Origin: Maritimibacter alkaliphilus
GTDB taxonomy: Bacteria; Pseudomonadota; Alphaproteobacteria; Rhodobacterales; Rhodobacteraceae
Reading direction: 5' to 3'
Assembly: GCF_019801605.1 (NCBI RefSeq)
Contig: NZ_JAHVIT010000009.1
Coordinates: forward strand, 1-64,000
Length of the DNA stretch: 64,000 nt
Shown here: positions 1 to 64,000 of the stretch, in pieces
Numbering within the stretch: position 1 is the first letter of the stretch
How the letters are laid out: every line of letters starts with the position of its first letter
Position numbers and translations under genes: made by a program
The notes under the pieces: generated by a model
The model's database searches: none
Seen by the model: the letters and a program-made list of their open reading frames with translations, nothing else
What the model was told of the DNA's origin: nothing

Positions 1-1499
1 CCGTCCGAGCCATAGATCGTGTCGTCGCTCTCCACCGTGCTCAGGATCACCTGGCCCGCGCGCACCTGCGAGGTGCTCACGCCGTCGAGGATCGTCTCGC
101 TCTGCTGGCTGTTGCGGTAGTAGGTGAAGGAGGCCCCGTCGCTGTGCGCCCGGTCCTGCATCAGCTGCGTCACCGTCGCGAGGTCCGAGACGTTCAGGTG
201 CGACACGTCCAGCCGATCGCCCTCGGAGACCGAGAAATCCGTCACGTGGTCATAGGCGGAATTTTCCATGCCCGCGAGATCGGTCGCCACGAAGACATCC
301 GCCCCCGCCCCGCCCGAGATCTGGTCATAACCGTCGCCGCCGTCCAGCGTGTCATCGCCCGCGCCGCCGGTCAGCAGGTCATTGCTTTCCCCGCCATAGA
401 GACGATCGTCGCCCTCGCCGCCGTGCAGCGTGTTCTGGTCCGCCCCGCCATGGAGCTCGTCGTTGCCGGCCCCGCCGTAGAGCGTGTCATAGCCGACATA
501 GGAGATCAGCGTGTCATTGCCCTGCTCACCGAACAGCCGGTCGTAGTTGGAGCTGTCGGTCGGGCTGTCCTTGACCAGGTCGTTGCCGAGCCCCCCGAAG
601 AGGTCGTCGCGCCCGTCGGTCCCGATCACCGTGTCATCGCTGTCGGTGGTGTCGAAGAGGAAGGCGCTTTCGACCAGCGCCGCATGGTTCGTCACCGTGC
701 CGGCCAGGAAGGTGAAGCGGTTGATCTGGCTGTTGGAATAGAAGGCCAGCGTCACGTCGCTGGCGCTGTAGGGATCGGCCAGCAGCGCGGCCATCGTGTC
801 GTAGGACGACATGCCCAGACGGCTGACATCCAGCCGGTCGCCCTCAGCCAGGGAAAAGTCCTGGATCCGGGTCTCGACACCGCCCTCGACCGGGTCGGCA
901 AAGCTGAGCTGGAAGACGTCCGCGCCGGCATTGCCGAACAATATGTCGGCCCCCCGCCCGCCGAAGAGCGTGTCGTTCCCCTCGCCGCCGTCCAGCGTAT
1001 CGTCGCCGGCCCCGCCGTAGATCAGGTCATCGCCCGCCTCGCCGTTGATCCGGTCAAGGCTGCCGTCCACGCCGACGATCGTGTCATTGCCGCCGCCGCC
1101 CAGGACACTGCTGTAGTAGTTGCGCGAGATCTCGATGTAATCGTTGCCCTCGCCGCCGCGTCCGCTTGCCCGGAAATCGTCATGGGTCAACAGGAAGAGG
1201 GTATCGTCGTCCGCATCCCCATGGAGGCTGTAACCGGTCAGCGTATCATTGCCGTCCCCACCATAGAGAACGGCAGCGCCGATATAGCCGCCGCTATATC
1301 CGACACTCCCGGTCAGAACGTCATCGCCGGCATCGCCATAGGCAACGGAAATGCCCGACGCCGTGATCGTATCCGCCCCGTCGCCCCCGTAGGCCCGTCC
1401 ACGGTTGATCGCCAGCGTATCGTCGCCGCCAAACCCGTAGATCGTGTCCGAGTTACCCGACAGCGTGTCATCGCCCTCGGTACCGTTGATGATTGCCAT
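1..1499 (-). CDS. RTX calcium-binding repeat protein, 3' end cut by the window
   Basis: The reading frame starts with ATG at 1499 and stays open to the window edge, so about 499 N-terminal residues are visible and the C-terminus is missing. The start MAIINGTEGDDTLSG resembles the starts of the two giant RTX proteins at the other end of the window. Nonapeptide repeats of the GGxGxDxLx type (for example GGAGDDTLDGGEGNDTLFGG) occur in two blocks, separated by a stretch with 'IQDFSLAEGDRLDVSRL', a pattern typical of serralysin/RTX C-terminal regions. No signal peptide is seen, as expected for type I secretion. Likely a secreted matrix or adhesin-like protein; the substrate is unknown. It is a separate unit from the sulfotransferase upstream, with its own promoter candidate. 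Confidence 0.85.
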   Translation of the reverse strand, partial: MAIINGTEGDDTLSGNSDTIYGFGGDDTLAINRGRAYGGDGADTITASGISVAYGDAGDDVLTGSVGYSGGYIGAAVLYGGDGNDTLTGYSLHGDADDDTLFLLTHDDFRASGRGGEGNDYIEISRNYYSSVLGGGGNDTIVGVDGSLDRINGEAGDDLIYGGAGDDTLDGGEGNDTLFGGRGADILFGNAGADVFQLSFADPVEGGVETRIQDFSLAEGDRLDVSRLGMSSYDTMAALLADPYSASDVTLAFYSNSQINRFTFLAGTVTNHAALVESAFLFDTTDSDDTVIGTDGRDDLFGGLGNDLVKDSPTDSSNYDRLFGEQGNDTLISYVGYDTLYGGAGNDELHGGADQNTLHGGEGDDRLYGGESNDLLTGGAGDDTLDGGDGYDQISGGAGADVFVATDLAGMENSAYDHVTDFSVSEGDRLDVSHLNVSDLATVTQLMQDRAHSDGASFTYYRNSQQSETILDGVSTSQVRAGQVILSTVESDDTIYGSD

Positions 1500-1574
1500 G
1501 TCCCCGCCCCCGCGAAATTCTTTTATAAATCAGGTCTCAGGCCGACAGGTATACAGCCCGTCAGGCCCCGACCC

Positions 1575-1603
1575 TAGCTAGGGAAAGGGATATTTTGTGT
1601 CAA
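1575..1603 (-). promoter_or_regulatory. Candidate sigma-70-type promoter for the left-edge RTX gene
   Basis: On the minus strand a perfect TTGACA box (1603-1598) is followed after 17 bp by TAGCTA (1580-1575). The predicted transcript would have a leader of roughly 70 nt before the ATG at 1499. The -10 box lies inside a 12-bp perfect palindrome CCCTAGCTAGGG (1572-1583), which could be an operator. The -10 match is poor, so this is tentative. Confidence 0.35.
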
Positions 1604-1617
1604 ACTTTATCTGGCAA

Positions 1618-1635
1618 TCTCCCGCTCTTGGGAGA
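1618..1635 (-). terminator. Short hairpin after the sulfotransferase gene
   Basis: TCTCCC (1618-1623) pairs with GGGAGA (1630-1635) around a 6-nt loop, about 30 nt past the sulfotransferase stop. There is no clear U-tract, so terminator function is uncertain. Confidence 0.25.
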
Positions 1636-1663
1636 GCAGAGAGGCAGGCCGGAAACAGGCTGC

Positions 1664-2647
1664 TCAGTACGTCTGTTCCACCAGCCGGCGGCACATCCGC
1701 ACCCAGTAGGCACTGGGCAGTTCGTTGCGGAACAGGCTCAGCCCGTCGCGGCTCGCCTCCGACAGGGCAAAGCCCGGCTGCACCGCCGCGCGGCGCTCGG
1801 CCAGGCGGTCGTTGCTGGCGTCGAAATGCTCCTTCAGGGCGCGGAATTCCTCGCGGGTGAAGAGACAGGGCTTCACCCCTGCCCCGAACTCCGCCTTCAG
1901 CGCCTCCGTCGCCTGCTCGATCAGCTCGCGCTTGGCGACCCGGGGCTCGGACAGGATGTTCGCGCTCCAGCTGGCCAGCGACAGGGGCGAGACGTTGGAC
2001 ACGCCCTCGTTCACCACCTCCATCTGATCCGGCGCAATGTCCACGCCCAGGTGGCGCAGCATCACACCCAGGATCCCGCCCTCGGCCTTTCGACACTGAT
2101 CGAAGTCGTAGAGACGGATCTCCCCGGGGGCAAAGACCTGTTCCAGCGCATCCAGCAGCCGGTTGTAATCGATCCAGAGCCCCTCGCAGATCCCGCTCTC
2201 GATCACCGGCAGGACGAATTCCGGCGGCCGCGGCGGCACCCGGCTCTTGGAGACCTCCAGGTAGATCGACTGCAGGAACTGCCACTGGGTGCGCAGCACG
2301 CAGATCACCTCGATCTCGTCGAAGCCCGACAGGGCCTCGCGCACCTCGGAGAGGCTCGAGAGCGGGTTGCTGCGGGAAAACTCCTCGCTGCTCAGGAACA
2401 CCGTCCGGTCACTGTCCGCATGAGCCTCGGCCACGGCGCGCAGGGCCTCCAGGCTGCCCTGCTCCAGCGCGTAGAACTTCGGCATGCCGGGCCAGTTCAC
2501 CACCATGCCGTGGTGCCCGGTGTAATTCGGCAGCCGCGGATAGATGACACCCTGCTCCGCCAGCAGATCGGCATTGGTCCAGAACATGTCCTGAATGGTG
2601 GTGGTGGCCGTCTTGTGGGTGCCGATATGCAGTATGACTTTGGACAC
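1664..2647 (-). CDS. Sulfotransferase family protein
   Basis: A 327-residue protein starting at GTG 2647. The N-terminus contains HIGTHKTATTTIQ (residues 7-19), the 5'-phosphosulfate-binding loop that holds PAPS in sulfotransferases. 'VICVLRTQWQFLQSIY' further on fits the 3'-phosphate-binding region. Such enzymes transfer sulfate from PAPS to a sugar hydroxyl or amine in the cytoplasm. It lies 32 nt downstream of the RgpF/WbsX glycosyltransferase and is probably co-transcribed with it, so a role in sulfating the plasmid-encoded polysaccharide is a fair inference; the acceptor cannot be read from sequence. No upstream in-frame ATG competes with the GTG. Confidence 0.75.
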   Translation of the reverse strand: MSKVILHIGTHKTATTTIQDMFWTNADLLAEQGVIYPRLPNYTGHHGMVVNWPGMPKFYALEQGSLEALRAVAEAHADSDRTVFLSSEEFSRSNPLSSLSEVREALSGFDEIEVICVLRTQWQFLQSIYLEVSKSRVPPRPPEFVLPVIESGICEGLWIDYNRLLDALEQVFAPGEIRLYDFDQCRKAEGGILGVMLRHLGVDIAPDQMEVVNEGVSNVSPLSLASWSANILSEPRVAKRELIEQATEALKAEFGAGVKPCLFTREEFRALKEHFDASNDRLAERRAAVQPGFALSEASRDGLSLFRNELPSAYWVRMCRRLVEQTY

Positions 2648-2679
2648 GGGAAAGCAGTCTTTCAGTTCTCAGGGGCGTT

Positions 2680-5028
2680 TCAGCGACGGGCCGCGAGGGC
2701 AGCCCCGGCCTTTGGGGCCGTCTTGCCCGGGATGTCGTCCACCGGCAAGGCCGTTTCCACGGCCCCGTCCTTCAAAGCCCCGTTTTCCAAACCCCGGTCG
2801 CCAGCGATCTGCGCCCGCAGCACCTGCAGGTAAAGGTCGCCGTAGGTCTGGGTCGGCTCCAGCATGGCCTTCTCGGCCCATTCGTTCCAGGCGTTGATGA
2901 AGAGTTCCTGCCGGTAGGACCCCTCCAGGCGCGTCCTGGCGGTCTGGCGCAGCCAGTGGCTGAAGCGCCCCGGGTTGGCGCCATAGGCCATGTGGGCGCG
3001 CAGGCCGCGGCGGGCGGTGTTGTCCCAGCTCGGCATCACGCCGCAGATCGTGTTCTCGGGCAGGCCCTCGAGATAACTTTCGCTGCGCGAATTGGCGATC
3101 ACGCGGTTGTAGTCGTAGACCAGACCCTCGAAGCCGCCATGGACCTCGCGGCCCAGCTTGTTGCCCTCGGGCCCGCCGACCAGGTAGTCGTTCATGGTCA
3201 CGATGCCATGGGGCGGCATCTCGATCCAGAAATCGAAGAGGTCGTCGCTGACCGGGTTCTCGCCATCCACGTGGAAGCAGACCGCGCCCAGTTCGACCTC
3301 GCCGATGCCCGCCTCGCGCCAGGCCGCGCGCATCCGGGCCACGCTGGCCTCGGGATCGGGCATGTCCTCGGGACGGTAGATGACGAAGCGCGGGCGCGTC
3401 CCGTCGGGGCGGGCATAGCGCGCGTCGCGCATGTAGGGCAGGCTGTCCTCGACCAGCTTGCGCTCGAAGCCCTCGGCGTAGGATTGCTCCAGCAGCACGG
3501 TGCCCGACAGCCCGTCCCAGTTGCGCCGCCAGCTCTCGTTGGCCCAGCACAGGTAGAAGGGGAAATCGATCTCGGGGCGTTGCAGCAGCTTGTCGAGCGG
3601 GGCCTCCAGCACGCGGCGGCCGTCGAACCAGTAGTGGTAGACGCAGAAGGCATCGATGCCCGCCTCTTTCGCCAGCTTGGTCTGTTCGCCCATGACCTCG
3701 GTCGCCCGCAGGTCGTAGAAGCCCAGGTCCGAGGGCAGCATCGGCTGGCTGTGCCCGGCAAAGAGGCTCTGCGCGTTCACGGTGCCGCGCCATTCGGTGA
3801 AGCCCTTGCCCCACCAGGCGTCGTTCTCCGGGATCGGGTGGAACTGCGGCAGGTAGAAGGCACTGGTGAAGGCCGGGCGCGGCAGCGGGGCCGGCGTCTC
3901 GCCCTTTTCCACGCGCGCTTCCAGCTGGCCGGTCTGCACCACGGTCTGGCCCGCGGTCATCGCCAGGAAGCCCATGGCGCGTTCCAGCGCATGGGCCAGC
4001 GTGCCGTCGACCTGCGCGGTCTCGATGTCGAAGGCATCCTCGTAGAGATGCAGCGATTTCAGCAGCCCGACCATCAGCGGCTTGAGCCAGTAGATCGACC
4101 CGGCCGGGAAATCGAGCACCTCCCAGCTGATCTCGGTCTCGATCCGGCGCAGCAGGTGGCGGGTCAGCTCGAAGTTGGAGCCCCACCATTCGGTGCCGTG
4201 GTAATGCTGCCCGTCGGCGACCCAGAAGGCGGCCTCCTTGTCGGCCAGGAAGGCCTCCAGCAGGGGCACCAGGTTCTCGCCCGGCAGGATGCCGCCGATC
4301 AGGTGGCGACGCCAGTGATCCCCGTCCTCGCGGTGCGGGGATTTCTTGGTGTGCATCTTGCAGACCGCCTCGTAGCCATCCAGCGCACCGGAGTTCACCA
4401 GCGTCATGAAGGGCAGGATGTCACGGCCGCGGTTGGCCACCGGCACCACGGTGGCACGGGGGAACTCCTCGGCGATCCGGGCCGCCAGCTCCTCGCTCTC
4501 CTCGCCGCGGTAGGTCAGGGTGACATAGAGGTCGTAGTCGACTTCGAGCCGGTGGAAGCGCTCGGCGAATTCCTCCCAGATCTCCGGGTAGTAGACATGG
4601 GCCACCATGGCAAAGCGGGCCTGGGTGCGCGCGGGATCGAAGCGCAGCACCTTGCGCTCCACCGCGGGCAGTTCCTCCACCTTCGGCAGTTCCTTGGTGA
4701 TCCGCCCCTCGCGGTAGCCCCCGATCACGTAATGATGGAAGGCCGACTGGCCGGTCGCGGCCACGTCCGGGTTGTAGCGCAGGTAGGCACTGGGGGAGAA
4801 ATCCGCATTGGGCCGGTACCCGCGCGCCTCGCCGTAGACGATGTAGTGGCGCAGCGGCACCTTGTGGAACCAGTGGTGGATCGCCGGGTAGGCGCCCTTG
4901 TAGTAGACCGGGTCGAACATGCCTGAAGCGCGGGCGGCCTTGAGATACTTCTTTTCTTCACGGGTGAGGAAGAAGACCCGCGCGAAGCGCACGAACCGCG
5001 CCCACGGGCTGTTCAAATCCTGGTTCAT
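2680..5028 (-). CDS. Multidomain glycosyltransferase: repeat module + RgpF + WbsX-like
   Basis: A 782-residue protein starting at ATG 5028. Residues about 35-109 carry two copies of a short module (MFDPVYYKGAYP; FSPSAYLRYNPDV; HHYVIGGYREGR) that recurs in four other proteins here. Residues about 138-355 match the rhamnan-synthesis protein F (RgpF) type, with ANRGRDILPF and CKMHTKKSPH. Residues about 387-750 match WbsX-like glycosyltransferases (AFYLPQFHPIPENDAWWGKG; YHYWFDGRRVLE; WNEWAE near the C-terminus). RgpF proteins act in rhamnose-containing glycan synthesis, in keeping with the dTDP-rhamnose operon nearby. The protein probably works in the cytoplasm or at the inner membrane. It heads a minus-strand unit with the sulfotransferase. 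Confidence 0.85.
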   Translation of the reverse strand: MNQDLNSPWARFVRFARVFFLTREEKKYLKAARASGMFDPVYYKGAYPAIHHWFHKVPLRHYIVYGEARGYRPNADFSPSAYLRYNPDVAATGQSAFHHYVIGGYREGRITKELPKVEELPAVERKVLRFDPARTQARFAMVAHVYYPEIWEEFAERFHRLEVDYDLYVTLTYRGEESEELAARIAEEFPRATVVPVANRGRDILPFMTLVNSGALDGYEAVCKMHTKKSPHREDGDHWRRHLIGGILPGENLVPLLEAFLADKEAAFWVADGQHYHGTEWWGSNFELTRHLLRRIETEISWEVLDFPAGSIYWLKPLMVGLLKSLHLYEDAFDIETAQVDGTLAHALERAMGFLAMTAGQTVVQTGQLEARVEKGETPAPLPRPAFTSAFYLPQFHPIPENDAWWGKGFTEWRGTVNAQSLFAGHSQPMLPSDLGFYDLRATEVMGEQTKLAKEAGIDAFCVYHYWFDGRRVLEAPLDKLLQRPEIDFPFYLCWANESWRRNWDGLSGTVLLEQSYAEGFERKLVEDSLPYMRDARYARPDGTRPRFVIYRPEDMPDPEASVARMRAAWREAGIGEVELGAVCFHVDGENPVSDDLFDFWIEMPPHGIVTMNDYLVGGPEGNKLGREVHGGFEGLVYDYNRVIANSRSESYLEGLPENTICGVMPSWDNTARRGLRAHMAYGANPGRFSHWLRQTARTRLEGSYRQELFINAWNEWAEKAMLEPTQTYGDLYLQVLRAQIAGDRGLENGALKDGAVETALPVDDIPGKTAPKAGAALAARR

Positions 5029-5119
5029 AAATGGAATACCGGTCCTGTCTCTATGCTGAGCCGAGACATAGCAATGCCCCCCGCGCGAGACAAACGCTTT
5101 CGCGCCGCGAGACCGGGTG

Positions 5120-5914
5120 TCACATGCCCTCGTCCAGGATCACCCGGTGGAAGCGGTAAAGAAGCAGCATCCCGAGCGCGGCGAGGATCAGCGCGATGGT
5201 ATAGACGTAGAGTTCATCAACGTAGACCGCGTCGTAGCTGTCGTAGATGCCCCGCCGCAGCAGCATGATCGGATGCGCCATCGGGTTCCAGAGCAGGGCC
5301 GAGCGCAGTTCCACCGGCAGCGGATCGAGCAGGAAGAAAATCCCCGAGATCAGGAAGAACGGGCGGTTCGCAACCGACCAGACGAACTGCCAGACCGGAT
5401 ACATGCTCATCATGTAGCAGTTCACCAGCCCGATCCCGAAGCCGAGCGCGATGCACAGGAAGGCCGCGCGCAGGCAGACGAGGAAATCGATCTGCAGGCG
5501 CAGGCCATACATCAGCACGATCAGGCCGATCAGGATCGTCGCGATCAGGATCTGCGTCAGCACATTCAGCAACAGCCGCGCACAGATCGCGTCAACAAAG
5601 GTAACCCCGGGATAGGACAGAAGGGGCCGGGAGTAGCGGATCGCCATGCTGACGTTGCTCGCGGTGGTGTTGTAGAGCAGAAAAGGCAGCATCCCGGTGG
5701 CGAAGAACAGCGGGAAATTGGTGCCCAATGCCGGCGACCGGGCGATGATGGAAAACACCAGCGTCATCACCAGGATGCCGCCGATCGGTTCCGCGAAGGC
5801 CCAGATATAGCCCCCCGGCGAGCGCCCGTAGGTGGTGCTCATCTCCCGCAGCATCAGCGCCAGGACAGAGCGGAAGAAAAGGTATCTCGGCTTGGCCACC
5901 GTCCGGTCGGACAT
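5120..5914 (-). CDS. kpsM: Polysaccharide ABC exporter, membrane subunit (KpsM/Wzm)
   Basis: I chose ATG 5914 (MSDRTVAKPRYLFF), giving 264 residues, the usual KpsM length; the frame is open further upstream but that part has no family character and would overlap kpsE. The sequence has the ABC-2 hallmarks: LREMSTTYGRSPGGYIWAF before the first membrane span, about six hydrophobic segments, and RPLLSYPGVTFVD after the second. It forms the inner-membrane pore that exports lipid-linked polysaccharide, powered by KpsT and extended by KpsE. It is transcribed divergently from kpsE-kpsT across a spacer of about 140 bp, an unusual arrangement since the subunits are usually in one operon. Confidence 0.9.
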   Translation of the reverse strand: MSDRTVAKPRYLFFRSVLALMLREMSTTYGRSPGGYIWAFAEPIGGILVMTLVFSIIARSPALGTNFPLFFATGMLPFLLYNTTASNVSMAIRYSRPLLSYPGVTFVDAICARLLLNVLTQILIATILIGLIVLMYGLRLQIDFLVCLRAAFLCIALGFGIGLVNCYMMSMYPVWQFVWSVANRPFFLISGIFFLLDPLPVELRSALLWNPMAHPIMLLRRGIYDSYDAVYVDELYVYTIALILAALGMLLLYRFHRVILDEGM

Positions 5915-6054
5915 CTCGTCAGACAAATCGCGCCTCTTCCTGTCGTCCTGGGCCGGTCTTGCCCATGCCCCGGGGCTTACGGGATTTTCACTTGCATTGC
6001 GAGAGAGAAAGACCCAGACCGTAGGCCTGAGTTTCAAGACTTGAGGGCTGAACG

Positions 6055-7308
6055 ATTTCACAAGCTCCCGCTCCCGCAGCGGCCCAGCAGGGCGCCGCCG
6101 CGAAACCCGCCGCACCGAAAATCCCCGCCAGTGCCGGCCCGGCTCGCCCCCGGCGGCGGCATTACGCCGTTCTGGCCAGCTTCGTGCTGGTCGTCCTGGC
6201 GCCGCTGGCTGTGACGGTCTTCTACCTCTTCGCCATCGCGAAGGATCAATACGCCACGACCTTCGGCTTCGCGATCCGCTCCGAGAACACCTCGATGGCC
6301 AGCAACCTGCTGGGTGGCCTCGCCAGCCTCTCCGGCGCCTCCAGTTCCTCGGACACCGAGATCCTCTACGAATTCATCCAGAGCCGCGCCCTGGTGGAAG
6401 AGGTCCAGCAGGAACTCGATATCGCCCGGCTCTACTCCGAGCCCAAGACCGACCCCTATTTCGCCTATCACGAAGGCGGCAGCATCGAGGAGCTGGTCGG
6501 CTACTGGCAGAAGATGGTCCATGTCAGCCATGCGGCCAGCAGCAGCAGCGGCCTGCTGGAAATCACGGTGAAGGCCTTCCAGCCCGAGGATGCGCTGAAC
6601 ATCGCCAATGCGATCGTCGCCAGCTCGACCGAGATGATCAACCGCCTGTCCTCCGTCGCCCGCGACGATGCCACGCGCTATGCGCGCGAGGACCTGGACC
6701 TGGCACTGGACCGGCTGAAAACCGCCCGCGAGGCCCTGACGCGGTTCCGCTCGACCAACCGGATCATCGATCCGAGCGCCTCGCTCGAAGGTCAGTTGGG
6801 CCTGCTCAACTCGCTCGAGGCGCGGCTGGCGGATGCGATCATCCAGCAGAACGTGCTGCTGCAGACGGCGCAGGAAAACGACCCCCGGGTCGTGCAGCTG
6901 CGCAACCAGATCCCCGTGATCCAGAGACTGATCGAGGGCGAACGCCGCAAGTTCGGCCTCGGCAGTGACCCCTCGGCGGCACCGTCTTCGGACAATGACG
7001 CCGAGATCGACACCGGCAGCGTGCCGGACGGCGAGGATTATTCGAAGATCGTGGGCGAATTCGAGCGCCTCAGCGTCGACGTGGAATATGCCCGGCAGAG
7101 CTACATCGCCGCGCAGACCGCCATGGACAGCGCCATCGCCGAGGCCCAGCGGAAGAGCCGCTACCTCGCCACCTACGCGCCCCCTGCCCTGCCCAGTTCC
7201 CCGGAATACCCGCGGCGCATGCAGCTCTCCCTGATGACCGCCGCCTTCCTGACCCTGCTCTGGTCGGTCGGTGTGCTGATCTACTACAGCCTGCGCGACC
7301 GCCGCTGA
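6055..7308 (+). CDS. kpsE: Polysaccharide export inner-membrane protein KpsE, apparently ATT start
   Basis: The family fold is clear: cytoplasmic proline/alanine-rich N-terminus, first membrane span (YAVLASFVLVVLAPLAVTV), a long periplasmic region with coiled coil (EDLDLALDRLKTAREALTRF), and a C-terminal span ending YYSLRDRR. It bridges the KpsMT transporter to outer-membrane export. Start choice is odd. The first canonical start, GTG 6184, falls inside the first membrane span and would delete the RRRHY anchor. Upstream the frame is open back to a stop at 6049, with no ATG, GTG or TTG. ATT at 6055 is preceded by GAGGG (6043-6047) at 8-nt spacing, so I take it as the start (417 residues). The alternative is a frameshift or sequencing error near 6050. 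Confidence 0.75.
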   Translation: MSQAPAPAAAQQGAAAKPAAPKIPASAGPARPRRRHYAVLASFVLVVLAPLAVTVFYLFAIAKDQYATTFGFAIRSENTSMASNLLGGLASLSGASSSSDTEILYEFIQSRALVEEVQQELDIARLYSEPKTDPYFAYHEGGSIEELVGYWQKMVHVSHAASSSSGLLEITVKAFQPEDALNIANAIVASSTEMINRLSSVARDDATRYAREDLDLALDRLKTAREALTRFRSTNRIIDPSASLEGQLGLLNSLEARLADAIIQQNVLLQTAQENDPRVVQLRNQIPVIQRLIEGERRKFGLGSDPSAAPSSDNDAEIDTGSVPDGEDYSKIVGEFERLSVDVEYARQSYIAAQTAMDSAIAEAQRKSRYLATYAPPALPSSPEYPRRMQLSLMTAAFLTLLWSVGVLIYYSLRDRR

Positions 7309-7315
7309 GGCGCCC

Positions 7316-7993
7316 ATGATCGAACTGCGCAACCTGACCAAGATCTACCGGCTGAACGGCGTCGCCAAGCCGATCGCCCGTGACATCACCTTCACGTTTC
7401 CCAAGGGGGAATGCGTGGGCCTCATGGGGCCGAACGGTGCCGGCAAGTCGACGATGCTGAAGCTCATCGCCGGCACGATCCAGCCGGACAGCGGGCAGAT
7501 CATCCGGCATGGCTCGGTCTCCTGGCCGGTGGGTTTCGCCGGCAGTTTCCACGGCGACATGACCGGGTCGCAGAACGTGAAGTTCGTGGCCCGGCTCTAT
7601 GGCGTGGACACCGACGAGATGACCGAGTTCGCCCGCGACTTCTCGCAGCTCGGGGCGCATTTCTACCTGCCCGTGCGCACCTACTCCTCGGGCATGCGCT
7701 CGCGGCTGGCCTTCGCCATGTCCATGGGGGTGAAGTTCGACACCTACCTGATCGACGAGATCACTGCGGTGGGCGACGGGGCCTTCCAGGCCAAGAGCGA
7801 AGCGATGATGCAGGAACGCCTGAAGACCAGCAGCGCGATCTTCGTCTCGCACTCGCTCCCGCAGATGGCCCGGATGTGCAAATCCGGGATCGTCCTGCAG
7901 AATGGGCGGTTCTTCTACTATGCGCGGATCGAGAAGGCGATCGAGCATTACGAGCACACCATGAAGGGACGGCTGCCGCCCTGGATGCGCTGA
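7316..7993 (+). CDS. kpsT: Polysaccharide ABC exporter, ATPase (KpsT/Wzt)
   Basis: A 225-residue ABC ATPase with Walker A GPNGAGKST (residues 38-46), signature YSSGMRSR (123-130), Walker B TYLIDEITAVGD (about 143-154) and an H-loop FVSHS near 175. The length fits the short KpsT group without the C-terminal carbohydrate-binding domain of Wzt. It powers export of the polymer through KpsM. It starts 7 nt after the kpsE stop, with GAGGCG as ribosome site, so kpsE-kpsT is an operon. It converges on parB across a spacer with two strong inverted repeats. Confidence 0.93.
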   Translation: MIELRNLTKIYRLNGVAKPIARDITFTFPKGECVGLMGPNGAGKSTMLKLIAGTIQPDSGQIIRHGSVSWPVGFAGSFHGDMTGSQNVKFVARLYGVDTDEMTEFARDFSQLGAHFYLPVRTYSSGMRSRLAFAMSMGVKFDTYLIDEITAVGDGAFQAKSEAMMQERLKTSSAIFVSHSLPQMARMCKSGIVLQNGRFFYYARIEKAIEHYEHTMKGRLPPWMR

Positions 7994-8014
7994 GGCCTAC
8001 GCACAGAGCCTGAT

Positions 8015-8044
8015 GCGAAACCTTTCGCGCGCGAAAGGTTTCGC
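8015..8044. repeat. 30-bp perfect palindrome, candidate partition centromere (parS)
   Basis: GCGAAACCTTTCGCG (8015-8029) is followed immediately by its exact reverse complement (8030-8044). It lies between kpsT and the end of parB. It has no loop, and a run of A, not T, follows on the plus strand, so it is a poor intrinsic terminator. Perfect palindromes close to parAB are typical binding sites for ParB-type proteins; function here is inferred from position and symmetry. Confidence 0.5.
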
Positions 8045-8086
8045 AAAAACAGTCCCTATTTCGGGAATTAGAGCCTGATATGCACC

Positions 8087-8130
8087 GGCGGCCCGGGGGC
8101 AGGGCGCCTTGGCCCGCCCCCCGGGCCGCC
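8087..8130. terminator. GC-rich hairpin between convergent kpsT and parB
   Basis: GGCGGCCCGGGGG (8087-8099) pairs perfectly with CCCCCGGGCCGCC (8118-8130) around an 18-nt loop. It sits just past the parB stop and downstream of kpsT. There is no U-tract on either strand. A bidirectional barrier or Rho-assisted terminator is plausible. Confidence 0.4.
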
Positions 8131-8138
8131 ACTGGCCG

Positions 8139-9263
8139 TCACGCGCCGCGCTGCCGCAGCCAAGCTTCGAGCTCGTCGATCAGCCCCTCGGTCACGCCAT
8201 CGCCCTCGAGCGCGAGGCGGCCGGCACGGGCCTTCAGCTTCATCCCGTCCGGCAGCGTGACCGTGCGGGCCGCCGCCCGGGGGCTGTCGCCCGCGGTGGC
8301 GCGGGAGACGGACGCACCGGGGGGCCCTTGCGGGGCGGGCACCAGGGCCGCCTCGAGAAGCGCGCGTTCCTCCTCCGCGCTGCGCGGGGCCGGATCGGAC
8401 AGGGCAGCGACGAGACGCTCCGCCGCCGCACTGCCCGCGGTCAGTTCCTTCGACAGGGCCAGCCCGAGACGCTCTGGAATCTGGCCCGGGTGCTGCAGCC
8501 GCCCGTCCAGCGCCGTGACCAGCGGCAGGAAGCTCTTGATCTTCGACCGCTTCGAGAAGGAGACCGCCGCGAAGAGAGACTGCAGCGCGGCCTTGTCACT
8601 GTCGAAGACCCCCGCCTGCACCGCGCGGGCGACGATCCGGGCGCGTTCGTAGAACGACAGGTTGGCGCGGACCTCGTTCTCTTCGACCATGGCGACATAG
8701 GCCGCGGGGCGGTCGGCCGGCAGGCGCACCAGAGCCTGCACCGTGGCATAGCGCTCCAGCCCGCCGCTGTCCGCATGCAGGGCCCGCAGCGCCTGCAGAC
8801 GGCGCCAGCCCGAGATCAGCCCGTAGCGCCCGCCGCCGAGATCGGTCACCTCGATCGGGGTCTGCTGGCCGCGCCGCCGCAGGCTGTCCTGCAACGCCTC
8901 CATCTCTTCCGGGTCCTGGCTCAGGCGGTCGCGGATCAGGTGATCCTCGACCACGGCGGTGAGCGGCAGGGCGAGGACCATGCGCCCCTCGCGGCGGGCG
9001 GTCTCCAGCGCGGCCTGCATCTCGCCCAGGGCGGCGGCACTGGCGGCATCCCCGGCCATCTGCGCGATCGGGACCCGGGCGGGGCGGGGGGCGCCCAGAG
9101 GTTGCCCCAAAGGTTGACCCAGAGGTTGACCGGGGGCGGGAGAGCCGCCGCCTGACTCGGGGGCGGTCCCGGGGGAGGGCACGGCTGCGGTCGTCGGGTC
9201 CCCGGCCTCCTGCGGCGGGAAGACATCGGGGCGGGCGGGGCTGAGGCGTCTGCGTTTGGCCAT
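8139..9263 (-). CDS. parB: Plasmid partition protein, ParB/RepB family
   Basis: A 374-residue DNA-binding partition protein. Residues about 98-195 form the ParB/Srx-like domain (GQQTPIEV; YGLISGWRRLQALRAL). The ENEVRANLS motif (195-203) follows, then helix-turn-helix and C-terminal regions (FSKRSKIKSFLPLV). With ParA it would load onto a centromere and segregate the plasmid; the 30-bp palindrome just downstream is the obvious candidate site. The N-terminal linker is low-complexity and contains three GQPL units (about 45-56) encoded by a 12-bp tandem repeat. It starts 12 nt after the parA stop, so the two form an operon reading away from the origin. Confidence 0.9.
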   Translation of the reverse strand: MAKRRRLSPARPDVFPPQEAGDPTTAAVPSPGTAPESGGGSPAPGQPLGQPLGQPLGAPRPARVPIAQMAGDAASAAALGEMQAALETARREGRMVLALPLTAVVEDHLIRDRLSQDPEEMEALQDSLRRRGQQTPIEVTDLGGGRYGLISGWRRLQALRALHADSGGLERYATVQALVRLPADRPAAYVAMVEENEVRANLSFYERARIVARAVQAGVFDSDKAALQSLFAAVSFSKRSKIKSFLPLVTALDGRLQHPGQIPERLGLALSKELTAGSAAAERLVAALSDPAPRSAEEERALLEAALVPAPQGPPGASVSRATAGDSPRAAARTVTLPDGMKLKARAGRLALEGDGVTEGLIDELEAWLRQRGA

Positions 9264-9275
9264 GTCCTGTCCTCC

Positions 9276-10703
9276 TTACGCGACCGGCGCGGCGGTGCCG
9301 CTTGCGGCCCCGGTGGTGCCGGCCCTCTCGGCCGCCTCCAGTTCCTCGCGCCGCCAGATCCCCAGCAGCAGCCGCTTGAAGGCGGCATAGGTCTGATCGA
9401 AGGTCTCGCGCCCGCGGACGTAGGTCTCGCGGTTGAAATCGCGGTAATCGGCCTCGTAGATCCCGGCCGCCTGTTCGCCGGCCTGCCCGATCAGCGCGGT
9501 GAAGTCCTGCCGGTGCGGCGACAGCGCATCGCCGAGGTAGGCCTGCATCAGGGCCGCCAGTTCTGCCTGCTGGCCGGCATCGAAACGGGTGATGACGGCG
9601 CGCACCGCATCCCATTCGAAGCTCAGCTCGGGCCTCCCCAGGGCGCGGGCGGCCATGTTCTCCCCCTCTTCGATGGAGGCGAAGGTGGAATGCAGCATGT
9701 CGAAGAACCGCCCCGTGCTGTCGAACTCGAGGTAGGAGGCCCCCACCGGCACCAGCAGGATGTCCGCCGCCGCCAGCCCGTTGATCGTCAGGTAGCCGAG
9801 GGCGGGGGGCGTATCGAGGAAGATCAGGTCGTACTGGTCGAGGATGCCATCCTCCTCCAGCGTCTCGGTCAGCGCATCCCAGAGCTTCCAGCCCCGGCTC
9901 TGCATCCGCCAGACGGGAATCTGGAACTCGGCCCAGTAGAGGTTCAGCTGGGCGCCGATCAGGTCGATGTTGGGCCAGTGGGTGCGCTGGACCAGGTCGG
10001 GCGCGGTGATCTTGCGCGCCTCCGACAGGGTCTCGTCCATCGGCTTGGGATCCTCGCCGCGGTCGATCCGGGCCCGGTTCTCGGCCTGCAGGGTGGCGCC
10101 GTAGTGGCGCGCCAGCAGCGGGAAGACGGTCTGCCATTCATCCTCGACCCGGCCGCCCAGGATCGAGGTCATCGAGCCCTGGCTGTCGAGGTCGATCACC
10201 AGCACCCGGTAGCCGTCCAGCGCCGCGCTCATGGCGAGGTGGGCGCAGGTCGATGTCTTGCCGACCCCGCCCTTGAAGTTCGCCACCGCCACCATCTTGG
10301 CCGGCAGCCCCTCGGGGCGGTAGGGCTGGTACTCGCGGGTCTTGGAGCCTTCCGCCGCGAAATGTCCGCGCAGGGTCAGCACCTCCTCGAGGGTGAACCA
10401 CTTGGCCCCGCCCTCGGTCTCCGAGAGGCCCTGGGGCAGATGCGGATTGGCCCGCAGCACGCGGCGGAAATGGGCCTGTCCGACGGGGATCAGGTAGCGG
10501 GTGATCTCCCAGGTGGAGAAGCGGCGCAGCACCTTCTGGCCGCTTTCGTCGAGGCCGCGGCTGGCCAGGTCGGTGCAGCCCCGACGGCAGAGCTCCGCGA
10601 TGCGGGAGAAGTCGGAGGCGCCCAGCGGGGGGGTCAGTTCCGACAGGGCGGCGTCGGGACGGATGTTGAAATAGGGGGGAAGGTCGATCGGATCGAGGGC
10701 CAT
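9276..10703 (-). CDS. parA: Plasmid partition ATPase, ParA family with N-terminal DNA-binding extension
   Basis: The protein has 475 residues from ATG 10703; an adjacent in-frame GTG at 10706 is the alternative. The deviant Walker A box FKGGVGKT (about 143-150) and the following VLVIDLDSQGSMT are diagnostic of ParA ATPases, and LIFLDTPPALG is the Walker B region. The roughly 140-residue N-terminus (KWFTLEEVLTLRGHF) resembles the DNA-binding extension of type Ia ParA proteins, which repress their own promoter. An inverted repeat at 10724-10745 just upstream of the start could be that operator. It is transcribed divergently from repA across the origin. Confidence 0.92.
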   Translation of the reverse strand: MALDPIDLPPYFNIRPDAALSELTPPLGASDFSRIAELCRRGCTDLASRGLDESGQKVLRRFSTWEITRYLIPVGQAHFRRVLRANPHLPQGLSETEGGAKWFTLEEVLTLRGHFAAEGSKTREYQPYRPEGLPAKMVAVANFKGGVGKTSTCAHLAMSAALDGYRVLVIDLDSQGSMTSILGGRVEDEWQTVFPLLARHYGATLQAENRARIDRGEDPKPMDETLSEARKITAPDLVQRTHWPNIDLIGAQLNLYWAEFQIPVWRMQSRGWKLWDALTETLEEDGILDQYDLIFLDTPPALGYLTINGLAAADILLVPVGASYLEFDSTGRFFDMLHSTFASIEEGENMAARALGRPELSFEWDAVRAVITRFDAGQQAELAALMQAYLGDALSPHRQDFTALIGQAGEQAAGIYEADYRDFNRETYVRGRETFDQTYAAFKRLLLGIWRREELEAAERAGTTGAASGTAAPVA

Positions 10704-10723
10704 CACACTGCTCTATGTATCGC

Positions 10724-10745
10724 TTTTCCAGCATCATACTGAAAA
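10724..10745. promoter_or_regulatory. Inverted repeat upstream of parA, candidate operator
   Basis: TTTTCCAG (10724-10731) and CTGAAAA (10739-10745) are near-symmetrical around an AT-rich 7-nt centre, 21 bp before the parA ATG. By analogy with type Ia ParA autoregulation it may be a ParA-bound operator. This is inference from position. Confidence 0.3.
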
Positions 10746-10983
10746 AGGCGTAACATGGAAGAATTATGGTGACATGTTTTTGAGGCGCCCGGCATTCATG
10801 TGCATTTTCAATGCCTTGCGCCTAGCTCTCCGGGGGGTGCTGCCGTGGCGGGATGTCAGGGGGCAGGGCCTGATGGGCGCCGGATCTCTAGTTATTTTCA
10901 GTTATTAGTAAGTTACGGATTTCTAGCGATCTTGAAATCCCCTTTGTTGCAAGGGGTCCGGGGGGCATTCCGAGGGGGCCTGC

Positions 10984-11109
10984 GACTCTGAAACCACGTT
11001 GAGGTGACTCTGAAACCACGTGGTGGCGACTCCGAAACCACGCCAGGGGGCGGGGGTCCGCTGGACGCAATCTGTGGATAACTTTATGGTGGGTGTCACT
11101 GAAACCACG
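10984..11109 (+). repeat. Iterons of the replication origin (3 tandem + 1 distal)
   Basis: GACTCTGAAACCACG occurs at 10984-10998 and 11006-11020, and as GACTCCGAAACCACG at 11028-11042, an exact 22-bp period, about two DNA turns. A fourth copy, GTCACTGAAACCACG, lies at 11095-11109 after a 52-bp gap holding the DnaA box. The invariant core is GAAACCACG. They are the likely binding sites of the RepA initiator encoded just downstream. Confidence 0.85.
11073..11081 (-). promoter_or_regulatory. DnaA box
   Basis: TGTGGATAA is the exact complement of the consensus DnaA box TTATCCACA. It sits between iterons three and four, where host DnaA would help open the plasmid origin. Confidence 0.8.
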
Positions 11110-11238
11110 ATGTGGATTCGGCGCAGATTCGGCGTGAATGCGGCAGCGATCCGGGGCCTACCCGGACGGCATGGCGCGGGGCTGTACGGAACGGACAAGC
11201 CGGGAAACGGCGCAGGCAGACGAGCAGGGCAGGGCGAC

Positions 11239-12237
11239 ATGGCGGCAGCGGGGCTTTTGCCCGATCATCATCCGACAGCGGATTTCTTCCTGTGCGACAT
11301 CTTCGATGCCGCGCCCAAGGACGACATGGGCTCGATGGAACATCCGATGTTCTCGCTCGCCACCCGACCCGACCGGCGGGTGCTCAGCTACGAGCACAAC
11401 GGCGTGGCGATCGAGGTCGCGCCCTCGGTGCGCGGGCTGGCGACGATCCACGACAAGGACGTGCTGATCTACTGCATCAGCCAGCTGATGGCGGCGATGA
11501 ACGCGGGGCGCGAGATCTCGCGCCAGCTGCACCTCAAGGCCCATGACCTGCTGGTGGCCACCAACCGCGAGACTTCGGGCGATGGCTACAAGCGGCTGCG
11601 CGACGCGCTCGAGCGGCTGGCGGGCACCCGGATCACCACCAACTACGAGACCGGCGGGCAGGAGGTCACCAGCGGCTTCGGCCTGATCGAGAGCTGGCAG
11701 ATCGTGCGGCGCAGCCGCGGCGGGCGGATGATCTCGGTCATGGTGACGCTCTCGGACTGGCTGTTCCGGGCGGTGCAGGCGAAATCCGTGCTGACCCTGA
11801 ACCGCGACTACTTCCGCCTGCGCAAGCCGCTGGAGCGGCGGGTCTACGAACTGGCGCGCAAGCATTGCGGCCGGCAGGCCGACTGGACCGTCCTGGTCGA
11901 GACCCTGCTGAAGAAATCCGGCAGCGCCTCGCCGCGCCGGGTGTTCCGCAAGATGCTGCGCGACATGATCGCCGCCGACCTGCTGCCGGATTACGCGATG
12001 GAGGAGCTCCCCGGGGACCTGATCCGCTTCACCCGGCGCGACGTGGTGACCCTGCCGGGCGAGCGGCCGCACCTGTCGGAAGACACGCTGGAGCGCGCGC
12101 GCCAGATGATGCCCGGCGCGGATGTCCATGCCCTGCAGGCGGAATGGCTGGCCCATTGGCAGCGGCGCGGGTCGCAGAAGCTGAAGGCGCCGGACCGGGC
12201 CTTCCTGGGCTGGCTGGCCAAGCGCGCGGATGCCTAG
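11239..12237 (+). CDS. repA: Plasmid replication initiator protein RepA
   Basis: A 332-residue initiator from ATG 11239 (MAAAGLLPDHHPTADFFLCD). Longer in-frame starts would run through an iteron and add non-conserved sequence. It matches replication initiator protein A (RPA): ADFFLCDIFDAAPKDDM, then MFSLATRPD, VLIYCISQLMAAM and LNRDYFRLRKPLERRVYELA. These are winged-helix-type initiators that bind iterons and recruit the host replisome. Together with divergent parAB and the adjacent rhamnose operon this fits roseobacter RepA-type plasmids. The compatibility group cannot be assigned without alignment. Confidence 0.92.
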   Translation: MAAAGLLPDHHPTADFFLCDIFDAAPKDDMGSMEHPMFSLATRPDRRVLSYEHNGVAIEVAPSVRGLATIHDKDVLIYCISQLMAAMNAGREISRQLHLKAHDLLVATNRETSGDGYKRLRDALERLAGTRITTNYETGGQEVTSGFGLIESWQIVRRSRGGRMISVMVTLSDWLFRAVQAKSVLTLNRDYFRLRKPLERRVYELARKHCGRQADWTVLVETLLKKSGSASPRRVFRKMLRDMIAADLLPDYAMEELPGDLIRFTRRDVVTLPGERPHLSEDTLERARQMMPGADVHALQAEWLAHWQRRGSQKLKAPDRAFLGWLAKRADA

Positions 12238-12321
12238 ATGGAGATTGCGGATGACATCCCCGGGAGGGGTTGTTAAGCCGATCCTTGATTTCAGACCGAA
12301 TTTAGATCAGCGAGACCTGCC

Positions 12322-12909
12322 TTGAAGATCGAAACGACCGCCCTCGAGGGTGTGCTTCTCCTGACCCCCGCGCGCTTCGGCGACCACCGGGGGTTCTTCT
12401 CCGAAAGCTGGAACCTGAAGCGCCTCGAAGAGGCCGGGGTGCATCTGCCGCCCTTCGTCCAGGACAACCATTCCTTCTCGACCACGGTCGGCACGGTGCG
12501 GGGCCTGCACTTCCAGTCGCCGCCCCATGCCCAGGGCAAGCTGGTGCGCTGCGGGCGCGGGCGGCTCTATGACGTGGCCGTGGACGTGCGCAAGGGCAGC
12601 CCGACCTACGGCCAGTGGACCGGGGCCGAGCTGAGCTTCGACAACGGCGCGCAGCTCTGGGTGCCGGCGGGCTTCCTGCACGGCTTCATGACCCTCGAGC
12701 CCGATACCGAGATCGTCTACAAATGCACCGATCACTATGCGCCCGAATGCGACGGCGCGGTGCGGTGGGACAGCTGCGGCATTGCCTGGCCCGTGGAGGA
12801 GATCAGCCCGGTGATCTCCGAGAAGGACGAGAAGGCACAGCCCCTCGCCGATTTCGACAGCCCCTTCACCTACGACGCGCCGTCCGAGAACAAGGAACCC
12901 ACTGCATGA
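12322..12909 (+). CDS. rfbC: dTDP-4-dehydrorhamnose 3,5-epimerase
   Basis: A 195-residue cupin enzyme, third step of dTDP-L-rhamnose synthesis: it epimerises dTDP-4-keto-6-deoxyglucose at C3 and C5. Visible family motifs are [21 protein letters not shown] (with the catalytic His) and [12 protein letters not shown]. The start is TTG 12322, directly before [10 protein letters not shown], which is where the family begins. It opens the rfbCBDA operon 84 bp after repA, and its stop overlaps the rfbB start by 4 nt (ATGA), implying translational coupling. Confidence 0.95.
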
Positions 12910-13955
12910 AACTCCTCGTGACCGGCGGGGCCGGCTTCATCGGCTCGGCCGTGGTGCGCCTTGCCGTGGCGCGTGGCCACGCGGTGGTGAACCTCGACGC
13001 GCTGACCTATGCCGCCTGCCTCGAGAATGTCGCCCCCGTGGCCGACAGCCCGCTCTATGCCTTCGAGCAGGCCGACATCCGCGACCGCGCGGCGCTGGAC
13101 GCTGTCTTCGCCAAGCATAAGCCCGACGCCGTGATGCACCTGGCGGCCGAAAGCCACGTGGACCGCTCCATCGACGGGCCGGGCGATTTCATCGAGACCA
13201 ACATCACCGGCACCTACAACATGCTGGAAGCCGCCCGCAGCTACTGGGTGGCGCAGGGCAAGCCCGCGCGCTTCCGCTTCCACCATATCTCCACCGACGA
13301 GGTCTTCGGCTCGCTGCCCGCGGATCCGTCGGTGCAGTTCACGGAAGACACGCCCTACGATCCGCGTTCGCCCTACTCGGCCTCCAAGGCCAGTTCGGAC
13401 CACCTGGTGCGCGCCTGGCACGAGACCTACGGCCTGCCGGTGGTGCTGACCAATTGCTCGAACAACTACGGGCCCTACCACTTCCCCGAGAAGCTGATCC
13501 CCGTGGTGATCCTGAACGCGCTCGCGGGCAAGGACCTGCCGATCTACGGCACCGGCGAGAACATCCGCGACTGGCTCTTCGTCGAGGACCACGCCGATGC
13601 GCTGCTCCTCGTGGTCGAGAAGGGCGCCCTGGGACGCAGCTACAACATCGGCGGCGAGAACGAGCGCACCAACCTCGAACTGGTGCGGACGCTCTGCACC
13701 ATCCTCGACGGCAAGCGCCCGAAGGAGAGCGGCTCCTACGCCGACCAGATCACCTTCGTCACCGACCGTCCCGGCCATGATGCGCGCTATGCCATCGACC
13801 CGTCGCGGATCCGCGAGGAACTGGGCTGGCGGCCCTCGGTCACGGTGGAAGAGGGTCTGGAAAAGACCGTGCAATGGTATCTCGACAACGAAGACTGGTG
13901 GCGTCCGCTGCTGACCCGCGACGGGGTCGGCACGCGCATCGGCACCAAGGCCTGA
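12906..13955 (+). CDS. rfbB: dTDP-glucose 4,6-dehydratase
   Basis: A 349-residue NAD-dependent short-chain dehydrogenase/reductase, second step of dTDP-rhamnose synthesis. The Rossmann motif GGAGFIGS (residues 7-14), the active-site STDEVFG and YSASK (Tyr-x3-Lys), and [14 protein letters not shown] are all present. ATG 12906 is set by the 4-nt overlap with the rfbC stop. Cytoplasmic; its product feeds RfbC and then RfbD. Confidence 0.97.
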
Positions 13956-13984
13956 GAGACAGGCCGAGCGACAGGGAGAGCGCG

Positions 13985-14854
13985 ATGAAGATCCTCGTAT
14001 TCGGCGAGACCGGACAGGTCGGACGCGAACTGGCCCGCGCCGCTCAGGCGGCAGGGCACGTGCTGGAGGTCCATGGCCGCGACACGGCGGATTTCACCGA
14101 GCCCGCCGCCTGTGCCGCCCTCGTGGCGGCCAGCGACGCCGAGGCCGTGATCAACGCCGTGGCCTATACGGCGGTGGACAAGGCCGAAAGCGACGAAGAG
14201 ACCGCGGCCCTGGTCAACGGCGCGACGCCGGGCGCCATCGCCCGCGCGGCGGCCGACAAGGGCATTCCGCTGGTCCATATCTCCACCGATTACGTCTTTG
14301 ACGGGGCGGGCACGGATCCGTTCCGCCCCGAGGGCGCGACCGGGCCGCTGGGGGCCTATGGCCGCACCAAGCTGGCCGGCGAAGAGGCAATCCGCGCCGC
14401 GGGCGGCCCCCATGGCATCCTGCGCACCTCCTGGGTGGTCTCGGCCCATGGCCATAACTTCGTCAAGACCATGCTGCGGCTCGGGGCCGAGCGCGACAAG
14501 CTGACCATCGTCGCCGACCAGATCGGCGGGCCGACCTGTGCCGCGGACATCGCCGCCGCCTGTCTCGAGATGGCCGCGCAGCTGGCGGCGGATCCGTCCA
14601 AGTCCGGCAGCTACCATTTCTCCGGCGCCCCGGACGTGAGCTGGGCATCTTTCGCACGCGAAACATTTGCCCTCTCGGGGATCGACTGCGCGGTGGAGGA
14701 CATCCCCACCAGCGCCTATCCCACACCGGCCACCCGGCCGCTGAATTCCCGCATGGACAACAGCCGCACGGCCGAGGTCTTCGGCATTGCGCGTCCCGAC
14801 TGGCGCGCGGGCCTGCGCGACATCCTGGCCGAACTCGGCGCCTTGAAAGCCTGA
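13985..14854 (+). CDS. rfbD: dTDP-4-dehydrorhamnose reductase
   Basis: A 289-residue NAD(P)H-dependent reductase, the last step giving dTDP-L-rhamnose. The motifs are FGETGQVGRELA at the N-terminus, INAVAYTAVDKAE, STDYVFDG and YGRTKLAGE (Tyr-x3-Lys). ATG 13985 follows AGGGAGAG at good spacing; the frame is open upstream into rfbB, but only this start gives the family N-terminus. It is 29 nt from rfbB and 18 nt from rfbA in the same operon. Confidence 0.96.
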   Translation: MKILVFGETGQVGRELARAAQAAGHVLEVHGRDTADFTEPAACAALVAASDAEAVINAVAYTAVDKAESDEETAALVNGATPGAIARAAADKGIPLVHISTDYVFDGAGTDPFRPEGATGPLGAYGRTKLAGEEAIRAAGGPHGILRTSWVVSAHGHNFVKTMLRLGAERDKLTIVADQIGGPTCAADIAAACLEMAAQLAADPSKSGSYHFSGAPDVSWASFARETFALSGIDCAVEDIPTSAYPTPATRPLNSRMDNSRTAEVFGIARPDWRAGLRDILAELGALKA

Positions 14855-14872
14855 AAGAGAAGGGGATCACCC

Positions 14873-15748
14873 ATGACCCAGCGTAAGGGCATCATTCTGG
14901 CGGGGGGCTCGGGCACCCGGCTCTACCCGATCACCATCGGCGTCTCGAAGCAGCTGCTGCCGGTCTACGACAAGCCGATGATCTACTATCCGCTCAGCGC
15001 CCTGATGCTGGCGGGCATCCGCGAGATCGCGGTGATCACCACGCCGCAGGACCAGGAGCAGTTCCAGCGCACCCTCGGGGACGGGTCGCAATGGGGGCTG
15101 GAGCTGACCTACATCGTCCAGCCGAGCCCGGACGGGCTGGCCCAGGCCTACCTGCTGGCCGAGGACTTCCTCGCCGGCGCGCCCTCGGCCATGGTGCTGG
15201 GGGACAACATCTTCTTCGGCCACGGGCTGTCGAAGCTGCTGGCCGAGGCCGATGCGCAGGAGAGCGGCGGCACGGTCTTCGGCTACCGGGTCGCGGATCC
15301 GGAACGCTATGGCGTGGTGGCCTTCGATGCCGAGGGGCAGGTGACCCAGATTATCGAGAAACCCGCGGTGCCGCCCTCGCGCTACGCGGTGACCGGTCTC
15401 TACTTCCTCGACGGCACGGCCCCGGAACGCGCCCGGGCGGTCGAGCCGTCGGAACGCGGCGAGCTTGAGATCACCACGCTGCTGGAGATGTATCTGGCCG
15501 ATGGCGCGCTGACGGTGAAGCAGATGGGCCGCGGCTATGCCTGGCTCGACACCGGCACCCATGGCTCGCTGCTGGATGCGGGCAACTTCGTGCGCACGCT
15601 GGAGCGCCGCCAGGGCCTGCAGACCGGCAGCCCGGACGAGATCGCCTATGACCAGGGCTGGATCTCGGACGCGGATCTCGAGGCCCGCGCGGCCAAGTTC
15701 AAGAAGAACGCCTACGGCGAGTATCTCAAGGGATTGCTCGGCGCCTGA
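14873..15748 (+). CDS. rfbA: Glucose-1-phosphate thymidylyltransferase
   Basis: A 291-residue nucleotidyltransferase that joins dTTP and glucose-1-phosphate, the first step of the dTDP-rhamnose route. LAGGSGTRLYPIT, SKQLLPVYDKPMIYYP, GDNIFFGHGL and IEKP are diagnostic, and the length is the family norm. ATG 14873 follows AAGGGGA. It closes rfbCBDA, so the whole rhamnose donor pathway is plasmid-encoded. Confidence 0.97.
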   Translation: MTQRKGIILAGGSGTRLYPITIGVSKQLLPVYDKPMIYYPLSALMLAGIREIAVITTPQDQEQFQRTLGDGSQWGLELTYIVQPSPDGLAQAYLLAEDFLAGAPSAMVLGDNIFFGHGLSKLLAEADAQESGGTVFGYRVADPERYGVVAFDAEGQVTQIIEKPAVPPSRYAVTGLYFLDGTAPERARAVEPSERGELEITTLLEMYLADGALTVKQMGRGYAWLDTGTHGSLLDAGNFVRTLERRQGLQTGSPDEIAYDQGWISDADLEARAAKFKKNAYGEYLKGLLGA

Positions 15749-15769
15749 TCTGAGGGCGTCTTGTCGTGC

Positions 15770-15832
15770 GGGGGCCTGATATAGAGCCTGATATGGGCCC
15801 CCGTGAGCGCCCCCGTGAGCGCGCCCGTGAGG
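15770..15832. repeat. Hairpin and 12-bp tandem repeats after rfbA
   Basis: GGGGGCC (15770-15776) can pair with GGCCCCC (15796-15802) around a loop that holds two CCTGATAT copies, a possible operon terminator without a U-tract. It runs into a 12-bp tandem array: GCCCCCGTGAGC at 15797-15808 and 15809-15820, and a third copy with two changes at 15821-15832. Confidence 0.5.
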
Positions 15833-15851
15833 GCCGCGTGCTGCCGGGCTG

Positions 15852-16796
15852 TCAGCCGGGCAGCAGCGGGTAGCGCAGGCGCTTGCAGAGTTCACCGTAG
15901 GCGGCGCTGGTCTCGCTTGCCTCGGCCAGGTCCGCGGGCACCTCGCGGGCCGGGCGGGCCGTGATCTCGTCCCCCGACCGCCCGCTGTCGCCCGACATCC
16001 CGATCGCCCCGACCAGCGCCGTGCTGCCCGCCGCATAGGGCAGGTCGAGGCTGCGGCACATGGTCTCGAGCACCTCTTCCGGGCTGTCGACGAAATCCTC
16101 GTAGAAGACGATCGGGCAGCTGGCATTGTCGTCCAGGAAGGCCAGGTAGCGCCGGGCGTATTCCTCCAGCGTATTGGGCGCGAACTGGACCCAGCCGTTC
16201 TTGCGCAGGGACAGGAAGGAGCTCATCGGGTGGCGGACGCTCAGGAGGGCCAGCACCGTGTGCTCCCGCGCGACGATCTCCTCCAGCGAGGGCCGCTGGT
16301 CCCAGGCGGCCTCGGTGCAATACTGCGAGTGGCAATGGTCCCGCAGGACGAGTTGCTGACCGTTGTTGAGCAGGGCCTGTTGCAGGGGGCCCAGCCCCCC
16401 GAGGAACACCTCGATGGCGAGGTCGTCCGGCAGCCCGTGCCGACTGTAGCGCATCTGCTTGATCAGGTCGGAGGGCGCGAATTTCGACGGCGTCGTCATG
16501 TGGTTCACGCTCAGCGGGTCCATTTCGCTCAGCAGGACCGTATTGGGCATCGTGGCCAGGCACTTCGACATGATCGTGCCGCCGGTACAGGCAAATTGCT
16601 TGAACAGGCGCACCGAGGCCCTGGTCCGGGTCTGGGCCTCGCTCCGGGCGGCGTGGAGTTGCTTCAGCAGGCTCTGCAGGGGAGGGGCCGGCAAGGTGCT
16701 CCCCGTGCTGGCGATGCCCGGGGTGTCGCGGATCAGGCGCGCCGTCTCGTCCAGTTCGGCGCGCAGCCGGTCGTATTCCCTACGCCGCGTGGTCAT
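15852..16796 (-). CDS. Sulfotransferase-like protein
   Basis: A 314-residue protein. After a helical N-terminus (1-60), FKQFACTGGTIMSKCLA (about 65-81) resembles the PAPS phosphosulfate-binding loop and VRHPMSSFLSLRKNGW (near 190) the 3'-phosphate-binding motif of sulfotransferases. The match is weaker than for the sulfotransferase at 1664, so another nucleotide-dependent role is possible. The start ATG overlaps the stop of the upstream coiled-coil gene by 4 nt, so the two are translationally coupled. It ends facing rfbA. I infer sulfation of the polymer or of its terminus. Confidence 0.6.
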   Translation of the reverse strand: MTTRRREYDRLRAELDETARLIRDTPGIASTGSTLPAPPLQSLLKQLHAARSEAQTRTRASVRLFKQFACTGGTIMSKCLATMPNTVLLSEMDPLSVNHMTTPSKFAPSDLIKQMRYSRHGLPDDLAIEVFLGGLGPLQQALLNNGQQLVLRDHCHSQYCTEAAWDQRPSLEEIVAREHTVLALLSVRHPMSSFLSLRKNGWVQFAPNTLEEYARRYLAFLDDNASCPIVFYEDFVDSPEEVLETMCRSLDLPYAAGSTALVGAIGMSGDSGRSGDEITARPAREVPADLAEASETSAAYGELCKRLRYPLLPG

Positions 16797-18847
16797 TTCT
16801 TCTTCCGGCCCGTGGCGGCCGCCGAGGGGCTCGAAGAGGGCTTGTCCGTCGGGGAGGGCGGGGTCTTGCGCGTCGTTTTCGCGGGGGTCTTGCGCTTGGC
16901 GGAAGGGGCCCGTTTCGGCGCGGCCTTCGGGAGGGGGGCGGCGGGGGCCGCTTCCATGACGTCCCCGGGCAGGCTGTCTTCGGCAAGACTGTCCTCTGCA
17001 AGACCGGCGGGGGCCTCCTGCAGCGACAGGGTCTGAAGATACTGCGAGGCCTCTTCGAGACGGGTGACGAGCTGAGCGATCAGGTCGTCCTGCTTCTGCT
17101 TCTGGGTCAGGAGGCTGGCATGGGTCTTCTGCAACTCGTGCAGGTCATTGACGCCGATCGTCTGCATGCGCAGGGCGAGGCTCAGATCGGTCTTTGCCCG
17201 CTCGGCCGCCGCCTTGCTGGCCTGGACCTCCTTGCGCAGGGTCTCCTGCTGGGCGGTCAGGGTTTCCTTCTCGGCGTCGACAGTCTGGATGTGCTTGGCC
17301 TGCGCATCGGCTTTCTGGGAGAGGGACTGGATCTCCTCCTGCTTGCTGTCCAATTCGGCCTGCAGGGTGTCACGCTCGGCCTCCAGCTCCTTCATGCGTT
17401 TCGAGCGCCAGTCGGCCTTCTTGCCGAGTTCGTCGAACTCGGCCTGCTTGGCCTCCACGGCCGTCCGGACCGTCTCCAGCTCGCCCTGAAGGGTCTTGAG
17501 GCGCGTGTCGCGGTCGGCCACGTAGGTCTTGTAGCTTGCAAGTTCGCCCGCTGTCGCCTCGGCGCGCTCATCGGCTTTTGCGGCGTTGGCCCTGGCGCTG
17601 TCGAGCGCGGCCTTGAGCGTCGCCTGCTCCGACGCCAGGGTATCGCGCTCGGCTTCCAGTTCCTTCATGCGTTTCGAGCGCCAGTCCGCCTTCTTGCCGA
17701 GCTCGTCGAACTCGGCCTGCTTGGTCTCCAACTCGCTCCGCAGGGTCTCGATGCGATTGTCGCGGTCGGCCACGTAGGCCTTGTAGTTCGCAAGTTCGCC
17801 CGCTGTCGCCTCGGCGCGCTCATCGGCCTTTGCCGCGTCGGCCCTGGCGCTGTCGAGCGCGGCCTTGAGCGTCGCCTGCTCCGAGGCGAGGGTATCGCGC
17901 TCGGCTTCGAGCGACGCGATGCGGCTGTCGCGGTCGGTGACCTGCTGCTGCTGGCTATCGCGCTCGGCTTCCAGCTCCTTCATGCGCTTCGAGCGCCAGT
18001 CGGCCTTCTTGCCGAGTTCGTCGAACTCGGCCTGCTTGGAGGCCGTTGCCTTCTGTGCCGTCTCTAAATCGCCTTTCAGAGCCTGTAGGCGGGCGTCGCG
18101 CTCGGCCACGTCGGCCTTGGATGTCTCGTGTTGATACCGAAGGGTCTCGTTCGCGGCCTCTGCGGCTTTCAGCCCCTCTCGCAGGGTCGCGATCTCCGAC
18201 TGGGCCTCGGCGAGGGCAAGGGCCCTGCGATCCAGCGTGAAGTGGCTGATCGGCCAGTCCGGGTCCTGCTGCTCGGTGGCGTCGACCTCGAAGCCCTGCG
18301 CGGCGAGGACAGCGGAGAGCCCGGCCATGGTCTGGCCGCCCTCGAAAACACTGTCGGCGCTGCTGCGCAGGTCGATCCGGTCGAAGCCTTGCAGCCAGCC
18401 ATCGTCCTGCAGCGCCTCCAGCCAGCCGGCCTCTGCGCCGGGCATGTCGGCACAGAGCCGCGCGGGGGAGGGGATGTCACCGATCCGCGCCTTCAGGGAG
18501 GCCGCGGTGATCGTGGGAACGACCGGTTGCCGGATGACCCGGGCACCGGGGTAGAGGTCCATCAGCTCCGTGGGCGAAGAGAGGCTCGAAATACCGGGAA
18601 TGTTGAAGACCCGGAGGTCGCTCTCGCCGTCCTCCTGCGCGAGGGCGGCATGGATGAACTCAACATGCGGGGCGTCCCCGATCTCCGTGCCGAGCTTGCG
18701 CAGGCGCGCCGGGTCCGCCTCGACGATGACGATCCGCGGGGCGGGCCCGTGGTCCGGCGGGGAGGCCAGGCTGTCCCTGTCGATCAGGTCGCCGGCGCCG
18801 AGGTACAGGCAGAATCCGAATGTCGCTTCCGAGCGAGAGGCAGTCAC
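16793..18847 (-). CDS. Methyltransferase-like head with long duplicated coiled coil
   Basis: A 684-residue protein. Residues about 1-210 look like a degenerate FkbM/SAM-methyltransferase fold (YLGAGDLID as motif I, VEADPARL as the acidic loop, FDRIDLRSSAD near the end) but lack the usual KIDxEG motif. Residues about 215-620 are almost continuous coiled coil rich in E, K, A and D. This region holds three near-identical copies of FDELGKKADWRSKRMKELEA and one exact 84-residue (252-bp, 12-heptad) internal duplication. The C-terminus is a basic, Pro/Ala/Lys-rich tail (KRAPSAKRKTPAKTTRK). It is coupled to its neighbours on both sides. Function unknown; the plan of methyltransferase head plus coiled coil recalls WbdD, which sets polymer length in ABC-exported O antigens. 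Confidence 0.6.
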   Translation of the reverse strand: MTASRSEATFGFCLYLGAGDLIDRDSLASPPDHGPAPRIVIVEADPARLRKLGTEIGDAPHVEFIHAALAQEDGESDLRVFNIPGISSLSSPTELMDLYPGARVIRQPVVPTITAASLKARIGDIPSPARLCADMPGAEAGWLEALQDDGWLQGFDRIDLRSSADSVFEGGQTMAGLSAVLAAQGFEVDATEQQDPDWPISHFTLDRRALALAEAQSEIATLREGLKAAEAANETLRYQHETSKADVAERDARLQALKGDLETAQKATASKQAEFDELGKKADWRSKRMKELEAERDSQQQQVTDRDSRIASLEAERDTLASEQATLKAALDSARADAAKADERAEATAGELANYKAYVADRDNRIETLRSELETKQAEFDELGKKADWRSKRMKELEAERDTLASEQATLKAALDSARANAAKADERAEATAGELASYKTYVADRDTRLKTLQGELETVRTAVEAKQAEFDELGKKADWRSKRMKELEAERDTLQAELDSKQEEIQSLSQKADAQAKHIQTVDAEKETLTAQQETLRKEVQASKAAAERAKTDLSLALRMQTIGVNDLHELQKTHASLLTQKQKQDDLIAQLVTRLEEASQYLQTLSLQEAPAGLAEDSLAEDSLPGDVMEAAPAAPLPKAAPKRAPSAKRKTPAKTTRKTPPSPTDKPSSSPSAAATGRKKK
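17380..18040 (-). repeat. In-frame 252-bp duplication within the coiled-coil gene
   Basis: Near-identical blocks recur with a 252-bp step (for example GGTATCGCGCTCGGCTT near 17638 and again near 17890). A third copy of the block encoding KADWRSKRMKELE lies near 17980-18030. The unit is 84 codons, exactly 12 heptads, so copy-number change would keep the coiled coil in register. Confidence 0.8.
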
Positions 18848-18850
18848 TGA

Positions 18851-20443
18851 TCAGTTCCCCTTGTTGCGGCGTCCGAGGAGGGTATTGGCCGCGCGCAGCG
18901 GCTCGGTGATCCGCCAGGAGCGGGACGCGATCAGGCGACTGTATTCCTGTGTCAGGTTCTCGAGCCCCTGGTGCAGGGCCAGTTCGCGCTGCTCGGCCTG
19001 GGCGAGGATATCGCCCCAATGCTCCTTGGCGCTGTCCAGTTCCCGGGCCAGGCGCGCGGCATGGGCCGCATGATGCAGTTTCTGGGCCGTCAGGCTGGCC
19101 AGCTCGGCGGTCAGTCGCGCGTTTTCCTGCGTGGCCTCCGCGGCCTCCTTCCGGGCCGCGTCCACGGCGCCTTGCGCGCCCTGCTTGCTGCGCACCATCT
19201 CGTCCGAGGAGGCCTGCTGTTGCTGGGCGCTCTCCCGCTGCAGGGTGGCCAGCTTGGCGGCGACGCGGGTCAGCTCGGTTTCGGCCTTGGCGGTGTCCGC
19301 GCGGGCGGCCTGCAGTTTTGCGGTCATCTCTTCCGTGAGGGCCTGGCGTTGTGCCTGCCCGGTGGTCTGTGCGGCCTTCAGCGCGGCGTCGAGATCGGTG
19401 ACCTTGCGGGTGGCTTGTGCCAAGTCCTGGTCCCGAAGCCGGGCTTCGGCCTGGACCTCGGCGAGGTGCTCCAGCAGCAGGTCACGCTCCGCCGCCTGCG
19501 CGGCGGTGGCGGAGGCCTGGCCCTGCCATTCCTCCTTGAGCTGCGCGATATGGGCCTGCAGCAGGTCGCGTTCCGCGGTCACGGCCTCCATCTGCCGCGC
19601 ACGCTCGGCCCGGGCGGCCGTGGTACGGGCGGTGGCCTCCGCGAGGGCTTTTTCCTGTTCCCGGGTCTGGCCCTCGGCCTTGGCGAGTTGCTGTTTCAGG
19701 GCCTCCGCGGCGCCGGCCTGGCCCTGCACCTCGGCATGGAGTTCCGACAGCTGGTCCATCAGCAGGTCGCGTTCCGCGGTCAGCGTGGCCAGCGTTCCGG
19801 CCGCGTCCTCCTGCTGCGTCCTGAGGCGTGTGACCTCCGTTTCGAGCCCGTGGAGGTTACGGGTCATCGCATCGATCTGCTCGAGCGACCAGGGCTGTTC
19901 CCCGGTGGCGATGCTGCTGGCCTCCAGTTCCATGTCGATGGCCTGGGTCTGCGCATCCGCCGCGAGCGCCTGGATCGCGACCAGCGCCAGGATATCCGGT
20001 GTCTCATCGGGGGCGGCCAGCGGCGCGGCCAGGCTGCCGTCCAGCAGGGTCACCAGCGGGGCGAGCTCTGCCTCCGTCCCGTGCAGCAGGGCGCTTTCCT
20101 CGATCAGCAGAACGCGGCGCCGGGCCTGGCGCCGCAGGGCCAGAAGACCGCTTCCGGTCTCTTTCCATGCGGCGAGGATCCCGGCCGCGGGGTGCTGTGC
20201 CCGAAGGCCGGCCTGCAGGCTCCGGACCGCGTTGCGATAGACGAGCACCAGATGCCCCGTGCCGCCCAGGACGGCCTGGGCCGCGGCCTCGGAAAACCTG
20301 TCCGCGCGGCCCTCCGGCAGCGGTTGGTCCGGCGCGCCGGTCAGCCTCCGATTGCACAGGTCGGTATCGACACCGTCCATGCAGAGGATGCGCGGACGCA
20401 CCGCCTCCTGAGGGGTGGGGGCTTTGTCAGCGCTTGGGCTCAT
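18851..20443 (-). CDS. Coiled-coil protein of unknown function ending in SRSWRITEPLR motif
   Basis: A 530-residue protein. Residues 1-170 form an alpha/beta-looking N-terminal part (RPRILCMDGVDTDLCNRRL; GHLVLVYRNAVRSL; RRRVLLIEESALL) that I do not recognise. Residues about 190-500 are coiled coil with repeated TAERDLL segments. The C-terminus contains SRLIASRSWRITEPLRAA. The S-x-SWR-x-T-x-PLR motif is common where coiled coils join glycosyltransferase domains in polysaccharide proteins, but no such domain follows here. It starts the operon that continues, 3 nt after its stop, with the methyltransferase-like coiled-coil gene. The pair may act as a scaffold with the glycan machinery; that is inference. 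Confidence 0.6.
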   Translation of the reverse strand: MSPSADKAPTPQEAVRPRILCMDGVDTDLCNRRLTGAPDQPLPEGRADRFSEAAAQAVLGGTGHLVLVYRNAVRSLQAGLRAQHPAAGILAAWKETGSGLLALRRQARRRVLLIEESALLHGTEAELAPLVTLLDGSLAAPLAAPDETPDILALVAIQALAADAQTQAIDMELEASSIATGEQPWSLEQIDAMTRNLHGLETEVTRLRTQQEDAAGTLATLTAERDLLMDQLSELHAEVQGQAGAAEALKQQLAKAEGQTREQEKALAEATARTTAARAERARQMEAVTAERDLLQAHIAQLKEEWQGQASATAAQAAERDLLLEHLAEVQAEARLRDQDLAQATRKVTDLDAALKAAQTTGQAQRQALTEEMTAKLQAARADTAKAETELTRVAAKLATLQRESAQQQQASSDEMVRSKQGAQGAVDAARKEAAEATQENARLTAELASLTAQKLHHAAHAARLARELDSAKEHWGDILAQAEQRELALHQGLENLTQEYSRLIASRSWRITEPLRAANTLLGRRNKGN

Positions 20444-20592
20444 GAAACTTCGTCTTTCTGCTTTCGGACGACCGGATGGGGCCGGCTGCGACCTTAGCCT
20501 GCTCTTCCTGTCCGGGAAAACCCCTTATGGAGCAACACCCGGGGAGAATGCTGCGGGCCCGTGATGCCCGGGTGGATCCCCGGGCCTGCCCC

Positions 20593-21639
20593 TCAGGGAA
20601 GCGGGGCAGGCGCCTCGGAGAGGACGGCCGTCAATTCGGCCGAGAGGCGTTCATAGAACCCGATACGCTCATCGATGAAATCGTCGAACCTGCGGAACCG
20701 GTCCGCCAGCGCCGCCTGTGCCGCGGCATAGGCCTCGTGGGTGGCCTTGGTGGGCGTGAACCCGGTGATCGTCTTGACCGCGTCGGCCGGCGACTGGTCG
20801 AAGAGGTTCAGACAGGCGCCGGCCGGGGCCATTTCATGGATCCGGTGCGACTTGGGGGCCCAGATCAGCGGCAGGCCCTGGCAGGCGTAGGCATCGAAGA
20901 TCTTCTCGGAGATGTAATTCGTCTGGCTGGTGTTCTCGATCGCCGAGATCATGAACGACTGGCCCTGCAGGGTCACCAGCTTGTCCAGGTGCCAGTCGGG
21001 GAGTTGCTGGCGGGTGACCTTGGCCCCCCAGCCTGCGCCGACCCGCAGCGTGCCCTTGTCCGGCATCGCCTTGGCGACATCGGTGCGGTAGACCGACAGA
21101 CCGTAGGTCTCGATGTCGGGATGACGGATGCTGTACTTCTTCACCAGGTCACGGTTCTCGGCGAAGAAGGCATAGCGGATCGCGGCCTGTTTCCAGGTCC
21201 TGGCGATATCCGCGGGCGTCAGCTTCGCATTGGTGGCGAACTCGTAGGCGTAGCGGAGATAGAATTCGTCGTCCGTGGTCAGGAAATAGGGCAGCCGCTG
21301 GAAGACATAGGCGTCGGAGGTGTGATGGTTGATCACCTCGTACTGGAAGACGTGGTCGCCGGTCTTGCGGATGTTGTGCCGCTTGCGGAAGTCGCCGCTG
21401 TTGGTGGTGTCCCACAGCGGCTCTTCCGAGACGACGACGAGGCGCAGGGCCGGGTTGGCCTTGATCAGCTTGGCCAGCGTCTCGGCGCTCTCGTCGATGT
21501 TCAGCACGTAGCCGAAGAGGATCACGTCGGCCTTGGCCGGGTCTTCGACGTAGTCGAACTTCTGTGCGAAGAGCCGCTTGTAGGGCGCATAGGCAAAGGG
21601 CGTGCGGTGGGCGTGACGCCCCATGATGTGGATACGCAT
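20593..21639 (-). CDS. GT10-like (fucosyltransferase-type) glycosyltransferase
   Basis: I use ATG 21639 (MRIHIMGRHAHRTPF), 348 residues. It sits 4 nt past the stop of the preceding gene, and the longer open frame upstream overlaps that gene. The C-terminal motif ENTSQTNYISEKIFDAYACQ with GLPLIWAP matches the GDP-fucose-binding region of GT10 alpha-1,3-fucosyltransferases. VVVSEEPLWDT and YVFQRLPYFLTTDDEF are shared with the paralogue at 34448. GDP-fucose would come from gmd and fcl on this plasmid, which supports a fucosyltransferase role. The acceptor is unknown. Confidence 0.7.
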   Translation of the reverse strand: MRIHIMGRHAHRTPFAYAPYKRLFAQKFDYVEDPAKADVILFGYVLNIDESAETLAKLIKANPALRLVVVSEEPLWDTTNSGDFRKRHNIRKTGDHVFQYEVINHHTSDAYVFQRLPYFLTTDDEFYLRYAYEFATNAKLTPADIARTWKQAAIRYAFFAENRDLVKKYSIRHPDIETYGLSVYRTDVAKAMPDKGTLRVGAGWGAKVTRQQLPDWHLDKLVTLQGQSFMISAIENTSQTNYISEKIFDAYACQGLPLIWAPKSHRIHEMAPAGACLNLFDQSPADAVKTITGFTPTKATHEAYAAAQAALADRFRRFDDFIDERIGFYERLSAELTAVLSEAPAPLP

Positions 21640-21643
21640 GTGA

Positions 21644-23686
21644 TCAGGCCTTGTCCCAGTCCGCCTTGAGGTTCCGGGCGGTGAGCGCACGGGCGAAAAT
21701 GTCCTTCTGCACCGGGCTTGCCGCCGCGAGGAGCTTCTGGATCTGGGGCTTTTCCTTCTTGAAGAGCGCCTTTGCCTGCTCCGGCGAGAGCAGGATATCG
21801 GTCGTGATGCTGTTCAGGCTGCCCTGACCCGCAAGGACGGGCCGTGCGGCTGGCTGTGCCGGTGCCGTCTTGGCGGCCGTTTGAGAGGCAGCCTCGGGGA
21901 GGGGACGCTGCGCGGCGTCCTGGCTTTTCTCGAGGATCAGCTTGCGGATGTCGTGGACGAAGTTCTCGATCCCGTAGAGCTTCCAGATCTGGGCCATGGC
22001 GTGGCGCTTGGCCTTGAGCTGCGCCGGGTCCTTGTGGATTTTCTTCAGGACGTCGGGCAGCTTGAGGATGCTGTCCTTGTCCTCCTTGCAGAAGACCGCC
22101 GCCTGTTCCCAGAGCGCGGGGTTGCCGGGCAGGGCGAGCGTGTCGGCGAGGATCACCGGGATCGAGCCGAGACCGATGGATTCCCACAGCCGGATCGAGT
22201 TCGGACCGGTGCCCGAGGGGCAGAGCGAGAAGACGCTCTCGCGCAGGATCTTCTTGAAGTTCTCGGAGGCGTTGTTGTCCACCAGCGCATCGGGTTTGTC
22301 GGCCGTGCCGCGCACCTGGTAGTCGTAGACGACCTTGTTGTAGTGCCAGGTGTCGTTGCCCACCACGAAGCCGGTGTTGGTCTTCGAGAGGTCCTCGATG
22401 ATGATGTTGCGCGACTGGGTCAGGTAGTACTGGTTCGCCTTGGCGCCGACGAAGGAATAGAGGTGCTTCTTGGGCGCGGGTTTCTCGCGCCAGACATCCT
22501 TGGCCTGCACCGGGTAGAGCGGGAAGGGATGCAGGGCGATGCCCTTGTGATCGGGCAGGGCAGGCTGGCCCTTGATCGCATGGGACCAGAAGATATCCGT
22601 GATCCCCATCTCGTCGAAGAGGTCCTGGAACCGCAGCATGTGGATGTGCTGGCAGGTGGTGACGATCGTCTCGGCCTGTTCCAGCCGCGGCTTGAAGGAC
22701 AGCAGCTTCTGCTTGAGGAAGGCGGTCTTTTCCGGGTTCTTCTTGTTGTGCAGCAGGTTGTCGATCAGCGTCGCCCAGGGGAAGGCGAAGTAGATCACCC
22801 GGCCATCGGTCCGGCGGGTGTCGAGCTGCTCGCTGAGCATGTTGAAGGCGTGCTGCTCGGTGATCGCCGGGAACTGCCAGTTGTGGTCATAGGCGACGAT
22901 CATGTCGCTCTTCTTGCGCTTGGGCTGACCGAGGCCCTGCTTTTCCTTCACGATGATCGTGTCGTTGACCTTGATCCGCTCCACCGGTTCGGGCTTCAGC
23001 GACCAGATGTCGAAGACCATCTTGGAGGGCGTGGTGAGCGTCTCGGAGGGGAAGATCCAGGCGGTGCCGCCAAGGATGCGCTTGTCGACGTGGTTGTCGT
23101 AGCCCCGCAGCTGGGTCTCGTGCAGGTGATAGGTGCGCACGAAGGTGCAGGGGTTGAAGATGTCGTAGCCATGCACCGAGAAGACATAGCCGATCTTGTT
23201 GTCGCAGCGCGGCACTCCCAGCGGGATCTGCATCTTCTTGCGGATCTGGTCCGGCACGGGGACGGTGCCATCCACCACCCAGACGTCCTGCGACCACTGG
23301 GGTTTGGGGTGCATGGTGATCTTGTCACCCTGGATCTCGTAGCGGCTGATCGCGGCCAGCGCCCGGTCGGAGCTGTCGAAGATCTTGTGCAGCTCGGTCA
23401 CCGTCGCGTCGAGGTAGATGTCCGAGTTCGCAAGAACGGACAGGGCACCGCTGCTGTGCTCCGCGGTCAGGTCCAGCCAGTCGCTGTAGGAGGGGCGGCC
23501 GGGGATCGGCAGGATGGTGATCTTGTCCGAGGTGACGGGCGGCACATGGCCGTCATCGATCATCAGGAAGATGCGGTCGACCTCTTTGACGTCCACGTTC
23601 TTCTGCAGGCAGAGGTCCAGTTCCTTCTGACGCTCGTGATCATCCGAGAGGTAATAGGGCGTGTACAGATGAATGGCTTTTTTCAT
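21644..23686 (-). CDS. Exostosin-family (GT47-like) glycosyltransferase with extra N-terminal domain
   Basis: I use ATG 23686 (MKKAIHLYTPYYLSDD), 680 residues; AGAAG precedes it, and the longer frame adds non-conserved sequence. Residues about 1-290 resemble a nucleotide-sugar-handling domain (LSVLANSDIYLDATV; AISRYEIQG; DVWVVDG). Residues about 330-620 match exostosin-type transferases (LYSFVGAKANQYYLTQSRN; LCPSGTGPNSIRLWESIG; IPVILADT). The C-terminus is an Ala/Pro-rich linker with a short helical end. It is the first gene of a minus-strand unit with the GT10-like gene, diverging from gmd. Likely adds one or two sugars to the exported polymer. Confidence 0.75.
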   Translation of the reverse strand: MKKAIHLYTPYYLSDDHERQKELDLCLQKNVDVKEVDRIFLMIDDGHVPPVTSDKITILPIPGRPSYSDWLDLTAEHSSGALSVLANSDIYLDATVTELHKIFDSSDRALAAISRYEIQGDKITMHPKPQWSQDVWVVDGTVPVPDQIRKKMQIPLGVPRCDNKIGYVFSVHGYDIFNPCTFVRTYHLHETQLRGYDNHVDKRILGGTAWIFPSETLTTPSKMVFDIWSLKPEPVERIKVNDTIIVKEKQGLGQPKRKKSDMIVAYDHNWQFPAITEQHAFNMLSEQLDTRRTDGRVIYFAFPWATLIDNLLHNKKNPEKTAFLKQKLLSFKPRLEQAETIVTTCQHIHMLRFQDLFDEMGITDIFWSHAIKGQPALPDHKGIALHPFPLYPVQAKDVWREKPAPKKHLYSFVGAKANQYYLTQSRNIIIEDLSKTNTGFVVGNDTWHYNKVVYDYQVRGTADKPDALVDNNASENFKKILRESVFSLCPSGTGPNSIRLWESIGLGSIPVILADTLALPGNPALWEQAAVFCKEDKDSILKLPDVLKKIHKDPAQLKAKRHAMAQIWKLYGIENFVHDIRKLILEKSQDAAQRPLPEAASQTAAKTAPAQPAARPVLAGQGSLNSITTDILLSPEQAKALFKKEKPQIQKLLAAASPVQKDIFARALTARNLKADWDKA

Positions 23687-23953
23687 GAAGATACGACTTC
23701 TATCTTTCGTGGCCCGCGGGGGCGGGCAGGACTTGGTGTAATGTATGGACCGCGCGAAATCGGAACGGGCCGCGCATCCGTGATCATGTGAGCCGGCGCC
23801 CGGGAACAGTCTCTGCGAGACTAGGGAATAGGTAGCTGCGCCCACGGATGGTCGCAACGGGTTTCTGCGCTGCAGCTAACCCCGGGGGCGGTCCGGGGCC
23901 GAGGCTGCGGTCGTGGGATGAGGTCCTGTGCGTGGCGCATGTCACTCCGGGAC

Positions 23954-23972
23954 TTTCGTGTGGAACATGAAA
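23954..23972. promoter_or_regulatory. Inverted repeat in the gmd upstream region
   Basis: TTTCGTGT (23954-23961), a 3-nt centre and ACATGAAA (23965-23972) form a 19-bp dyad with one mismatch, the size of a dimeric repressor or activator site. The binder is unknown. Confidence 0.35.
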
Positions 23973-24148
23973 TGGTCGAACCACGTCTGGGAGCGCAGAT
24001 CAACCTCGTAGGGTTGCCTAGTTGCGCGCCACCGCGACACGACGGCAATAGACCGCCCGGCAGGCGAGTCCTTGCTTGTCTTGTGCTGGCGGTTCCGGTT
24101 TTGTAGGCATCGCGTGTGCCGGCAGCGGACCCTCGCCTCGTGGAAGCG

Positions 24149-24180
24149 GGATATCTCGAACAACACAGGATATCTTAAAC
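24149..24180 (+). promoter_or_regulatory. Direct repeats GGATATCTnnAAC upstream of gmd
   Basis: GGATATCTCGAAC (24149-24161) and GGATATCTTAAAC (24168-24180) are 19 bp apart start to start and lie 60-90 bp before the gmd start. They could be tandem regulator sites. Evidence is the repeat only. Confidence 0.35.
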
Positions 24181-24238
24181 AGAAGTCGCGTCTCTGCGCC
24201 GCCCATGCGGCCCGCGGCTTTGATTTGATGGACAAAGA

Positions 24239-25360
24239 ATGACCAAGAAAGCATTGATTACCGGCGTGACCGGGCAGGACGGTTCCTATCTCGCGGAATT
24301 TCTTCTCGAAAAAGGCTACGAAGTTCACGGCATCAAGCGCCGCGCCTCGCTGTTCAACACCCAGCGGATCGACCACATCTACCAGGACCCGCACGAGAGC
24401 AAGCCGGACCTCAAGCTGCACTACGGCGACCTGACCGACACCTCCAACCTGACCCGGATCCTGCAGGAAGTGCAGCCCGACGAGGTCTATAACCTCGGCG
24501 CGCAGTCCCACGTGGCCGTCAGCTTCGAGGCGCCGGAATACACCGCGGACGTGGACGCCATCGGCACCCTGCGCCTGCTGGAGGCGATCCGCTTCCTCGG
24601 GATGGAAAAGACGACCAAGTTCTACCAGGCCTCGACCTCGGAACTCTATGGTCTGGTGCAGGAAATTCCCCAGAAGGAAACCACGCCCTTCCACCCGCGC
24701 TCGCCCTACGCGGTGGCCAAGATGTACGCCTACTGGATCGCGGTGAATTACCGCGAGGCCTATGGGATGTATGCCTGCAACGGCATCCTCTTCAACCACG
24801 AGAGCCCGCGCCGCGGCGAGACCTTCGTGACCCGCAAGATCACCCGGGGCCTGGCCAATATCGCCATGGGGCTCGAGCCCTGCCTCTACATGGGCAACAT
24901 CGACAGCCTGCGCGACTGGGGCCACGCCAAGGACTATGTCCGCATGCAGTGGATGATGCTGCAGCAGGACACCGCCGAAGATTTCGTCATCGCCACCGGC
25001 GTGCAGTACTCGGTGCGTGAATTCATCACCTGGACTGCACAGGAATTGGGCATCGAGCTCGAATTCACCGGCGAAGGCGTGGATGAGATCGCGACGGTCA
25101 AATCGGTGGACCACAGCATTTCGCCGATGGTTAAGGTGGGAGATGTGATCATGCGTATCGACCCGCGCTATTTCCGCCCCGCCGAAGTGGAAACCCTGTT
25201 GGGGGACCCGACCAAGGCCAAGGAAAAGCTGGGCTGGGTGCCCGAGATCACGGCGCAGGACATGTGTACCGAGATGGTCGCCGAAGACCTGAAGGCGGCC
25301 AAACGGCACGCGCTCCTGAAGGCCCATGGCATGGATGTGCCCGTGAGCCTGGAGGGCTGA
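24239..25360 (+). CDS. gmd: GDP-mannose 4,6-dehydratase
   Basis: A 373-residue NADP-dependent dehydratase converting GDP-mannose to GDP-4-keto-6-deoxymannose, the first step of GDP-L-fucose synthesis. [36 protein letters not shown] and [10 protein letters not shown] (Tyr-x3-Lys) are family motifs, and [17 protein letters not shown] is characteristic. Its substrate would come from ManC encoded downstream and its product goes to Fcl. The upstream spacer is long and has candidate operators, so this may be the head of the plus-strand sugar cluster. Confidence 0.97.
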
Positions 25361-25426
25361 GAAACACGCACTCGTTCCTGCGCAATGACAGAACGCCCCC
25401 CGGCCTGCGGTGTCCCCGCCGGCTGG

Positions 25427-25434
25427 GGAGGTGA
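25427..25434 (+). promoter_or_regulatory. Strong Shine-Dalgarno that fixes a TTG start
   Basis: GGAGGTGA matches the 16S anti-Shine-Dalgarno perfectly and lies 6 nt before TTG 25441. It favours TTG over the ATG codons at 25450 and 25459 for the FkbM gene. Confidence 0.6.
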
Positions 25435-25440
25435 CGTGCA

Positions 25441-26211
25441 TTGAAAGGGATGAATGCGATGTTTGATACGGCGAGTTTTCTGAAGGGGCTGGTGTCTGTC
25501 GAGCCAGAGTTGCCCCACGTCTCCCTGGGGACCAAGTACGGGGCCTGGCAGGTTCCCGAGTTCGCCTTCGCACAGTGCGAGACGGTGTTCTCCTTCGGGG
25601 CGGGCACGGACATCAGCTTTGATGTTGCCGTGGCGCATCGGTACGGACTGACGGTTCATATCTTTGACCCCACGCCCGGTGCCAAAAAATACTATGATCG
25701 GGTGCAGAACGGCATCCGGGAGGGCGCCCCGGAAAAGATCATGCGCGATGAGCAGGAACGGCACTGGTACCGCGTGCCGGCATCTGTCCTCGACAAGCTG
25801 CATTATCATGAGATCGGGATCTGGGACGCCGACGAGGTCGTGAAGTTCTACAGCCCGCAGAACGAGGCGCATATCTCGCATTCGATCGTGAACCTGCAGC
25901 GGACGGAGACCTATTTCGAGGCCGACGTCCGGCGGCTGTCCACCATTGTCGCGGACCTCGGCGTGTCGCCCGACATCATCAAGATCGATATCGAAGGGGC
26001 GGAATATACTGTTCTGGCCGATTTCAGTAAGCAGGACTGCCGGCCGCTGGTGTTCTGTATCGAGTTCGATGAGTTGAACCACCCGATGGATGACAACTGG
26101 CCGGACCGGATTGCGGGTGCCGTCGCTAACCTTGCCCAGCTCGGCTATGCTTGTACCTATGCAACGGATGACGGGCTGTGCTTCGTGCGCAAGGACGGCC
26201 TGCCTGGCTGA
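25441..26211 (+). CDS. FkbM-family SAM-dependent methyltransferase
   Basis: A 256-residue protein from TTG 25441, chosen because a perfect GGAGGTGA lies 6 nt upstream; ATG 25450 and 25459 are alternatives. FSFGAGTDISFD (about 51-62) is SAM motif I and IIKIDIEGAEYTVL the FkbM signature. Such enzymes O-methylate sugars in polysaccharides and lipids. It follows gmd after 80 bp and precedes a strong terminator. I infer methylation of a sugar, perhaps fucose or rhamnose, in the plasmid-encoded glycan. Confidence 0.8.
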   Translation: MKGMNAMFDTASFLKGLVSVEPELPHVSLGTKYGAWQVPEFAFAQCETVFSFGAGTDISFDVAVAHRYGLTVHIFDPTPGAKKYYDRVQNGIREGAPEKIMRDEQERHWYRVPASVLDKLHYHEIGIWDADEVVKFYSPQNEAHISHSIVNLQRTETYFEADVRRLSTIVADLGVSPDIIKIDIEGAEYTVLADFSKQDCRPLVFCIEFDELNHPMDDNWPDRIAGAVANLAQLGYACTYATDDGLCFVRKDGLPG

Positions 26212-26237
26212 CGTCGCCTTGGAGGCCACTTTTTATC

Positions 26238-26270
26238 CCCTCCGGAAAAATAGACTCATTTTCCGGAGGG
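26238..26270 (+). terminator. Intrinsic-type terminator after the FkbM gene
   Basis: CCCTCCGGAAAA (26238-26249) pairs perfectly with TTTTCCGGAGGG (26259-26270) around a 9-nt loop, followed by CTTCTTGATATT. The stem and weak T-rich tail suit termination 27 nt past the FkbM stop. Confidence 0.7.
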
Positions 26271-26341
26271 CTTCTTGATATTAATAGATTATCCCAATAG
26301 CGTTATTCTCATACCAGTGCATAAAGGTTGGGGAGATATTT

Positions 26342-26890
26342 ATGGGCGATGCGCGAAAATTCCCTCGCGACAGGAATGACTACTGGGCAAAAAGGCAGGA
26401 CGCCCTTTTCTACAGATATACGACCGATATGGTTGAGAAATTTGCGCCAGATGCCGAAAGTGTAATTGATGTCGGGTGTTTCGTATCGCCCATCGTATGC
26501 CAGTTGGACTGGATACCGAAGAGATTTGCCAACGACATTCAGTATATCCCGGAATGGGAAGACGTGCCTGACGTTACATTTGTCAAGGGTAACGCATTCG
26601 AACTGGATGTCGAGGCCTTGTGCGGCAAGGCGTCTTTTGACGTGGTGATCAGTCACCAGACGATCGAGCACATCGATGACGCCAAGGGGTTTGCGGAATC
26701 CCTCTGCCGCATGGGGAGCATGGTGATCTGTTCGACGTCGTACGAGGTCGAGGGGGGGCTCGTCCCCGGGCATGTGCAAGACCCGATCAGTCTGAAGAAG
26801 TTCGAGGGATGGTTCCCGCGCCCGGCAAAGTCCGTCCTGATCGAGCGTCGCGGGGACCCGAGATTTGCCAATATCCTGGGCGTCTTCTGA
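26342..26890 (+). CDS. Small SAM-dependent methyltransferase-like protein
   Basis: A 182-residue class I methyltransferase fold: SVIDVGCFVSPIV (about 40-52) as motif I and FDVVISHQTIEHIDD (about 99-113) as the post-motif region, with HxxEH as in many sugar methyltransferases. ATG 26342 follows GGGGAG. It is shorter than typical and lacks an obvious substrate-binding extension. The gene and its flanks are visibly richer in A and T than their neighbours, which suggests later acquisition. It lies between the FkbM gene terminator and fcl. Confidence 0.65.
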   Translation: MGDARKFPRDRNDYWAKRQDALFYRYTTDMVEKFAPDAESVIDVGCFVSPIVCQLDWIPKRFANDIQYIPEWEDVPDVTFVKGNAFELDVEALCGKASFDVVISHQTIEHIDDAKGFAESLCRMGSMVICSTSYEVEGGLVPGHVQDPISLKKFEGWFPRPAKSVLIERRGDPRFANILGVF

Positions 26891-27082
26891 CTGGTCGCCA
26901 TCGACTGTCTGACGTCATGTTCGCCGGGAGCCTGTCCGCCCGCCGGTCGGATGCGACCGCTCCGTGACGCGGCGGAGCAGGCACAAGCTGGCGTCCTTTG
27001 GGGACGGCGTGCGACTGTGCTGTTCTGACCTCATATGGCTTGCGGCTTTGTGCTTGGCAGGGGCTGCGGGACGTTCGAAGGG

Positions 27083-27111
27083 TTGTCATGTGGCAGCACC
27101 CATCCTAAAGC
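27083..27111 (+). promoter_or_regulatory. Possible promoter for fcl
   Basis: TTGTCA (27083-27088) and TAAAGC (27106-27111) are 17 bp apart and end 37 bp before the fcl start. The -35 match is 5 of 6, the -10 only 3 of 6. Confidence 0.25.
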
Positions 27112-27148
27112 CGTGGGGCGCTGAATTTCAGACCGAAGGACGATAGAT

Positions 27149-28114
27149 ATGCGGATTTACATCGCGGGTCACCGCGGCATGGTGGGCGGCGCCATTCTGC
27201 GCAACCTCGAGGCCCGCAAGGCGGCCGGTGAAGCGCTGGAGCTGATCACCCGCACCTCCTCCGAGCTCGACCTGCGCAACCAGCAGGCGGTGGCGGATTT
27301 CATGCAGGCGGAAAAGCCCGACGTGGTGATCCTCGCCGCGGCCAAGGTGGGCGGTATCCATGCCAATAACACCTACCCGGCCGAGTTCATCTATGAAAAC
27401 CTGATGATCGAGTGCAACGTGATCCACCAGGCCTTTGCCGCCGGGGTGAAACGCCTGCTGCAACTCGGCTCCTCCTGCATCTATCCCAAGGCCGTGCCGC
27501 AGCCGATGAAGGAAGACGCGCTGCTGACCGGCACGCTGGAGCCCACCAACGAGCCCTATGCCATCGCCAAGATCGCCGGCATCAAGCTCTGCGAGAGCTA
27601 CAACCGGCAGTATGGTGTCGACTACCGCTCGGTCATGCCGACGAACCTCTACGGGCCGGGTGACAACTTCCACCCCGAGAACTCCCATGTGCTGCCCGCG
27701 CTGATCCGCCGCTTCCATGAAGCAGCGCAGAACGGCACCGAGGAGGTGGTGATCTGGGGCTCGGGCAAGCCGATGCGCGAGTTCCTGCACGTCGACGACA
27801 TGGCCGAGGCCTCGCTCTTCGTGCTCGATCTCGACCGCGAGACCTACGAGGCCAACACCCAGCCGATGCTGAGCCACATCAACGTGGGCACCGGGGTCGA
27901 CATCTCGATCCTGGACCTGGCGAAGATGGTGGCGAAGGTGACCGGCTACCAGGGCAAGATCAGCAACGATCCCTCCAAGCCCGACGGCACCATGAAGAAG
28001 CTGATGGATGTCAGCCGCCTGGCCGAGATGGGCTGGACGGCGCGTGTGCCGCTTGAGGAGGGGGTGCAGGGCACCTATGAGTGGTTCAAGCAGGCCGAGG
28101 GCCTGCGGCTGTGA
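27149..28114 (+). CDS. fcl: GDP-L-fucose synthase
   Basis: A 321-residue epimerase-reductase that turns the Gmd product into GDP-L-fucose with [17 protein letters not shown] at the N-terminus, [37 protein letters not shown] (Tyr-x3-Lys) and NLYGPGDNF are diagnostic. ATG 27149 has AAGGACGA upstream. It completes the fucose donor pathway although it is separated from gmd by two methyltransferase genes. Confidence 0.97.
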
Positions 28115-28191
28115 GCCATATGGCCTGATTGAAAATGCAGCGCGCCCCTCACTCGGCGTGCCAAAATTGACTGGACTAGAGACTACTCACC

Positions 28192-29682
28192 ATGGCGATA
28201 TCTGTAAGAGACGCTTTTTCTCGCGGCTATATTATTACTTCGCGTGCACCCCAAGAAACAAAAGATTTTATCGACAGGTTTTTGGGCGATACACAGCTTT
28301 CCAACTACGAGCTTCGGGCCGAGTTAAATGACGATACGTCTGCAGAGCAAGGTCGCCTCTCGATCTGGACCTGCCCCCGGTCGAATATCTCCAGCATGCG
28401 GGCGCCGGACGCGGACGGGAACTTCGTCCTTGTCTGCGGTTTCGTTCTGGACCCCTGGGGTAAGGAAACGGACATTGACCGTATCCAGGAAGAACTTCTG
28501 GAGCGTCTGAAAGAAAGCCGAGAGCGCTTTCTGTCTGGCGTGGACGATCTGAGCGGGACGTTCTTCATCGTCTACAAGGACAACGGGCGCTATTTCATCC
28601 TGCAAGACGCAGCGGGCATGAAGCCGGTGCATTACTGTGTCGACGGTCAGGGCGAGCGCTTCGTCTCGTCGCACGAGTTTCTCAACAAGACCTTCGCGAA
28701 AAAAGGTGAAGACCGGTTCGTAAAGGGTATTTTCGATCTGGCGGTGTCGCTGGGGCAAGCCTCGGCCTACGTTCCCGGTGTGAGAACCCTCACGAAAGAC
28801 GTTCTCAAGCTGACCTCGAATACAGAACTGTGCCTCAATGACTTGTCGGTACGGCGTTTCTATCCCCGCCGACCTCTGCGCGGCGCGATCTCCTTCGAGG
28901 AGGCGCTTGAGACGTTTTCCGAGACCCTGCGCGTGCAGGCGAACCTGCTCTCTTCGCTTAACCGCACACTGCGGGTTGCGGTGACGGGGGGGCTCGACTC
29001 TCGCGTCTCGATGGCGGCTTTCACAGATAGCGGCTTCGCCAATGTGAAGTTCTTCACGTATAACAACGGTCGGGACCTGCAGTCGGACACGGACGCGGCG
29101 CGCGCCCTGTGCGCACGTGTCGGCGCGAGCCATGAGACCTTCGATCTGGCAGAGGACAGGTACCCGACAGGGCTGCTCAACATCGTGCCGGGCCTGAAGC
29201 ACCAGTCTCCGCTGCCCGTGAACCCGCGGGTCATGGCGATGTACAACGAGTGTTTCGATCAAAGTGACATCTTGATAGACTCCTACGTGGCCGAGATCGG
29301 TCAGTCTTTCTATCGGCTCAGCGGACAGATTCCTCCGGATGTCCCGACGGCCCAGAACATGTCTCAGCTCTGGTCCTTGAAAGTCTGGAACAACCCCGAC
29401 AGCATTGCGCTGATGGGGGAGTACATCAAGAAGACGGGCTTCAAGAACGTGGAGGGATACGATTGGAGGGACCTGTTCTACTGGGAACACCGGAATCCCA
29501 AGTGGGCCTCCGTGCGGGCTTCTGAGTGCGAAATGTCCGTCGATGTCTGCATCCCGTACAACAACCGGCGGCTTCTGGAAGTGGCGTTGAGGTTGCCTCT
29601 CGAGACGCGGCGCAGCTCTGAGTTGTGGCGGCGGACAGTCGATGTGCTGGCTCCGGCCCTCTCCAGCGCGGAGTTGGTGTGA
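28192..29682 (+). CDS. Asparagine-synthase-like ATP-pyrophosphatase protein, no glutaminase cysteine
   Basis: A 496-residue protein. Residues about 1-200 resemble the N-terminal Ntn/GATase-2 domain of asparagine synthases (LSGTFFIVYKDNGRYFILQD; KPVHYCVDG) but the mature N-terminus is MAIS, without the Cys2 nucleophile. VTGGLDSRVSMAA (about 264-276) is the PP-loop that binds ATP, and VCIPYNNRRLLEVAL fits the C-terminal synthase region. It therefore probably activates a carboxylate by adenylation and joins it to an amine or ammonia. In this context amidation of a uronic acid (UDP-glucuronate from Ugd) is an attractive but unproven role. The 5' part is lower in GC than the flanking genes. Confidence 0.6.
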   Translation: MAISVRDAFSRGYIITSRAPQETKDFIDRFLGDTQLSNYELRAELNDDTSAEQGRLSIWTCPRSNISSMRAPDADGNFVLVCGFVLDPWGKETDIDRIQEELLERLKESRERFLSGVDDLSGTFFIVYKDNGRYFILQDAAGMKPVHYCVDGQGERFVSSHEFLNKTFAKKGEDRFVKGIFDLAVSLGQASAYVPGVRTLTKDVLKLTSNTELCLNDLSVRRFYPRRPLRGAISFEEALETFSETLRVQANLLSSLNRTLRVAVTGGLDSRVSMAAFTDSGFANVKFFTYNNGRDLQSDTDAARALCARVGASHETFDLAEDRYPTGLLNIVPGLKHQSPLPVNPRVMAMYNECFDQSDILIDSYVAEIGQSFYRLSGQIPPDVPTAQNMSQLWSLKVWNNPDSIALMGEYIKKTGFKNVEGYDWRDLFYWEHRNPKWASVRASECEMSVDVCIPYNNRRLLEVALRLPLETRRSSELWRRTVDVLAPALSSAELV

Positions 29683-29725
29683 CAGTAGACAGACATCTCA
29701 AATCCCATTGCTGACGGAGCCACCT

Positions 29726-30697
29726 ATGTCCGATTTCAAGCCTTCCTTCACTTGGCCCGCCAGCGTGCCCTTCCGGCTGTTCTACGAGTCCGGAAATGTG
29801 CGCGTCTTCATCATCGAAAACGTACAGCACAACTGGAACTGGCTCTCCGAATGCGCCGAGGACATCCGCCCGACGGATTACTTCTTTGTGCTCGGGGGCT
29901 GGTACCAGAGCGAGGGGTTCGCGAGCGAGGCGAACCAGATCTTCTCGCTGCTGAACCTGCGCAAGCAGAACTTCTTCATGATGTACAACTCCCCCCAGGA
30001 GCAGAAGAATTTCGAGCGCTACGGCTTTACGGGCGAGATCCTGAACCAGAACGCCTGGCTGAAGGAAAAGCAGTTCGGCGCCACGGGCGCGGCCAAGAAG
30101 TTCGACGCGGTCTACGTCGGCCGCCGGAGCGCCTTCAAGCGCCACATGCTGGCGGAGAAGGTGCAGAGCCTCGCGATCATCGCCGGTGACAACCACGGCA
30201 ACGCGATCTCGCCGGTGCCGGAGCAGGCCTGGCTCAATCCGCACAAGTTCACCCAGGCCGAGGTGCACAAGACGCTTAACGAGTCGCGCTGTGGCCTGTT
30301 GCTCTCGGCGATGGAAGGCGCTTGCTTCGCCTCCAGCGAATACCTGCTGAGCGGTATCCCGGTCGTGTCGACTCCGTCCCTGGGCGGGCGCGATGTCTGG
30401 TACAACGACTACAACGCGATCATCGCCGAGCCGAACCCGGATGCCGTGGCCGCCGCGGTCGAGACCTTTGTGGCCAATCCGCGCGATCCCGAGAAGATCA
30501 TCAAGATGCATATCGATCAGGCCGAGGTGTATCGGAAGCGCTTTGCGAAGGTCTTCGGGGACATTCTCAAGCGGCACGGAGACGGAGATGTGGATGCGCA
30601 TCTCTATTTCCGCCAGAATTTCACTCCGAAGATGCGGGCAGGCATGTGGCACGATGACATCGTGGCGCTCTTCAAAGGCGCCCGGAAGGCATCCTGA
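29726..30697 (+). CDS. GT4-like glycosyltransferase (tandem copy 1)
   Basis: A 323-residue protein from ATG 29726 (MSDFKPSFTWPASVPF); the longer open frame overlaps the preceding gene. The C-terminal part EGACFASSEYLLSGIPVVST followed by GGRDVWYN is the nucleotide-sugar-binding E-x7-E region of GT4/GT-B enzymes. VRVFIIENVQHNWNWL near the N-terminus is shared with the next gene. The two are clear paralogues, 17 nt apart, and together could add two similar sugars. Donor unknown. Confidence 0.7.
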   Translation: MSDFKPSFTWPASVPFRLFYESGNVRVFIIENVQHNWNWLSECAEDIRPTDYFFVLGGWYQSEGFASEANQIFSLLNLRKQNFFMMYNSPQEQKNFERYGFTGEILNQNAWLKEKQFGATGAAKKFDAVYVGRRSAFKRHMLAEKVQSLAIIAGDNHGNAISPVPEQAWLNPHKFTQAEVHKTLNESRCGLLLSAMEGACFASSEYLLSGIPVVSTPSLGGRDVWYNDYNAIIAEPNPDAVAAAVETFVANPRDPEKIIKMHIDQAEVYRKRFAKVFGDILKRHGDGDVDAHLYFRQNFTPKMRAGMWHDDIVALFKGARKAS

Positions 30698-30714
30698 GCA
30701 CAAGGAACAGCGCG

Positions 30715-31677
30715 TTGGCTGAAACCAAGCACGACTACAAGCCCAGCTATGTCTGGCCGAACCCGGCCTTCCCGTTCCGGGTCTATTACGATGGTCCGGA
30801 ATGCCGGATCTTCATCATCGAGAACATCCGGAACAACTGGAACTGGATGTACGAATGGCATGAGCATTTCCGCCCGACGGACATCTTCTTCGTCTACAGC
30901 GGCTGGTACCAGAGCGTCGGTGGCGCCAAGGACACCGAGAAGATCTTCCGCCTGCTTGGCCTGCGGAAGGAAAACTTCTTCTTCATGTTCAACTCGCCGC
31001 TCGAGCAGCAGAATTTTGACGGGTTCCAGGGCGCGGTGATCAACCACAACGCCTGGCTCGACGAGAACCTCGTCATGAAGCCGCTCGGGCTGCCGAAGGA
31101 ATACGATGCCATCTACGTGGCGCGACGCTCCGCGTTCAAACGCCATGAACTGGCGGCGAAGGTGGGCAACCTCGCGCTCGTGGCCGGGATCAACCATGGC
31201 AATGCCGAAGCGCCCCTGCCGCCGCACCGCTACCTGAACGATACCCAGCTGACGCCGGATCAGGTCTGCGAGATGATCAACAAGGCCTCCTGCGGCCTGA
31301 TCATGTCGGAGACCGAGGGCGCCTGTTTCGCGTCGAGCGAATACCTGCTCTGCGGTGTGCCGGTCGTCTCGACACCGTCCTATGGCGGGCGCGATGTCTG
31401 GTACAACGAGTACAATTCGATCATCGCCGATCCGACTCCCGAGGCGATCGCCGAAGCCGTCGAAGAGATGGTGCGCTGGCCGCGCAACCCGGCCCGCATC
31501 CGCCAGATGCACCTGGATCAGGCCAATGCCTACCGGCAGGCCTTCATCAAGGCGCTCGACGGCTTTTTCAAACGGTTCGGCGTGACCAGCGTCGACGCCG
31601 ACAAGTATTTCAAGGATACGTTCTTCCACAAGCTTCGGAAGTCGTACGTTCCCGACTTCAAAAAGATTTTCGGGTAA
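30715..31677 (+). CDS. GT4-like glycosyltransferase (tandem copy 2)
   Basis: A 320-residue paralogue of the preceding protein, from TTG 30715 with AAGGAA upstream. Shared stretches include FIIENIRNNWNWMYE, RRSAFKRHELAAKV and EGACFASSEYLLCGVPVVST. The duplication is old enough for clear divergence in the middle. It is followed 57 nt later by manC. Likely a glycosyltransferase of the same class acting on a different position. Confidence 0.7.
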   Translation: MAETKHDYKPSYVWPNPAFPFRVYYDGPECRIFIIENIRNNWNWMYEWHEHFRPTDIFFVYSGWYQSVGGAKDTEKIFRLLGLRKENFFFMFNSPLEQQNFDGFQGAVINHNAWLDENLVMKPLGLPKEYDAIYVARRSAFKRHELAAKVGNLALVAGINHGNAEAPLPPHRYLNDTQLTPDQVCEMINKASCGLIMSETEGACFASSEYLLCGVPVVSTPSYGGRDVWYNEYNSIIADPTPEAIAEAVEEMVRWPRNPARIRQMHLDQANAYRQAFIKALDGFFKRFGVTSVDADKYFKDTFFHKLRKSYVPDFKKIFG

Positions 31678-31734
31678 GGGGCGCAGCCCTGACCCGACGC
31701 GGCACTATTGAAGATCAATCAAGGACCCAGCCAG

Positions 31735-33156
31735 ATGATCACCCCCATCCTTCTCTGCGGCGGCTCCGGCACCCGGCTCTGGCCTCTCAGCCGGAAGTCC
31801 TATCCCAAGCAGTTCGCCAAGCTCATGGGCGAGGAGAGCCTGTTCCAGGCCTCTGCGTTGCGCCTCTCCGGTGAGGGCTTTGCCGCGCCGGTGGTGCTGA
31901 CCGGCGATCCGTTCCGCTTCATCGTCACCGAACAGCTGGCGGGGGTCGAACTGGCGCCGCAGGGCATCCTGATCGAGCCGGAAGGGCGCAACACCGCCCC
32001 CGCGATCCTCTCGGCGGCGCTCTGGCTGGCGCAGAAGGACCCCAAGGCGCTGATGCTGGTGGCGCCCTCGGATCACGTGATCCCCGATCCCGCCGCCTTC
32101 CGGGCCACGGTGCAGGCCGCAGCCCCCCGGGCCGAGGCCGGCGACCTCGTGACCTTCGGCATCACGCCGACCCGGCCCGAGACCGGCTATGGCTACCTCG
32201 AACTGGCCGCCGGTGCGGATATTGCCGCCACCGCGCCCCAGAGCCTGGCCCGCTTCGTCGAGAAGCCCGAGGCCGCCCGGGCCGAGGAGATGCTCGCCGC
32301 GGGCACCTTCCTGTGGAACGCCGGTATCTTCCTCTTCACCGCCGAGACGCTGATCGCCGCCTACAAGGCCCATGCGCCCGCCCTGCTGGCCGCGGTCGAG
32401 GCCGCCCTGGCCGGGGCCCAGGCCGACCTGGGCTTCACCCGGCTGGAGCCGGAGGCCTGGTCCGGGGCCGAGGACATCTCGATCGACTACGCGATCATGG
32501 AGAAGGCCGAGAACCTCGCCGTGATGCCCTACGGCCACGCATGGTCGGACCTGGGCGGCTGGGACGCGGTCTGGATGGAAAGCCCGCAGGATGCGTCCGG
32601 CAACGCCTGTTCCGATCATGCCACCGCGATCGATTGCGCCGACACACTGCTGCGCTCCGAGACACCGGGGCAGGAGGTGGTCGGCATCGGGCTGGAGGAC
32701 ATGATGGTCGTCGCCATGTCCGACGCGGTGCTGGTCGCGCCGAAATCCGAGGCCCAGCGGGTCAAGGAGGCGGTTTCGGCCCTGAAGGCCAAGGGGGCTG
32801 CCCAGGCCGTGCAGCTGCCGCGCGACTACCGCCCCTGGGGCTGGTACGAGAGCCTGATCGTCGGCGGCCGTTTCCAGGTGAAGCGGATCGTGGTGCATCC
32901 GGGCGCGGCGCTGTCGCTGCAGTCCCACCACCACCGCTCCGAGCACTGGATCGTGGTCGAGGGCACGGCCCGCGTGACCGTGGACGAGGATGTGAAACTG
33001 GTGACCGAGAACCAGTCGGTCTACATCCCGCTGGGGGCCGTCCACCGGATGGAGAACCCCGGCAAGGTGCCGATGGTGCTGATCGAGGTCCAGACCGGCT
33101 CCTACCTCGGTGAGGACGACATCATCCGTTACGAAGACGTCTACGCCCGCAGCTGA
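31735..33156 (+). CDS. manC: Mannose-1-phosphate guanylyltransferase / mannose-6-phosphate isomerase
   Basis: A 473-residue bifunctional enzyme from ATG 31735, with AAGGA 9 nt upstream; a TTG at 31708 is in frame but adds nothing conserved. LCGGSGTRLWPLSRKSYPKQ is the nucleotidyltransferase signature, FVEKPE the Mg/sugar motif, and the C-terminal cupin HHHRSEHWIVVEG is the isomerase domain. It makes GDP-mannose for Gmd. Phosphomannomutase is not in the window and must be supplied by the host. Confidence 0.95.
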   Translation: MITPILLCGGSGTRLWPLSRKSYPKQFAKLMGEESLFQASALRLSGEGFAAPVVLTGDPFRFIVTEQLAGVELAPQGILIEPEGRNTAPAILSAALWLAQKDPKALMLVAPSDHVIPDPAAFRATVQAAAPRAEAGDLVTFGITPTRPETGYGYLELAAGADIAATAPQSLARFVEKPEAARAEEMLAAGTFLWNAGIFLFTAETLIAAYKAHAPALLAAVEAALAGAQADLGFTRLEPEAWSGAEDISIDYAIMEKAENLAVMPYGHAWSDLGGWDAVWMESPQDASGNACSDHATAIDCADTLLRSETPGQEVVGIGLEDMMVVAMSDAVLVAPKSEAQRVKEAVSALKAKGAAQAVQLPRDYRPWGWYESLIVGGRFQVKRIVVHPGAALSLQSHHHRSEHWIVVEGTARVTVDEDVKLVTENQSVYIPLGAVHRMENPGKVPMVLIEVQTGSYLGEDDIIRYEDVYARS

Positions 33157-33210
33157 TGCGGGCGCAGGCCGCTGTCTGATCTGTCCCCAGAAACGAACGA
33201 GGCGTCTCCC

Positions 33211-34386
33211 ATGTCCGGAACCAAAATCGCCGTCGCCGGTATCGGCTATGTCGGTCTCTCCAACGCGGTGCTGCTGGCCCAGCACAACGAAGTCCGCGCG
33301 CTCGACATCAGTGAAGAGCGGGTCGCGATGCTCAACGCGCGCAAATGCCCGATCATCGATGCGGAGCTCGAGGCCTACCTGGCGGGCGAAGAGCTGAACC
33401 TGACCGCCACCACCGACCCGGCCGCCGCCTTCGAGGGGGTGGACTTCGTCATCGTCGCGACCCCGACGAACTACGACCCCAAGACGAACTTCTTCGACAC
33501 CTCCAGCGTCGAGACGGTGATCGAGGCGGTGCTGAAGGTGAACGACCAGGCCACCATCGTCATCAAGTCGACGATCCCCGTGGGCTACACCCGGGCGCTC
33601 TGCGAGAAGATGGGCACCGACCGGATCCTCTTCAGCCCGGAGTTCCTGCGCGAGGGCCGGGCGCTCTACGACAACCTGCACCCCAGCCGGATCGTGGTGG
33701 GCGAGCAGTCCGAGCGGGCCCGGCGCTTTGCCGGCCTGCTGGTCGAGGGCGCGCTGGACGAGGACATTCCGGTCCTCTTCACCGAGGCCTCGGAGGCGGA
33801 GGCGATCAAGCTCTTCGCCAATACCTACCTCGCCATGCGGGTCGCCTTCTTCAACGAGCTCGACAGCTATGCCATGAGCCACGGGCTGAACCCGATGCAG
33901 ATCATCAAGGGCGTCAGCCTCGATCCGCGGATCGGGGATCACTACAATAACCCCTCCTTCGGCTATGGCGGCTACTGCCTGCCCAAGGACACCAAGCAGC
34001 TGCTGGCGAACTACTCGGAAGTGCCGCAGAACCTGATCCTCGCCATCGTCGAGGCGAACCGGACCCGCAAGGACTTCATCGCCGAGCAGGTCCTCGCCCG
34101 GGCGCCCAAGCGCGTCGGGATCTTCCGGCTGGTGATGAAGGCGGGATCGGACAACTTCCGCCAGAGCTCGATCCAGGGCGTGATGAAGCGGCTCAAGGCC
34201 AAGGGCATCGAGATCGTGATCTACGAACCGGCCATGGAAGAGGAGGAGTTCTTCGGCTCTGCCGTGGTCCGCGACCTCGACCAGTTCATGGCCGAAAGCG
34301 ACGTGATCATCGCCAACCGCCGCACCGCCGAGCTGGAACCGGTGGCCGGGAAGGTCTTCACCCGCGACCTCTTCGGCGCGGATTGA
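33211..34386 (+). CDS. ugd: UDP-glucose 6-dehydrogenase
   Basis: A 391-residue NAD-dependent enzyme oxidising UDP-glucose to UDP-glucuronate. [16 protein letters not shown] is the Rossmann motif, KSTIPVGYT and FSPEFLREG are family blocks, and [15 protein letters not shown] carries the catalytic Cys. It lies 54 nt after manC. It implies an acidic (uronate) component in the polymer. Confidence 0.95.
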
Positions 34387-34447
34387 AGCCCGTACCGAAG
34401 CTCCTGTTGAAGCCCCGGCCGAGACCCGGTCGGCAGGGCGCGGCCGG

Positions 34448-35476
34448 ATGATCACCCTTGCCGTGATCGGCGCCTATGGCCATCGCCAGCCGCTGGCCTA
34501 TCCGCAGATCCGGGCCCGCTGCCTGCGCGATATCCGCGTGGTGGCGGATCCGGCGCGCGCGGACATCGTGGCCGTGGCCCACAGCAAGGACCTCGACAGC
34601 CAGGCCGCGGTGCTGCGCGGCCTGTCACGGGACCAGCGCGCCGTGCTGCTGTCGGAGGAGCCCTTCTGGGACACGATCTGGGGGCAGGACCCGCTGCGCC
34701 GGGACCTTGTCCATACGGCGCCGGACGGACCGCTGGCAGTCACCCAGCTGAACCACCGGACCTCGACGCTCTACCGGTTCGAGCGGATCCCCTACTTCCT
34801 GCTGACGGCAGAGCATTTCCGCACCCGCTACCGGGTCTGGTTCGCGCGCAATGCGCAGCGGCGCCCGGAGGAGTGGCAGGCCCGGTTCGCGCAGCTCTCC
34901 GGGCGGCTGGCCTTCGTCATGGCGCGGCGGCACTCGCCCCGTTACGTCGTCCGGTTTCCCGGCAGCCCGGTCCTGTCCCTGTGCAACCTGCGCACCGAGA
35001 TCGCCGAGGCCTGCCAGGGGCCGGGCACCCGGTGCATGGGGCGCGGCTGGTCCGGGGACCCCTCCGCAGAGGCCCCCCGACAGGCGCTGGTGGACTGGCA
35101 CCTGCAGAAGGCGCTGGACCTGCGGGATCGCTTCGCCTTCGTGGGGGCGCTGGAGAACACCCATGACCCGGAGTACATCACCGAGAAGCTCTTTGACGCC
35201 TATGCGGTCGGCGCCGTGCCGCTCTACCTCGCGCAGGGCGGGCATCGGGTGCATGAGCTGGCAGAGCCGGGCAGCTGGGTGAACCTCGACGGGCTCGCCC
35301 CCGGCGAGGTCCCGGGACGGCTGGCGGAGGTCGAGACCGGCCCGGCCTTCTGTGCGGCCTATGCCAGGCAGCAGCAGAGGCTGGCGCAGCTCTTTGCCGA
35401 CAGGGAGGTGCTGGAGGCCGAGTACGACCGGCTGCGCCGCGCCCTGCTGCGCGAGTTCACGGCCGTTCTGGGCTGA
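34448..35476 (+). CDS. GT10-like (fucosyltransferase-type) glycosyltransferase
   Basis: A 342-residue paralogue of the protein at 20593. ENTHDPEYITEKLFDAYA matches the GT10 donor-binding region; LLSEEPFWDTIWGQ and RFERIPYFLLTAEHF are shared with the paralogue. It ends the gmd-ugd plus-strand cluster and overlaps, tail to tail, the last 20 nt of the module protein on the other strand. GDP-fucose is the likely donor given the neighbours. Confidence 0.7.
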   Translation: MITLAVIGAYGHRQPLAYPQIRARCLRDIRVVADPARADIVAVAHSKDLDSQAAVLRGLSRDQRAVLLSEEPFWDTIWGQDPLRRDLVHTAPDGPLAVTQLNHRTSTLYRFERIPYFLLTAEHFRTRYRVWFARNAQRRPEEWQARFAQLSGRLAFVMARRHSPRYVVRFPGSPVLSLCNLRTEIAEACQGPGTRCMGRGWSGDPSAEAPRQALVDWHLQKALDLRDRFAFVGALENTHDPEYITEKLFDAYAVGAVPLYLAQGGHRVHELAEPGSWVNLDGLAPGEVPGRLAEVETGPAFCAAYARQQQRLAQLFADREVLEAEYDRLRRALLREFTAVLG

Positions 35477-36032
35477 CGCCTGTCGCGCGGCCCGCGGCGC
35501 GTCCGTACATCAGGTAATGCGACAGGGCAGGCCAGCCGGCCCGGGCGATGTCCGGGTTGGCGCTGTAATAGGCCATGGTCTGGAAGGCCGGGCCCGGATC
35601 GCGGCCCTCGAAGGCCCCCGCGCGCAGGTAGTGCATGGCCGGGTCCAGACCCGCGGCGGCGACATCCGGGTAGCTGGCGCGATACCACGCGGGATCGAAC
35701 AGCGGATCCGCGGCCAGGGCCGCCGCCTGGGCCGCGAGCCCCGACACCTGTGCCGAGGGGGCGTGGTAGAGATGTTCGACGAGCGTCCGGCGCAGGACAT
35801 GCCGGGCCTCCAGCGCCTTGAGGGCCGCGCGCCCGGTGTCCTCCGGGCGCGTTGTGTCGCACAGGACGGTCAGCAGCGTCTCGATTTCGGCCAGCCCGTC
35901 GAAGGCCAGCAGGCGGGCCTCCTCGAGCTTGGCCGAGAGGGCCTGCGCCAGGTCGGCCGCCAAATCGGGCGCCAAATCGGGCACCGGGTCGGGCGCGGCA
36001 GGGGCGCCCGGGGCCAGCTGATCCTGATCCAT
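35457..36032 (-). CDS. Small protein: helical stalk plus DPxWY/YPDV double module
   Basis: A 191-residue protein from ATG 36032 (an adjacent GTG at 36035 is possible). Residues 1-108 are Ala/Leu/Asp-rich and largely helical, with a short PDLA-type repeat. Residues 109-183 hold two module copies: LFDPAWYRASYPDV with HYLRAGAFEGR, then FQTMAYYSANPDIA with HYLMYGRAAGR. It has no catalytic domain, signal peptide or membrane span. It follows the RTX gene by 13 nt and is probably co-transcribed with it. Its closest relative is the protein at 45870. An adaptor or glycan-binding role is inference. Confidence 0.65.
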   Translation of the reverse strand: MDQDQLAPGAPAAPDPVPDLAPDLAADLAQALSAKLEEARLLAFDGLAEIETLLTVLCDTTRPEDTGRAALKALEARHVLRRTLVEHLYHAPSAQVSGLAAQAAALAADPLFDPAWYRASYPDVAAAGLDPAMHYLRAGAFEGRDPGPAFQTMAYYSANPDIARAGWPALSHYLMYGRAAGRATGVSPERP

Positions 36033-36045
36033 CACGACCGGGGCC

Positions 36046-38040
36046 TCAGGCCAGCAGGTCGTGGGTGGTGCCGTTGATGTCGATCATGAGGCTGTCCTGC
36101 GCCCCGCCGTCGACCAGCGCCCAGAGGATCTGGCCGGTGGGGCGGTAGATGACGAAGGCCTCCTCGACCCCGTCGGCCCCGGCACTGGCGGTCTCGGTGA
36201 AGTTGACCTGGAACTGGCTGATGTCGGCGGCACCGCCGCCGTAGACCAGCACGTCGCCCTCGGCATTGGAGAAGTCCTGGATCCAGTCGGAGCCGTGGCC
36301 CTCGACGCCGAGGTGATAGAAGCGATCCGCGCCGGTGCCACCATTCACCCGGTCATGGCCGAAGCCGCCGTTGATGAAGTCGTTGCCGGCTCCGCCGAAG
36401 ATCGCGTCGGACCAGGTTTGCCCGGTCAGCGCATCGTCGCCGTCCCCGCCGATCACCGTGTCGGCGCCGTAGCCACCGACGATCGTGTCGTTGCCGCCGT
36501 CGCCGCGCAGCTCGTCGTTGCCATAGCCGCCGTCGATGCTGTCGTTGCCGTCGCCGCCGTAGATCACGTCGCGCAGGTCGTCGGCGCTGTCGCCACCCAT
36601 CAGCGTGTCGTTGCCCGCGCCGCCGTTCAGCACGTCGGTGCCATCGCCGCCATGGAGCTGGTCGTCGCCCTCGCCGCCGATCAGCGTGTCATTGCCATCC
36701 TCGCCGTAGAGCGCGTCATCGCCCGCGCGCCCGTCCAGCCGGTCATCGCCGCCGCGGCCCTCGAGGGTGTCCTCGCCGCTGCTGCCCAGCAGGGTGTCGT
36801 CGCCGGTCCGCGAGCCGCGCACCTGTTCGATGCTCGAGAAGCTGTGGCTGAAGGCCTCGCCGCGCCAGCTGCCCGAGGCGGTGCCGGCCGCGAGGTCGAC
36901 GCTGACGCCCTCCTCGATCTGGTTGCGGTCATAGCGCAGCCGGTCGGTGCCGCCGCCGCCATCCACGCTGTCGCCCACGCCCTCGCGCAGGATGAAGCTC
37001 TCGTTGCGGTCCGAGCCGATGATCGTGTCGACGTAGCGGGTGCCCTCGATCTCCATCCGGGCGGTGCCGCCGAGCACGTTGACCTGATCGGTATCGCCAT
37101 AGCCGTCATTGCTGATCACGCCGGTCGCGAGGTTGGCCACCAGCCCCTGCGAGGGGCTGTCGCTTTCGCCGCCGCCGTAGGAGAGCCGCAGCCCGCCGTT
37201 CAGGGTCAGGTTGAAGGTGTCGTCGCCCGCGCCGCCGTGGACGTTCATCCACTGCTCGCCCTGCGAGGTCAGGGTGAAGGTATCGTCGCCCCCGGTGCCC
37301 TCGATCACCAGCCCGTCGGAGGTCAGCGCATTGGTCACATCCGCCAGCGTATCGGTGAAGAAGGCGGTCTGGATCGCGCCGGTGCCCGCGGCGCCGTCGA
37401 CGGTGACCGTCACCGGGCTCGGCATCTCGCCGTAGTTGAGCCAGAAGTAGCCCTCGCTGGTGGCATTGGCGAAGCTGATCGTGTCGTCGCCGAAGCTGGC
37501 CTCGTAGTAGTCGACATCGAAGGGGTTGGTGCCCATGTCCGCCGTGTCGGCGCCCGGGGTGCCGCGGAAGCTGTCGAAATACTGGGAGCCGATGAAGGTG
37601 ACCGGCGTGCTCATCTGGTCCAGCAGGTCGGACATCAGGCCGATGATGTCGATGCCCGCGGTGGCGGCGCTCGCATCCAGCGTCAGAGGCGCATCCGCCT
37701 CGAAGAGCGCGACCAGCGGGCCGATGTCTTCGTCTTCCTGCAGGGCGAAGAGCGCGGTGATGAAGGCCTCCACGTCCCAGTTGATGCCGGTGATGCTGCC
37801 CTGTTCCACGCCGCTGTGGGAAATGGTCATCGACTGCAGGGTGCCGCCGTCCACGTTGCCGTCGCCATCGAAGGTGAAGCCGGTGCCGGTGATCACGAAG
37901 ACCGCCCCGGTATCGGTGTTGCGCATGGTGACTTCGGTGCTCGTCCCGCTCAACACGTCATGGTCGGCGACCCAGCCGTCCTCGTCGAAGAAGGCGGCGT
38001 CGAAGAAATAGGTGTCCCAGCCGGTGAAGGTGACCTGCAT
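36046..38040 (-). CDS. RTX calcium-binding protein with shared C-terminal module
   Basis: A 664-residue protein from ATG 38040, preceded by GGGGAG. Residues 1-about 370 are acidic and beta-rich with no family I recognise (MQVTFTGWDTYFFDAAFFDE). RTX nonapeptides (GGDGNDTLxGG type) run from about 400 to 590. The last 170 residues, including FYHLGVEGHGSDWIQDF and EEAFVIYRPTGQILWALVDG, are almost identical in three other RTX proteins here. No signal peptide; type I secretion is expected. Likely a matrix protein. Confidence 0.85.
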   Translation of the reverse strand: MQVTFTGWDTYFFDAAFFDEDGWVADHDVLSGTSTEVTMRNTDTGAVFVITGTGFTFDGDGNVDGGTLQSMTISHSGVEQGSITGINWDVEAFITALFALQEDEDIGPLVALFEADAPLTLDASAATAGIDIIGLMSDLLDQMSTPVTFIGSQYFDSFRGTPGADTADMGTNPFDVDYYEASFGDDTISFANATSEGYFWLNYGEMPSPVTVTVDGAAGTGAIQTAFFTDTLADVTNALTSDGLVIEGTGGDDTFTLTSQGEQWMNVHGGAGDDTFNLTLNGGLRLSYGGGESDSPSQGLVANLATGVISNDGYGDTDQVNVLGGTARMEIEGTRYVDTIIGSDRNESFILREGVGDSVDGGGGTDRLRYDRNQIEEGVSVDLAAGTASGSWRGEAFSHSFSSIEQVRGSRTGDDTLLGSSGEDTLEGRGGDDRLDGRAGDDALYGEDGNDTLIGGEGDDQLHGGDGTDVLNGGAGNDTLMGGDSADDLRDVIYGGDGNDSIDGGYGNDELRGDGGNDTIVGGYGADTVIGGDGDDALTGQTWSDAIFGGAGNDFINGGFGHDRVNGGTGADRFYHLGVEGHGSDWIQDFSNAEGDVLVYGGGAADISQFQVNFTETASAGADGVEEAFVIYRPTGQILWALVDGGAQDSLMIDINGTTHDLLA

Positions 38041-38387
38041 GATTTGCTCCCCGAAATCAGTCCTGCATCATGATCGCATCAGGACGCTAGCATGGGGAGA
38101 GGCAGGCGCGAAGCCTTTCCGGCCGCCGCCGGGGGGCAGGGCGGGGATTTATGTACGCCTGCGTATCGCATGGAGAGAAAGACGAAGCCCGCCACACGCT
38201 TGACGCGCATGGCCGGGACGGAGGACGCCCAAAAACAGGTGTCTGAAGGGGCATCGGAAGGGGGAACCGGGGCACGCGCTTCGCGAAAGGGCCGGGGCGT
38301 GTGGTCGAGACCGGGCCGGAGCCCGGTCTCGCAGGGGTTTCGCGGGGGGTTCGCAGAGGGGGCCTGATCGGGGTCCCTCTGGCCCGC
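38041..38387. other. 347-bp spacer between two RTX genes, with terminator hairpin
   Basis: No gene is credible here. It holds the hairpin listed at 38306-38331 and, near 38040, the ribosome site of the downstream RTX gene. A promoter for that gene is expected but I cannot point to one. Confidence 0.5.
38306..38331 (-). terminator. Perfect 11-bp hairpin after the metalloprotease gene
   Basis: CGAGACCGGGC (38306-38316), tetraloop CGGA and GCCCGGTCTCG (38321-38331) lie 57 nt past the stop of the M10 protease gene. There is no U-tract, as is common in GC-rich genomes. Confidence 0.5.
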
Positions 38388-41219
38388 TCAGGCGGACAGC
38401 AGGTCGTAGGTCACGCCGTTGCTCATCTGCATGTTGATGTGCTCCTGCGCGGCCCCGTCCACCAGCGCCCAGAGGATCTGGCCGGTGGGCCGGAAGATCA
38501 CGAAGGCCTCCTCGACCCCGGAGACACCGGCGTTCGGGGTCTCGGCGAAGTTCACCTGGAAGTTGTTGATGGAGGTGGTGCCGCCATAGACCAGCAGGTC
38601 GCCTTCCTCGGAATCGTAGTCCTGGATCCAGTCGGAGCCGTGGCCCTCGACGCCGAGGTGGTAGAAGCGATCCGCGCCGGCCCCGCCGTTCACCCGGTCA
38701 TGGCCGAAGCCGCCGTTGATGAAGTCATCGCCGTCGCCGCCGAACATCAGGTCGGACCAGGTCTGACCGGTCAGCACGTCGTCGCCCGCGCCGCCGATCA
38801 CGGTGTCGGAGCCATGGCCACCGATCATCGTGTCGTTGCCGGCATCGCCGCGCATGGAATCGTTGCCGTAGCCCCCATCCATGAAGTCGTTGCCGTCGCC
38901 GCCGTAGAGCACGTCGAAGAGGTCGTCGTCGGTGCCGCCATCCACGAGCAGGTCATCGCCCGGGCCGCCGTTCACCGTGTCCTGGCCGCTGCCGCCGTCG
39001 AGGCTGTCGTTGCCTTCGCCGCCGTCGAGGTTGTCGTCGCCCTGACCGCCGAAGAGACTGTCATTGCCGCCGCCGCCCGACACGGTGTCGTTGCCCTGGC
39101 CGCCGAGGTAGTTGTCGTTGCCGTCGTCGCCTTCGAAGAGGTCATCCTCGGCCCCGCCGACGCCCTGCACTTCACCGCCCGAGACGATGAACTGCCAGAC
39201 GCCCGAGACGCTGAGGTTGCCCTGGGCGTTCTCGAGGTTCAGCATCGCCGCCTCGTTGCCCGAGGCGGGCAGCTCGAAGTAGGTGTCGCCCAGCGAGAAG
39301 CCCGCCCGCGAGGTGGTGCCGCCGAGGCCATCGGTCCCGCCCGAGGCCTCGCCCGCGGTCCAGGAGATGTTCTCGTAGCGGAAGATGATCTCGACGTTGC
39401 CGCAGCCCCGGTCGACCAGTTCCAGCTGGAAGGAGCTGAGCAGGTCGGTGCGCCGGCTGTAGTAGCCCACGTTGTCCCAGGTCACGATGATCGAGTCGCG
39501 GTCCTCGTTGAAGTCCCAGTAGACGTTGCCCGGGTTGGTCCCCTCGGTGGGGTTTCGGGTGTCCACGTCGGCCCAGTAGGGGGCGATGATCTCGCGGCCC
39601 GCGCCGGTGATGCCGGTGGGGGTATAGGTGCTCAGCCCGCCGCCGAAGGTGACGTTGCCGTTGGTGTTGACGTAGAAGGCGTCGTACTGGAGGCCGTCGA
39701 TCAGGATGCCGTCCTCGAAGATCGAGCTGATGTCGATCGCGCCCGAGTTGCCGTCATCGTTGCGGTAGAGCACGTTGGCGCCGTAGTCGACGAAGGCGCT
39801 GCTGGTCACCTCGGTGAAGTCCAGCGCCTCGGCCACGAGGCTGACGCGCTGATCGCTGAACTGGAGAAACTCCATGTCCTTCAGCGTGTCGGTGCCGTCC
39901 GCGCCCGAATGGGCCACGGTGACGGTGCCGTTCTCGTTCTCGGTGATCGTGTACTCCGCATAGGCCCCCGAGAAGCTGGCGGTGTCGCAGCCCTCGCCGC
40001 CGTCCAGCGTGTCGTTGCCGCCCGAGCCGATCAGCGTGTCGTTGCCCTCGAGACCGACCAGGGTGTTGGCCTGCTCGTTGCCGATCAGCACGTCGCGCTC
40101 ATTGCCGCCCCGGGCGTTCTCGATCTGCACGCCGCGGGCGATGGCAAAGCCGCCGTCGATGGCCGAGTAGGTGCCGTTGGCCTCGGTCAGCACCTGCGAG
40201 AAGAAGCCGCCCGCGTGGTAGTCGGGGCTGGTGATCGAGGTCTGCAGGGCGGTGTCGAGGTGGGAGAAGATGCTGGTGTGCTGCAGCGCGGTCACCGCGG
40301 GGGCGGCATCGGCCGCCACGCCGGACCGGTCCAGGGTGGCATCGTTGAGGTTGATCAGGACGGAATTGTCCGTGTTGCCGTAGCGGATCGTGTCCCCGCT
40401 CCCGCCGGTGTCCCAGATCGTGGCATAGGCCCGGCCGATGGACATCGCGCCCTCGGCCAGGGACAGGTCCCCGCCGGCCGCGTCGAAGAGCGTGTAGGTG
40501 GAGTTGCCGGTGGCATAGCTCTCCTGGCCGTACTGCGCCTGCAGGGCGGCGATATCGAGCGCCATCATCGTCACCGCGTGGCCGTAGGTCGTGGCACTGG
40601 CGGAGCCGGTGTAGGACATCACCGTGTAGCGTTCATTGTCCATGGCGGAGCCGACGCTGGTCGCGGCATCGCCCTGGAACGGGTGGTAGATCCCCAGCCC
40701 GTGGCCGATCTCGTGGATGATGGTCCAGTTGCGGTATTCGCCGCCGCCCCGCTCGGGGTTGGCGGTCATGACGTCGAGGTGGCTCGAGAAGACGCCGAGG
40801 CTCCAGTAGTCGTTGGCGGCCCGGGTGGCGTCACCGGGGAAGCGGAAGAAGCCCTCGAGACCGGCCTCGTCGCTGGTCGAGGAGGAGACGATCACCAGGT
40901 CGGCGGTGGTCTGCGCCGTGGCAGCGGTCAGCACGCGGGTGAAATCCGTCGCGATGACGCTGTCGATCATGTCGAAGGCCCGGACGGTCTGCGTCTCGAA
41001 GGCGAAGGAGGCGTCGGGGCTGCCGCTGTAATAATCGGTGGGGGTGCCGTTGTAGTAGGCGTTGAACTCGGGGTCGAAGGTCAGAACCTCGGGCCCGCCG
41101 AGGTAGTACTGAAGGGTCCCGTCGGCCCAGTGGAAATCATGGGTGATGTCCGCCAGCATGGTTTGGCCCGTGGCGGGCACGCCGGCACCGATAGCGACTT
41201 CTGGCGTAGTGTTGGACAT
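38388..41219 (-). CDS. Serralysin-type (M10) metalloprotease with RTX and NIDO domains
   Basis: A 943-residue secreted protein. The zinc site HEIGHGLGIYH (169-179) and Met-turn VMSYTG (200-205) are the metzincin HExxHxxGxxH pattern of peptidase family M10. A serralysin C-like region follows, then a short RTX block, a NIDO-like domain (about 470-650: SIFEDGILIDGLQYDAFYVN, EIIAPYWADVDTRN, IIVTWDNVGYY), a second RTX block (about 690-860) and the shared C-terminal module (FYHLGVEGHGSDWIQDY). No signal peptide, so type I export. It may process matrix or surface proteins, or trim the RTX adhesins encoded beside it; the target is unknown. Confidence 0.9.
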   Translation of the reverse strand: MSNTTPEVAIGAGVPATGQTMLADITHDFHWADGTLQYYLGGPEVLTFDPEFNAYYNGTPTDYYSGSPDASFAFETQTVRAFDMIDSVIATDFTRVLTAATAQTTADLVIVSSSTSDEAGLEGFFRFPGDATRAANDYWSLGVFSSHLDVMTANPERGGGEYRNWTIIHEIGHGLGIYHPFQGDAATSVGSAMDNERYTVMSYTGSASATTYGHAVTMMALDIAALQAQYGQESYATGNSTYTLFDAAGGDLSLAEGAMSIGRAYATIWDTGGSGDTIRYGNTDNSVLINLNDATLDRSGVAADAAPAVTALQHTSIFSHLDTALQTSITSPDYHAGGFFSQVLTEANGTYSAIDGGFAIARGVQIENARGGNERDVLIGNEQANTLVGLEGNDTLIGSGGNDTLDGGEGCDTASFSGAYAEYTITENENGTVTVAHSGADGTDTLKDMEFLQFSDQRVSLVAEALDFTEVTSSAFVDYGANVLYRNDDGNSGAIDISSIFEDGILIDGLQYDAFYVNTNGNVTFGGGLSTYTPTGITGAGREIIAPYWADVDTRNPTEGTNPGNVYWDFNEDRDSIIVTWDNVGYYSRRTDLLSSFQLELVDRGCGNVEIIFRYENISWTAGEASGGTDGLGGTTSRAGFSLGDTYFELPASGNEAAMLNLENAQGNLSVSGVWQFIVSGGEVQGVGGAEDDLFEGDDGNDNYLGGQGNDTVSGGGGNDSLFGGQGDDNLDGGEGNDSLDGGSGQDTVNGGPGDDLLVDGGTDDDLFDVLYGGDGNDFMDGGYGNDSMRGDAGNDTMIGGHGSDTVIGGAGDDVLTGQTWSDLMFGGDGDDFINGGFGHDRVNGGAGADRFYHLGVEGHGSDWIQDYDSEEGDLLVYGGTTSINNFQVNFAETPNAGVSGVEEAFVIFRPTGQILWALVDGAAQEHINMQMSNGVTYDLLSA

Positions 41220-41319
41220 GGCTGACTCGCTTTCCGTAACTGCGAAATGAAGGTCTCAAATGACGTCTGGCCCCGGCGAAATCCGGAACCGCTCGGGGCT
41301 GCGCGATCCCGCGCGGCCA

Positions 41320-42000
41320 TCAGGATCCCGTGCAGATCCCGTCGGCAATGGCCGCCATCAGGTCCGGGCGAACCTGGCCCAGGTGGGTGATGGCGACCTC
41401 CACCGAACCGTCCGGCCCGGTGGCAATGCAATAGAGGGTGGTCGGGGCGGCGGCCCCGGGGCGGTCGGCGGTCAGGCGCAGGTGGAAGGCCGCGAGCCCG
41501 CCCGCGGGGCCCTGCCGGACCAGCAGGCTGTTGGGCAGCACCTGCTTGCCCCCGCCGAACCCGGCCCGCGCCAGGGCGGGCAGGTCGACCCCGAGGGCCG
41601 TGGCCGCATCGGCGCGGTCGGTCAGGGTGGCATCCGCGGGCAGGGCGGCAAGGGGGGCGGCCAGGGCGGCCTGGCGCTGCACCGAGGCCGGCAGGCCAGA
41701 GGCGCCCCCAGAGGTCCCGGCTGAGGTCCCGGCAGGACCCGCGGGGCGCAGGTGATAGGTCCGGTAGCGTCCGGCCTCCAGCGCCTGTCCGTCGTCGAAG
41801 GCCGCATGGCCCTGCACGCCGCCCCATGCGGCGGGAACCGACGCCTCTGTCCGGAACGCGGTAGGTTGCGGCGAACCCATGGCTTTTCCCTGATCTCCGA
41901 GGAACGTGATCCCGCCAAGACACCCCGCGACAAGGAAAAGACGCAGCATCAGCAGACGGATGCCGGTGGGCGAGGTGGGATGGGCGGGCAGCGGGCGCAT
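41320..42000 (-). CDS. Predicted lipoprotein of unknown function
   Basis: A 226-residue protein from ATG 42000; AAAGGTG lies just upstream and supports this start over Met18. The N-terminus has Arg15, a hydrophobic stretch and the lipobox VAGC with Cys27, so lipid anchoring is likely. The mature part is Ala/Gly-rich with two further cysteines (LYCIA and GICTGS), which could form a disulfide. A run of Gly/Thr/Ser codons near residues 90-102 is a degenerate 12-bp repeat. It sits between two RTX genes on the same strand. I recognise no family. Confidence 0.5.
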   Translation of the reverse strand: MRPLPAHPTSPTGIRLLMLRLFLVAGCLGGITFLGDQGKAMGSPQPTAFRTEASVPAAWGGVQGHAAFDDGQALEAGRYRTYHLRPAGPAGTSAGTSGGASGLPASVQRQAALAAPLAALPADATLTDRADAATALGVDLPALARAGFGGGKQVLPNSLLVRQGPAGGLAAFHLRLTADRPGAAAPTTLYCIATGPDGSVEVAITHLGQVRPDLMAAIADGICTGS

Positions 42001-42125
42001 GACTGCACCTTTGAAATATGCGAAGGTTGTAATGCGTCCATCCTATCGCGCGGTTTGCGGAGCTGTCCATTTGTTTTTGGGGGGCCGGCTGCCCGGAAAC
42101 CGGACAGCCCGGGGCCAACAGGACA

Positions 42126-42184
42126 GGGGCCGAAAAGACTGGGACCAGAAGGGCTGGGACCGAAAGGGTTGGGCCAAAACAGCT
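42126..42184. repeat. 15-bp tandem array in a spacer
   Basis: Four consecutive units of 15, 15, 15 and 14 bp, such as GGGACCAGAAGGGCT and GGGACCGAAAGGGTT, occupy the spacer just before the stop of the NIDO-RTX gene. They are not coding in any supported frame. Confidence 0.7.
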
Positions 42185-42196
42185 GGGAGAGGCTGG

Positions 42197-43660
42197 TCAG
42201 CCCAGCAGGTCGTAGGTCGCGCCCCCCAGGACGAGATCCAGATGCGGCTGCCCTGCACCGTCCACCAGGGCCCAGAGCACCTGCCCGGTGGGGCGGTAGA
42301 TCACGAAGGCCTCCTGCGTCGCGGCGCTGCCGGCCCCGGCGGTGGCCGCGATATTGACCTGGAAGTCCGTGATCCGCCCGGTGCCGCCGAAGACCAGGGC
42401 GTCGCCCTGGGCATCGGAGAAGTCCTGGATCCAGTCCGAGCCGTGGCCCTCGACGCCGAGGTGGTAGAACCGGTCGGCGCCCGCGCCGCCGTTCACCCGG
42501 TCATGACCGAAGCCGCCGTTGATGAAATCGGCCCCGTCGCCGCCCATGAGGACATCGGACCAGGCCTGTCCGGTCAGCACGTCGTCGCCCGCGCCGCCCA
42601 GCACCGTGTCGACGCCGGAGCCCCCGGTCAGCGTGTCGTTGCCCTCGTCCCCGCGCAGCTCGTCGTTGCCGAAGCCGCCGTCGATCACGTCGTGGCCGGT
42701 CCCGCCATAGACGATGTCGCGCAGGTCGGCCTCGGTATCGCCGGCGATCAGCCGGTCGTCGCCGGCCCCGCCCACCAGCGTGTCGGCCCCGTCGCCGCCA
42801 TAGAGCGTATCCGCCCCGCCATCCCCCTGCAGCAGGTCGTCCCCCGGTCCCCCGTCCAGGCTGTCGTTGCCCCCCAGCCCCTGCAGGGTGTCATGGCCGC
42901 CGAGCCCGGTCAGGAAATCGTTCCGCTCGGTGCCGGTCAGCAGGTTCGCGCCCCGCCCCCCGCGCAGCACCGCACCGCTGAAACTGCCGATCCCGTCGAT
43001 CGCCCCGTCGCGCATCTGGTAGACCCAGAGCCCGGCTCCCCCGGTATTGCCGGCCTGGGTCGGCAGCGCCGCCAGCCCGGCGGCATTGTCCAGCGGGAAG
43101 AGCCATTCCGGGGTGGCCAGCCGGGTCGAGGCGAGCCCGGCCCGGGCCCCGCTGTCGCCCGCGCCGGTGCCCTGGGTCCAGCCGATGGCCTCGTAGCGGA
43201 AGACGATGTCGAAATCGCCGCCGCCCCGGTCGAAGAGCTGCAGCTGCACCCGGTTGCCCACATCCGCGTTGCGGCGGTAGACGCCCACATCGTCCCAGGT
43301 CACGGTGACCACGTCGCCGGCAGTGTCGATGTCGACCCAGACCGCGCCGCTTTCCGTGCCTTCCCCGTCCAGCCGCGTGTCGACGTCGCCCCAGTAGGGG
43401 GCGATCACGTCCCGGGCGATGTCGCGGTTGTCCGCGGTCGGATAGGCGGTGAGGGCGGAGAGGAAGGAGAGCGTGCCATTGGTGTTCACGAAGACCCGCT
43501 GCGCATCGTAGAGCACGCCGAAGTAATTCAGCCCGTCCTCGAAGACCGCCGACAGGTTCAGGCGCAGGGCGCTGTCGTCGCCGCGGGGCACCATGACCTC
43601 GCCGTAGCCCGCGCTGCCGCCAAGGCCGTTCTGCAGGGTGCCCCCGCCGGTGATCTGCAT
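42197..43660 (-). CDS. NIDO-domain RTX protein
   Basis: A 487-residue protein from ATG 43660, with a clear AGGAGA ribosome site. Residues about 15-170 form a NIDO-like domain (VFVNTNGTLSFLSALTAYP; DVIAPYWGDVDTRLDG; VVTVTWDDVGVYRRN), as in nidogen and some bacterial adhesins. RTX repeats follow from about 230 to 400, then the shared C-terminal module (FYHLGVEGHGSDWIQDF, EAFVIYRPTGQVLWALVDG). It resembles the metalloprotease without its catalytic half. Secreted by type I export; possibly a matrix or adhesion component. Confidence 0.88.
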   Translation of the reverse strand: MQITGGGTLQNGLGGSAGYGEVMVPRGDDSALRLNLSAVFEDGLNYFGVLYDAQRVFVNTNGTLSFLSALTAYPTADNRDIARDVIAPYWGDVDTRLDGEGTESGAVWVDIDTAGDVVTVTWDDVGVYRRNADVGNRVQLQLFDRGGGDFDIVFRYEAIGWTQGTGAGDSGARAGLASTRLATPEWLFPLDNAAGLAALPTQAGNTGGAGLWVYQMRDGAIDGIGSFSGAVLRGGRGANLLTGTERNDFLTGLGGHDTLQGLGGNDSLDGGPGDDLLQGDGGADTLYGGDGADTLVGGAGDDRLIAGDTEADLRDIVYGGTGHDVIDGGFGNDELRGDEGNDTLTGGSGVDTVLGGAGDDVLTGQAWSDVLMGGDGADFINGGFGHDRVNGGAGADRFYHLGVEGHGSDWIQDFSDAQGDALVFGGTGRITDFQVNIAATAGAGSAATQEAFVIYRPTGQVLWALVDGAGQPHLDLVLGGATYDLLG

Positions 43661-43823
43661 CGTCTTCTCCTTGTACAGGGTCTGTTTCAGACAGGGCCCA
43701 TTGTCCTACAGGGCCCCTGGTACCGCCGGCCCCCTCGGACCCTTTTCCATCGGCCCTCTCTGCAGGTCCGCCCTGGGGGACCGTCCTGGGGGCCCTTTGC
43801 CGGGGGGGGGCAACCTCCGGCGG

Positions 43824-45332
43824 TCAGAACCGGAAGTCGTCCTGCGACCACATGTCGATCGGGATCGCGCCGCCGCCGTCGCGCTGGACGTCGATCTGCT
43901 GGCCCCGCCACAGGATGCGCCCGCCCCAGTCGGCGCGTTCGAAGCTCAGGTCGCGGTGATCGTAGATCCGGCCCCAGTCGCTCAGGTCGATCCGGTCCTG
44001 GCCGAACTGGAAGTCGGTGATCCGGTCGGTCTGGCCATCGGCGGTCACGACGAAGATGTCCTCGCCCGCGCCCCCGGTCATCACGTCGGCGCCGGGACCG
44101 GCGAAGATCAGGTCATCGCCGGCCCCGCCCAGCAACGTGTCGTTGCCCCAGAGCCCGCTGAGCAGGTCGTCGCCCGCCCCGCCGGTCAGCCGGTCATGGC
44201 CCCCGGTGCCGGTCTGCGGTGCGCCCAGGTCCTGCAGCGAGAGCGTCAGCCGGGCGACCCCGGGCCCGGTGCTGCCGCTGGCGAAGACCTGCAGGCTGTC
44301 GCCGGTGACGGCCGTGTCGAGCGCCTGCAGGTGGCCGATGTCCCAGCCGGTGTCCTGTGCCAGGCTCTGGTGGTGGAAGAGCCGCCCGCCGGGCAGCAGT
44401 TCGACCAGCGCCAGCCCCCCGTCGTTGCCCCCGGCGAGGATGAAGCTGCGCCCCGCGGCCTGGAAGGTGTCGAGCGCCTGCACCCCGCCGAAGCGCGTCT
44501 CGAGCGTGTCGTGCAGGATGTCCTCGACGAAGAGCACGCCCATGGGGTTGATCCGCACCGCGGCCAGCGTGCCGCTGAGCGCCGATCCGGCGATGACGAA
44601 GGACTGGCCGCCGGCCTCCAGCAGCGCGATATCCTCCAGCCCGTTGACCCAGAGCCCGTCCCGCGCCCCGAGGGAATCCCTGAGTTCGAGACTGTTTTGC
44701 GTCACCGCATGGACGCTGAGCCCGTCCTCCGAGGCCGAGGCGCTCACCACGAAGCGGGTGCCGCCGAGGTCGAGGCTCAGCAGGTCGGAGACGCCCGAGA
44801 GCGTGGTCTTTGGGGCATCCTCGACCTCCTGCAGCAGCTGGGCCTGCGCCAGCCCGTCGGACATCCGGTAGAGCGCCAGCCCCTCGCGGGCGGCGCTGGC
44901 GGCCACCATGTAGGTCTGGCCCCCGATCCGGAAGAGCTCCACCTCGGAGACGCCCAGGGGCTGGCCCCGGGTGTCGGTGACCGCCTGGCCGGCCGAGAGG
45001 GCGCCGCTGGCGGCGACCGGGTGCAGCCGGAGCTGCCCGGCCATGCCGGTGACCGACAGCAGCGCCCCGCCGGCGGTGCCGGTCATCTGGCCATCGGCCA
45101 GGTCCATGTCGCGCAGCAGCGGGGTGCCGGTGCCGCCGATGCCGCGCGCGGCGCCGTCCGAGACCGGGGCGCCGGAGCTGCGCAGGCCATAGCCCTGCAG
45201 CACGCCGCCGGGGCTGCTGCCGGCCCAGAGGTGCGGCCCGGCCGCGGCCCCCTCGGGCGTGCCGACGAGCAGCGCATCGTAGAGCAGGCCGGCGCTGCCG
45301 GGCAGGAAGGACTGGAAACTGAGCCGGTTCAT
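43824..45332 (-). CDS. Beta-propeller-like RTX protein
   Basis: A 502-residue protein from ATG 45332. Residues about 1-375 contain recurring blocks of the type GGQTYMVAASAAREGLALYRM, GGTRFVVSASASEDGLSVH and GRSFILAGGNDGGLALVEL, about 45-50 residues apart, which suggests a beta-propeller. A short RTX region (about 385-430) follows, then ITDFQFGQDRIDLSDWG, a serralysin-type C-terminal pattern. It does not carry the shared C-terminal module of its neighbours and ends MWSQDDFRF. Type I secretion is likely; role unknown. Confidence 0.8.
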   Translation of the reverse strand: MNRLSFQSFLPGSAGLLYDALLVGTPEGAAAGPHLWAGSSPGGVLQGYGLRSSGAPVSDGAARGIGGTGTPLLRDMDLADGQMTGTAGGALLSVTGMAGQLRLHPVAASGALSAGQAVTDTRGQPLGVSEVELFRIGGQTYMVAASAAREGLALYRMSDGLAQAQLLQEVEDAPKTTLSGVSDLLSLDLGGTRFVVSASASEDGLSVHAVTQNSLELRDSLGARDGLWVNGLEDIALLEAGGQSFVIAGSALSGTLAAVRINPMGVLFVEDILHDTLETRFGGVQALDTFQAAGRSFILAGGNDGGLALVELLPGGRLFHHQSLAQDTGWDIGHLQALDTAVTGDSLQVFASGSTGPGVARLTLSLQDLGAPQTGTGGHDRLTGGAGDDLLSGLWGNDTLLGGAGDDLIFAGPGADVMTGGAGEDIFVVTADGQTDRITDFQFGQDRIDLSDWGRIYDHRDLSFERADWGGRILWRGQQIDVQRDGGGAIPIDMWSQDDFRF

Positions 45333-45869
45333 CGGGGGCGATCCGTTGCTGACAGGGAGGGGAGCGGGGTCCGGAGGGGTGAGGCGTGAAAACCGGATTG
45401 GAGAGGAGACGGGGCAGGGGCGTGCTCACACCGGGGCGGGGGCGTGCTCCGCTTGTCGCTGCGCGACGCGGCCCCGGGCGGGATGTTTTGCGGCGACTTC
45501 GTGACCTTTGAGGACAGAACGGCATAAATTGTCGGGGTCTGGAGGGGGCAGAGGCATGCCTGACCTGGGCCTGACCTGGGCCTGGTGTGGGCCTGCATCG
45601 CGAGCGGGAGGTGGATCGGTCGGGCCCCGACATCGACCCGAAACCGGCCCGAAACAGGGGGTCTGCGGGCCCGGCGCAGACAGCAGGACCACAGGAGAGC
45701 GACGGGAGAGCGACGGGGGAACGATGGGAAATCGGCAGCAGGACGAGAGGGCGGAGCCGCCCCGGGGCGCGGCCTCCGACGATAACGGGTGTCGCCGGAA
45801 AAAATCGGTGTTAAACCGATGGATGATCCCTCAGGATAGATTTCAGCACATGACGGAGACTTGATTTCG
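45333..45869. other. 537-bp divergent spacer with repeats and an inverted repeat
   Basis: This separates the propeller-RTX gene (minus) from the module protein gene (plus) and should hold both promoters. I see no gene. Visible structure includes two copies of GGGGCxGGGGCGTGCTC 22 bp apart (45411-45449), an 11-bp array CCTGACCTGGG at 45559-45591 and the dyad ATCGGT-5-ACCGAT at 45804-45820, about 50 bp before the plus-strand start and a candidate operator. Confidence 0.5.
45804..45820. promoter_or_regulatory. Inverted repeat before the module-protein gene
   Basis: ATCGGT (45804-45809) and ACCGAT (45815-45820) are perfectly symmetrical around GTTAA. Position 50 bp before the start suggests a regulator site; the binder is unknown. 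Confidence 0.3.
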
Positions 45870-46436
45870 ATGACGGCCCCGGACGCTCAGAAGACCGCCC
45901 CGCTGCCCCAGGCAGGACAGACCCCGGCGCAGAGCCACAGTGAGATCCAGCAACTGCTGCGCGCCGAGATCGACGCGCTGAAGGAAACGCTCGAGACGCG
46001 GTTCGCGGAAATCGCGGCGCTGACCCAGCGGCTGGAAACCATTGCCGGGGATGCCCGCGGCGAGGCCGACGCCGAGATCGCCCGCCTCAAGCGCCGGCAC
46101 GCTGTCGAGATCGCGCTGATCCACGTCCGCGAGGCCAGCTGGAAGAATGGCCCGGCCCAGGGCGTGCCCGCCTTTGCCCGCCAGATCGAATACCTGGGCG
46201 AGAGCGAGCTCTTCGATCCCAGCTGGTACCTGAAGACCTATCCCGATGTCACCGAAAGCGGCATGAGCCCCAAGGAGCACTACGTGCGCGCCGGGGCCTT
46301 CGAAGGCCGCAACCCGGGGCCGAACTTCGACACGATGGCCTATTACACCGCCAACCCCGACATCGCCCAGGGCGGGTGGCCGGCGCTGGTCCACTACGAG
46401 GCCTTCGGCAAGGATGACGGCCGTCCGGTCGCCTGA
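45870..46436 (+). CDS. Small protein: coiled coil plus DPxWY/YPDV double module
   Basis: A 188-residue protein from ATG 45870, with GGAG 11 nt upstream (the in-frame TTG 45861 is too close to it). Residues about 25-90 are predicted coiled coil (EIDALKETLETRFAEIAAL). Residues 112-186 carry two modules: LFDPSWYLKTYPDV with HYVRAGAFEGR, then FDTMAYYTANPDIA with a degenerate second half. It closely resembles the protein at 35457. It ends 5 nt before the GT2-GT4 fusion, which itself carries the module, so the two probably act together. No catalytic domain is present. Confidence 0.7.
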   Translation: MTAPDAQKTAPLPQAGQTPAQSHSEIQQLLRAEIDALKETLETRFAEIAALTQRLETIAGDARGEADAEIARLKRRHAVEIALIHVREASWKNGPAQGVPAFARQIEYLGESELFDPSWYLKTYPDVTESGMSPKEHYVRAGAFEGRNPGPNFDTMAYYTANPDIAQGGWPALVHYEAFGKDDGRPVA

Positions 46437-46441
46437 ACCGC

Positions 46442-49291
46442 GTGAAGACGGACACCCCTGACAGGCCTCCGCCGGTCCAGGTGCCCTCGCCGGTGCCGGG
46501 ACAGGCGCTGACCGACTTCGACCCGATCTGGTACCTGCAGGCCAACGAGGACGTGCGGGCCGCCGGCATGGACCCCTGGGACCATTACCGTCTCGTCGGC
46601 CATGCCGAGGGACGGCCGGGCGCCCCCGTGCAGGCCTTCGACCTGGATCACCTGCTGTGGCGGGGCCAGGCCGAGACGGCCCAGCCCGCCCTCGAGACCC
46701 TGCTGGCCGAGGGCCCGCCACGGGAGCAGGCGGTCGCCGGCTGGGTGCTGGCGCGCTGGTACCTGGAGCAGGACCGGCCCGCCGAGGCCTGGGCCGCGAT
46801 CCGGCAGTTCCACGCCCACCCCGAGGGACCGCGCATCCTGCGCCATCCCGGCCCCTACCTGCTGGGGGTCCAGCTGGCGCTGCGTGCCGGCGACCCGGAG
46901 GCGGCGGCGGAGATCCTCGCCCGGGGACAGGAGCGTTTCGGGCCGCTGACGGATTTCGAACTGGCGGGGATCGAGCTGATCCGCGCCCGGCACGGGGACG
47001 ACTGGGAGATCACCGGTCACCTGGCCCGGCTCTACGTGGCGCAGGGGCTGCTGCCGATCCAGCTCGATCCGCTGGCCGAGGGCTGCCGCCTGGACCGGCT
47101 GACGGGGTTTGCCACGGCGCTGCCGCCGGAGGACCTGGGCCCGGCGGACAGGCTGCCGCTGGTCAGTGTCATCGTCCCGGTGTTCAACGGCGCCTCCGGC
47201 CTGGGGCTGGCCCTGCGGGGGTTGCGGGCCCAGAGCTGGCCCGCGCTGGAGATCCTGGTGGTGGATGACGGTTCCACCGATGACAGCCGGGCCATCGCCG
47301 AGGCCGAGGCGGCCCGGGACCCGCGGATCCGCGTCCTCGCGCTGGAGCGCAACCAGGGGGCCTACCCGGCGCGCAACGCCGGCATGGCCGCCGCCCGCGG
47401 CGCCTTCCTGACGGTCCATGACGCCGACGACTGGTCGCATCCGCAGAAGATCGAGATGCAGCTGCGCCCGCTCCTGGCCGAGCCCGAGCTGCAGGCGACG
47501 GTGTCGCACTGGGTGCGCGCGGGCGATGACCTGCAGATGACCCGCTGGCGGATGGAGGATCGCTGGATCTACCGCAATGTCTCCTCGCTGATGATCCGGG
47601 CCGGGATGCGCGACATCCTGGGCTACTGGGACCGGGTGCGGGTCAATGCGGATACCGAGTATTACTACCGCCTGATCACCGCCTACGGGGCGCAGAGCAT
47701 CCGCGAGGTCTGCCCCGGGGTGCCGCTGGCCTTCGGACGCACCGCGCCCGGCTCGCTGACCAACCGCAGCGCCACCCACCTGCGGACCCAGTTCCGGGGG
47801 GTGCGGCGCGACTACATGGAGGCGGCCCACTACTGGCACGCCCAGGCCGCCGGGCCCGACGACCTGCACATGGCCGAGCGCCCCGCCACGCGCCCGTTCC
47901 GCGTCCCCGCCGAGATCGGCCTGGGCGATCCCGATCCGGAGCCCTCGGAGTTCGACATCCTGGGGGCCTCGCCGCTCTTCGACGCCGACTGGTACCGGCT
48001 GAGCTTCCCGGACGTGATGCGCAGCGATGTCAGCCCGGTGCGCCACTACCTCGACAACGGCGCCCGCGAGGACCGCGATCCGGGGCCGGGGTTCAGCACC
48101 GGCGCCTACCGGCGTGCCCAGGACCTGCCCCCCGAGGTGGTGCCGCTGCTGCATTTCGAACGCGACGGCCGGGCCGCGGGGGCCGCGCCGCTGCCCGGGT
48201 TCCCGGGCGCGCTGGCCGGAGAGCTGAGCCACCAGAGCCCCGTCCTCGTCTTCGCCCATACCTCGGGCAAGACCCTGTTCGGGGCCGAGCGCAGCCTGCT
48301 GGGCGTGGTCCGCCGCCTGGCACAGGGCGGCGCCGCCCCGGTGGTCGTACTGCCGGCGCTGCGCAATCCCGCCTACCTGGAGGCGCTGCTGGAGATCTCG
48401 GCCGCGGTCGAGGTCGTGCCCCAGATCTGGCGCCACCTGAGCCGCCCGCCCCAGGCGCCCACGGTCGAGCTGATGCGCGCGCTGATCCGCAGGTATCAGC
48501 CGGTCGAGGTGCTGGTGAACACCATCGCGCTGGACGCGCCGCTGCTGGCGGCGCGGCAGGAGGGGGTCCCGAGCGTGGTCTACGTCCGGGAACTGCCCGC
48601 CGAGGACCAGGGCCTGTGCCGCATGCTGGGCGGCAGCGCCGAGGCGCTGCGCAGCGCGCTGCTGGCCGAGGCGGACCGTTTCCTCGCGACCTCCGGCCCC
48701 GTGGCCAGCTGGCTCGCCTGCCCCGAGCGGACCGAGATCCGGCCCAATTCCGTGGACCCGGACCTTTTCGACATGGCCTTCGCCCCGGGCCGGCCGCTGC
48801 GGGTCGCCCTGATCAGCAGCAATACCGCCAAGAAGGGGGTCTCGGACTTCCTGGCCGTGGCCCGGATCGCCGAAGCCGCCGGGCGCGGGATCCGGTTCCT
48901 CCTGATCGGGCCGCCGACCCCGGACCTGCACCTGATGCGCCCCTGGCCCGCGAACGTGGAATTCCGCGGCTACGCGCAGACCCCGGCCGAGGCTCTGGCC
49001 CAGACGGACCTGGTGCTGAGCCTGTCGAAATTCGCCGAGAGCTTCGGCCGCACGGTGCTGGAGGGCATGGCCGCGGGGCGTCCGGTGATCTGCTACGACC
49101 GGGGCGCGCCGCCGACCCTCGTGGAGAGCGGTGTCAGCGGCTTCGTGGTGCCGGCGGACGACCGCGAAGGCGTGGCGAACGCGGTCCTGGCGCTGGATGC
49201 CGCCCGCGGCCAGCTGCAGCGGATGAGTGACGCCGCCCGCAGACGGGCCCGCATCCTGCAGGCCCGGGCCTATGGCGCGCCCCCCGCCTGA
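46442..49291 (+). CDS. Bifunctional GT2-GT4 glycosyltransferase with repeat modules
   Basis: A 949-residue protein from GTG 46442, coupled to the preceding gene. The order is: module 1 (about 25-65, FDPIWYLQANEDV), a helical repeat region, GT2 domain (about 238-430, PLVSVIVPVFNG and the DADDW metal motif), module 2 (about 505-575, LFDADWYRLSFPDV), and a GT4 domain (about 595-945, KFAESFGRTVLEGMAAGRP). Such fusions often add two alternating sugars and so can polymerise. It is a candidate polymerase for the exported glycan. The N-terminal half is paralogous to the protein at 51981. Confidence 0.88.
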   Translation: MKTDTPDRPPPVQVPSPVPGQALTDFDPIWYLQANEDVRAAGMDPWDHYRLVGHAEGRPGAPVQAFDLDHLLWRGQAETAQPALETLLAEGPPREQAVAGWVLARWYLEQDRPAEAWAAIRQFHAHPEGPRILRHPGPYLLGVQLALRAGDPEAAAEILARGQERFGPLTDFELAGIELIRARHGDDWEITGHLARLYVAQGLLPIQLDPLAEGCRLDRLTGFATALPPEDLGPADRLPLVSVIVPVFNGASGLGLALRGLRAQSWPALEILVVDDGSTDDSRAIAEAEAARDPRIRVLALERNQGAYPARNAGMAAARGAFLTVHDADDWSHPQKIEMQLRPLLAEPELQATVSHWVRAGDDLQMTRWRMEDRWIYRNVSSLMIRAGMRDILGYWDRVRVNADTEYYYRLITAYGAQSIREVCPGVPLAFGRTAPGSLTNRSATHLRTQFRGVRRDYMEAAHYWHAQAAGPDDLHMAERPATRPFRVPAEIGLGDPDPEPSEFDILGASPLFDADWYRLSFPDVMRSDVSPVRHYLDNGAREDRDPGPGFSTGAYRRAQDLPPEVVPLLHFERDGRAAGAAPLPGFPGALAGELSHQSPVLVFAHTSGKTLFGAERSLLGVVRRLAQGGAAPVVVLPALRNPAYLEALLEISAAVEVVPQIWRHLSRPPQAPTVELMRALIRRYQPVEVLVNTIALDAPLLAARQEGVPSVVYVRELPAEDQGLCRMLGGSAEALRSALLAEADRFLATSGPVASWLACPERTEIRPNSVDPDLFDMAFAPGRPLRVALISSNTAKKGVSDFLAVARIAEAAGRGIRFLLIGPPTPDLHLMRPWPANVEFRGYAQTPAEALAQTDLVLSLSKFAESFGRTVLEGMAAGRPVICYDRGAPPTLVESGVSGFVVPADDREGVANAVLALDAARGQLQRMSDAARRRARILQARAYGAPPA

Positions 49292-49534
49292 AGGCCGGCC
49301 GCCGGTCCCGCCCCCCGACCGGGCGCGGGGCGCGGCGGGTCCGGCCGGGCCGCTCCGGGGAGTGCGCCGTGGAATGTGCGGGGGAGTGTGCGGGGGGTCG
49401 CGTCGGCGCTTGCCATGCGGCCTGTCTGGGGAGCTGTTCCGGAGCCTGTGCGGGAACCTGTTCGGGGGGCTGCGGCTGGACCGGCGCCGCCGGGCGGGCT
49501 ATAGGGCGGACCTCTGCGCTGCAAGGAACACCCG

Positions 49535-50527
49535 GTGACGACCCCCACTGCCAAGATCGCGATCCTGATGGCGACCTACAACGGCGCCGACTGCCTGCGC
49601 GCCCAGCTGGACAGTTTCGCCACCCAGACGGTGACCCCCGCGCTGATCCTGGTCAGCGACGACGGATCGCGGGACGACAGCCGCGCCATCGTGCAGGCCT
49701 TTGCCGAGGACAACCCGGCGCTGCAGGTCGAGCTGCTGGAGGGGCCGCGCAAGGGGGCCGCGCAGAACTTCCTGCACCTGCTGCAATCCTGTCCGCCGTG
49801 GATCGACTACGCCGCGCTTTCCGACCAGGACGACGTCTGGCTCGACGACAAGCTGGAACGCGGCCTGCGGGCCCTGCAGGGGGCCGAGGCGGCAGCGCAG
49901 CGGTCCGCCGCCCCCGTCCCTGAGCCCATCCCCACCCCTGCCGCGCCGCCGCGCCCGCGGCTCTTCTGCGGACGCAGCTGGGAATGCGACGCCACGCTGG
50001 GCAACCGCCGCCTGTCGCGCGGGTTGCGCCGGCCGGCCAGCTTCCGACATGCGCTGGTGCAGAACCTTGCGGGGGGCAACACGATGATGCTGGACCGCGC
50101 GGGGCTGGACCTGCTGCAGGCCGCCAGCCGCGAGGTGCGCAAGCTGGTGGTGCATGACTGGTGGATCTACCAGCTGATCACCGGGGTCGGGGGCGAGATC
50201 CTCTTCGACCCCGTGCCGCTGCTGCTCTATCGCCAGCACCAGGGCAACCTGATCGGCGCCAACCGCGGACTGGTGGCCAAGCGGGTGCGCCTGCGGATGC
50301 TGTTCAACGGCCGCTTCCGGCGCTGGAACACGATCAACATCGCGGCGCTGCGCGGCTCGGCGCACCGGCTGACCCCGGAGAACCGGCAGGTGCTGGAGCT
50401 CTTTGCCGAAGAGCGCAACGGGCCGCCGCTGCAGCGGCTCTCGATGCTGCGCCGCTCGGGCCTGCACCGGCAGGGTCTGGCCGGGCAGATGTCGCTCTAC
50501 CTCGCGGCCCTGCTGCGCCGCTTCTGA
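49535..50527 (+). CDS. GT2-family glycosyltransferase (rhamnosyltransferase-like)
   Basis: A 330-residue protein from GTG 49535, with AAGGA 7 nt upstream. KIAILMATYNGADCLRAQLD at the N-terminus, VSDDGSRDDS and ALSDQDDVWLDDKLE are the GT2 nucleotide and metal motifs, in the pattern seen in rhamnosyltransferases. The insert around 125-145 is Pro/Ala-rich. No membrane span is evident. dTDP-rhamnose from rfbCBDA is a plausible donor. Confidence 0.85.
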   Translation: MTTPTAKIAILMATYNGADCLRAQLDSFATQTVTPALILVSDDGSRDDSRAIVQAFAEDNPALQVELLEGPRKGAAQNFLHLLQSCPPWIDYAALSDQDDVWLDDKLERGLRALQGAEAAAQRSAAPVPEPIPTPAAPPRPRLFCGRSWECDATLGNRRLSRGLRRPASFRHALVQNLAGGNTMMLDRAGLDLLQAASREVRKLVVHDWWIYQLITGVGGEILFDPVPLLLYRQHQGNLIGANRGLVAKRVRLRMLFNGRFRRWNTINIAALRGSAHRLTPENRQVLELFAEERNGPPLQRLSMLRRSGLHRQGLAGQMSLYLAALLRRF

Positions 50528-50747
50528 TCCCGCCCCGTCCGTCATGGGGCTTTCACGACCTGTCGCGGCCGATGGCGGGTGGTCCCGCCTGGTCCCGCGT
50601 GTCGGCCCCTTCCCGGCGCATTTCCCGGCCTGCTCCCGAGGGTGTTGCGCGGCTGTGGCCTGCGTGCGCGGCCACAGGGGTTTGCTCATCTCCCGGCCCT
50701 AGAAGGCCCCTGCGCGGCAGGCGGCCGTGCAGAGCAAGGGATGTTCC

Positions 50748-51878
50748 ATGTCACAGACCACGCCCCGGATCGGCCTGCCCCTCCTGCAACCTGCGCAGGC
50801 CCAGAAACATGTCACCCACAACACGGCCCTGCAGCAGCTGGATGCGGTCGTCCAACTGTCTCTGAACGGCTTTTCAGAGACTGTTCCGCCGGCCGACCCC
50901 GAGGCCGGGGACTGCCACGGTCTGGGGGCCGGCGCGACCGGGGCCTGGGCGGGCCACGACGGAGCGGTCGCGCTCTGGGACGGCACCGGCTGGCTGTTCC
51001 TGCCCCCGCGGGAGGGCTGGCGCGCCTGGGGACAGGCCGAGGGCGAGCTGCGCCTGTGGCAGGACGAGGCCTGGCGTGCCGAGCCGTTGCAGCCGCAGGG
51101 CGCGCAGCGGATGGGCATCAACACCGGCGCCGACGACGTGAACCGCCTCGCCGTCGCCTCCGAGGCGAGCCTGCTGACCCATGCCGGTGCCGGTCACCAG
51201 CTGAAGATCAACAAGGCGGGCGCGACCGACACCGCCGCATTGCTGTTCCAGTCGAACTGGACCGGCCATGCCGAGATGGGGCTGGCGGGAGAGAACGGCT
51301 GGTCGCTGAAGGTCAGCCCCGACGGCGGCAGCTGGACCACGGCGCTGCAGGTGGATCCCGCCACCGGGCTGGCGAGCGGGGCCGCGGTGCAGCAGGGGGC
51401 GGGCGATGTCACACCGGGACGGCTGATGCGGGCCGACTACGGCTATGGGCCGGGCAACCTGCTGGGCAGCGTGGGGCAGAGCGACGGCCAGCCCACCGGG
51501 GCGGTGATCGAACGCGGGAGCACCGCCAACGGGCAGTATGTCCGCTTTGCCGATGGCACGCAGATCTGCACCCACCAGGTCACCGCCGGCAGCATCACCA
51601 GCTATGGCACGGGCACCTGGGGCGATCCCTACCGCAGCCCCTCGGTGAACTGGACCTACCCGGCAGCCTTTGCCTCGGGCAGCCAGCCCACCCTGATCGC
51701 CAGCGCCTGCCTCAGCGCGGCAACCCCCACGGGCGGCGGGCGCCGGGCCCTGCTGGTGGCGCCGTCCAGCGACATCTATCCCACGATCGCCTATTCCATC
51801 ATCGTCCATCGGCAGGGCACGGACACCAACCCCGATAGCCCTGTCCTGCACCTGACGGCCTTCGGCCTCTGGGTCTGA
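50748..51878 (+). CDS. DUF2793 protein, phage tail-fibre-like
   Basis: A 376-residue protein from ATG 50748, with AAGGG 7 nt upstream. IGLPLLQPAQAQKHVTHNTA near the N-terminus is the DUF2793 signature, often found in tail-associated proteins of Rhodobacteraceae prophages and gene transfer agents. The middle (QLKINKAGATDTAALLFQ) and C-terminus (GSITSYGTGTWGDPYRSPS) look like repetitive beta-structured fibre sequence. No other phage genes are present. A glycan-binding or matrix role is possible; secretion route unclear. Confidence 0.7.
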   Translation: MSQTTPRIGLPLLQPAQAQKHVTHNTALQQLDAVVQLSLNGFSETVPPADPEAGDCHGLGAGATGAWAGHDGAVALWDGTGWLFLPPREGWRAWGQAEGELRLWQDEAWRAEPLQPQGAQRMGINTGADDVNRLAVASEASLLTHAGAGHQLKINKAGATDTAALLFQSNWTGHAEMGLAGENGWSLKVSPDGGSWTTALQVDPATGLASGAAVQQGAGDVTPGRLMRADYGYGPGNLLGSVGQSDGQPTGAVIERGSTANGQYVRFADGTQICTHQVTAGSITSYGTGTWGDPYRSPSVNWTYPAAFASGSQPTLIASACLSAATPTGGGRRALLVAPSSDIYPTIAYSIIVHRQGTDTNPDSPVLHLTAFGLWV

Positions 51879-51900
51879 CGGCCCACGGGGCCGCACGGCC

Positions 51901-51966
51901 AAGGCACGGGACCAAGGCACCGGGCCGAAACACGGGGCCGAAACACGGGACCAAGACACGGGGCCG
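51901..51966. repeat. 13-bp tandem array between convergent genes
   Basis: Five consecutive units of 12-14 bp, such as AAGGCACGGGACC and AAACACGGGGCCG, fill the spacer between the DUF2793 gene and the convergent GT2 gene. Confidence 0.7.
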
Positions 51967-51980
51967 AGCGCCCGCGGAGC

Positions 51981-53831
51981 CTAGAGGTCGCGCCGGGCCT
52001 GGGCCTGGACGGCCTCTTCCGGACAGGCGAGGATCACGTTCTCCTGCTGCAGCACCTCGAAGAAGGCGGCCGGGAATTCCATCGCGTAGCCGAACTGCCG
52101 GTCGGTGAAGCCCGGATCCGGGCGGTGGCTGAGCGCCACGCGTTCCGGGGCCGTGGCCCGGGCCAGGTCCGACATGCGGGCCAGGACGTCGGGATCGCAG
52201 CAATCGCCCCGCAGCAGCAGCGCCACCCGGTCACTGCCGTCCTGCCCCGGCAGGATCGCCGCCGGCAGCATGGCCCATTTCGCGGCCTGCTGTTCGGGGC
52301 TCAGCCCGCCCGGGGCCCGGGCCAGCCAATACCGGCAGATTTCCCTGTAATAGTGCCGCAAGCCGCCATAGGTGCTGCGCACATGGGTCAGGGAAGCGCG
52401 GGTCAGGGAGCCCGCCGCATCCGCCGCGAAGGCGAGCGGCACCGCCGGCAGGATGCGGCGGACCGCCTGCGCGCCGTAGGCCGCCTGCACCCGCCAGATG
52501 TAATCGGTATCCCCCGACACGCGCACCGCGTCCCAGCCGCCCAGCCGTTCCGCCACCGCGCGGCGGAACAGGAAGGAGGAATGGCTCCACTGCGTCAGCT
52601 GCGCCGAGAGCCGCCAGTTCGTGGTGATCGCGAGGTCGGGCCGCACCCGGGACCAATGGGTGATCACCCCCATCACCTCCGGCGCGCCGGTCAGCTCGGC
52701 CACCTGCAGGGCGATCTTCTGGGAGTGCGACCAGTCATCCGCGTCGTGGGTCGTGATGAAATCGCCGCTGGCCCGGGCCAGCCCGAGATTGCGCGCCGCA
52801 TAGGCCCCGCCGTTGCGCCGCTGGCGCAGCAGCACGATGCGCGGGTCCTGCGCGGCGAGATCGGCCACGAGATCGGCCGTGCCGTCGGTGCTGGCGTCAT
52901 CCACGACCAGGATCTCGAGGTTCTCGTGGCTCTGGGCCTGCAACCCGGCCAGGGCGGTGCCGATCTGGGCCTCGGCCTGGAAGGCGGGCAGGATCACCGA
53001 GACCTTACCCCGGTCCGGGGCGGGCCCGGCGGGCGCGGCGAGGTTTGCCAGCGACAGCGGCTGGTCCGGGTCCCGCAGGGCAAGCGTGGCGAGGTCCAGC
53101 GCGCTGTAGATCCCGTTGATCCGGTCCAGCCGGGCCTGTCCCTCGTCAAGGTTGGCAAGCGCCAGCACCCGGTGGCTGTCCTGCTCCTCGGGCCGGATCT
53201 CCTCCAGCGCGCGGGCGGCGGCCTCCCTGCGCCCGTCCTCCTGGTAGAGCATGGCCAGCGGGATCAGGCGCCGGGCGGACCGGGCCAGGGCGGCGGGCAG
53301 GCTTTCCTGGCTCTCCAGGATGCGCCGGGCCAGGGCCGGTCGCTCGGTGAAGGCGGCCCATGTGGCCAGCAGGACACCGGCCGCCAGGCGCACCTCCTGG
53401 GCAGCCTCCGGATCGTTCAGCAGGGCCGACAGCTCCGCCTCCGCAGAGGCCGCCAGCCCGCCCCAGAGCAGGGCCTGGAGCTGCTGCACGCGCACCAGCC
53501 CCCGGTGCCGGGCTGCGGCGGCGGCGGTGGGAAACCGCCCTTCCGCCGCGCCGTAGAGCAGGTAGTGCTGCAGCGGCACCAGCCCGCTCTGCGGCACATC
53601 CGGATAGTCGGAGGCGTAGAAATCAGGCTCGAATCCGGGGCCGGGGCGCCGTCCGAGGAGAAGACCGTAGCGCAGGAAATGGGTCAGCGGGTCCAGTCCC
53701 GTCCCACGTCCGGCCCCCCGTCCGACCTGATCGACATCGGGATAGTGCTCCCGGTACCAGGTCGGGTCGAAGAGGCCGGTGGCCTGCAACATCCTGCCCA
53801 GGCGCACCGGGTCCGACAGGTCGCTGTCCAT
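51981..53831 (-). CDS. GT2-family glycosyltransferase with N-terminal repeat modules
   Basis: A 616-residue protein from ATG 53831. Residues about 18-100 hold two modules (LFDPTWYREHYPDV, then FYASDYPDV with HYLLYGAAEGR). A helical region to about 270 follows, then a GT2 domain (KVSVILPAFQAEAQIG near 277, ILVVDDASTDGT, and DADDW near 365). The architecture parallels the N-terminal half of the GT2-GT4 fusion at 46442. It begins 4 nt past the stop of the GT61-like gene, forming an operon. Confidence 0.87.
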   Translation of the reverse strand: MDSDLSDPVRLGRMLQATGLFDPTWYREHYPDVDQVGRGAGRGTGLDPLTHFLRYGLLLGRRPGPGFEPDFYASDYPDVPQSGLVPLQHYLLYGAAEGRFPTAAAAARHRGLVRVQQLQALLWGGLAASAEAELSALLNDPEAAQEVRLAAGVLLATWAAFTERPALARRILESQESLPAALARSARRLIPLAMLYQEDGRREAAARALEEIRPEEQDSHRVLALANLDEGQARLDRINGIYSALDLATLALRDPDQPLSLANLAAPAGPAPDRGKVSVILPAFQAEAQIGTALAGLQAQSHENLEILVVDDASTDGTADLVADLAAQDPRIVLLRQRRNGGAYAARNLGLARASGDFITTHDADDWSHSQKIALQVAELTGAPEVMGVITHWSRVRPDLAITTNWRLSAQLTQWSHSSFLFRRAVAERLGGWDAVRVSGDTDYIWRVQAAYGAQAVRRILPAVPLAFAADAAGSLTRASLTHVRSTYGGLRHYYREICRYWLARAPGGLSPEQQAAKWAMLPAAILPGQDGSDRVALLLRGDCCDPDVLARMSDLARATAPERVALSHRPDPGFTDRQFGYAMEFPAAFFEVLQQENVILACPEEAVQAQARRDL

Positions 53832-53835
53832 GGTC

Positions 53836-55137
53836 TCAGCCCTCCTGCGGCAGTTCTGCCACCAGGTGGTCCAGCCCCAGCGCCCTGAACTCCTCCGCCA
53901 CCCGGCGGCGCGAGGCCGCGTGATCGATGGGCTGCGCCGGATCGAACCGGATCCGGATCCAGGTCCGGATCGCGGTATCGCGGGCGGCCAGATAGGCCGC
54001 CTCGTCCCAGACCTGCGACAGCGGGATCCCCAGGGCCTCGAAGACCCCGAGCAGCACCTCGGTGTCGTAGATCGAGATCGCCCGCACGATCCAGGGATTG
54101 CCGTTGGGCCAGAGCACCGAGGCGGTGCCGCGCGTCGCCTCGGCGTAGAGCATGCGCGACACCCGCGGCTGCAGCGCGGCGAGACCGATCCGCATGCCCG
54201 GCCGCCGGTTCAGCACCACGACGGTCTGGTCCGCCCGCCCCAGCAACTGGCGCCCGTGCATCGCCGAGCCCTCGGCGAAGATCAGCAGCTTCGCGCCCTG
54301 GTAATGGGCCAGCTGCTCTTCCAGCGGCATGGCCTCGGGGCGGATCACCGTGACCCCCAGCTGTTCCAGCGCCCGGTTCAGGTAGGGCTCGCCCGCGCCA
54401 TGGCCCTCGGCGGTGGCCTCCATGGCGGCCCGGGTGACATAGACCACGTCCCGCGTCCTGGGGCGCAGGCCGCGCGCGGCGGTATTGGCATCGAGCAGGT
54501 CGAGATAGCCCTCGGCGGTCGGCACATGGGCCCATTGCTCGGCCATCGGCGCGGCCCAGAGCTCGGACACCCGCAGCGGCTGGTGGACGAAGCGCACCTG
54601 CCTGGCCGAGACGCCGTACCAGGCCAGGATCTGCCAGAAGAAGCCCGGCACATCCTCGGCCGTGCGGCCCGGCTCCAGGGTGAAGAGCATCGGCTTGTCG
54701 CCGTGCGCCACGCGGGACTGCAGGATCCGCGTGCCGTGCTCGGCGATGAAATGGCCGAAATGGGCGACGCAATGCCCGCCCCAGGTGGCGGGCGTGTCGA
54801 AGGGCACCTGCTGGTCGGGCAGGGCGGGGGGGAAGCGATCGACCGGCTGGCCGGAGCGGTTGTGGCGCAGCGCGGCCGCCCCGCGCCAGTCGGGCCAGGC
54901 CGGGCCGCCGCGCATCACCATGTTGACCGCCTCGGTCACCGGCACCACGGGGATCTCGCGGAAGCAGGTCATCTCCGGCAGCCCGCGATGGTAATAGGGG
55001 AAGAGACCCGGCCCGGGACGGAAGGCGGGCCCGGCCTCCGCCGCGGCCCCGGCGGTGTCCGAGGTCCCGGAGCTCCCGGAGGTCCCGGCGCCCGTCACCG
55101 GGGCGTTGCCTGTCCGCAGGGTCTTCAACCAGTTCAT
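53836..55137 (-). CDS. GT61-family (DUF563-like) glycosyltransferase
   Basis: I use ATG 55137 (MNWLKTLRTG), 433 residues, with AGGATGAGA upstream; the longer open frame is low-complexity and includes a 12-bp tandem array. CVAHFGHFIAEHGTRIL, VYVTRAAME and LLIFAEGSAMHGRQLL fit GT61 capsule-type glycosyltransferases. A GTSGSSGTS linker near residue 20 is encoded by degenerate short repeats. It heads the minus-strand pair with the GT2 gene and diverges from the first giant RTX gene. Confidence 0.75.
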   Translation of the reverse strand: MNWLKTLRTGNAPVTGAGTSGSSGTSDTAGAAAEAGPAFRPGPGLFPYYHRGLPEMTCFREIPVVPVTEAVNMVMRGGPAWPDWRGAAALRHNRSGQPVDRFPPALPDQQVPFDTPATWGGHCVAHFGHFIAEHGTRILQSRVAHGDKPMLFTLEPGRTAEDVPGFFWQILAWYGVSARQVRFVHQPLRVSELWAAPMAEQWAHVPTAEGYLDLLDANTAARGLRPRTRDVVYVTRAAMEATAEGHGAGEPYLNRALEQLGVTVIRPEAMPLEEQLAHYQGAKLLIFAEGSAMHGRQLLGRADQTVVVLNRRPGMRIGLAALQPRVSRMLYAEATRGTASVLWPNGNPWIVRAISIYDTEVLLGVFEALGIPLSQVWDEAAYLAARDTAIRTWIRIRFDPAQPIDHAASRRRVAEEFRALGLDHLVAELPQEG

Positions 55138-55531
55138 ATTCTCATCCTGTCCATGCCTCCGGCGCGGGAGCGCCTGCGCCTGTTTCCCGGCCTGTTTCCC
55201 GGCCTGTTCGCGGGCCTGTTCCAGCGCCTGTTCCCGGCGATCCCGGTCCCCGCTTTTGACCACATCGCCCCCGGGGCGGGCAAGCCGCCCAGGCATATCC
55301 CCTGCATATCCCGCATGCGCCGCCCCGGGCCATGTGGCGAAAATCCCGGGAAACCTCATTTTTTCCGCATTTTCATTGGATTTGTTTCACGATGCCCCGC
55401 TATGACTCGATCAAGCAGGCCAATGCAGGGGGCGTCCAAAAGCCGCCCATTCCGGGGAGCACCGGGTTCGGATCGGCATTTCGAGATCACGCCGGGCCTT
55501 AATAGACAGCATATATTCGGGACTATATTTC
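55138..55531. other. 394-bp divergent spacer, with a 12-bp tandem array
   Basis: The spacer lies between the GT61-like and giant RTX genes. Five 12-bp units (CCTGTTTCCCGG and variants) span 55179-55238. Its right half, from about 55355, is AT-rich and probably carries the RTX promoter, but I see no convincing -35/-10 pair. No gene is supported. Confidence 0.6.
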
Positions 55532-58500
55532 ATGGCGATCATCAACGGGACGAACGGCAATGACGGTCTGGCCGGGACGGGGGAGGCAGATACGATCAAC
55601 GGCCTTCCCGGCAATGACATCCTGGTGGGCAATGGCGGCAACGACAGCCTGAACGCCGGGTCCGGGGATGACACGCTGCGCGGAGACCAGGGCAACGACA
55701 CGCTGAACGGGGGCGCGGGGACCGACCGGGCCTACTATTTCGACGAGACCGGCCCCCAGGGCATCACCGCCGATCTCGAGACCATGGTCGCCACCGACAC
55801 CTGGGGCAACACCGACACGCTGATCGACATCGAATACGTCTATGGCTCGAACCGCAACGACACCATCCGCGGCACGCTGACAGGCAGCGACCTGCTCTTC
55901 GGCTCCGCCGGCAACGACCTGCTGGACGGGCGCGGTGGCGACGACGTGCTGGTGGGCGACCAGGGCAACGACACGCTGCAGGGCGGCGCGGGCTCAGACC
56001 AGGCGGCCTATTTCTTCGAGACCGGGCCGAACGGCATTTCCGTCAACCTGATCGCGGGCACCGCCATCGACACCTGGGGTCACACCGACACGCTCTACAA
56101 CATCGAGCGGATCATCGGCTCGAACCAGAACGACACCCTGCGCGGCTCGGGCGGGGCGGATTACTTCCACGGCCACAATGGCGCCGACCTGATCGAGAGC
56201 TATGCCGGGGACGACACCCTCTTGGGCGGGGCCGGCAACGACACGATCCGCGGCGGCGACGGCGGCGACATGGTGGGCTATTTCCTCGAGGACGGCACCC
56301 GGGCGGTGACCGTCGACCTGCGCGCAGGCACCGCCACCGACAGCTGGGGCAACACCGACACGCTGGAGGGCATCGAATACGTCCACGGCACCGACGGGAA
56401 CGACACGCTGCTGGGCTCGGATGCCCATGGCGACCGGTTCTTCGGCCGGGACGGCAACGACTACATGGACGGCCGTGACGGCAACGACCTCTATTACACC
56501 GGCAACGGCAACGACACGATCGTCGTGGGCGGCACGATCACCGATGCCCGCGACACGATCGTGGTGGATGGCTACGGCACGAACACGGTGATCGGCGACA
56601 ATTCGGAAGGCACGCTCTACGGCCACCACATCGTCTTCGAGATCAACGAGGCGGTGACCGTGAACCTCGCCACCGGGATCGCGACCTCGGCCAACATGCG
56701 CACCGACTTCTCCGAGGCGCTCTACTTCCTCGAGGTGAACGGGACGATGCACGACGATTACATCGTCGGCGGCAACCCCCTGCATGACTACCTCGAGTGG
56801 TACACCGGCAACCAGGGCAACGACACGATCAATGGCGGCAGCGGCACCGCCGACACGGTGATCTACGAGCCGGAGGAGGAGATCGGCTCCTTCAACTTCG
56901 ACCTCGGCCGGGTCGAATACGGGACCCAGGGCGTGATCGTGAACCTCGCCACCGGGGTGGCCCGCGACACCTTCGGCGACACCGACACGCTGATCAACAT
57001 CGACGACGTGCGCGGCACGCGGTTCGGCGACAGCGTGGTGGGCACGGCGGGGGCGAATGCCTTCTGGGGCCTCGCGGGCGACGACACCTTCAACGGGGGC
57101 GCCGGCGAAGACATCATGCACTACGGCGAGGATTACCTGCGCGGCGGCACCGCCGGCGTCACGGTGAACCTCTTCAACCAGACCGGCATCGACGGCTACG
57201 GCAACACCGACACGCTGATCAGTGTCGAACATGTCCATGGCACGGCGCAGGCGGATTCCCTGACCGGCGACAACAACGCGAACCGGCTCTTCGGCGAGGA
57301 TGGCAATGACCTCCTGGTGGGTCACGGCGGCCAGGACGTGCTGGTGGGCGGCGCCGGCAACGACACGCTGCGCGGCGGCGAGGCCCATGACGAACTGGTG
57401 GGCGACGCGGGCAACGACACGCTGGACGGCGGCGCGGGCCACGACATCGTGCGCTACCGCGATGATCCCGACGGGATCGTCGCCAACCTGATCACCCTGC
57501 GGGTCACCGACGGCTACGGCAACACCGACACGCTGGCCAATATCGAGGGCGTGCATGGCTCCGAACACGGCGACAGGCTGTCGGGCGATGCGGGGGCCAA
57601 CGAGTTCTCGGGCTTCGGCGGCAACGATGTGCTGGACGGGCTGACCGGGGCGGACTCCCTTCTGGGCGGCGCGGGCAACGACACCATCCGCGGCGGCGGC
57701 GGCGCGGACGAGCTCTGGGGCCAGGCCGGCAACGACACGCTGGATGGCGGCGCGGAGTTCGACCTCGCGCGCTACCGCGACAGCACTGCGGGCGTCGTGG
57801 CCAGCCTGACCACCGGCAGCGCGCAGGACGGCTTCGGCGGCACCGACACGTTGGTCGGGATCGAGGGCCTCCACGGCTCCGACTTCGGCGACACGCTGAC
57901 CGGCGACGCCGGGGGCAACGAGCTTTCTGGCTTCGGCGGCAATGACCTGCTGGACGGGCAGGGCGGCGACGACACCCTGCTGGGCGGCACGGGCAACGAT
58001 ACGCTGCGCGGCAACACCGGCGAGGACGAGCTCTGGGGCGAGGCGGGCGACGACACGATCGACGGGCGCGAGGGCTTCGACCTGGCGCGCTACCGCAACT
58101 CCACCGCAGCGGTGACCGCGGACCTGGCCGCGGGCTCGGCCCTGGACGGCTTCGGCGGCACCGATACGCTGGTCAACATCGAGGGGCTGCACGGCTCGGA
58201 CTTCGGCGACACGCTGCGCGGCAACGCCGGCGGCAACGAACTCTCGGGCTTTGCCGGCAACGACACGCTGCAGGGCCTCGACGGGATCGACACGCTGCTG
58301 GGGGGCGACGGCAACGACAGCCTGCTGGGCGGCACCGGCGACGACGAGCTCTGGGGCCAGGGCGGCAATGACACGATCGACGGCGGCGCGGGCAGCGACC
58401 TGGTGCGCTATCGCGATGCCACGGCCGGCGTCACCGTCGACCTCACGGCCGGCACGGCCCGCGACGGCGCGGGCGGCACCGACACCCTCCTGAACATCGA

Positions 58501-59974
58501 GCGCGTGCATACCTCCGACTTCAACGACCTGATCCGCGGGTCTGCGGCGGCGAACCGGCTCTTCGGCTTCGAGGGCCATGACACGCTGCGCGGCGAGGGC
58601 GGCAACGACACCCTGCTGGGCGACGGCGGCGACGACGTGATCGAGGGCGGCACCGGCAGTGACGAGATCTGGGGCGGCACCGGCGACGACACGATCGACG
58701 GCGGCGCGGGCACCGACCTGATCCGCTACCGCGACGCCACCCGCGGCATCGAGGCGAACCTGGCCTGGGGCGTCGTCGTGGGCGAAGGCGTCGACGTCGT
58801 CTCCAATGTCGAGAGCATCGACGGGACCGACCAGGGCGATCTCTTCATCGGCAACGACGCGGTCAACGTCTTCTCGGGCTTCGGCGGCAGCGACACCTTC
58901 ATCAGCGGCGCCGGGGACGATGTCCTGTCGGGCCGCGAGGGCGGCGACGTCTACGAGTTCCGCCAGGGCGACGGCGACGACGTGGTCAACGACCTGGGCG
59001 ATGGCACCGGCGTGGACCGGGTGATCTTCCATGACTACTACGCCGCCAATGCCACCATCGTGCGGCAGAACCCGGCCAACGAGGCGATCCTTCTCATCTT
59101 CGGCGACACCGAGGATACCGTGGTCCTCGCCAACACGCTGAACGCCAGCCATACCGGCGCGATCGAGACGATCGAATGGGCAGATGGCACCGTCTGGAGC
59201 CATGCGGATCTCATCGCCGCGATCGGCCAGACCGGGGTCGAGCAGGACAACGGCATCTCCCGCACCGGGGATGCCGGGGACAACCGTCTCGACGGCGGCA
59301 GCGGGCCCGACACCCTCCGGGGGCTGGCCGGCGACGACACGCTGAACGGCAACGGCTATGGCGACAGCCTGATGGGCGGCGACGGGGCCGATGTCATCAA
59401 CGGCGGCGGCGGCGACGACACGATCAGCGGCGGGGATACCTCCGCCGACCTGCGCGACGTGGTCTACGGCGGCAACGGCGACGACAGCATCGACGGCGGC
59501 TACGGCAACGACGAGCTGCGCGGCGATGCCGGCAACGACACGATCGAGGGCGGCTATGGCGCCGACACGGTGATCGGCGGCGATGGCAACGACGTGCTGA
59601 CCGGCAGCGCCTGGGGCGATGACATCTTCGGCGGCGACGGCAACGACTTCATCAACGGCGGTTTCGGCCATGACCGGGTGAACGGCGGCACCAGTGCCGA
59701 CCGGTTCTACCACCTGGGCGTCGAGGGCCACGGCTCGGACTGGATCCAGGACTACGACGCCGAGGAAGGCGACATGCTGCAGTTCGGCGGCACCGGCAGC
59801 CTGTCCGACTTCCAGGTCAACCTCACCGAGACCGCCAATGCCGGGGAGGCCGGTGTCGAGGAGGCCTTCGTCATCTACCGCCCCACCGGCCAGATCCTCT
59901 GGGCGCTGGTCGACGGCGGCGCGCAGGACAGCATCAACATCCTGATCGGCGGCGAGGTCTTCGACCTGGTCTGA
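55532..59974 (+). CDS. Giant RTX protein (tandem copy 1)
   Basis: A 1480-residue acidic protein made almost wholly of RTX nonapeptides. The start is MAIINGTNGNDGLAG. From residue 641 there are four 106-residue units, each beginning RYRDxTAGV and containing GTDTLVxIEGLHGSDFGD and GGNDTLxG blocks, plus a degenerate fifth. Residues about 1308-1480 are the C-terminal module shared with the RTX proteins at 36046, 38388 and 42197. There is no signal peptide or membrane span, so type I secretion with calcium-driven folding outside the cell is expected. Probably a biofilm matrix or adhesin protein. Colinear with the next gene. Confidence 0.9.
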   Translation: MAIINGTNGNDGLAGTGEADTINGLPGNDILVGNGGNDSLNAGSGDDTLRGDQGNDTLNGGAGTDRAYYFDETGPQGITADLETMVATDTWGNTDTLIDIEYVYGSNRNDTIRGTLTGSDLLFGSAGNDLLDGRGGDDVLVGDQGNDTLQGGAGSDQAAYFFETGPNGISVNLIAGTAIDTWGHTDTLYNIERIIGSNQNDTLRGSGGADYFHGHNGADLIESYAGDDTLLGGAGNDTIRGGDGGDMVGYFLEDGTRAVTVDLRAGTATDSWGNTDTLEGIEYVHGTDGNDTLLGSDAHGDRFFGRDGNDYMDGRDGNDLYYTGNGNDTIVVGGTITDARDTIVVDGYGTNTVIGDNSEGTLYGHHIVFEINEAVTVNLATGIATSANMRTDFSEALYFLEVNGTMHDDYIVGGNPLHDYLEWYTGNQGNDTINGGSGTADTVIYEPEEEIGSFNFDLGRVEYGTQGVIVNLATGVARDTFGDTDTLINIDDVRGTRFGDSVVGTAGANAFWGLAGDDTFNGGAGEDIMHYGEDYLRGGTAGVTVNLFNQTGIDGYGNTDTLISVEHVHGTAQADSLTGDNNANRLFGEDGNDLLVGHGGQDVLVGGAGNDTLRGGEAHDELVGDAGNDTLDGGAGHDIVRYRDDPDGIVANLITLRVTDGYGNTDTLANIEGVHGSEHGDRLSGDAGANEFSGFGGNDVLDGLTGADSLLGGAGNDTIRGGGGADELWGQAGNDTLDGGAEFDLARYRDSTAGVVASLTTGSAQDGFGGTDTLVGIEGLHGSDFGDTLTGDAGGNELSGFGGNDLLDGQGGDDTLLGGTGNDTLRGNTGEDELWGEAGDDTIDGREGFDLARYRNSTAAVTADLAAGSALDGFGGTDTLVNIEGLHGSDFGDTLRGNAGGNELSGFAGNDTLQGLDGIDTLLGGDGNDSLLGGTGDDELWGQGGNDTIDGGAGSDLVRYRDATAGVTVDLTAGTARDGAGGTDTLLNIERVHTSDFNDLIRGSAAANRLFGFEGHDTLRGEGGNDTLLGDGGDDVIEGGTGSDEIWGGTGDDTIDGGAGTDLIRYRDATRGIEANLAWGVVVGEGVDVVSNVESIDGTDQGDLFIGNDAVNVFSGFGGSDTFISGAGDDVLSGREGGDVYEFRQGDGDDVVNDLGDGTGVDRVIFHDYYAANATIVRQNPANEAILLIFGDTEDTVVLANTLNASHTGAIETIEWADGTVWSHADLIAAIGQTGVEQDNGISRTGDAGDNRLDGGSGPDTLRGLAGDDTLNGNGYGDSLMGGDGADVINGGGGDDTISGGDTSADLRDVVYGGNGDDSIDGGYGNDELRGDAGNDTIEGGYGADTVIGGDGNDVLTGSAWGDDIFGGDGNDFINGGFGHDRVNGGTSADRFYHLGVEGHGSDWIQDYDAEEGDMLQFGGTGSLSDFQVNLTETANAGEAGVEEAFVIYRPTGQILWALVDGGAQDSINILIGGEVFDLV
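57452..58723 (+). repeat. Four 318-bp in-frame repeats in giant RTX gene 1
   Basis: Units begin at 57452, 57770, 58088 and 58406, each at the codons for RYR, with an exact 318-bp (106-codon) step. A fifth, diverged unit starts at 58724 and leads into the C-terminal region. Confidence 0.85.
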
Positions 59975-60487
59975 GCCGTCCCGCAACCGGGCCCGCGTGT
60001 CAGACGGCGGATCGGGCCCGCTTGCCCCCTTGGACAGAGCCTGAAGCAGGGCCCGAACCAAGGTGTGAAACAGGGCCAGAAACAGGGCAAGGAACAGCCC
60101 CCGGCAGACGCCCGCCATCGGGCGCAGGCCCGGGACATACCCGGGCCTGCACTCCGGCTGCAGGTCCCCTGCCGGACATCCTCCTGACAGTTCTCCCGCA
60201 TTCCCCCCGGTCAGTCCCCCGGGCCTGCCTCCCGACAGGGCCCCGGGGCCGGGAAACCGTCCCCGGCATGCGCGCTTTTCCGCCGGTCGGACCGGGCCGC
60301 GCCCTGCCGCCCGCAGTGACTCAAGCCGTGACTCAAGCCGTGACTCAAAAAGCACGCGGCCGCGTGAAGCCTTTCTTAAACCCTTTTTGGTTTGGAATTT
60401 TGTCACGGTTCAACAGTATCGCTGCGAGCGGGATTCCGCCCATGCGGGCAAATATTCGACATAAAAAGACTTCAGGGGCATTTCGAG
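59975..60487. other. 513-bp spacer between the giant RTX paralogues
   Basis: No gene is supported. The self-complementary block CGGGCCCG occurs twice shortly after the stop and could form a hairpin. Two 12-bp arrays follow: GAAACAGGGCCA-type (60067-60102) and GTGACTCAAGCC (60316-60351, two perfect units and one variant). The last 120 bp are AT-rich and likely promoter-bearing. The sequence is unlike the spacer before copy 1, so the duplication did not include the upstream region or it has diverged. Confidence 0.55.
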
Positions 60488-63400
60488 ATGGCGATTATCA
60501 ACGGGACGAGCGGCAACGACGGTCTGGCCGGGACGGCAAACGCGGACACGATCAACGGTCTTGGCGGCAATGACATCCTGGTGGGCAATGGCGGCAACGA
60601 CAGCCTGGATGCCGGGGCCGGGGATGACACGCTGCGCGGCGGGGCCGGGGATGACACGCTGAACGGGGGCGCGGGGAGCGACCGGGCCTACTACTTCGAC
60701 GAGGCCGGCCCGCAGGGCATCACCGCCGATCTCGAGACCATGCTCGCCACCGACACCTGGGGCGACACCGACACGCTGATCAGCATCGAATACGTCTATG
60801 GCTCGAACCACAACGACACCATCCGCGGCACGCTGACCGGGGGCGACCTGCTCTTCGGCTCCGCCGGCAACGACCTGCTGGACGGGCGTGGCGGCGACGA
60901 CGTGCTGGTGGGCGACCAGGGCAACGACACGCTGCAGGGCGGCGCGGGCTCCGACCAGGTCGCCTACTTCTTCGAGACCGGGACGCGCGGTGTCGTGGTC
61001 AACCTGATCGCGGGCACCGCCACCGACACCTGGGGTCACACCGACACGCTCTACAACATCGAGCGGGTCATCGGCTCGAACCAGAACGACACCCTGCGCG
61101 GCTCGGGCGGGAACGACTATTTCCACGGCCATGACGGCGCCGACCTGATCGAGAGCTACAACGGCGACGACACCCTCGTGGGCGGCGCCGGCAACGACAC
61201 GATCCGCGGCGGCAACGGCGGCGACATGGTGGGCTATTTCCTCGAAAGCGGCACCGGCGCCGTCGAGGTCGACCTGCGCGCGGGCACCGCCACCGACACC
61301 TGGGGCAACACCGACACGCTGGAGGGCATCGAATACGTCCACGGCACCGAGGGCAACGACACGCTGCTGGGCTCGGACGCCCATGGCGACCGGTTCTTCG
61401 GCCGCGGCGGCAACGACTACATGGACGGTCGCGACGGCAACGACCTCTATTACACCGGCGACGGCAACGACACGATCGTCGTGGGCGGCACGCTCGACGA
61501 TGCCCGCGACACGATCGTGGTCAACGGCTACGGCTCCAACACGGTGATCGGCGGCAATTCGGAAGGCACGCTCTACGGCCACCACATCGTCTTCGAGATC
61601 AACGAGGCGGTGACCGTGAACCTCGCCACCGGGATCGCGACCTCGGCCAACATGCGGACGGATTTCTCCGAGGCGCTCTACTTCCTCGAGGTGAACGGGA
61701 CGATGCACGACGACTACATCGTCGGCGGCAACCCCCTGCATGACTACCTCGAGTGGTACACCGGCAACCAGGGCAACGACACGATCGATGGCGGCAGCGG
61801 CACCGCCGACACGGTGATCTACGAGCCGGAGGAGGAGATCGGCTCCTTCAACTTCGACCTCGGCCGGGTCGAATACGGCACCATGGGGATCATCGTGAAC
61901 CTCGCCACCGGTGTCGCGCGCGACACCTTCGGCGACACCGACACGCTGATCAACATCGACCATGTCCGCGGCACCCGCTTCGACGACAGCGTGGTGGGCA
62001 GCGAGGAGGACAACGCCTTCTGGGGCCTCGAGGGCAACGACACCTTCGACGGCGGCGCCGGCGAGGACGTGATCCACTACGGCGAGGATTACCTGCGCGG
62101 CGGCACCGCCGGTGTCACGGTGAACCTCTTCAACCAGATGGGCATCGACGGCTACGGCAACACCGACACGCTGATCAGCGTCGAACATGTCCATGGCACG
62201 GCGCAGAACGACTTCCTGACCGGCAACAACGTGGGCAACCGGCTGTTCGGCGAAGACGGCAACGACATGCTGGTGGGCCACGGCGGCCAGGACGTTCTGG
62301 TGGGCGGCGCCGGCAACGACACGCTGCGCGGCGGGGCCGACAACGACGAACTGGTGGGCGACGCGGGCAACGACACGCTGGACGGCGGCGAGGGCCACGA
62401 CATCGCGCGCTACCGCGACGACGTCTCCGGCATCTCGGCGGACCTGCTGACCCAGCGGGTCACCGATGGCTACGGCGACACCGACGTGCTGGCCGGGATC
62501 GAGGGGATCCATGGCTCGGACTTCGGCGACACGCTGGCGGGCGACGCGGGGGCCAACGAGTTCTCGGGCTTCGGCGGCAATGACCTGATCGAGGGCCGCA
62601 CCGGGGACGACACCCTGCTGGGCGGCGAGGGCAACGACACGATCCGCGGCGGCGGCGGCGCGGACGAGCTCTGGGGCCAGGCCGGCAACGACACGCTGGA
62701 CGGCGGGGCCGGCACCGACCTCGCGCGCTACCGCGACAGCACCGCGGGTGTCGTGGCCAGCCTGGCCACCGGCAGCGCGCAGGACGGCTTCGGCGGCACC
62801 GACACGCTGGTCGGGATCGAGGGCCTCCACGGCTCCGACTTCGGTGACACGCTGACCGGCGACGCCGGGGACAACGAGCTCTCGGGCTTCGGCGGCAACG
62901 ATTCCCTCGACGGGCAGGGCGGCAACGACACCCTGCTGGGCGGCGCGGGCAACGATACCCTGCGCGGCGGCACCGGCGCGGACGAGCTCTGGGGCGAGGC
63001 CGGCAACGACACGCTGGACGGGCGCGACGGTTTCGACATCGCGCGCTACCGCAACTCCGCCGCGGCGGTGACCGCGGACCTGGCCGCGGGCTCGGCGCTG
63101 GACGGCTTCGGCAGCACCGATACGCTGGTCAACATCGAGGGGGTCCACGGCTCGGACTTCGGCGACACGCTGCGCGGCAACGCGGCCGGCAACGAGCTCT
63201 CGGGCTTTGCCGGCAACGACACGCTTCAGGGCCTCGACGGGGCCGATACCCTGCTGGGCGGCGAGGGCGACGACAGCCTGCTGGGCGGCACGGGGGATGA
63301 CGAACTCTGGGGCCAGGCCGGGGCCGACACGATCGACGGCGGCGCGGGCAACGACCTGGTGCGCTACCGCGAGGATGCGGCCGGCGTCACGGTCGACCTC

Positions 63401-64000
63401 GGCGCCAGCGCGGCCCGGGACGGGACCGGCAGCACCGATGTGCTGCTGAACATCGAGAGCGTCGACGGCTCCGACCATGCCGACCGGATCAGCGGCGACG
63501 CGGGCGGCAACCGGCTCTTCGGCTATGCCGGCAACGACACGCTGCTGGGGCTGGGCGGCGCGGACACGATCCGCGGCGGCGCGGGCCATGACAGCATCGC
63601 GGGCGGCGATGGCGACGACGAGCTCTGGGGCGAGGCCGGCAACGACACCATCTCGGGCGGGGCGGGCACCGACCTGATCCGCTACCGGGCCACCACCGGC
63701 GGTGTCACCGTCGACCTGGCCGCGGGCCAGGCGCTGGACGGCTACGGCACCCAGGACAGCCTGAGCGGGATCGAGAACGTCCACGGATCGGACTTCGGCG
63801 ACGTGCTGCGCGGCACCGGCGACGGCAACGAGCTGCGCGGCTTTGCCGGCAATGACAGCATCGCGGGCTATGCCGGGCGCGACACCCTGCTGGGGGACGA
63901 GGGCAACGACGTCCTGCAGGGCGGCACCGGCGAGGATGAACTCTGGGGCGGGGCCGGCAACGACAGCCTCGACGGCGGCGCCGGTCGCGACCTGGCGCGC
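60488..64000 (+). CDS. Giant RTX protein (tandem copy 2), 3' end cut by the window
   Basis: At least 1171 residues from ATG 60488 (MAIINGTSGNDGLAG). It aligns with copy 1 at a constant 4956-bp offset without net indels; the stretch around 61780-61880 is nearly identical to 56824-56924. The 106-residue units begin at 62408, 62726, 63044, 63362 and 63680, and another starts at 63998. Where copy 1 leaves the array (58724), copy 2 has another full unit, so its array is longer. The C-terminus lies beyond the window. Same expected role: type I-secreted matrix or adhesin protein. Confidence 0.9.
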   Translation, partial: MAIINGTSGNDGLAGTANADTINGLGGNDILVGNGGNDSLDAGAGDDTLRGGAGDDTLNGGAGSDRAYYFDEAGPQGITADLETMLATDTWGDTDTLISIEYVYGSNHNDTIRGTLTGGDLLFGSAGNDLLDGRGGDDVLVGDQGNDTLQGGAGSDQVAYFFETGTRGVVVNLIAGTATDTWGHTDTLYNIERVIGSNQNDTLRGSGGNDYFHGHDGADLIESYNGDDTLVGGAGNDTIRGGNGGDMVGYFLESGTGAVEVDLRAGTATDTWGNTDTLEGIEYVHGTEGNDTLLGSDAHGDRFFGRGGNDYMDGRDGNDLYYTGDGNDTIVVGGTLDDARDTIVVNGYGSNTVIGGNSEGTLYGHHIVFEINEAVTVNLATGIATSANMRTDFSEALYFLEVNGTMHDDYIVGGNPLHDYLEWYTGNQGNDTIDGGSGTADTVIYEPEEEIGSFNFDLGRVEYGTMGIIVNLATGVARDTFGDTDTLINIDHVRGTRFDDSVVGSEEDNAFWGLEGNDTFDGGAGEDVIHYGEDYLRGGTAGVTVNLFNQMGIDGYGNTDTLISVEHVHGTAQNDFLTGNNVGNRLFGEDGNDMLVGHGGQDVLVGGAGNDTLRGGADNDELVGDAGNDTLDGGEGHDIARYRDDVSGISADLLTQRVTDGYGDTDVLAGIEGIHGSDFGDTLAGDAGANEFSGFGGNDLIEGRTGDDTLLGGEGNDTIRGGGGADELWGQAGNDTLDGGAGTDLARYRDSTAGVVASLATGSAQDGFGGTDTLVGIEGLHGSDFGDTLTGDAGDNELSGFGGNDSLDGQGGNDTLLGGAGNDTLRGGTGADELWGEAGNDTLDGRDGFDIARYRNSAAAVTADLAAGSALDGFGSTDTLVNIEGVHGSDFGDTLRGNAAGNELSGFAGNDTLQGLDGADTLLGGEGDDSLLGGTGDDELWGQAGADTIDGGAGNDLVRYREDAAGVTVDLGASAARDGTGSTDVLLNIESVDGSDHADRISGDAGGNRLFGYAGNDTLLGLGGADTIRGGAGHDSIAGGDGDDELWGEAGNDTISGGAGTDLIRYRATTGGVTVDLAAGQALDGYGTQDSLSGIENVHGSDFGDVLRGTGDGNELRGFAGNDSIAGYAGRDTLLGDEGNDVLQGGTGEDELWGGAGNDSLDGGAGRDLAR
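62408..64000 (+). repeat. At least five 318-bp in-frame repeats in giant RTX gene 2
   Basis: Units start at 62408, 62726, 63044, 63362 and 63680, and a sixth opens at 63998. All keep the exact 318-bp step seen in copy 1. Confidence 0.85.

Follow-up and report, generated by a model that had tools for sequence, protein, structure and literature searches.

A methyltransferase-like head on a duplicating coil: a candidate split, length-variable adaptor in a plasmid-carried polysaccharide locus of Maritimibacter alkaliphilus

What role might a protein that carries a worn methyltransferase fold on a long, internally duplicated coil play in a surface-polysaccharide locus? The question arises from 64,000 nucleotides of Maritimibacter alkaliphilus contig NZ_JAHVIT010000009.1 (the window), in which a first-pass annotation had marked an open reading frame as a possible chain-length ruler. 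Because relatives with such a fold on a duplicating coil usually stand beside an enzyme of a sulfate- or methyl-adding type, the protein, here called B, may be an adjustable spacer, possibly even a ruler, in the assembly of a surface polysaccharide. The reading that we favor, at a probability of about 0.6, is that B is a split, length-variable adaptor that positions a chain-modifying transferase in a KpsMTE-type surface-polysaccharide pathway. Its computed basis is the fold of the head, the layout of the protein, the pairing of tail and partner enzyme, the adjacency of their genes, one natural fusion, the KpsE context and a bias towards whole heptads.

The window locus and the B family

The reading frame at 16793-18847 was confirmed, on the minus strand, as a 684-residue protein with a GTG start; the plus-strand reading of the same interval contains two stops, and B is present once in its own genome. 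Downstream lies the gene for C, and upstream that for a second coil protein, A. Of 37 loci, 21 (6 seeds among them) have the N-terminal domain of A encoded upstream of B. KpsM-, KpsE- and KpsT-like genes at 5120-7993 bear out the earlier assignment of the locus to a KpsMTE exporter (Table 1). The locus is plasmid-carried, and the window plasmid is like other RepA-replicon plasmids in all three of its replicon type, rml genes and KpsMTE-type export, the latter two presumably being carried by RepA plasmids of this kind. Gene order around B is nearly identical on the S. abyssi plasmid pPABY6. A tblastn search with B matched only 9 of 72,556 plasmid records, so that plasmids of this kind do not generally carry B.

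Table 1. Features of the B locus, in window coordinates
Feature	Position	Strand	Basis or remark
KpsM-like ABC-2 membrane subunit	5120..6115	-	PF01061; KpsM model below cut-off
KpsE/BexC/CtrB-like protein	6184..7308	+	TIGR01010 E 1.2e-53, below curated cut-off
KpsT-like ABC ATPase, 225 aa	7316..7993	+	family matches
Plasmid replication initiator RepA (RPA)	11020..12237	+	
dTDP-rhamnose genes rmlC, rmlB, rmlD, rmlA	12322..15748	+	
C, predicted sulfotransferase partner, 314 aa	15852..16796	-	profile and fold matches; 4-nt overlap with B
B, candidate head-coil-tail adaptor protein, 684 aa	16793..18847	-	GTG start
B basic C-terminus rich in K/R/P/A, residues 619-684	16796..16993	-	
B type-i tail, residues 548-618 (LALRMQT..DL..LQ)	16994..17206	-	86.9 bits to family tail model, of which the window is one seed
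B length-variable coiled coil, residues 207-547	17207..18229	-	period 3.5, coil-type family matches; ~51 nm as a single unbroken helix
Third copy of the 27-residue core, residues 467-493	17369..17449	-	
84-residue repeat DNA, other copy	17472..17659	-	start spacing 252
Second copy of the 27-residue core, residues 376-402	17642..17722	-	
84-residue repeat DNA, one copy	17724..17911	-	91% identical to other copy over 188 nt
First copy of the 27-residue core, residues 271-297	17957..18037	-	
B head, residues 1-206, predicted SAM-methyltransferase fold, FkbM-like but degenerate, conserved DPDWP at end	18230..18847	-	AlphaFold, Foldseek, TIGR01444
A, coil protein upstream of B, C-terminal end SRSWRITEPLR	18851..20443	-	

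B belongs to a family, recognised here, that shares a layout of head, variable coil and one of two tails; among the matches listed in a search of CC-licensed PMC articles, no title described it. Strong relatives of B occur in at least 28 of 394 Rhodobacteraceae genomes, and the type-i partner, C(i), in at least 24 of 394, 22 of these 24 also carrying B; the searches scored at most eight candidates per genome for B and five for C(i), so that these counts are lower bounds. A class-wide search of 385 genomes gave matches at E<=1e-12 in 11, strongly in B's own genome only, and a search of the genus matched two of 22, namely B's own and G010 (E 8.9e-4, residues 481-564), the latter not counted as a family member since its match is restricted to the coil. 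Scanning contigs with the window B protein alone gave no relative among 52 candidate stretches, and scanning with a five-row head alignment gave 12 loci. Two loci with another architecture (L048 and L050, E about 1e-21 to the head model) and one duplicate (L052, of L005) were dropped from the counts. The ABC-type setting on which the first-pass annotation had staked its proposal recurs in the family: in 21 of 28 cases a KpsE match and B lie together on one contig, every such match falling below the curated cut-off, and most B loci therefore look ABC-exporter dependent. Against this, the contig has no KpsE match in 7 of 28 cases, and a Wzy_C match was found on 5 of 28 (4 over the cut-off).

A worn methyltransferase-like head and a coil that duplicates

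The head is predicted to have a class I SAM-methyltransferase fold remotely related to FkbM. Its AlphaFold model (pLDDT 89.9) runs straight into a helix at residues 206-233, and all 13 Foldseek matches to PDB structures at E<=1e-3 are methyltransferases or fibrillarin complexes (probability 1.00, TM 0.35-0.46), reductases or deaminases accounting for 5 among the 50 matches listed. The SAM-type head of the first-pass annotation is thus recovered by fold, and its FkbM kinship weakly by profile: the head matches TIGR01444 at E 4.2e-4 and 20.8 bits, below the curated cut-off of 37.7, and Pfam FkbM matches 3 of 13 family heads (best 6.3e-5), the window's not among them. The suggested comparison with WbdD gave no match; a head profile searched against PDB chains returned two matches up to E 10, neither of them WbdD. 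The GxG SAM-binding motif, GAG in the window, is kept in 24 of 37 heads and lost in 13. B shares fold and remote sequence similarity with FkbM-family methyltransferases (PF05050, TIGR01444) but differs from them in matches that are absent or below curated cut-offs, in the frequent loss of GxG among its relatives, and in the added coil and tail.

The region that follows, approximately residues 207-615, is coil-like for about 400 residues and mostly coiled coil, as judged from periodicity and repeats rather than from a coiled-coil predictor. Hydrophobicity power at period 3.5 over residues 206-560 is higher than in any of 2000 residue shuffles (p 0.0005); no such signal is present in the head (p 0.56). 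The coiled coil of about 400 residues claimed earlier accordingly stands for the greater part of its length, but residues 206-300 taken alone are not significantly periodic (p 0.15). Residues 207-547 include eight glycines and no proline.

Within the coil, a repeat spacing of 84 residues, or 252 bp and 12 heptads, agrees with the unit given by the first-pass annotation, which had wrongly called the duplication exact: the best 84-residue window (292-375 against 376-459) is identical at 60 of 84 positions and the best 60-residue window at 52 of 60, with a longest exact run of 24 residues. A 27-residue core that had escaped the earlier annotation is present in three exact copies, spaced by 105 and 91 residues, both multiples of 7. 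Across the family, as had been proposed, duplications alter the length of the coil, and most of them comprise whole heptads. Recent duplications were found in 24 of 39 genes; in 17 of the 24 the best offset is divisible by 7 residues, and in the other 7 it is not. Such duplication-like diagonals do not arise by chance, since codon shuffles that preserve heptad phase (two for each of the 39 genes) yielded none in 78. In two closely related Leisingera plasmids, of strains NJS204 and M527, the B proteins differ by one 35-residue indel, exactly five heptads, and the neighbouring genes follow the same order in the stretches compared. Coil length ranges from 77 to 493 residues among 25 type-i proteins and shows no obvious target value; the coil counts exclude L051 (contig end) and L059 (a fusion). 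Short-read assemblies can break or collapse at such repeats, and the assembly of G281 appears to break within the coil. Counting against a special meaning of the heptad bias, any coiled coil should duplicate in whole heptads.

Exchangeable tails and partner enzymes

C is predicted to be a sulfotransferase from its fold and sequence profile. It matches PF13469 at E 7.8e-5 and 23.5 bits, under the cut-off of 27, and the CurM sulfotransferase 4gbm by profile (E 1.1e-4) and by Foldseek (E 6.9e-7; pLDDT of the C model 80.5). Residues G71, G72 and T73, R187 and S195, which correspond to P-loop-like and 3' phosphate motifs, are invariant in nine aligned rows and presumably take part in PAPS binding. 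B and C adjoin, often with a 4-nt overlap by the start choice made here. Neither the transferase of the next gene nor its pairing with the tail had been remarked on in the first-pass annotation.

Every type-i tail scoring over 50 bits (25 of 25) is followed by a C(i) sulfotransferase. Behind 6 of 7 type-ii tails stands a TPR-like protein with a sulfo- or methyltransferase-type domain, and no pair among the 31 is crossed (Fisher p 1.4e-6, rows treated as independent), the tail and partner models having been seeded from the very loci counted. Seven further loci came from the contig scan; the pairing agrees in all four that could be cleanly scored, including L079, counted despite a tail score of 48 bits. 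Of the 12 loci from the head-alignment scan, five (L073, L075, L076, L080 and L084) lie on contigs that, to judge by their length, were already in the set, and these do not serve as independent cases; L077 (at a contig end) and L078 (whose reading frame ends soon after the head) have no scorable tail, and L083 was left out because its tail match lies in another frame and its C(i) match is weak. Three loci fit poorly: L011 pairs a class I methyltransferase with a tail of 16 bits, L044 a sulfotransferase with no tail match, and L049 carries a type-ii tail with no partner.

On the head tree, tail type is scattered, with 7 changes, at least 3 of which are forced by well-supported branches. The tree is a quick one in which 16 of the 34 inner branches have poor support; on supported branches the partner changes with the tail in three of three independent pairs, a number too small to reach significance (p 0.25), there being six pairs if all branches are used. 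At L059 head and sulfotransferase are fused in one protein that lacks a long coil, and a long spacer is thus not always needed. The separate transferase of the next gene, paired with the C-terminal tail of the coil, is likelier than the head to be the active enzyme.

Adaptor, spacer or ruler

In the adaptor reading B would lie in the cytoplasm, its tail would bind the partner, and the partner would modify the exported polymer, with the coil setting the distance from head to transferase and varying it by duplication of mostly whole heptads. Most speculatively, modification would fall at the chain end and the coil would act as a length ruler, as in WbdD. This would make B a split molecular ruler for capsule-type polysaccharides, made up of a catalytically worn-out methyltransferase head, a coil evolving mostly in heptad quanta, and an exchangeable plug to which a sulfotransferase or methyltransferase docks as terminator, an extension that we regard as possible but doubtful.

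The model for such a ruler is WbdD of Escherichia coli O8/O9a, with which B shares an N-terminal methyltransferase-type fold, a long coil and an ABC-exporter polysaccharide locus. Terminators of the WbdD type cap the non-reducing end and set modal length. Insertions or truncations of the WbdD coil are described as altering modal length (PMC5082667). B differs from WbdD in its lack of a kinase, its degenerate head, the absence of a detected sequence relation, its Kps-type locus and its separate, putatively active transferase. WbdD-type proteins end in an amphipathic membrane helix and recruit the polymerase; at the C-terminus of B a basic tail is seen. The O9a-type WbdD is described as having a kinase and the O8 form as a simple methyltransferase (PMC3482155). 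In Klebsiella pneumoniae (O4 ORF7, O7 ORF6, O12 WbbB), a coiled coil is reported to mark the assembly strategy while terminator chemistry and module distribution vary (PMC11231755), a paper from whose main text the word "sulfotransferase" is absent. In those terminators the enzyme lies within the coiled-coil protein, whereas B would bring it in by means of an exchangeable tail. In group 3 capsule loci of E. coli, coiled coils that vary in length are described in putative methyltransferases, and the modification genes listed for such clusters include some for methyltransferases and sulfotransferases (PMC13171606, PMC10433991). These loci, which combine Kps-type export and rhamnose genes with a methyltransferase whose coil varies in length, resemble that of B by description. 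By analogy, a WbdD-like ruler function of B is possible. That B is a member of the WbdD family proper, a methyltransferase/kinase terminator, is very improbable, since the shared fold, coil and exporter locus are set against the lack of any kinase family match and of WbdD among PDB sequence matches up to E 10 or among the 50 listed fold matches.

A plausible competitor, which we place short of even odds, is a spacer with no ruler role: B would tether a transferase that sulfates or methylates along the growing chain, and coil length would drift as long as register is kept. The wide range of type-i coils, the frequency of recent duplications and the coil-less fusion would all be expected of it, but in the characterised Klebsiella and E. 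coli terminator systems the coiled-coil protein is taken, in PMC11231755, to be the chain-length ruler, a point that bears on B by analogy. B might instead be an active FkbM-type methyltransferase whose coil merely oligomerises or localises it, C being an independent neighbour. The SAM fold and the GxG retained in the window and most other heads speak for this, yet the motif's loss in the remaining third or so, the rarity of Pfam FkbM matches, and the presence at L066 and L047 of a full FkbM domain in the partner protein make it unlikely. Since tail and partner gene are physical neighbours, linkage alone could also keep the two together: recombination within the coil's repeats would exchange them as a block, and the proteins would make no physical contact. 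L006 and L008, which are colinear through head and coil and then differ in tail and partner, are consistent with this, as are the overlapping genes; against it stand the lack of crossed pairs, the head-sulfotransferase fusion, and the finding of C(i) with no detected B in only two of 24 genomes, G227 (a 9.5-kb contig, genome 83% complete) and G026 (more divergent). We consider linkage alone an improbable account.

According to a 2025 review (PMC12220298), the control of chain length in capsules exported by ABC transporters warrants further investigation. The B family offers a natural test set: its 25 type-i proteins have coils of between 77 and 493 residues, its partner enzymes are exchangeable, and in one plasmid pair the B proteins are five heptads apart. 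Should coil length track polymer length, the chain-length question would be directly testable in marine isolates; should it not, the family would still be a clear candidate for a modular system that docks modifying enzymes. If the split ruler were true, evolution would tune length, by coil duplication, and end chemistry, by plug swap, independently of one another, and KpsMTE-type systems would have a chain-length mechanism.

A methyltransferase-like head on a duplicated coil

The first-pass annotation of B, the 684-residue head-coil-tail protein of the window, described a methyltransferase-like head on an exactly duplicated coil, a description that holds in part. The 84-residue duplication is real but not exact, with 60 of 84 residues identical at offset 84 and DNA identity of 91% over 188 nt. 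B also has three copies of a 27-residue core, spaced 105 and 91 residues apart, and the strong DNA-level offsets (84, 91, 105 and 196 residues) are each a multiple of 7. From the head end to the tail motif there are 342 residues, which, idealised as an unbroken rod with 0.1485 nm per residue, would measure about 51 nm. The coil need not be one such rod, because the 3.5 periodicity, clear across residues 206-560 taken whole, is not clear in 206-300 alone, and because eight glycines lie within residues 207-547.

The head (residues 1-206), modelled by AlphaFold with 13 homologous heads in the input, has a pLDDT of 89.9. At E<=1e-3 Foldseek matches this model to 13 structures, all of them methyltransferases or fibrillarin complexes (TM 0.35-0.46, best E 2.6e-5), and reductases or deaminases account for five among the 50 matches listed. 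At the sequence level the relation to FkbM is weak: TIGR01444 matches the window head at E 4.2e-4, under cut-off, and Pfam FkbM matches three of 13 heads, the window head not among them. The GxG motif is retained in 24 of 37 heads, including that of the window.

Coil length varies widely among relatives, the head-to-tail distance ranging from 77 to 493 residues (median 206) in 25 proteins with a type-i tail, one of the family's two tail kinds. Recent DNA-level coil duplications are found in 24 of 39 genes. In 17 of the 24, three related Leisingera genes among them, the best offset in residues is divisible by 7 (p 5e-10 against 1/7, with relatedness of the genes ignored); the others lie at 7n+4 (three genes), 7n+1 (three) and 7n+3 (one). 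The B proteins of Leisingera NJS204 and M527, encoded on complete plasmids and with heads 97% identical, are set apart by a single indel, exactly 35 residues long. A whole-heptad bias is expected for any coiled coil under register constraint, and thus supports a coil but not, by itself, a ruler. In the coil of locus L062 a 151-residue unit is repeated, its DNA copies about 100% identical across 594 nt; either the duplication is very recent or the assembly has produced it.

Distribution, plasmid setting and export pathway

Because the searches of the window's taxonomic family scored limited candidates per genome, their counts are lower bounds. The head profile matches at least 64 of 394 genomes at E<=1e-5 and at least 28 at E<=1e-25, the latter strong group including two members of the seed alignment (the window's own genome and G381, a match to the Gemmobacter plasmid). 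Named relatives belong to Roseobacteraceae and Paracoccaceae (Salipiger, Leisingera, Thalassovita, Gemmobacter, Sulfitobacter), plus an Ensifer and a Novosphingobium. Between E 5e-16 and 6e-6 the profile also picks up frames that are mostly short and are probably ordinary FkbM enzymes. Class-wide, 11 of 385 genomes match at E<=1e-12, with a strong match in the window's own genome only.

The window is a portion of an 89.6-kb contig carrying a RepA replicon, ParA/ParB, dTDP-rhamnose, GDP-fucose and mannose genes, glycosyltransferases, KpsM/E/T-like genes and RTX proteins, the gene content of a roseobacter biofilm plasmid, a kind reportedly treated in papers by Michael (2016) and Frank (2015). 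The closest plasmid relative is pPABY6 of S. abyssi, where the order of genes surrounding B is almost identical. Of 37 loci, 21 have the N-terminal domain of A, the upstream coil protein, encoded on the upstream side of B (six of the 21 being model seeds), and window-like copies of the DUF2793 protein occur in B loci L005, L006, L054, L058, L059, L064, L067 and L070.

Features of the window and of related B loci
Feature	Source	Positions	Strand	Remarks
C, sulfotransferase-like	window	15852-16796		4-nt overlap with B
B	window	16793-18847	minus	flanked by A and C
A, coil protein	window	18851-20443		upstream of B; N-terminal domain without Pfam match, coil, C-terminal SRSWRITEPLR motif
Four clustered RTX proteins	window	36046-45332		nidogen-like (NIDO) domains in two
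DUF2793 protein	window	50727-51878
Two large RTX-type repeat regions	window	55532-64000		318-bp higher-order repeats, 4.4 and 5.4 copies
TPR-like and sulfotransferase domains	L057	3293-4675		Pfam under cut-off
B head fused to sulfotransferase	L059	4357-5988		natural 543-residue ORF without long coil
Repeated coil	L062	9721-11970
TPR-like and full FkbM domains	L047	10643-12232
TPR-like and full FkbM domains	L066	10416-11732		B tail only 9 bits

KpsE (TIGR01010, all matches under the curated cut-off) shares a contig with B in 21 of the 28 strong genomes, at distances of roughly 6 to 52 kb, and lies on other contigs in seven (G380, G369, G219, G397, G335, G207, G159), five of which have B contigs under 50 kb; KpsM and KpsT were searched in the fetched stretches around B. 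The contig of B also carries Wzy_C in 5 of 28 genomes, with four of these matches above cut-off. On the KpsE and Wzy_C counts together, most of the loci seem to depend on an ABC exporter. The window's own genome has Capsule_synth genes (PF05159, KpsC/KpsS type) on contigs other than that of B.

Tails and partner enzymes

The type-i tail is a motif of about 72 residues (25 loci above 50 bits), usually followed by a K/R-rich end with a net charge of at least +6 in 22 of 25 (exceptions L008, L009 and L054), and the type-ii tail is a 30-residue motif, AEGQI.LIKDLLL (7 loci above 50 bits). The type-i tail is followed by a sulfotransferase of the C(i) family in 25 of 25 loci, and the type-ii tail in six of seven by a protein containing a conserved TPR-like domain, L049 lacking a partner; Pfam TPR matches are weak and under cut-off, in three of seven partners. 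In L057 and L006 the TPR-like domain is linked to a sulfotransferase domain, with Pfam matches under cut-off in both; elsewhere it is linked to a P-loop domain without Pfam match, read as sulfotransferase-like, in L060, L064 and L045, and to a full FkbM domain in L047 and L066. Type-ii partners are in this sense a single TPR-like domain with interchangeable sulfotransferase-type or FkbM methyltransferase domains.

No crossed tail-partner pairs occur among the 25 type-i and 7 type-ii loci, from which the tail and partner models were seeded. Twelve loci fetched later included seven new ones, and the four cleanly scorable all agree (L074, L079 and L082 type i; L081 type ii). L011 pairs a weak type-i tail with a class I methyltransferase, L044 has C(i) with no tail match, and L051 is truncated by the contig end. 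C(i) is present in at least 24 of 394 genomes, B in 22 of those 24, so that the 28 strong genomes comprise 22 with C(i) and six with type-ii layouts, the weak-tailed L066 among them. In G281, B and C are on separate contigs, that of C starting within coil plus type-i tail. L085 (G227) and L086 (G026) hold C(i)-type sulfotransferases with no B detectable alongside.

Tail and partner gene adjoin each other, and their co-variation could arise through linkage of neighbouring genes alone. Tail types are dispersed over a tree of 37 heads, with 7 changes against a shuffled mean of 8.2, at least three of them forced by well-supported branches; the partner changes along with the tail in all three independent pairs that lie on supported branches, too small a number for significance (p 0.25). 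A direct example is the pair L006 and L008, which have heads 77% identical and colinear coils, after which tail and partner both differ.

A possible split ruler

The most economical reading is that B would be an adaptor, with the head at one end, a partner transferase docked at the other, and the coil as spacer. Membership of B in the family of WbdD, the E. coli O9a chain terminator with a coiled-coil ruler, is not supported; the architectural analogy with WbdD proposed in the first-pass annotation stands, and the partner enzymes lend it further weight. Two papers describe characterised ABC-exporter O-antigen systems with a terminator, in which the terminator is borne by a coiled-coil protein that also serves as ruler (PMC11231755; PMC5082667). 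For E. coli group 3 capsule methyltransferases, another paper notes in passing that coiled-coil length varies and judges the variation not expected to be critical (PMC13171606), and a 2025 review states that chain length of ABC-dependent capsules warrants further investigation (PMC12220298). By analogy, it is possible that B controls polymer length: C may cap the chain and B may set its length, which would make the pair a split ruler with exchangeable terminators.
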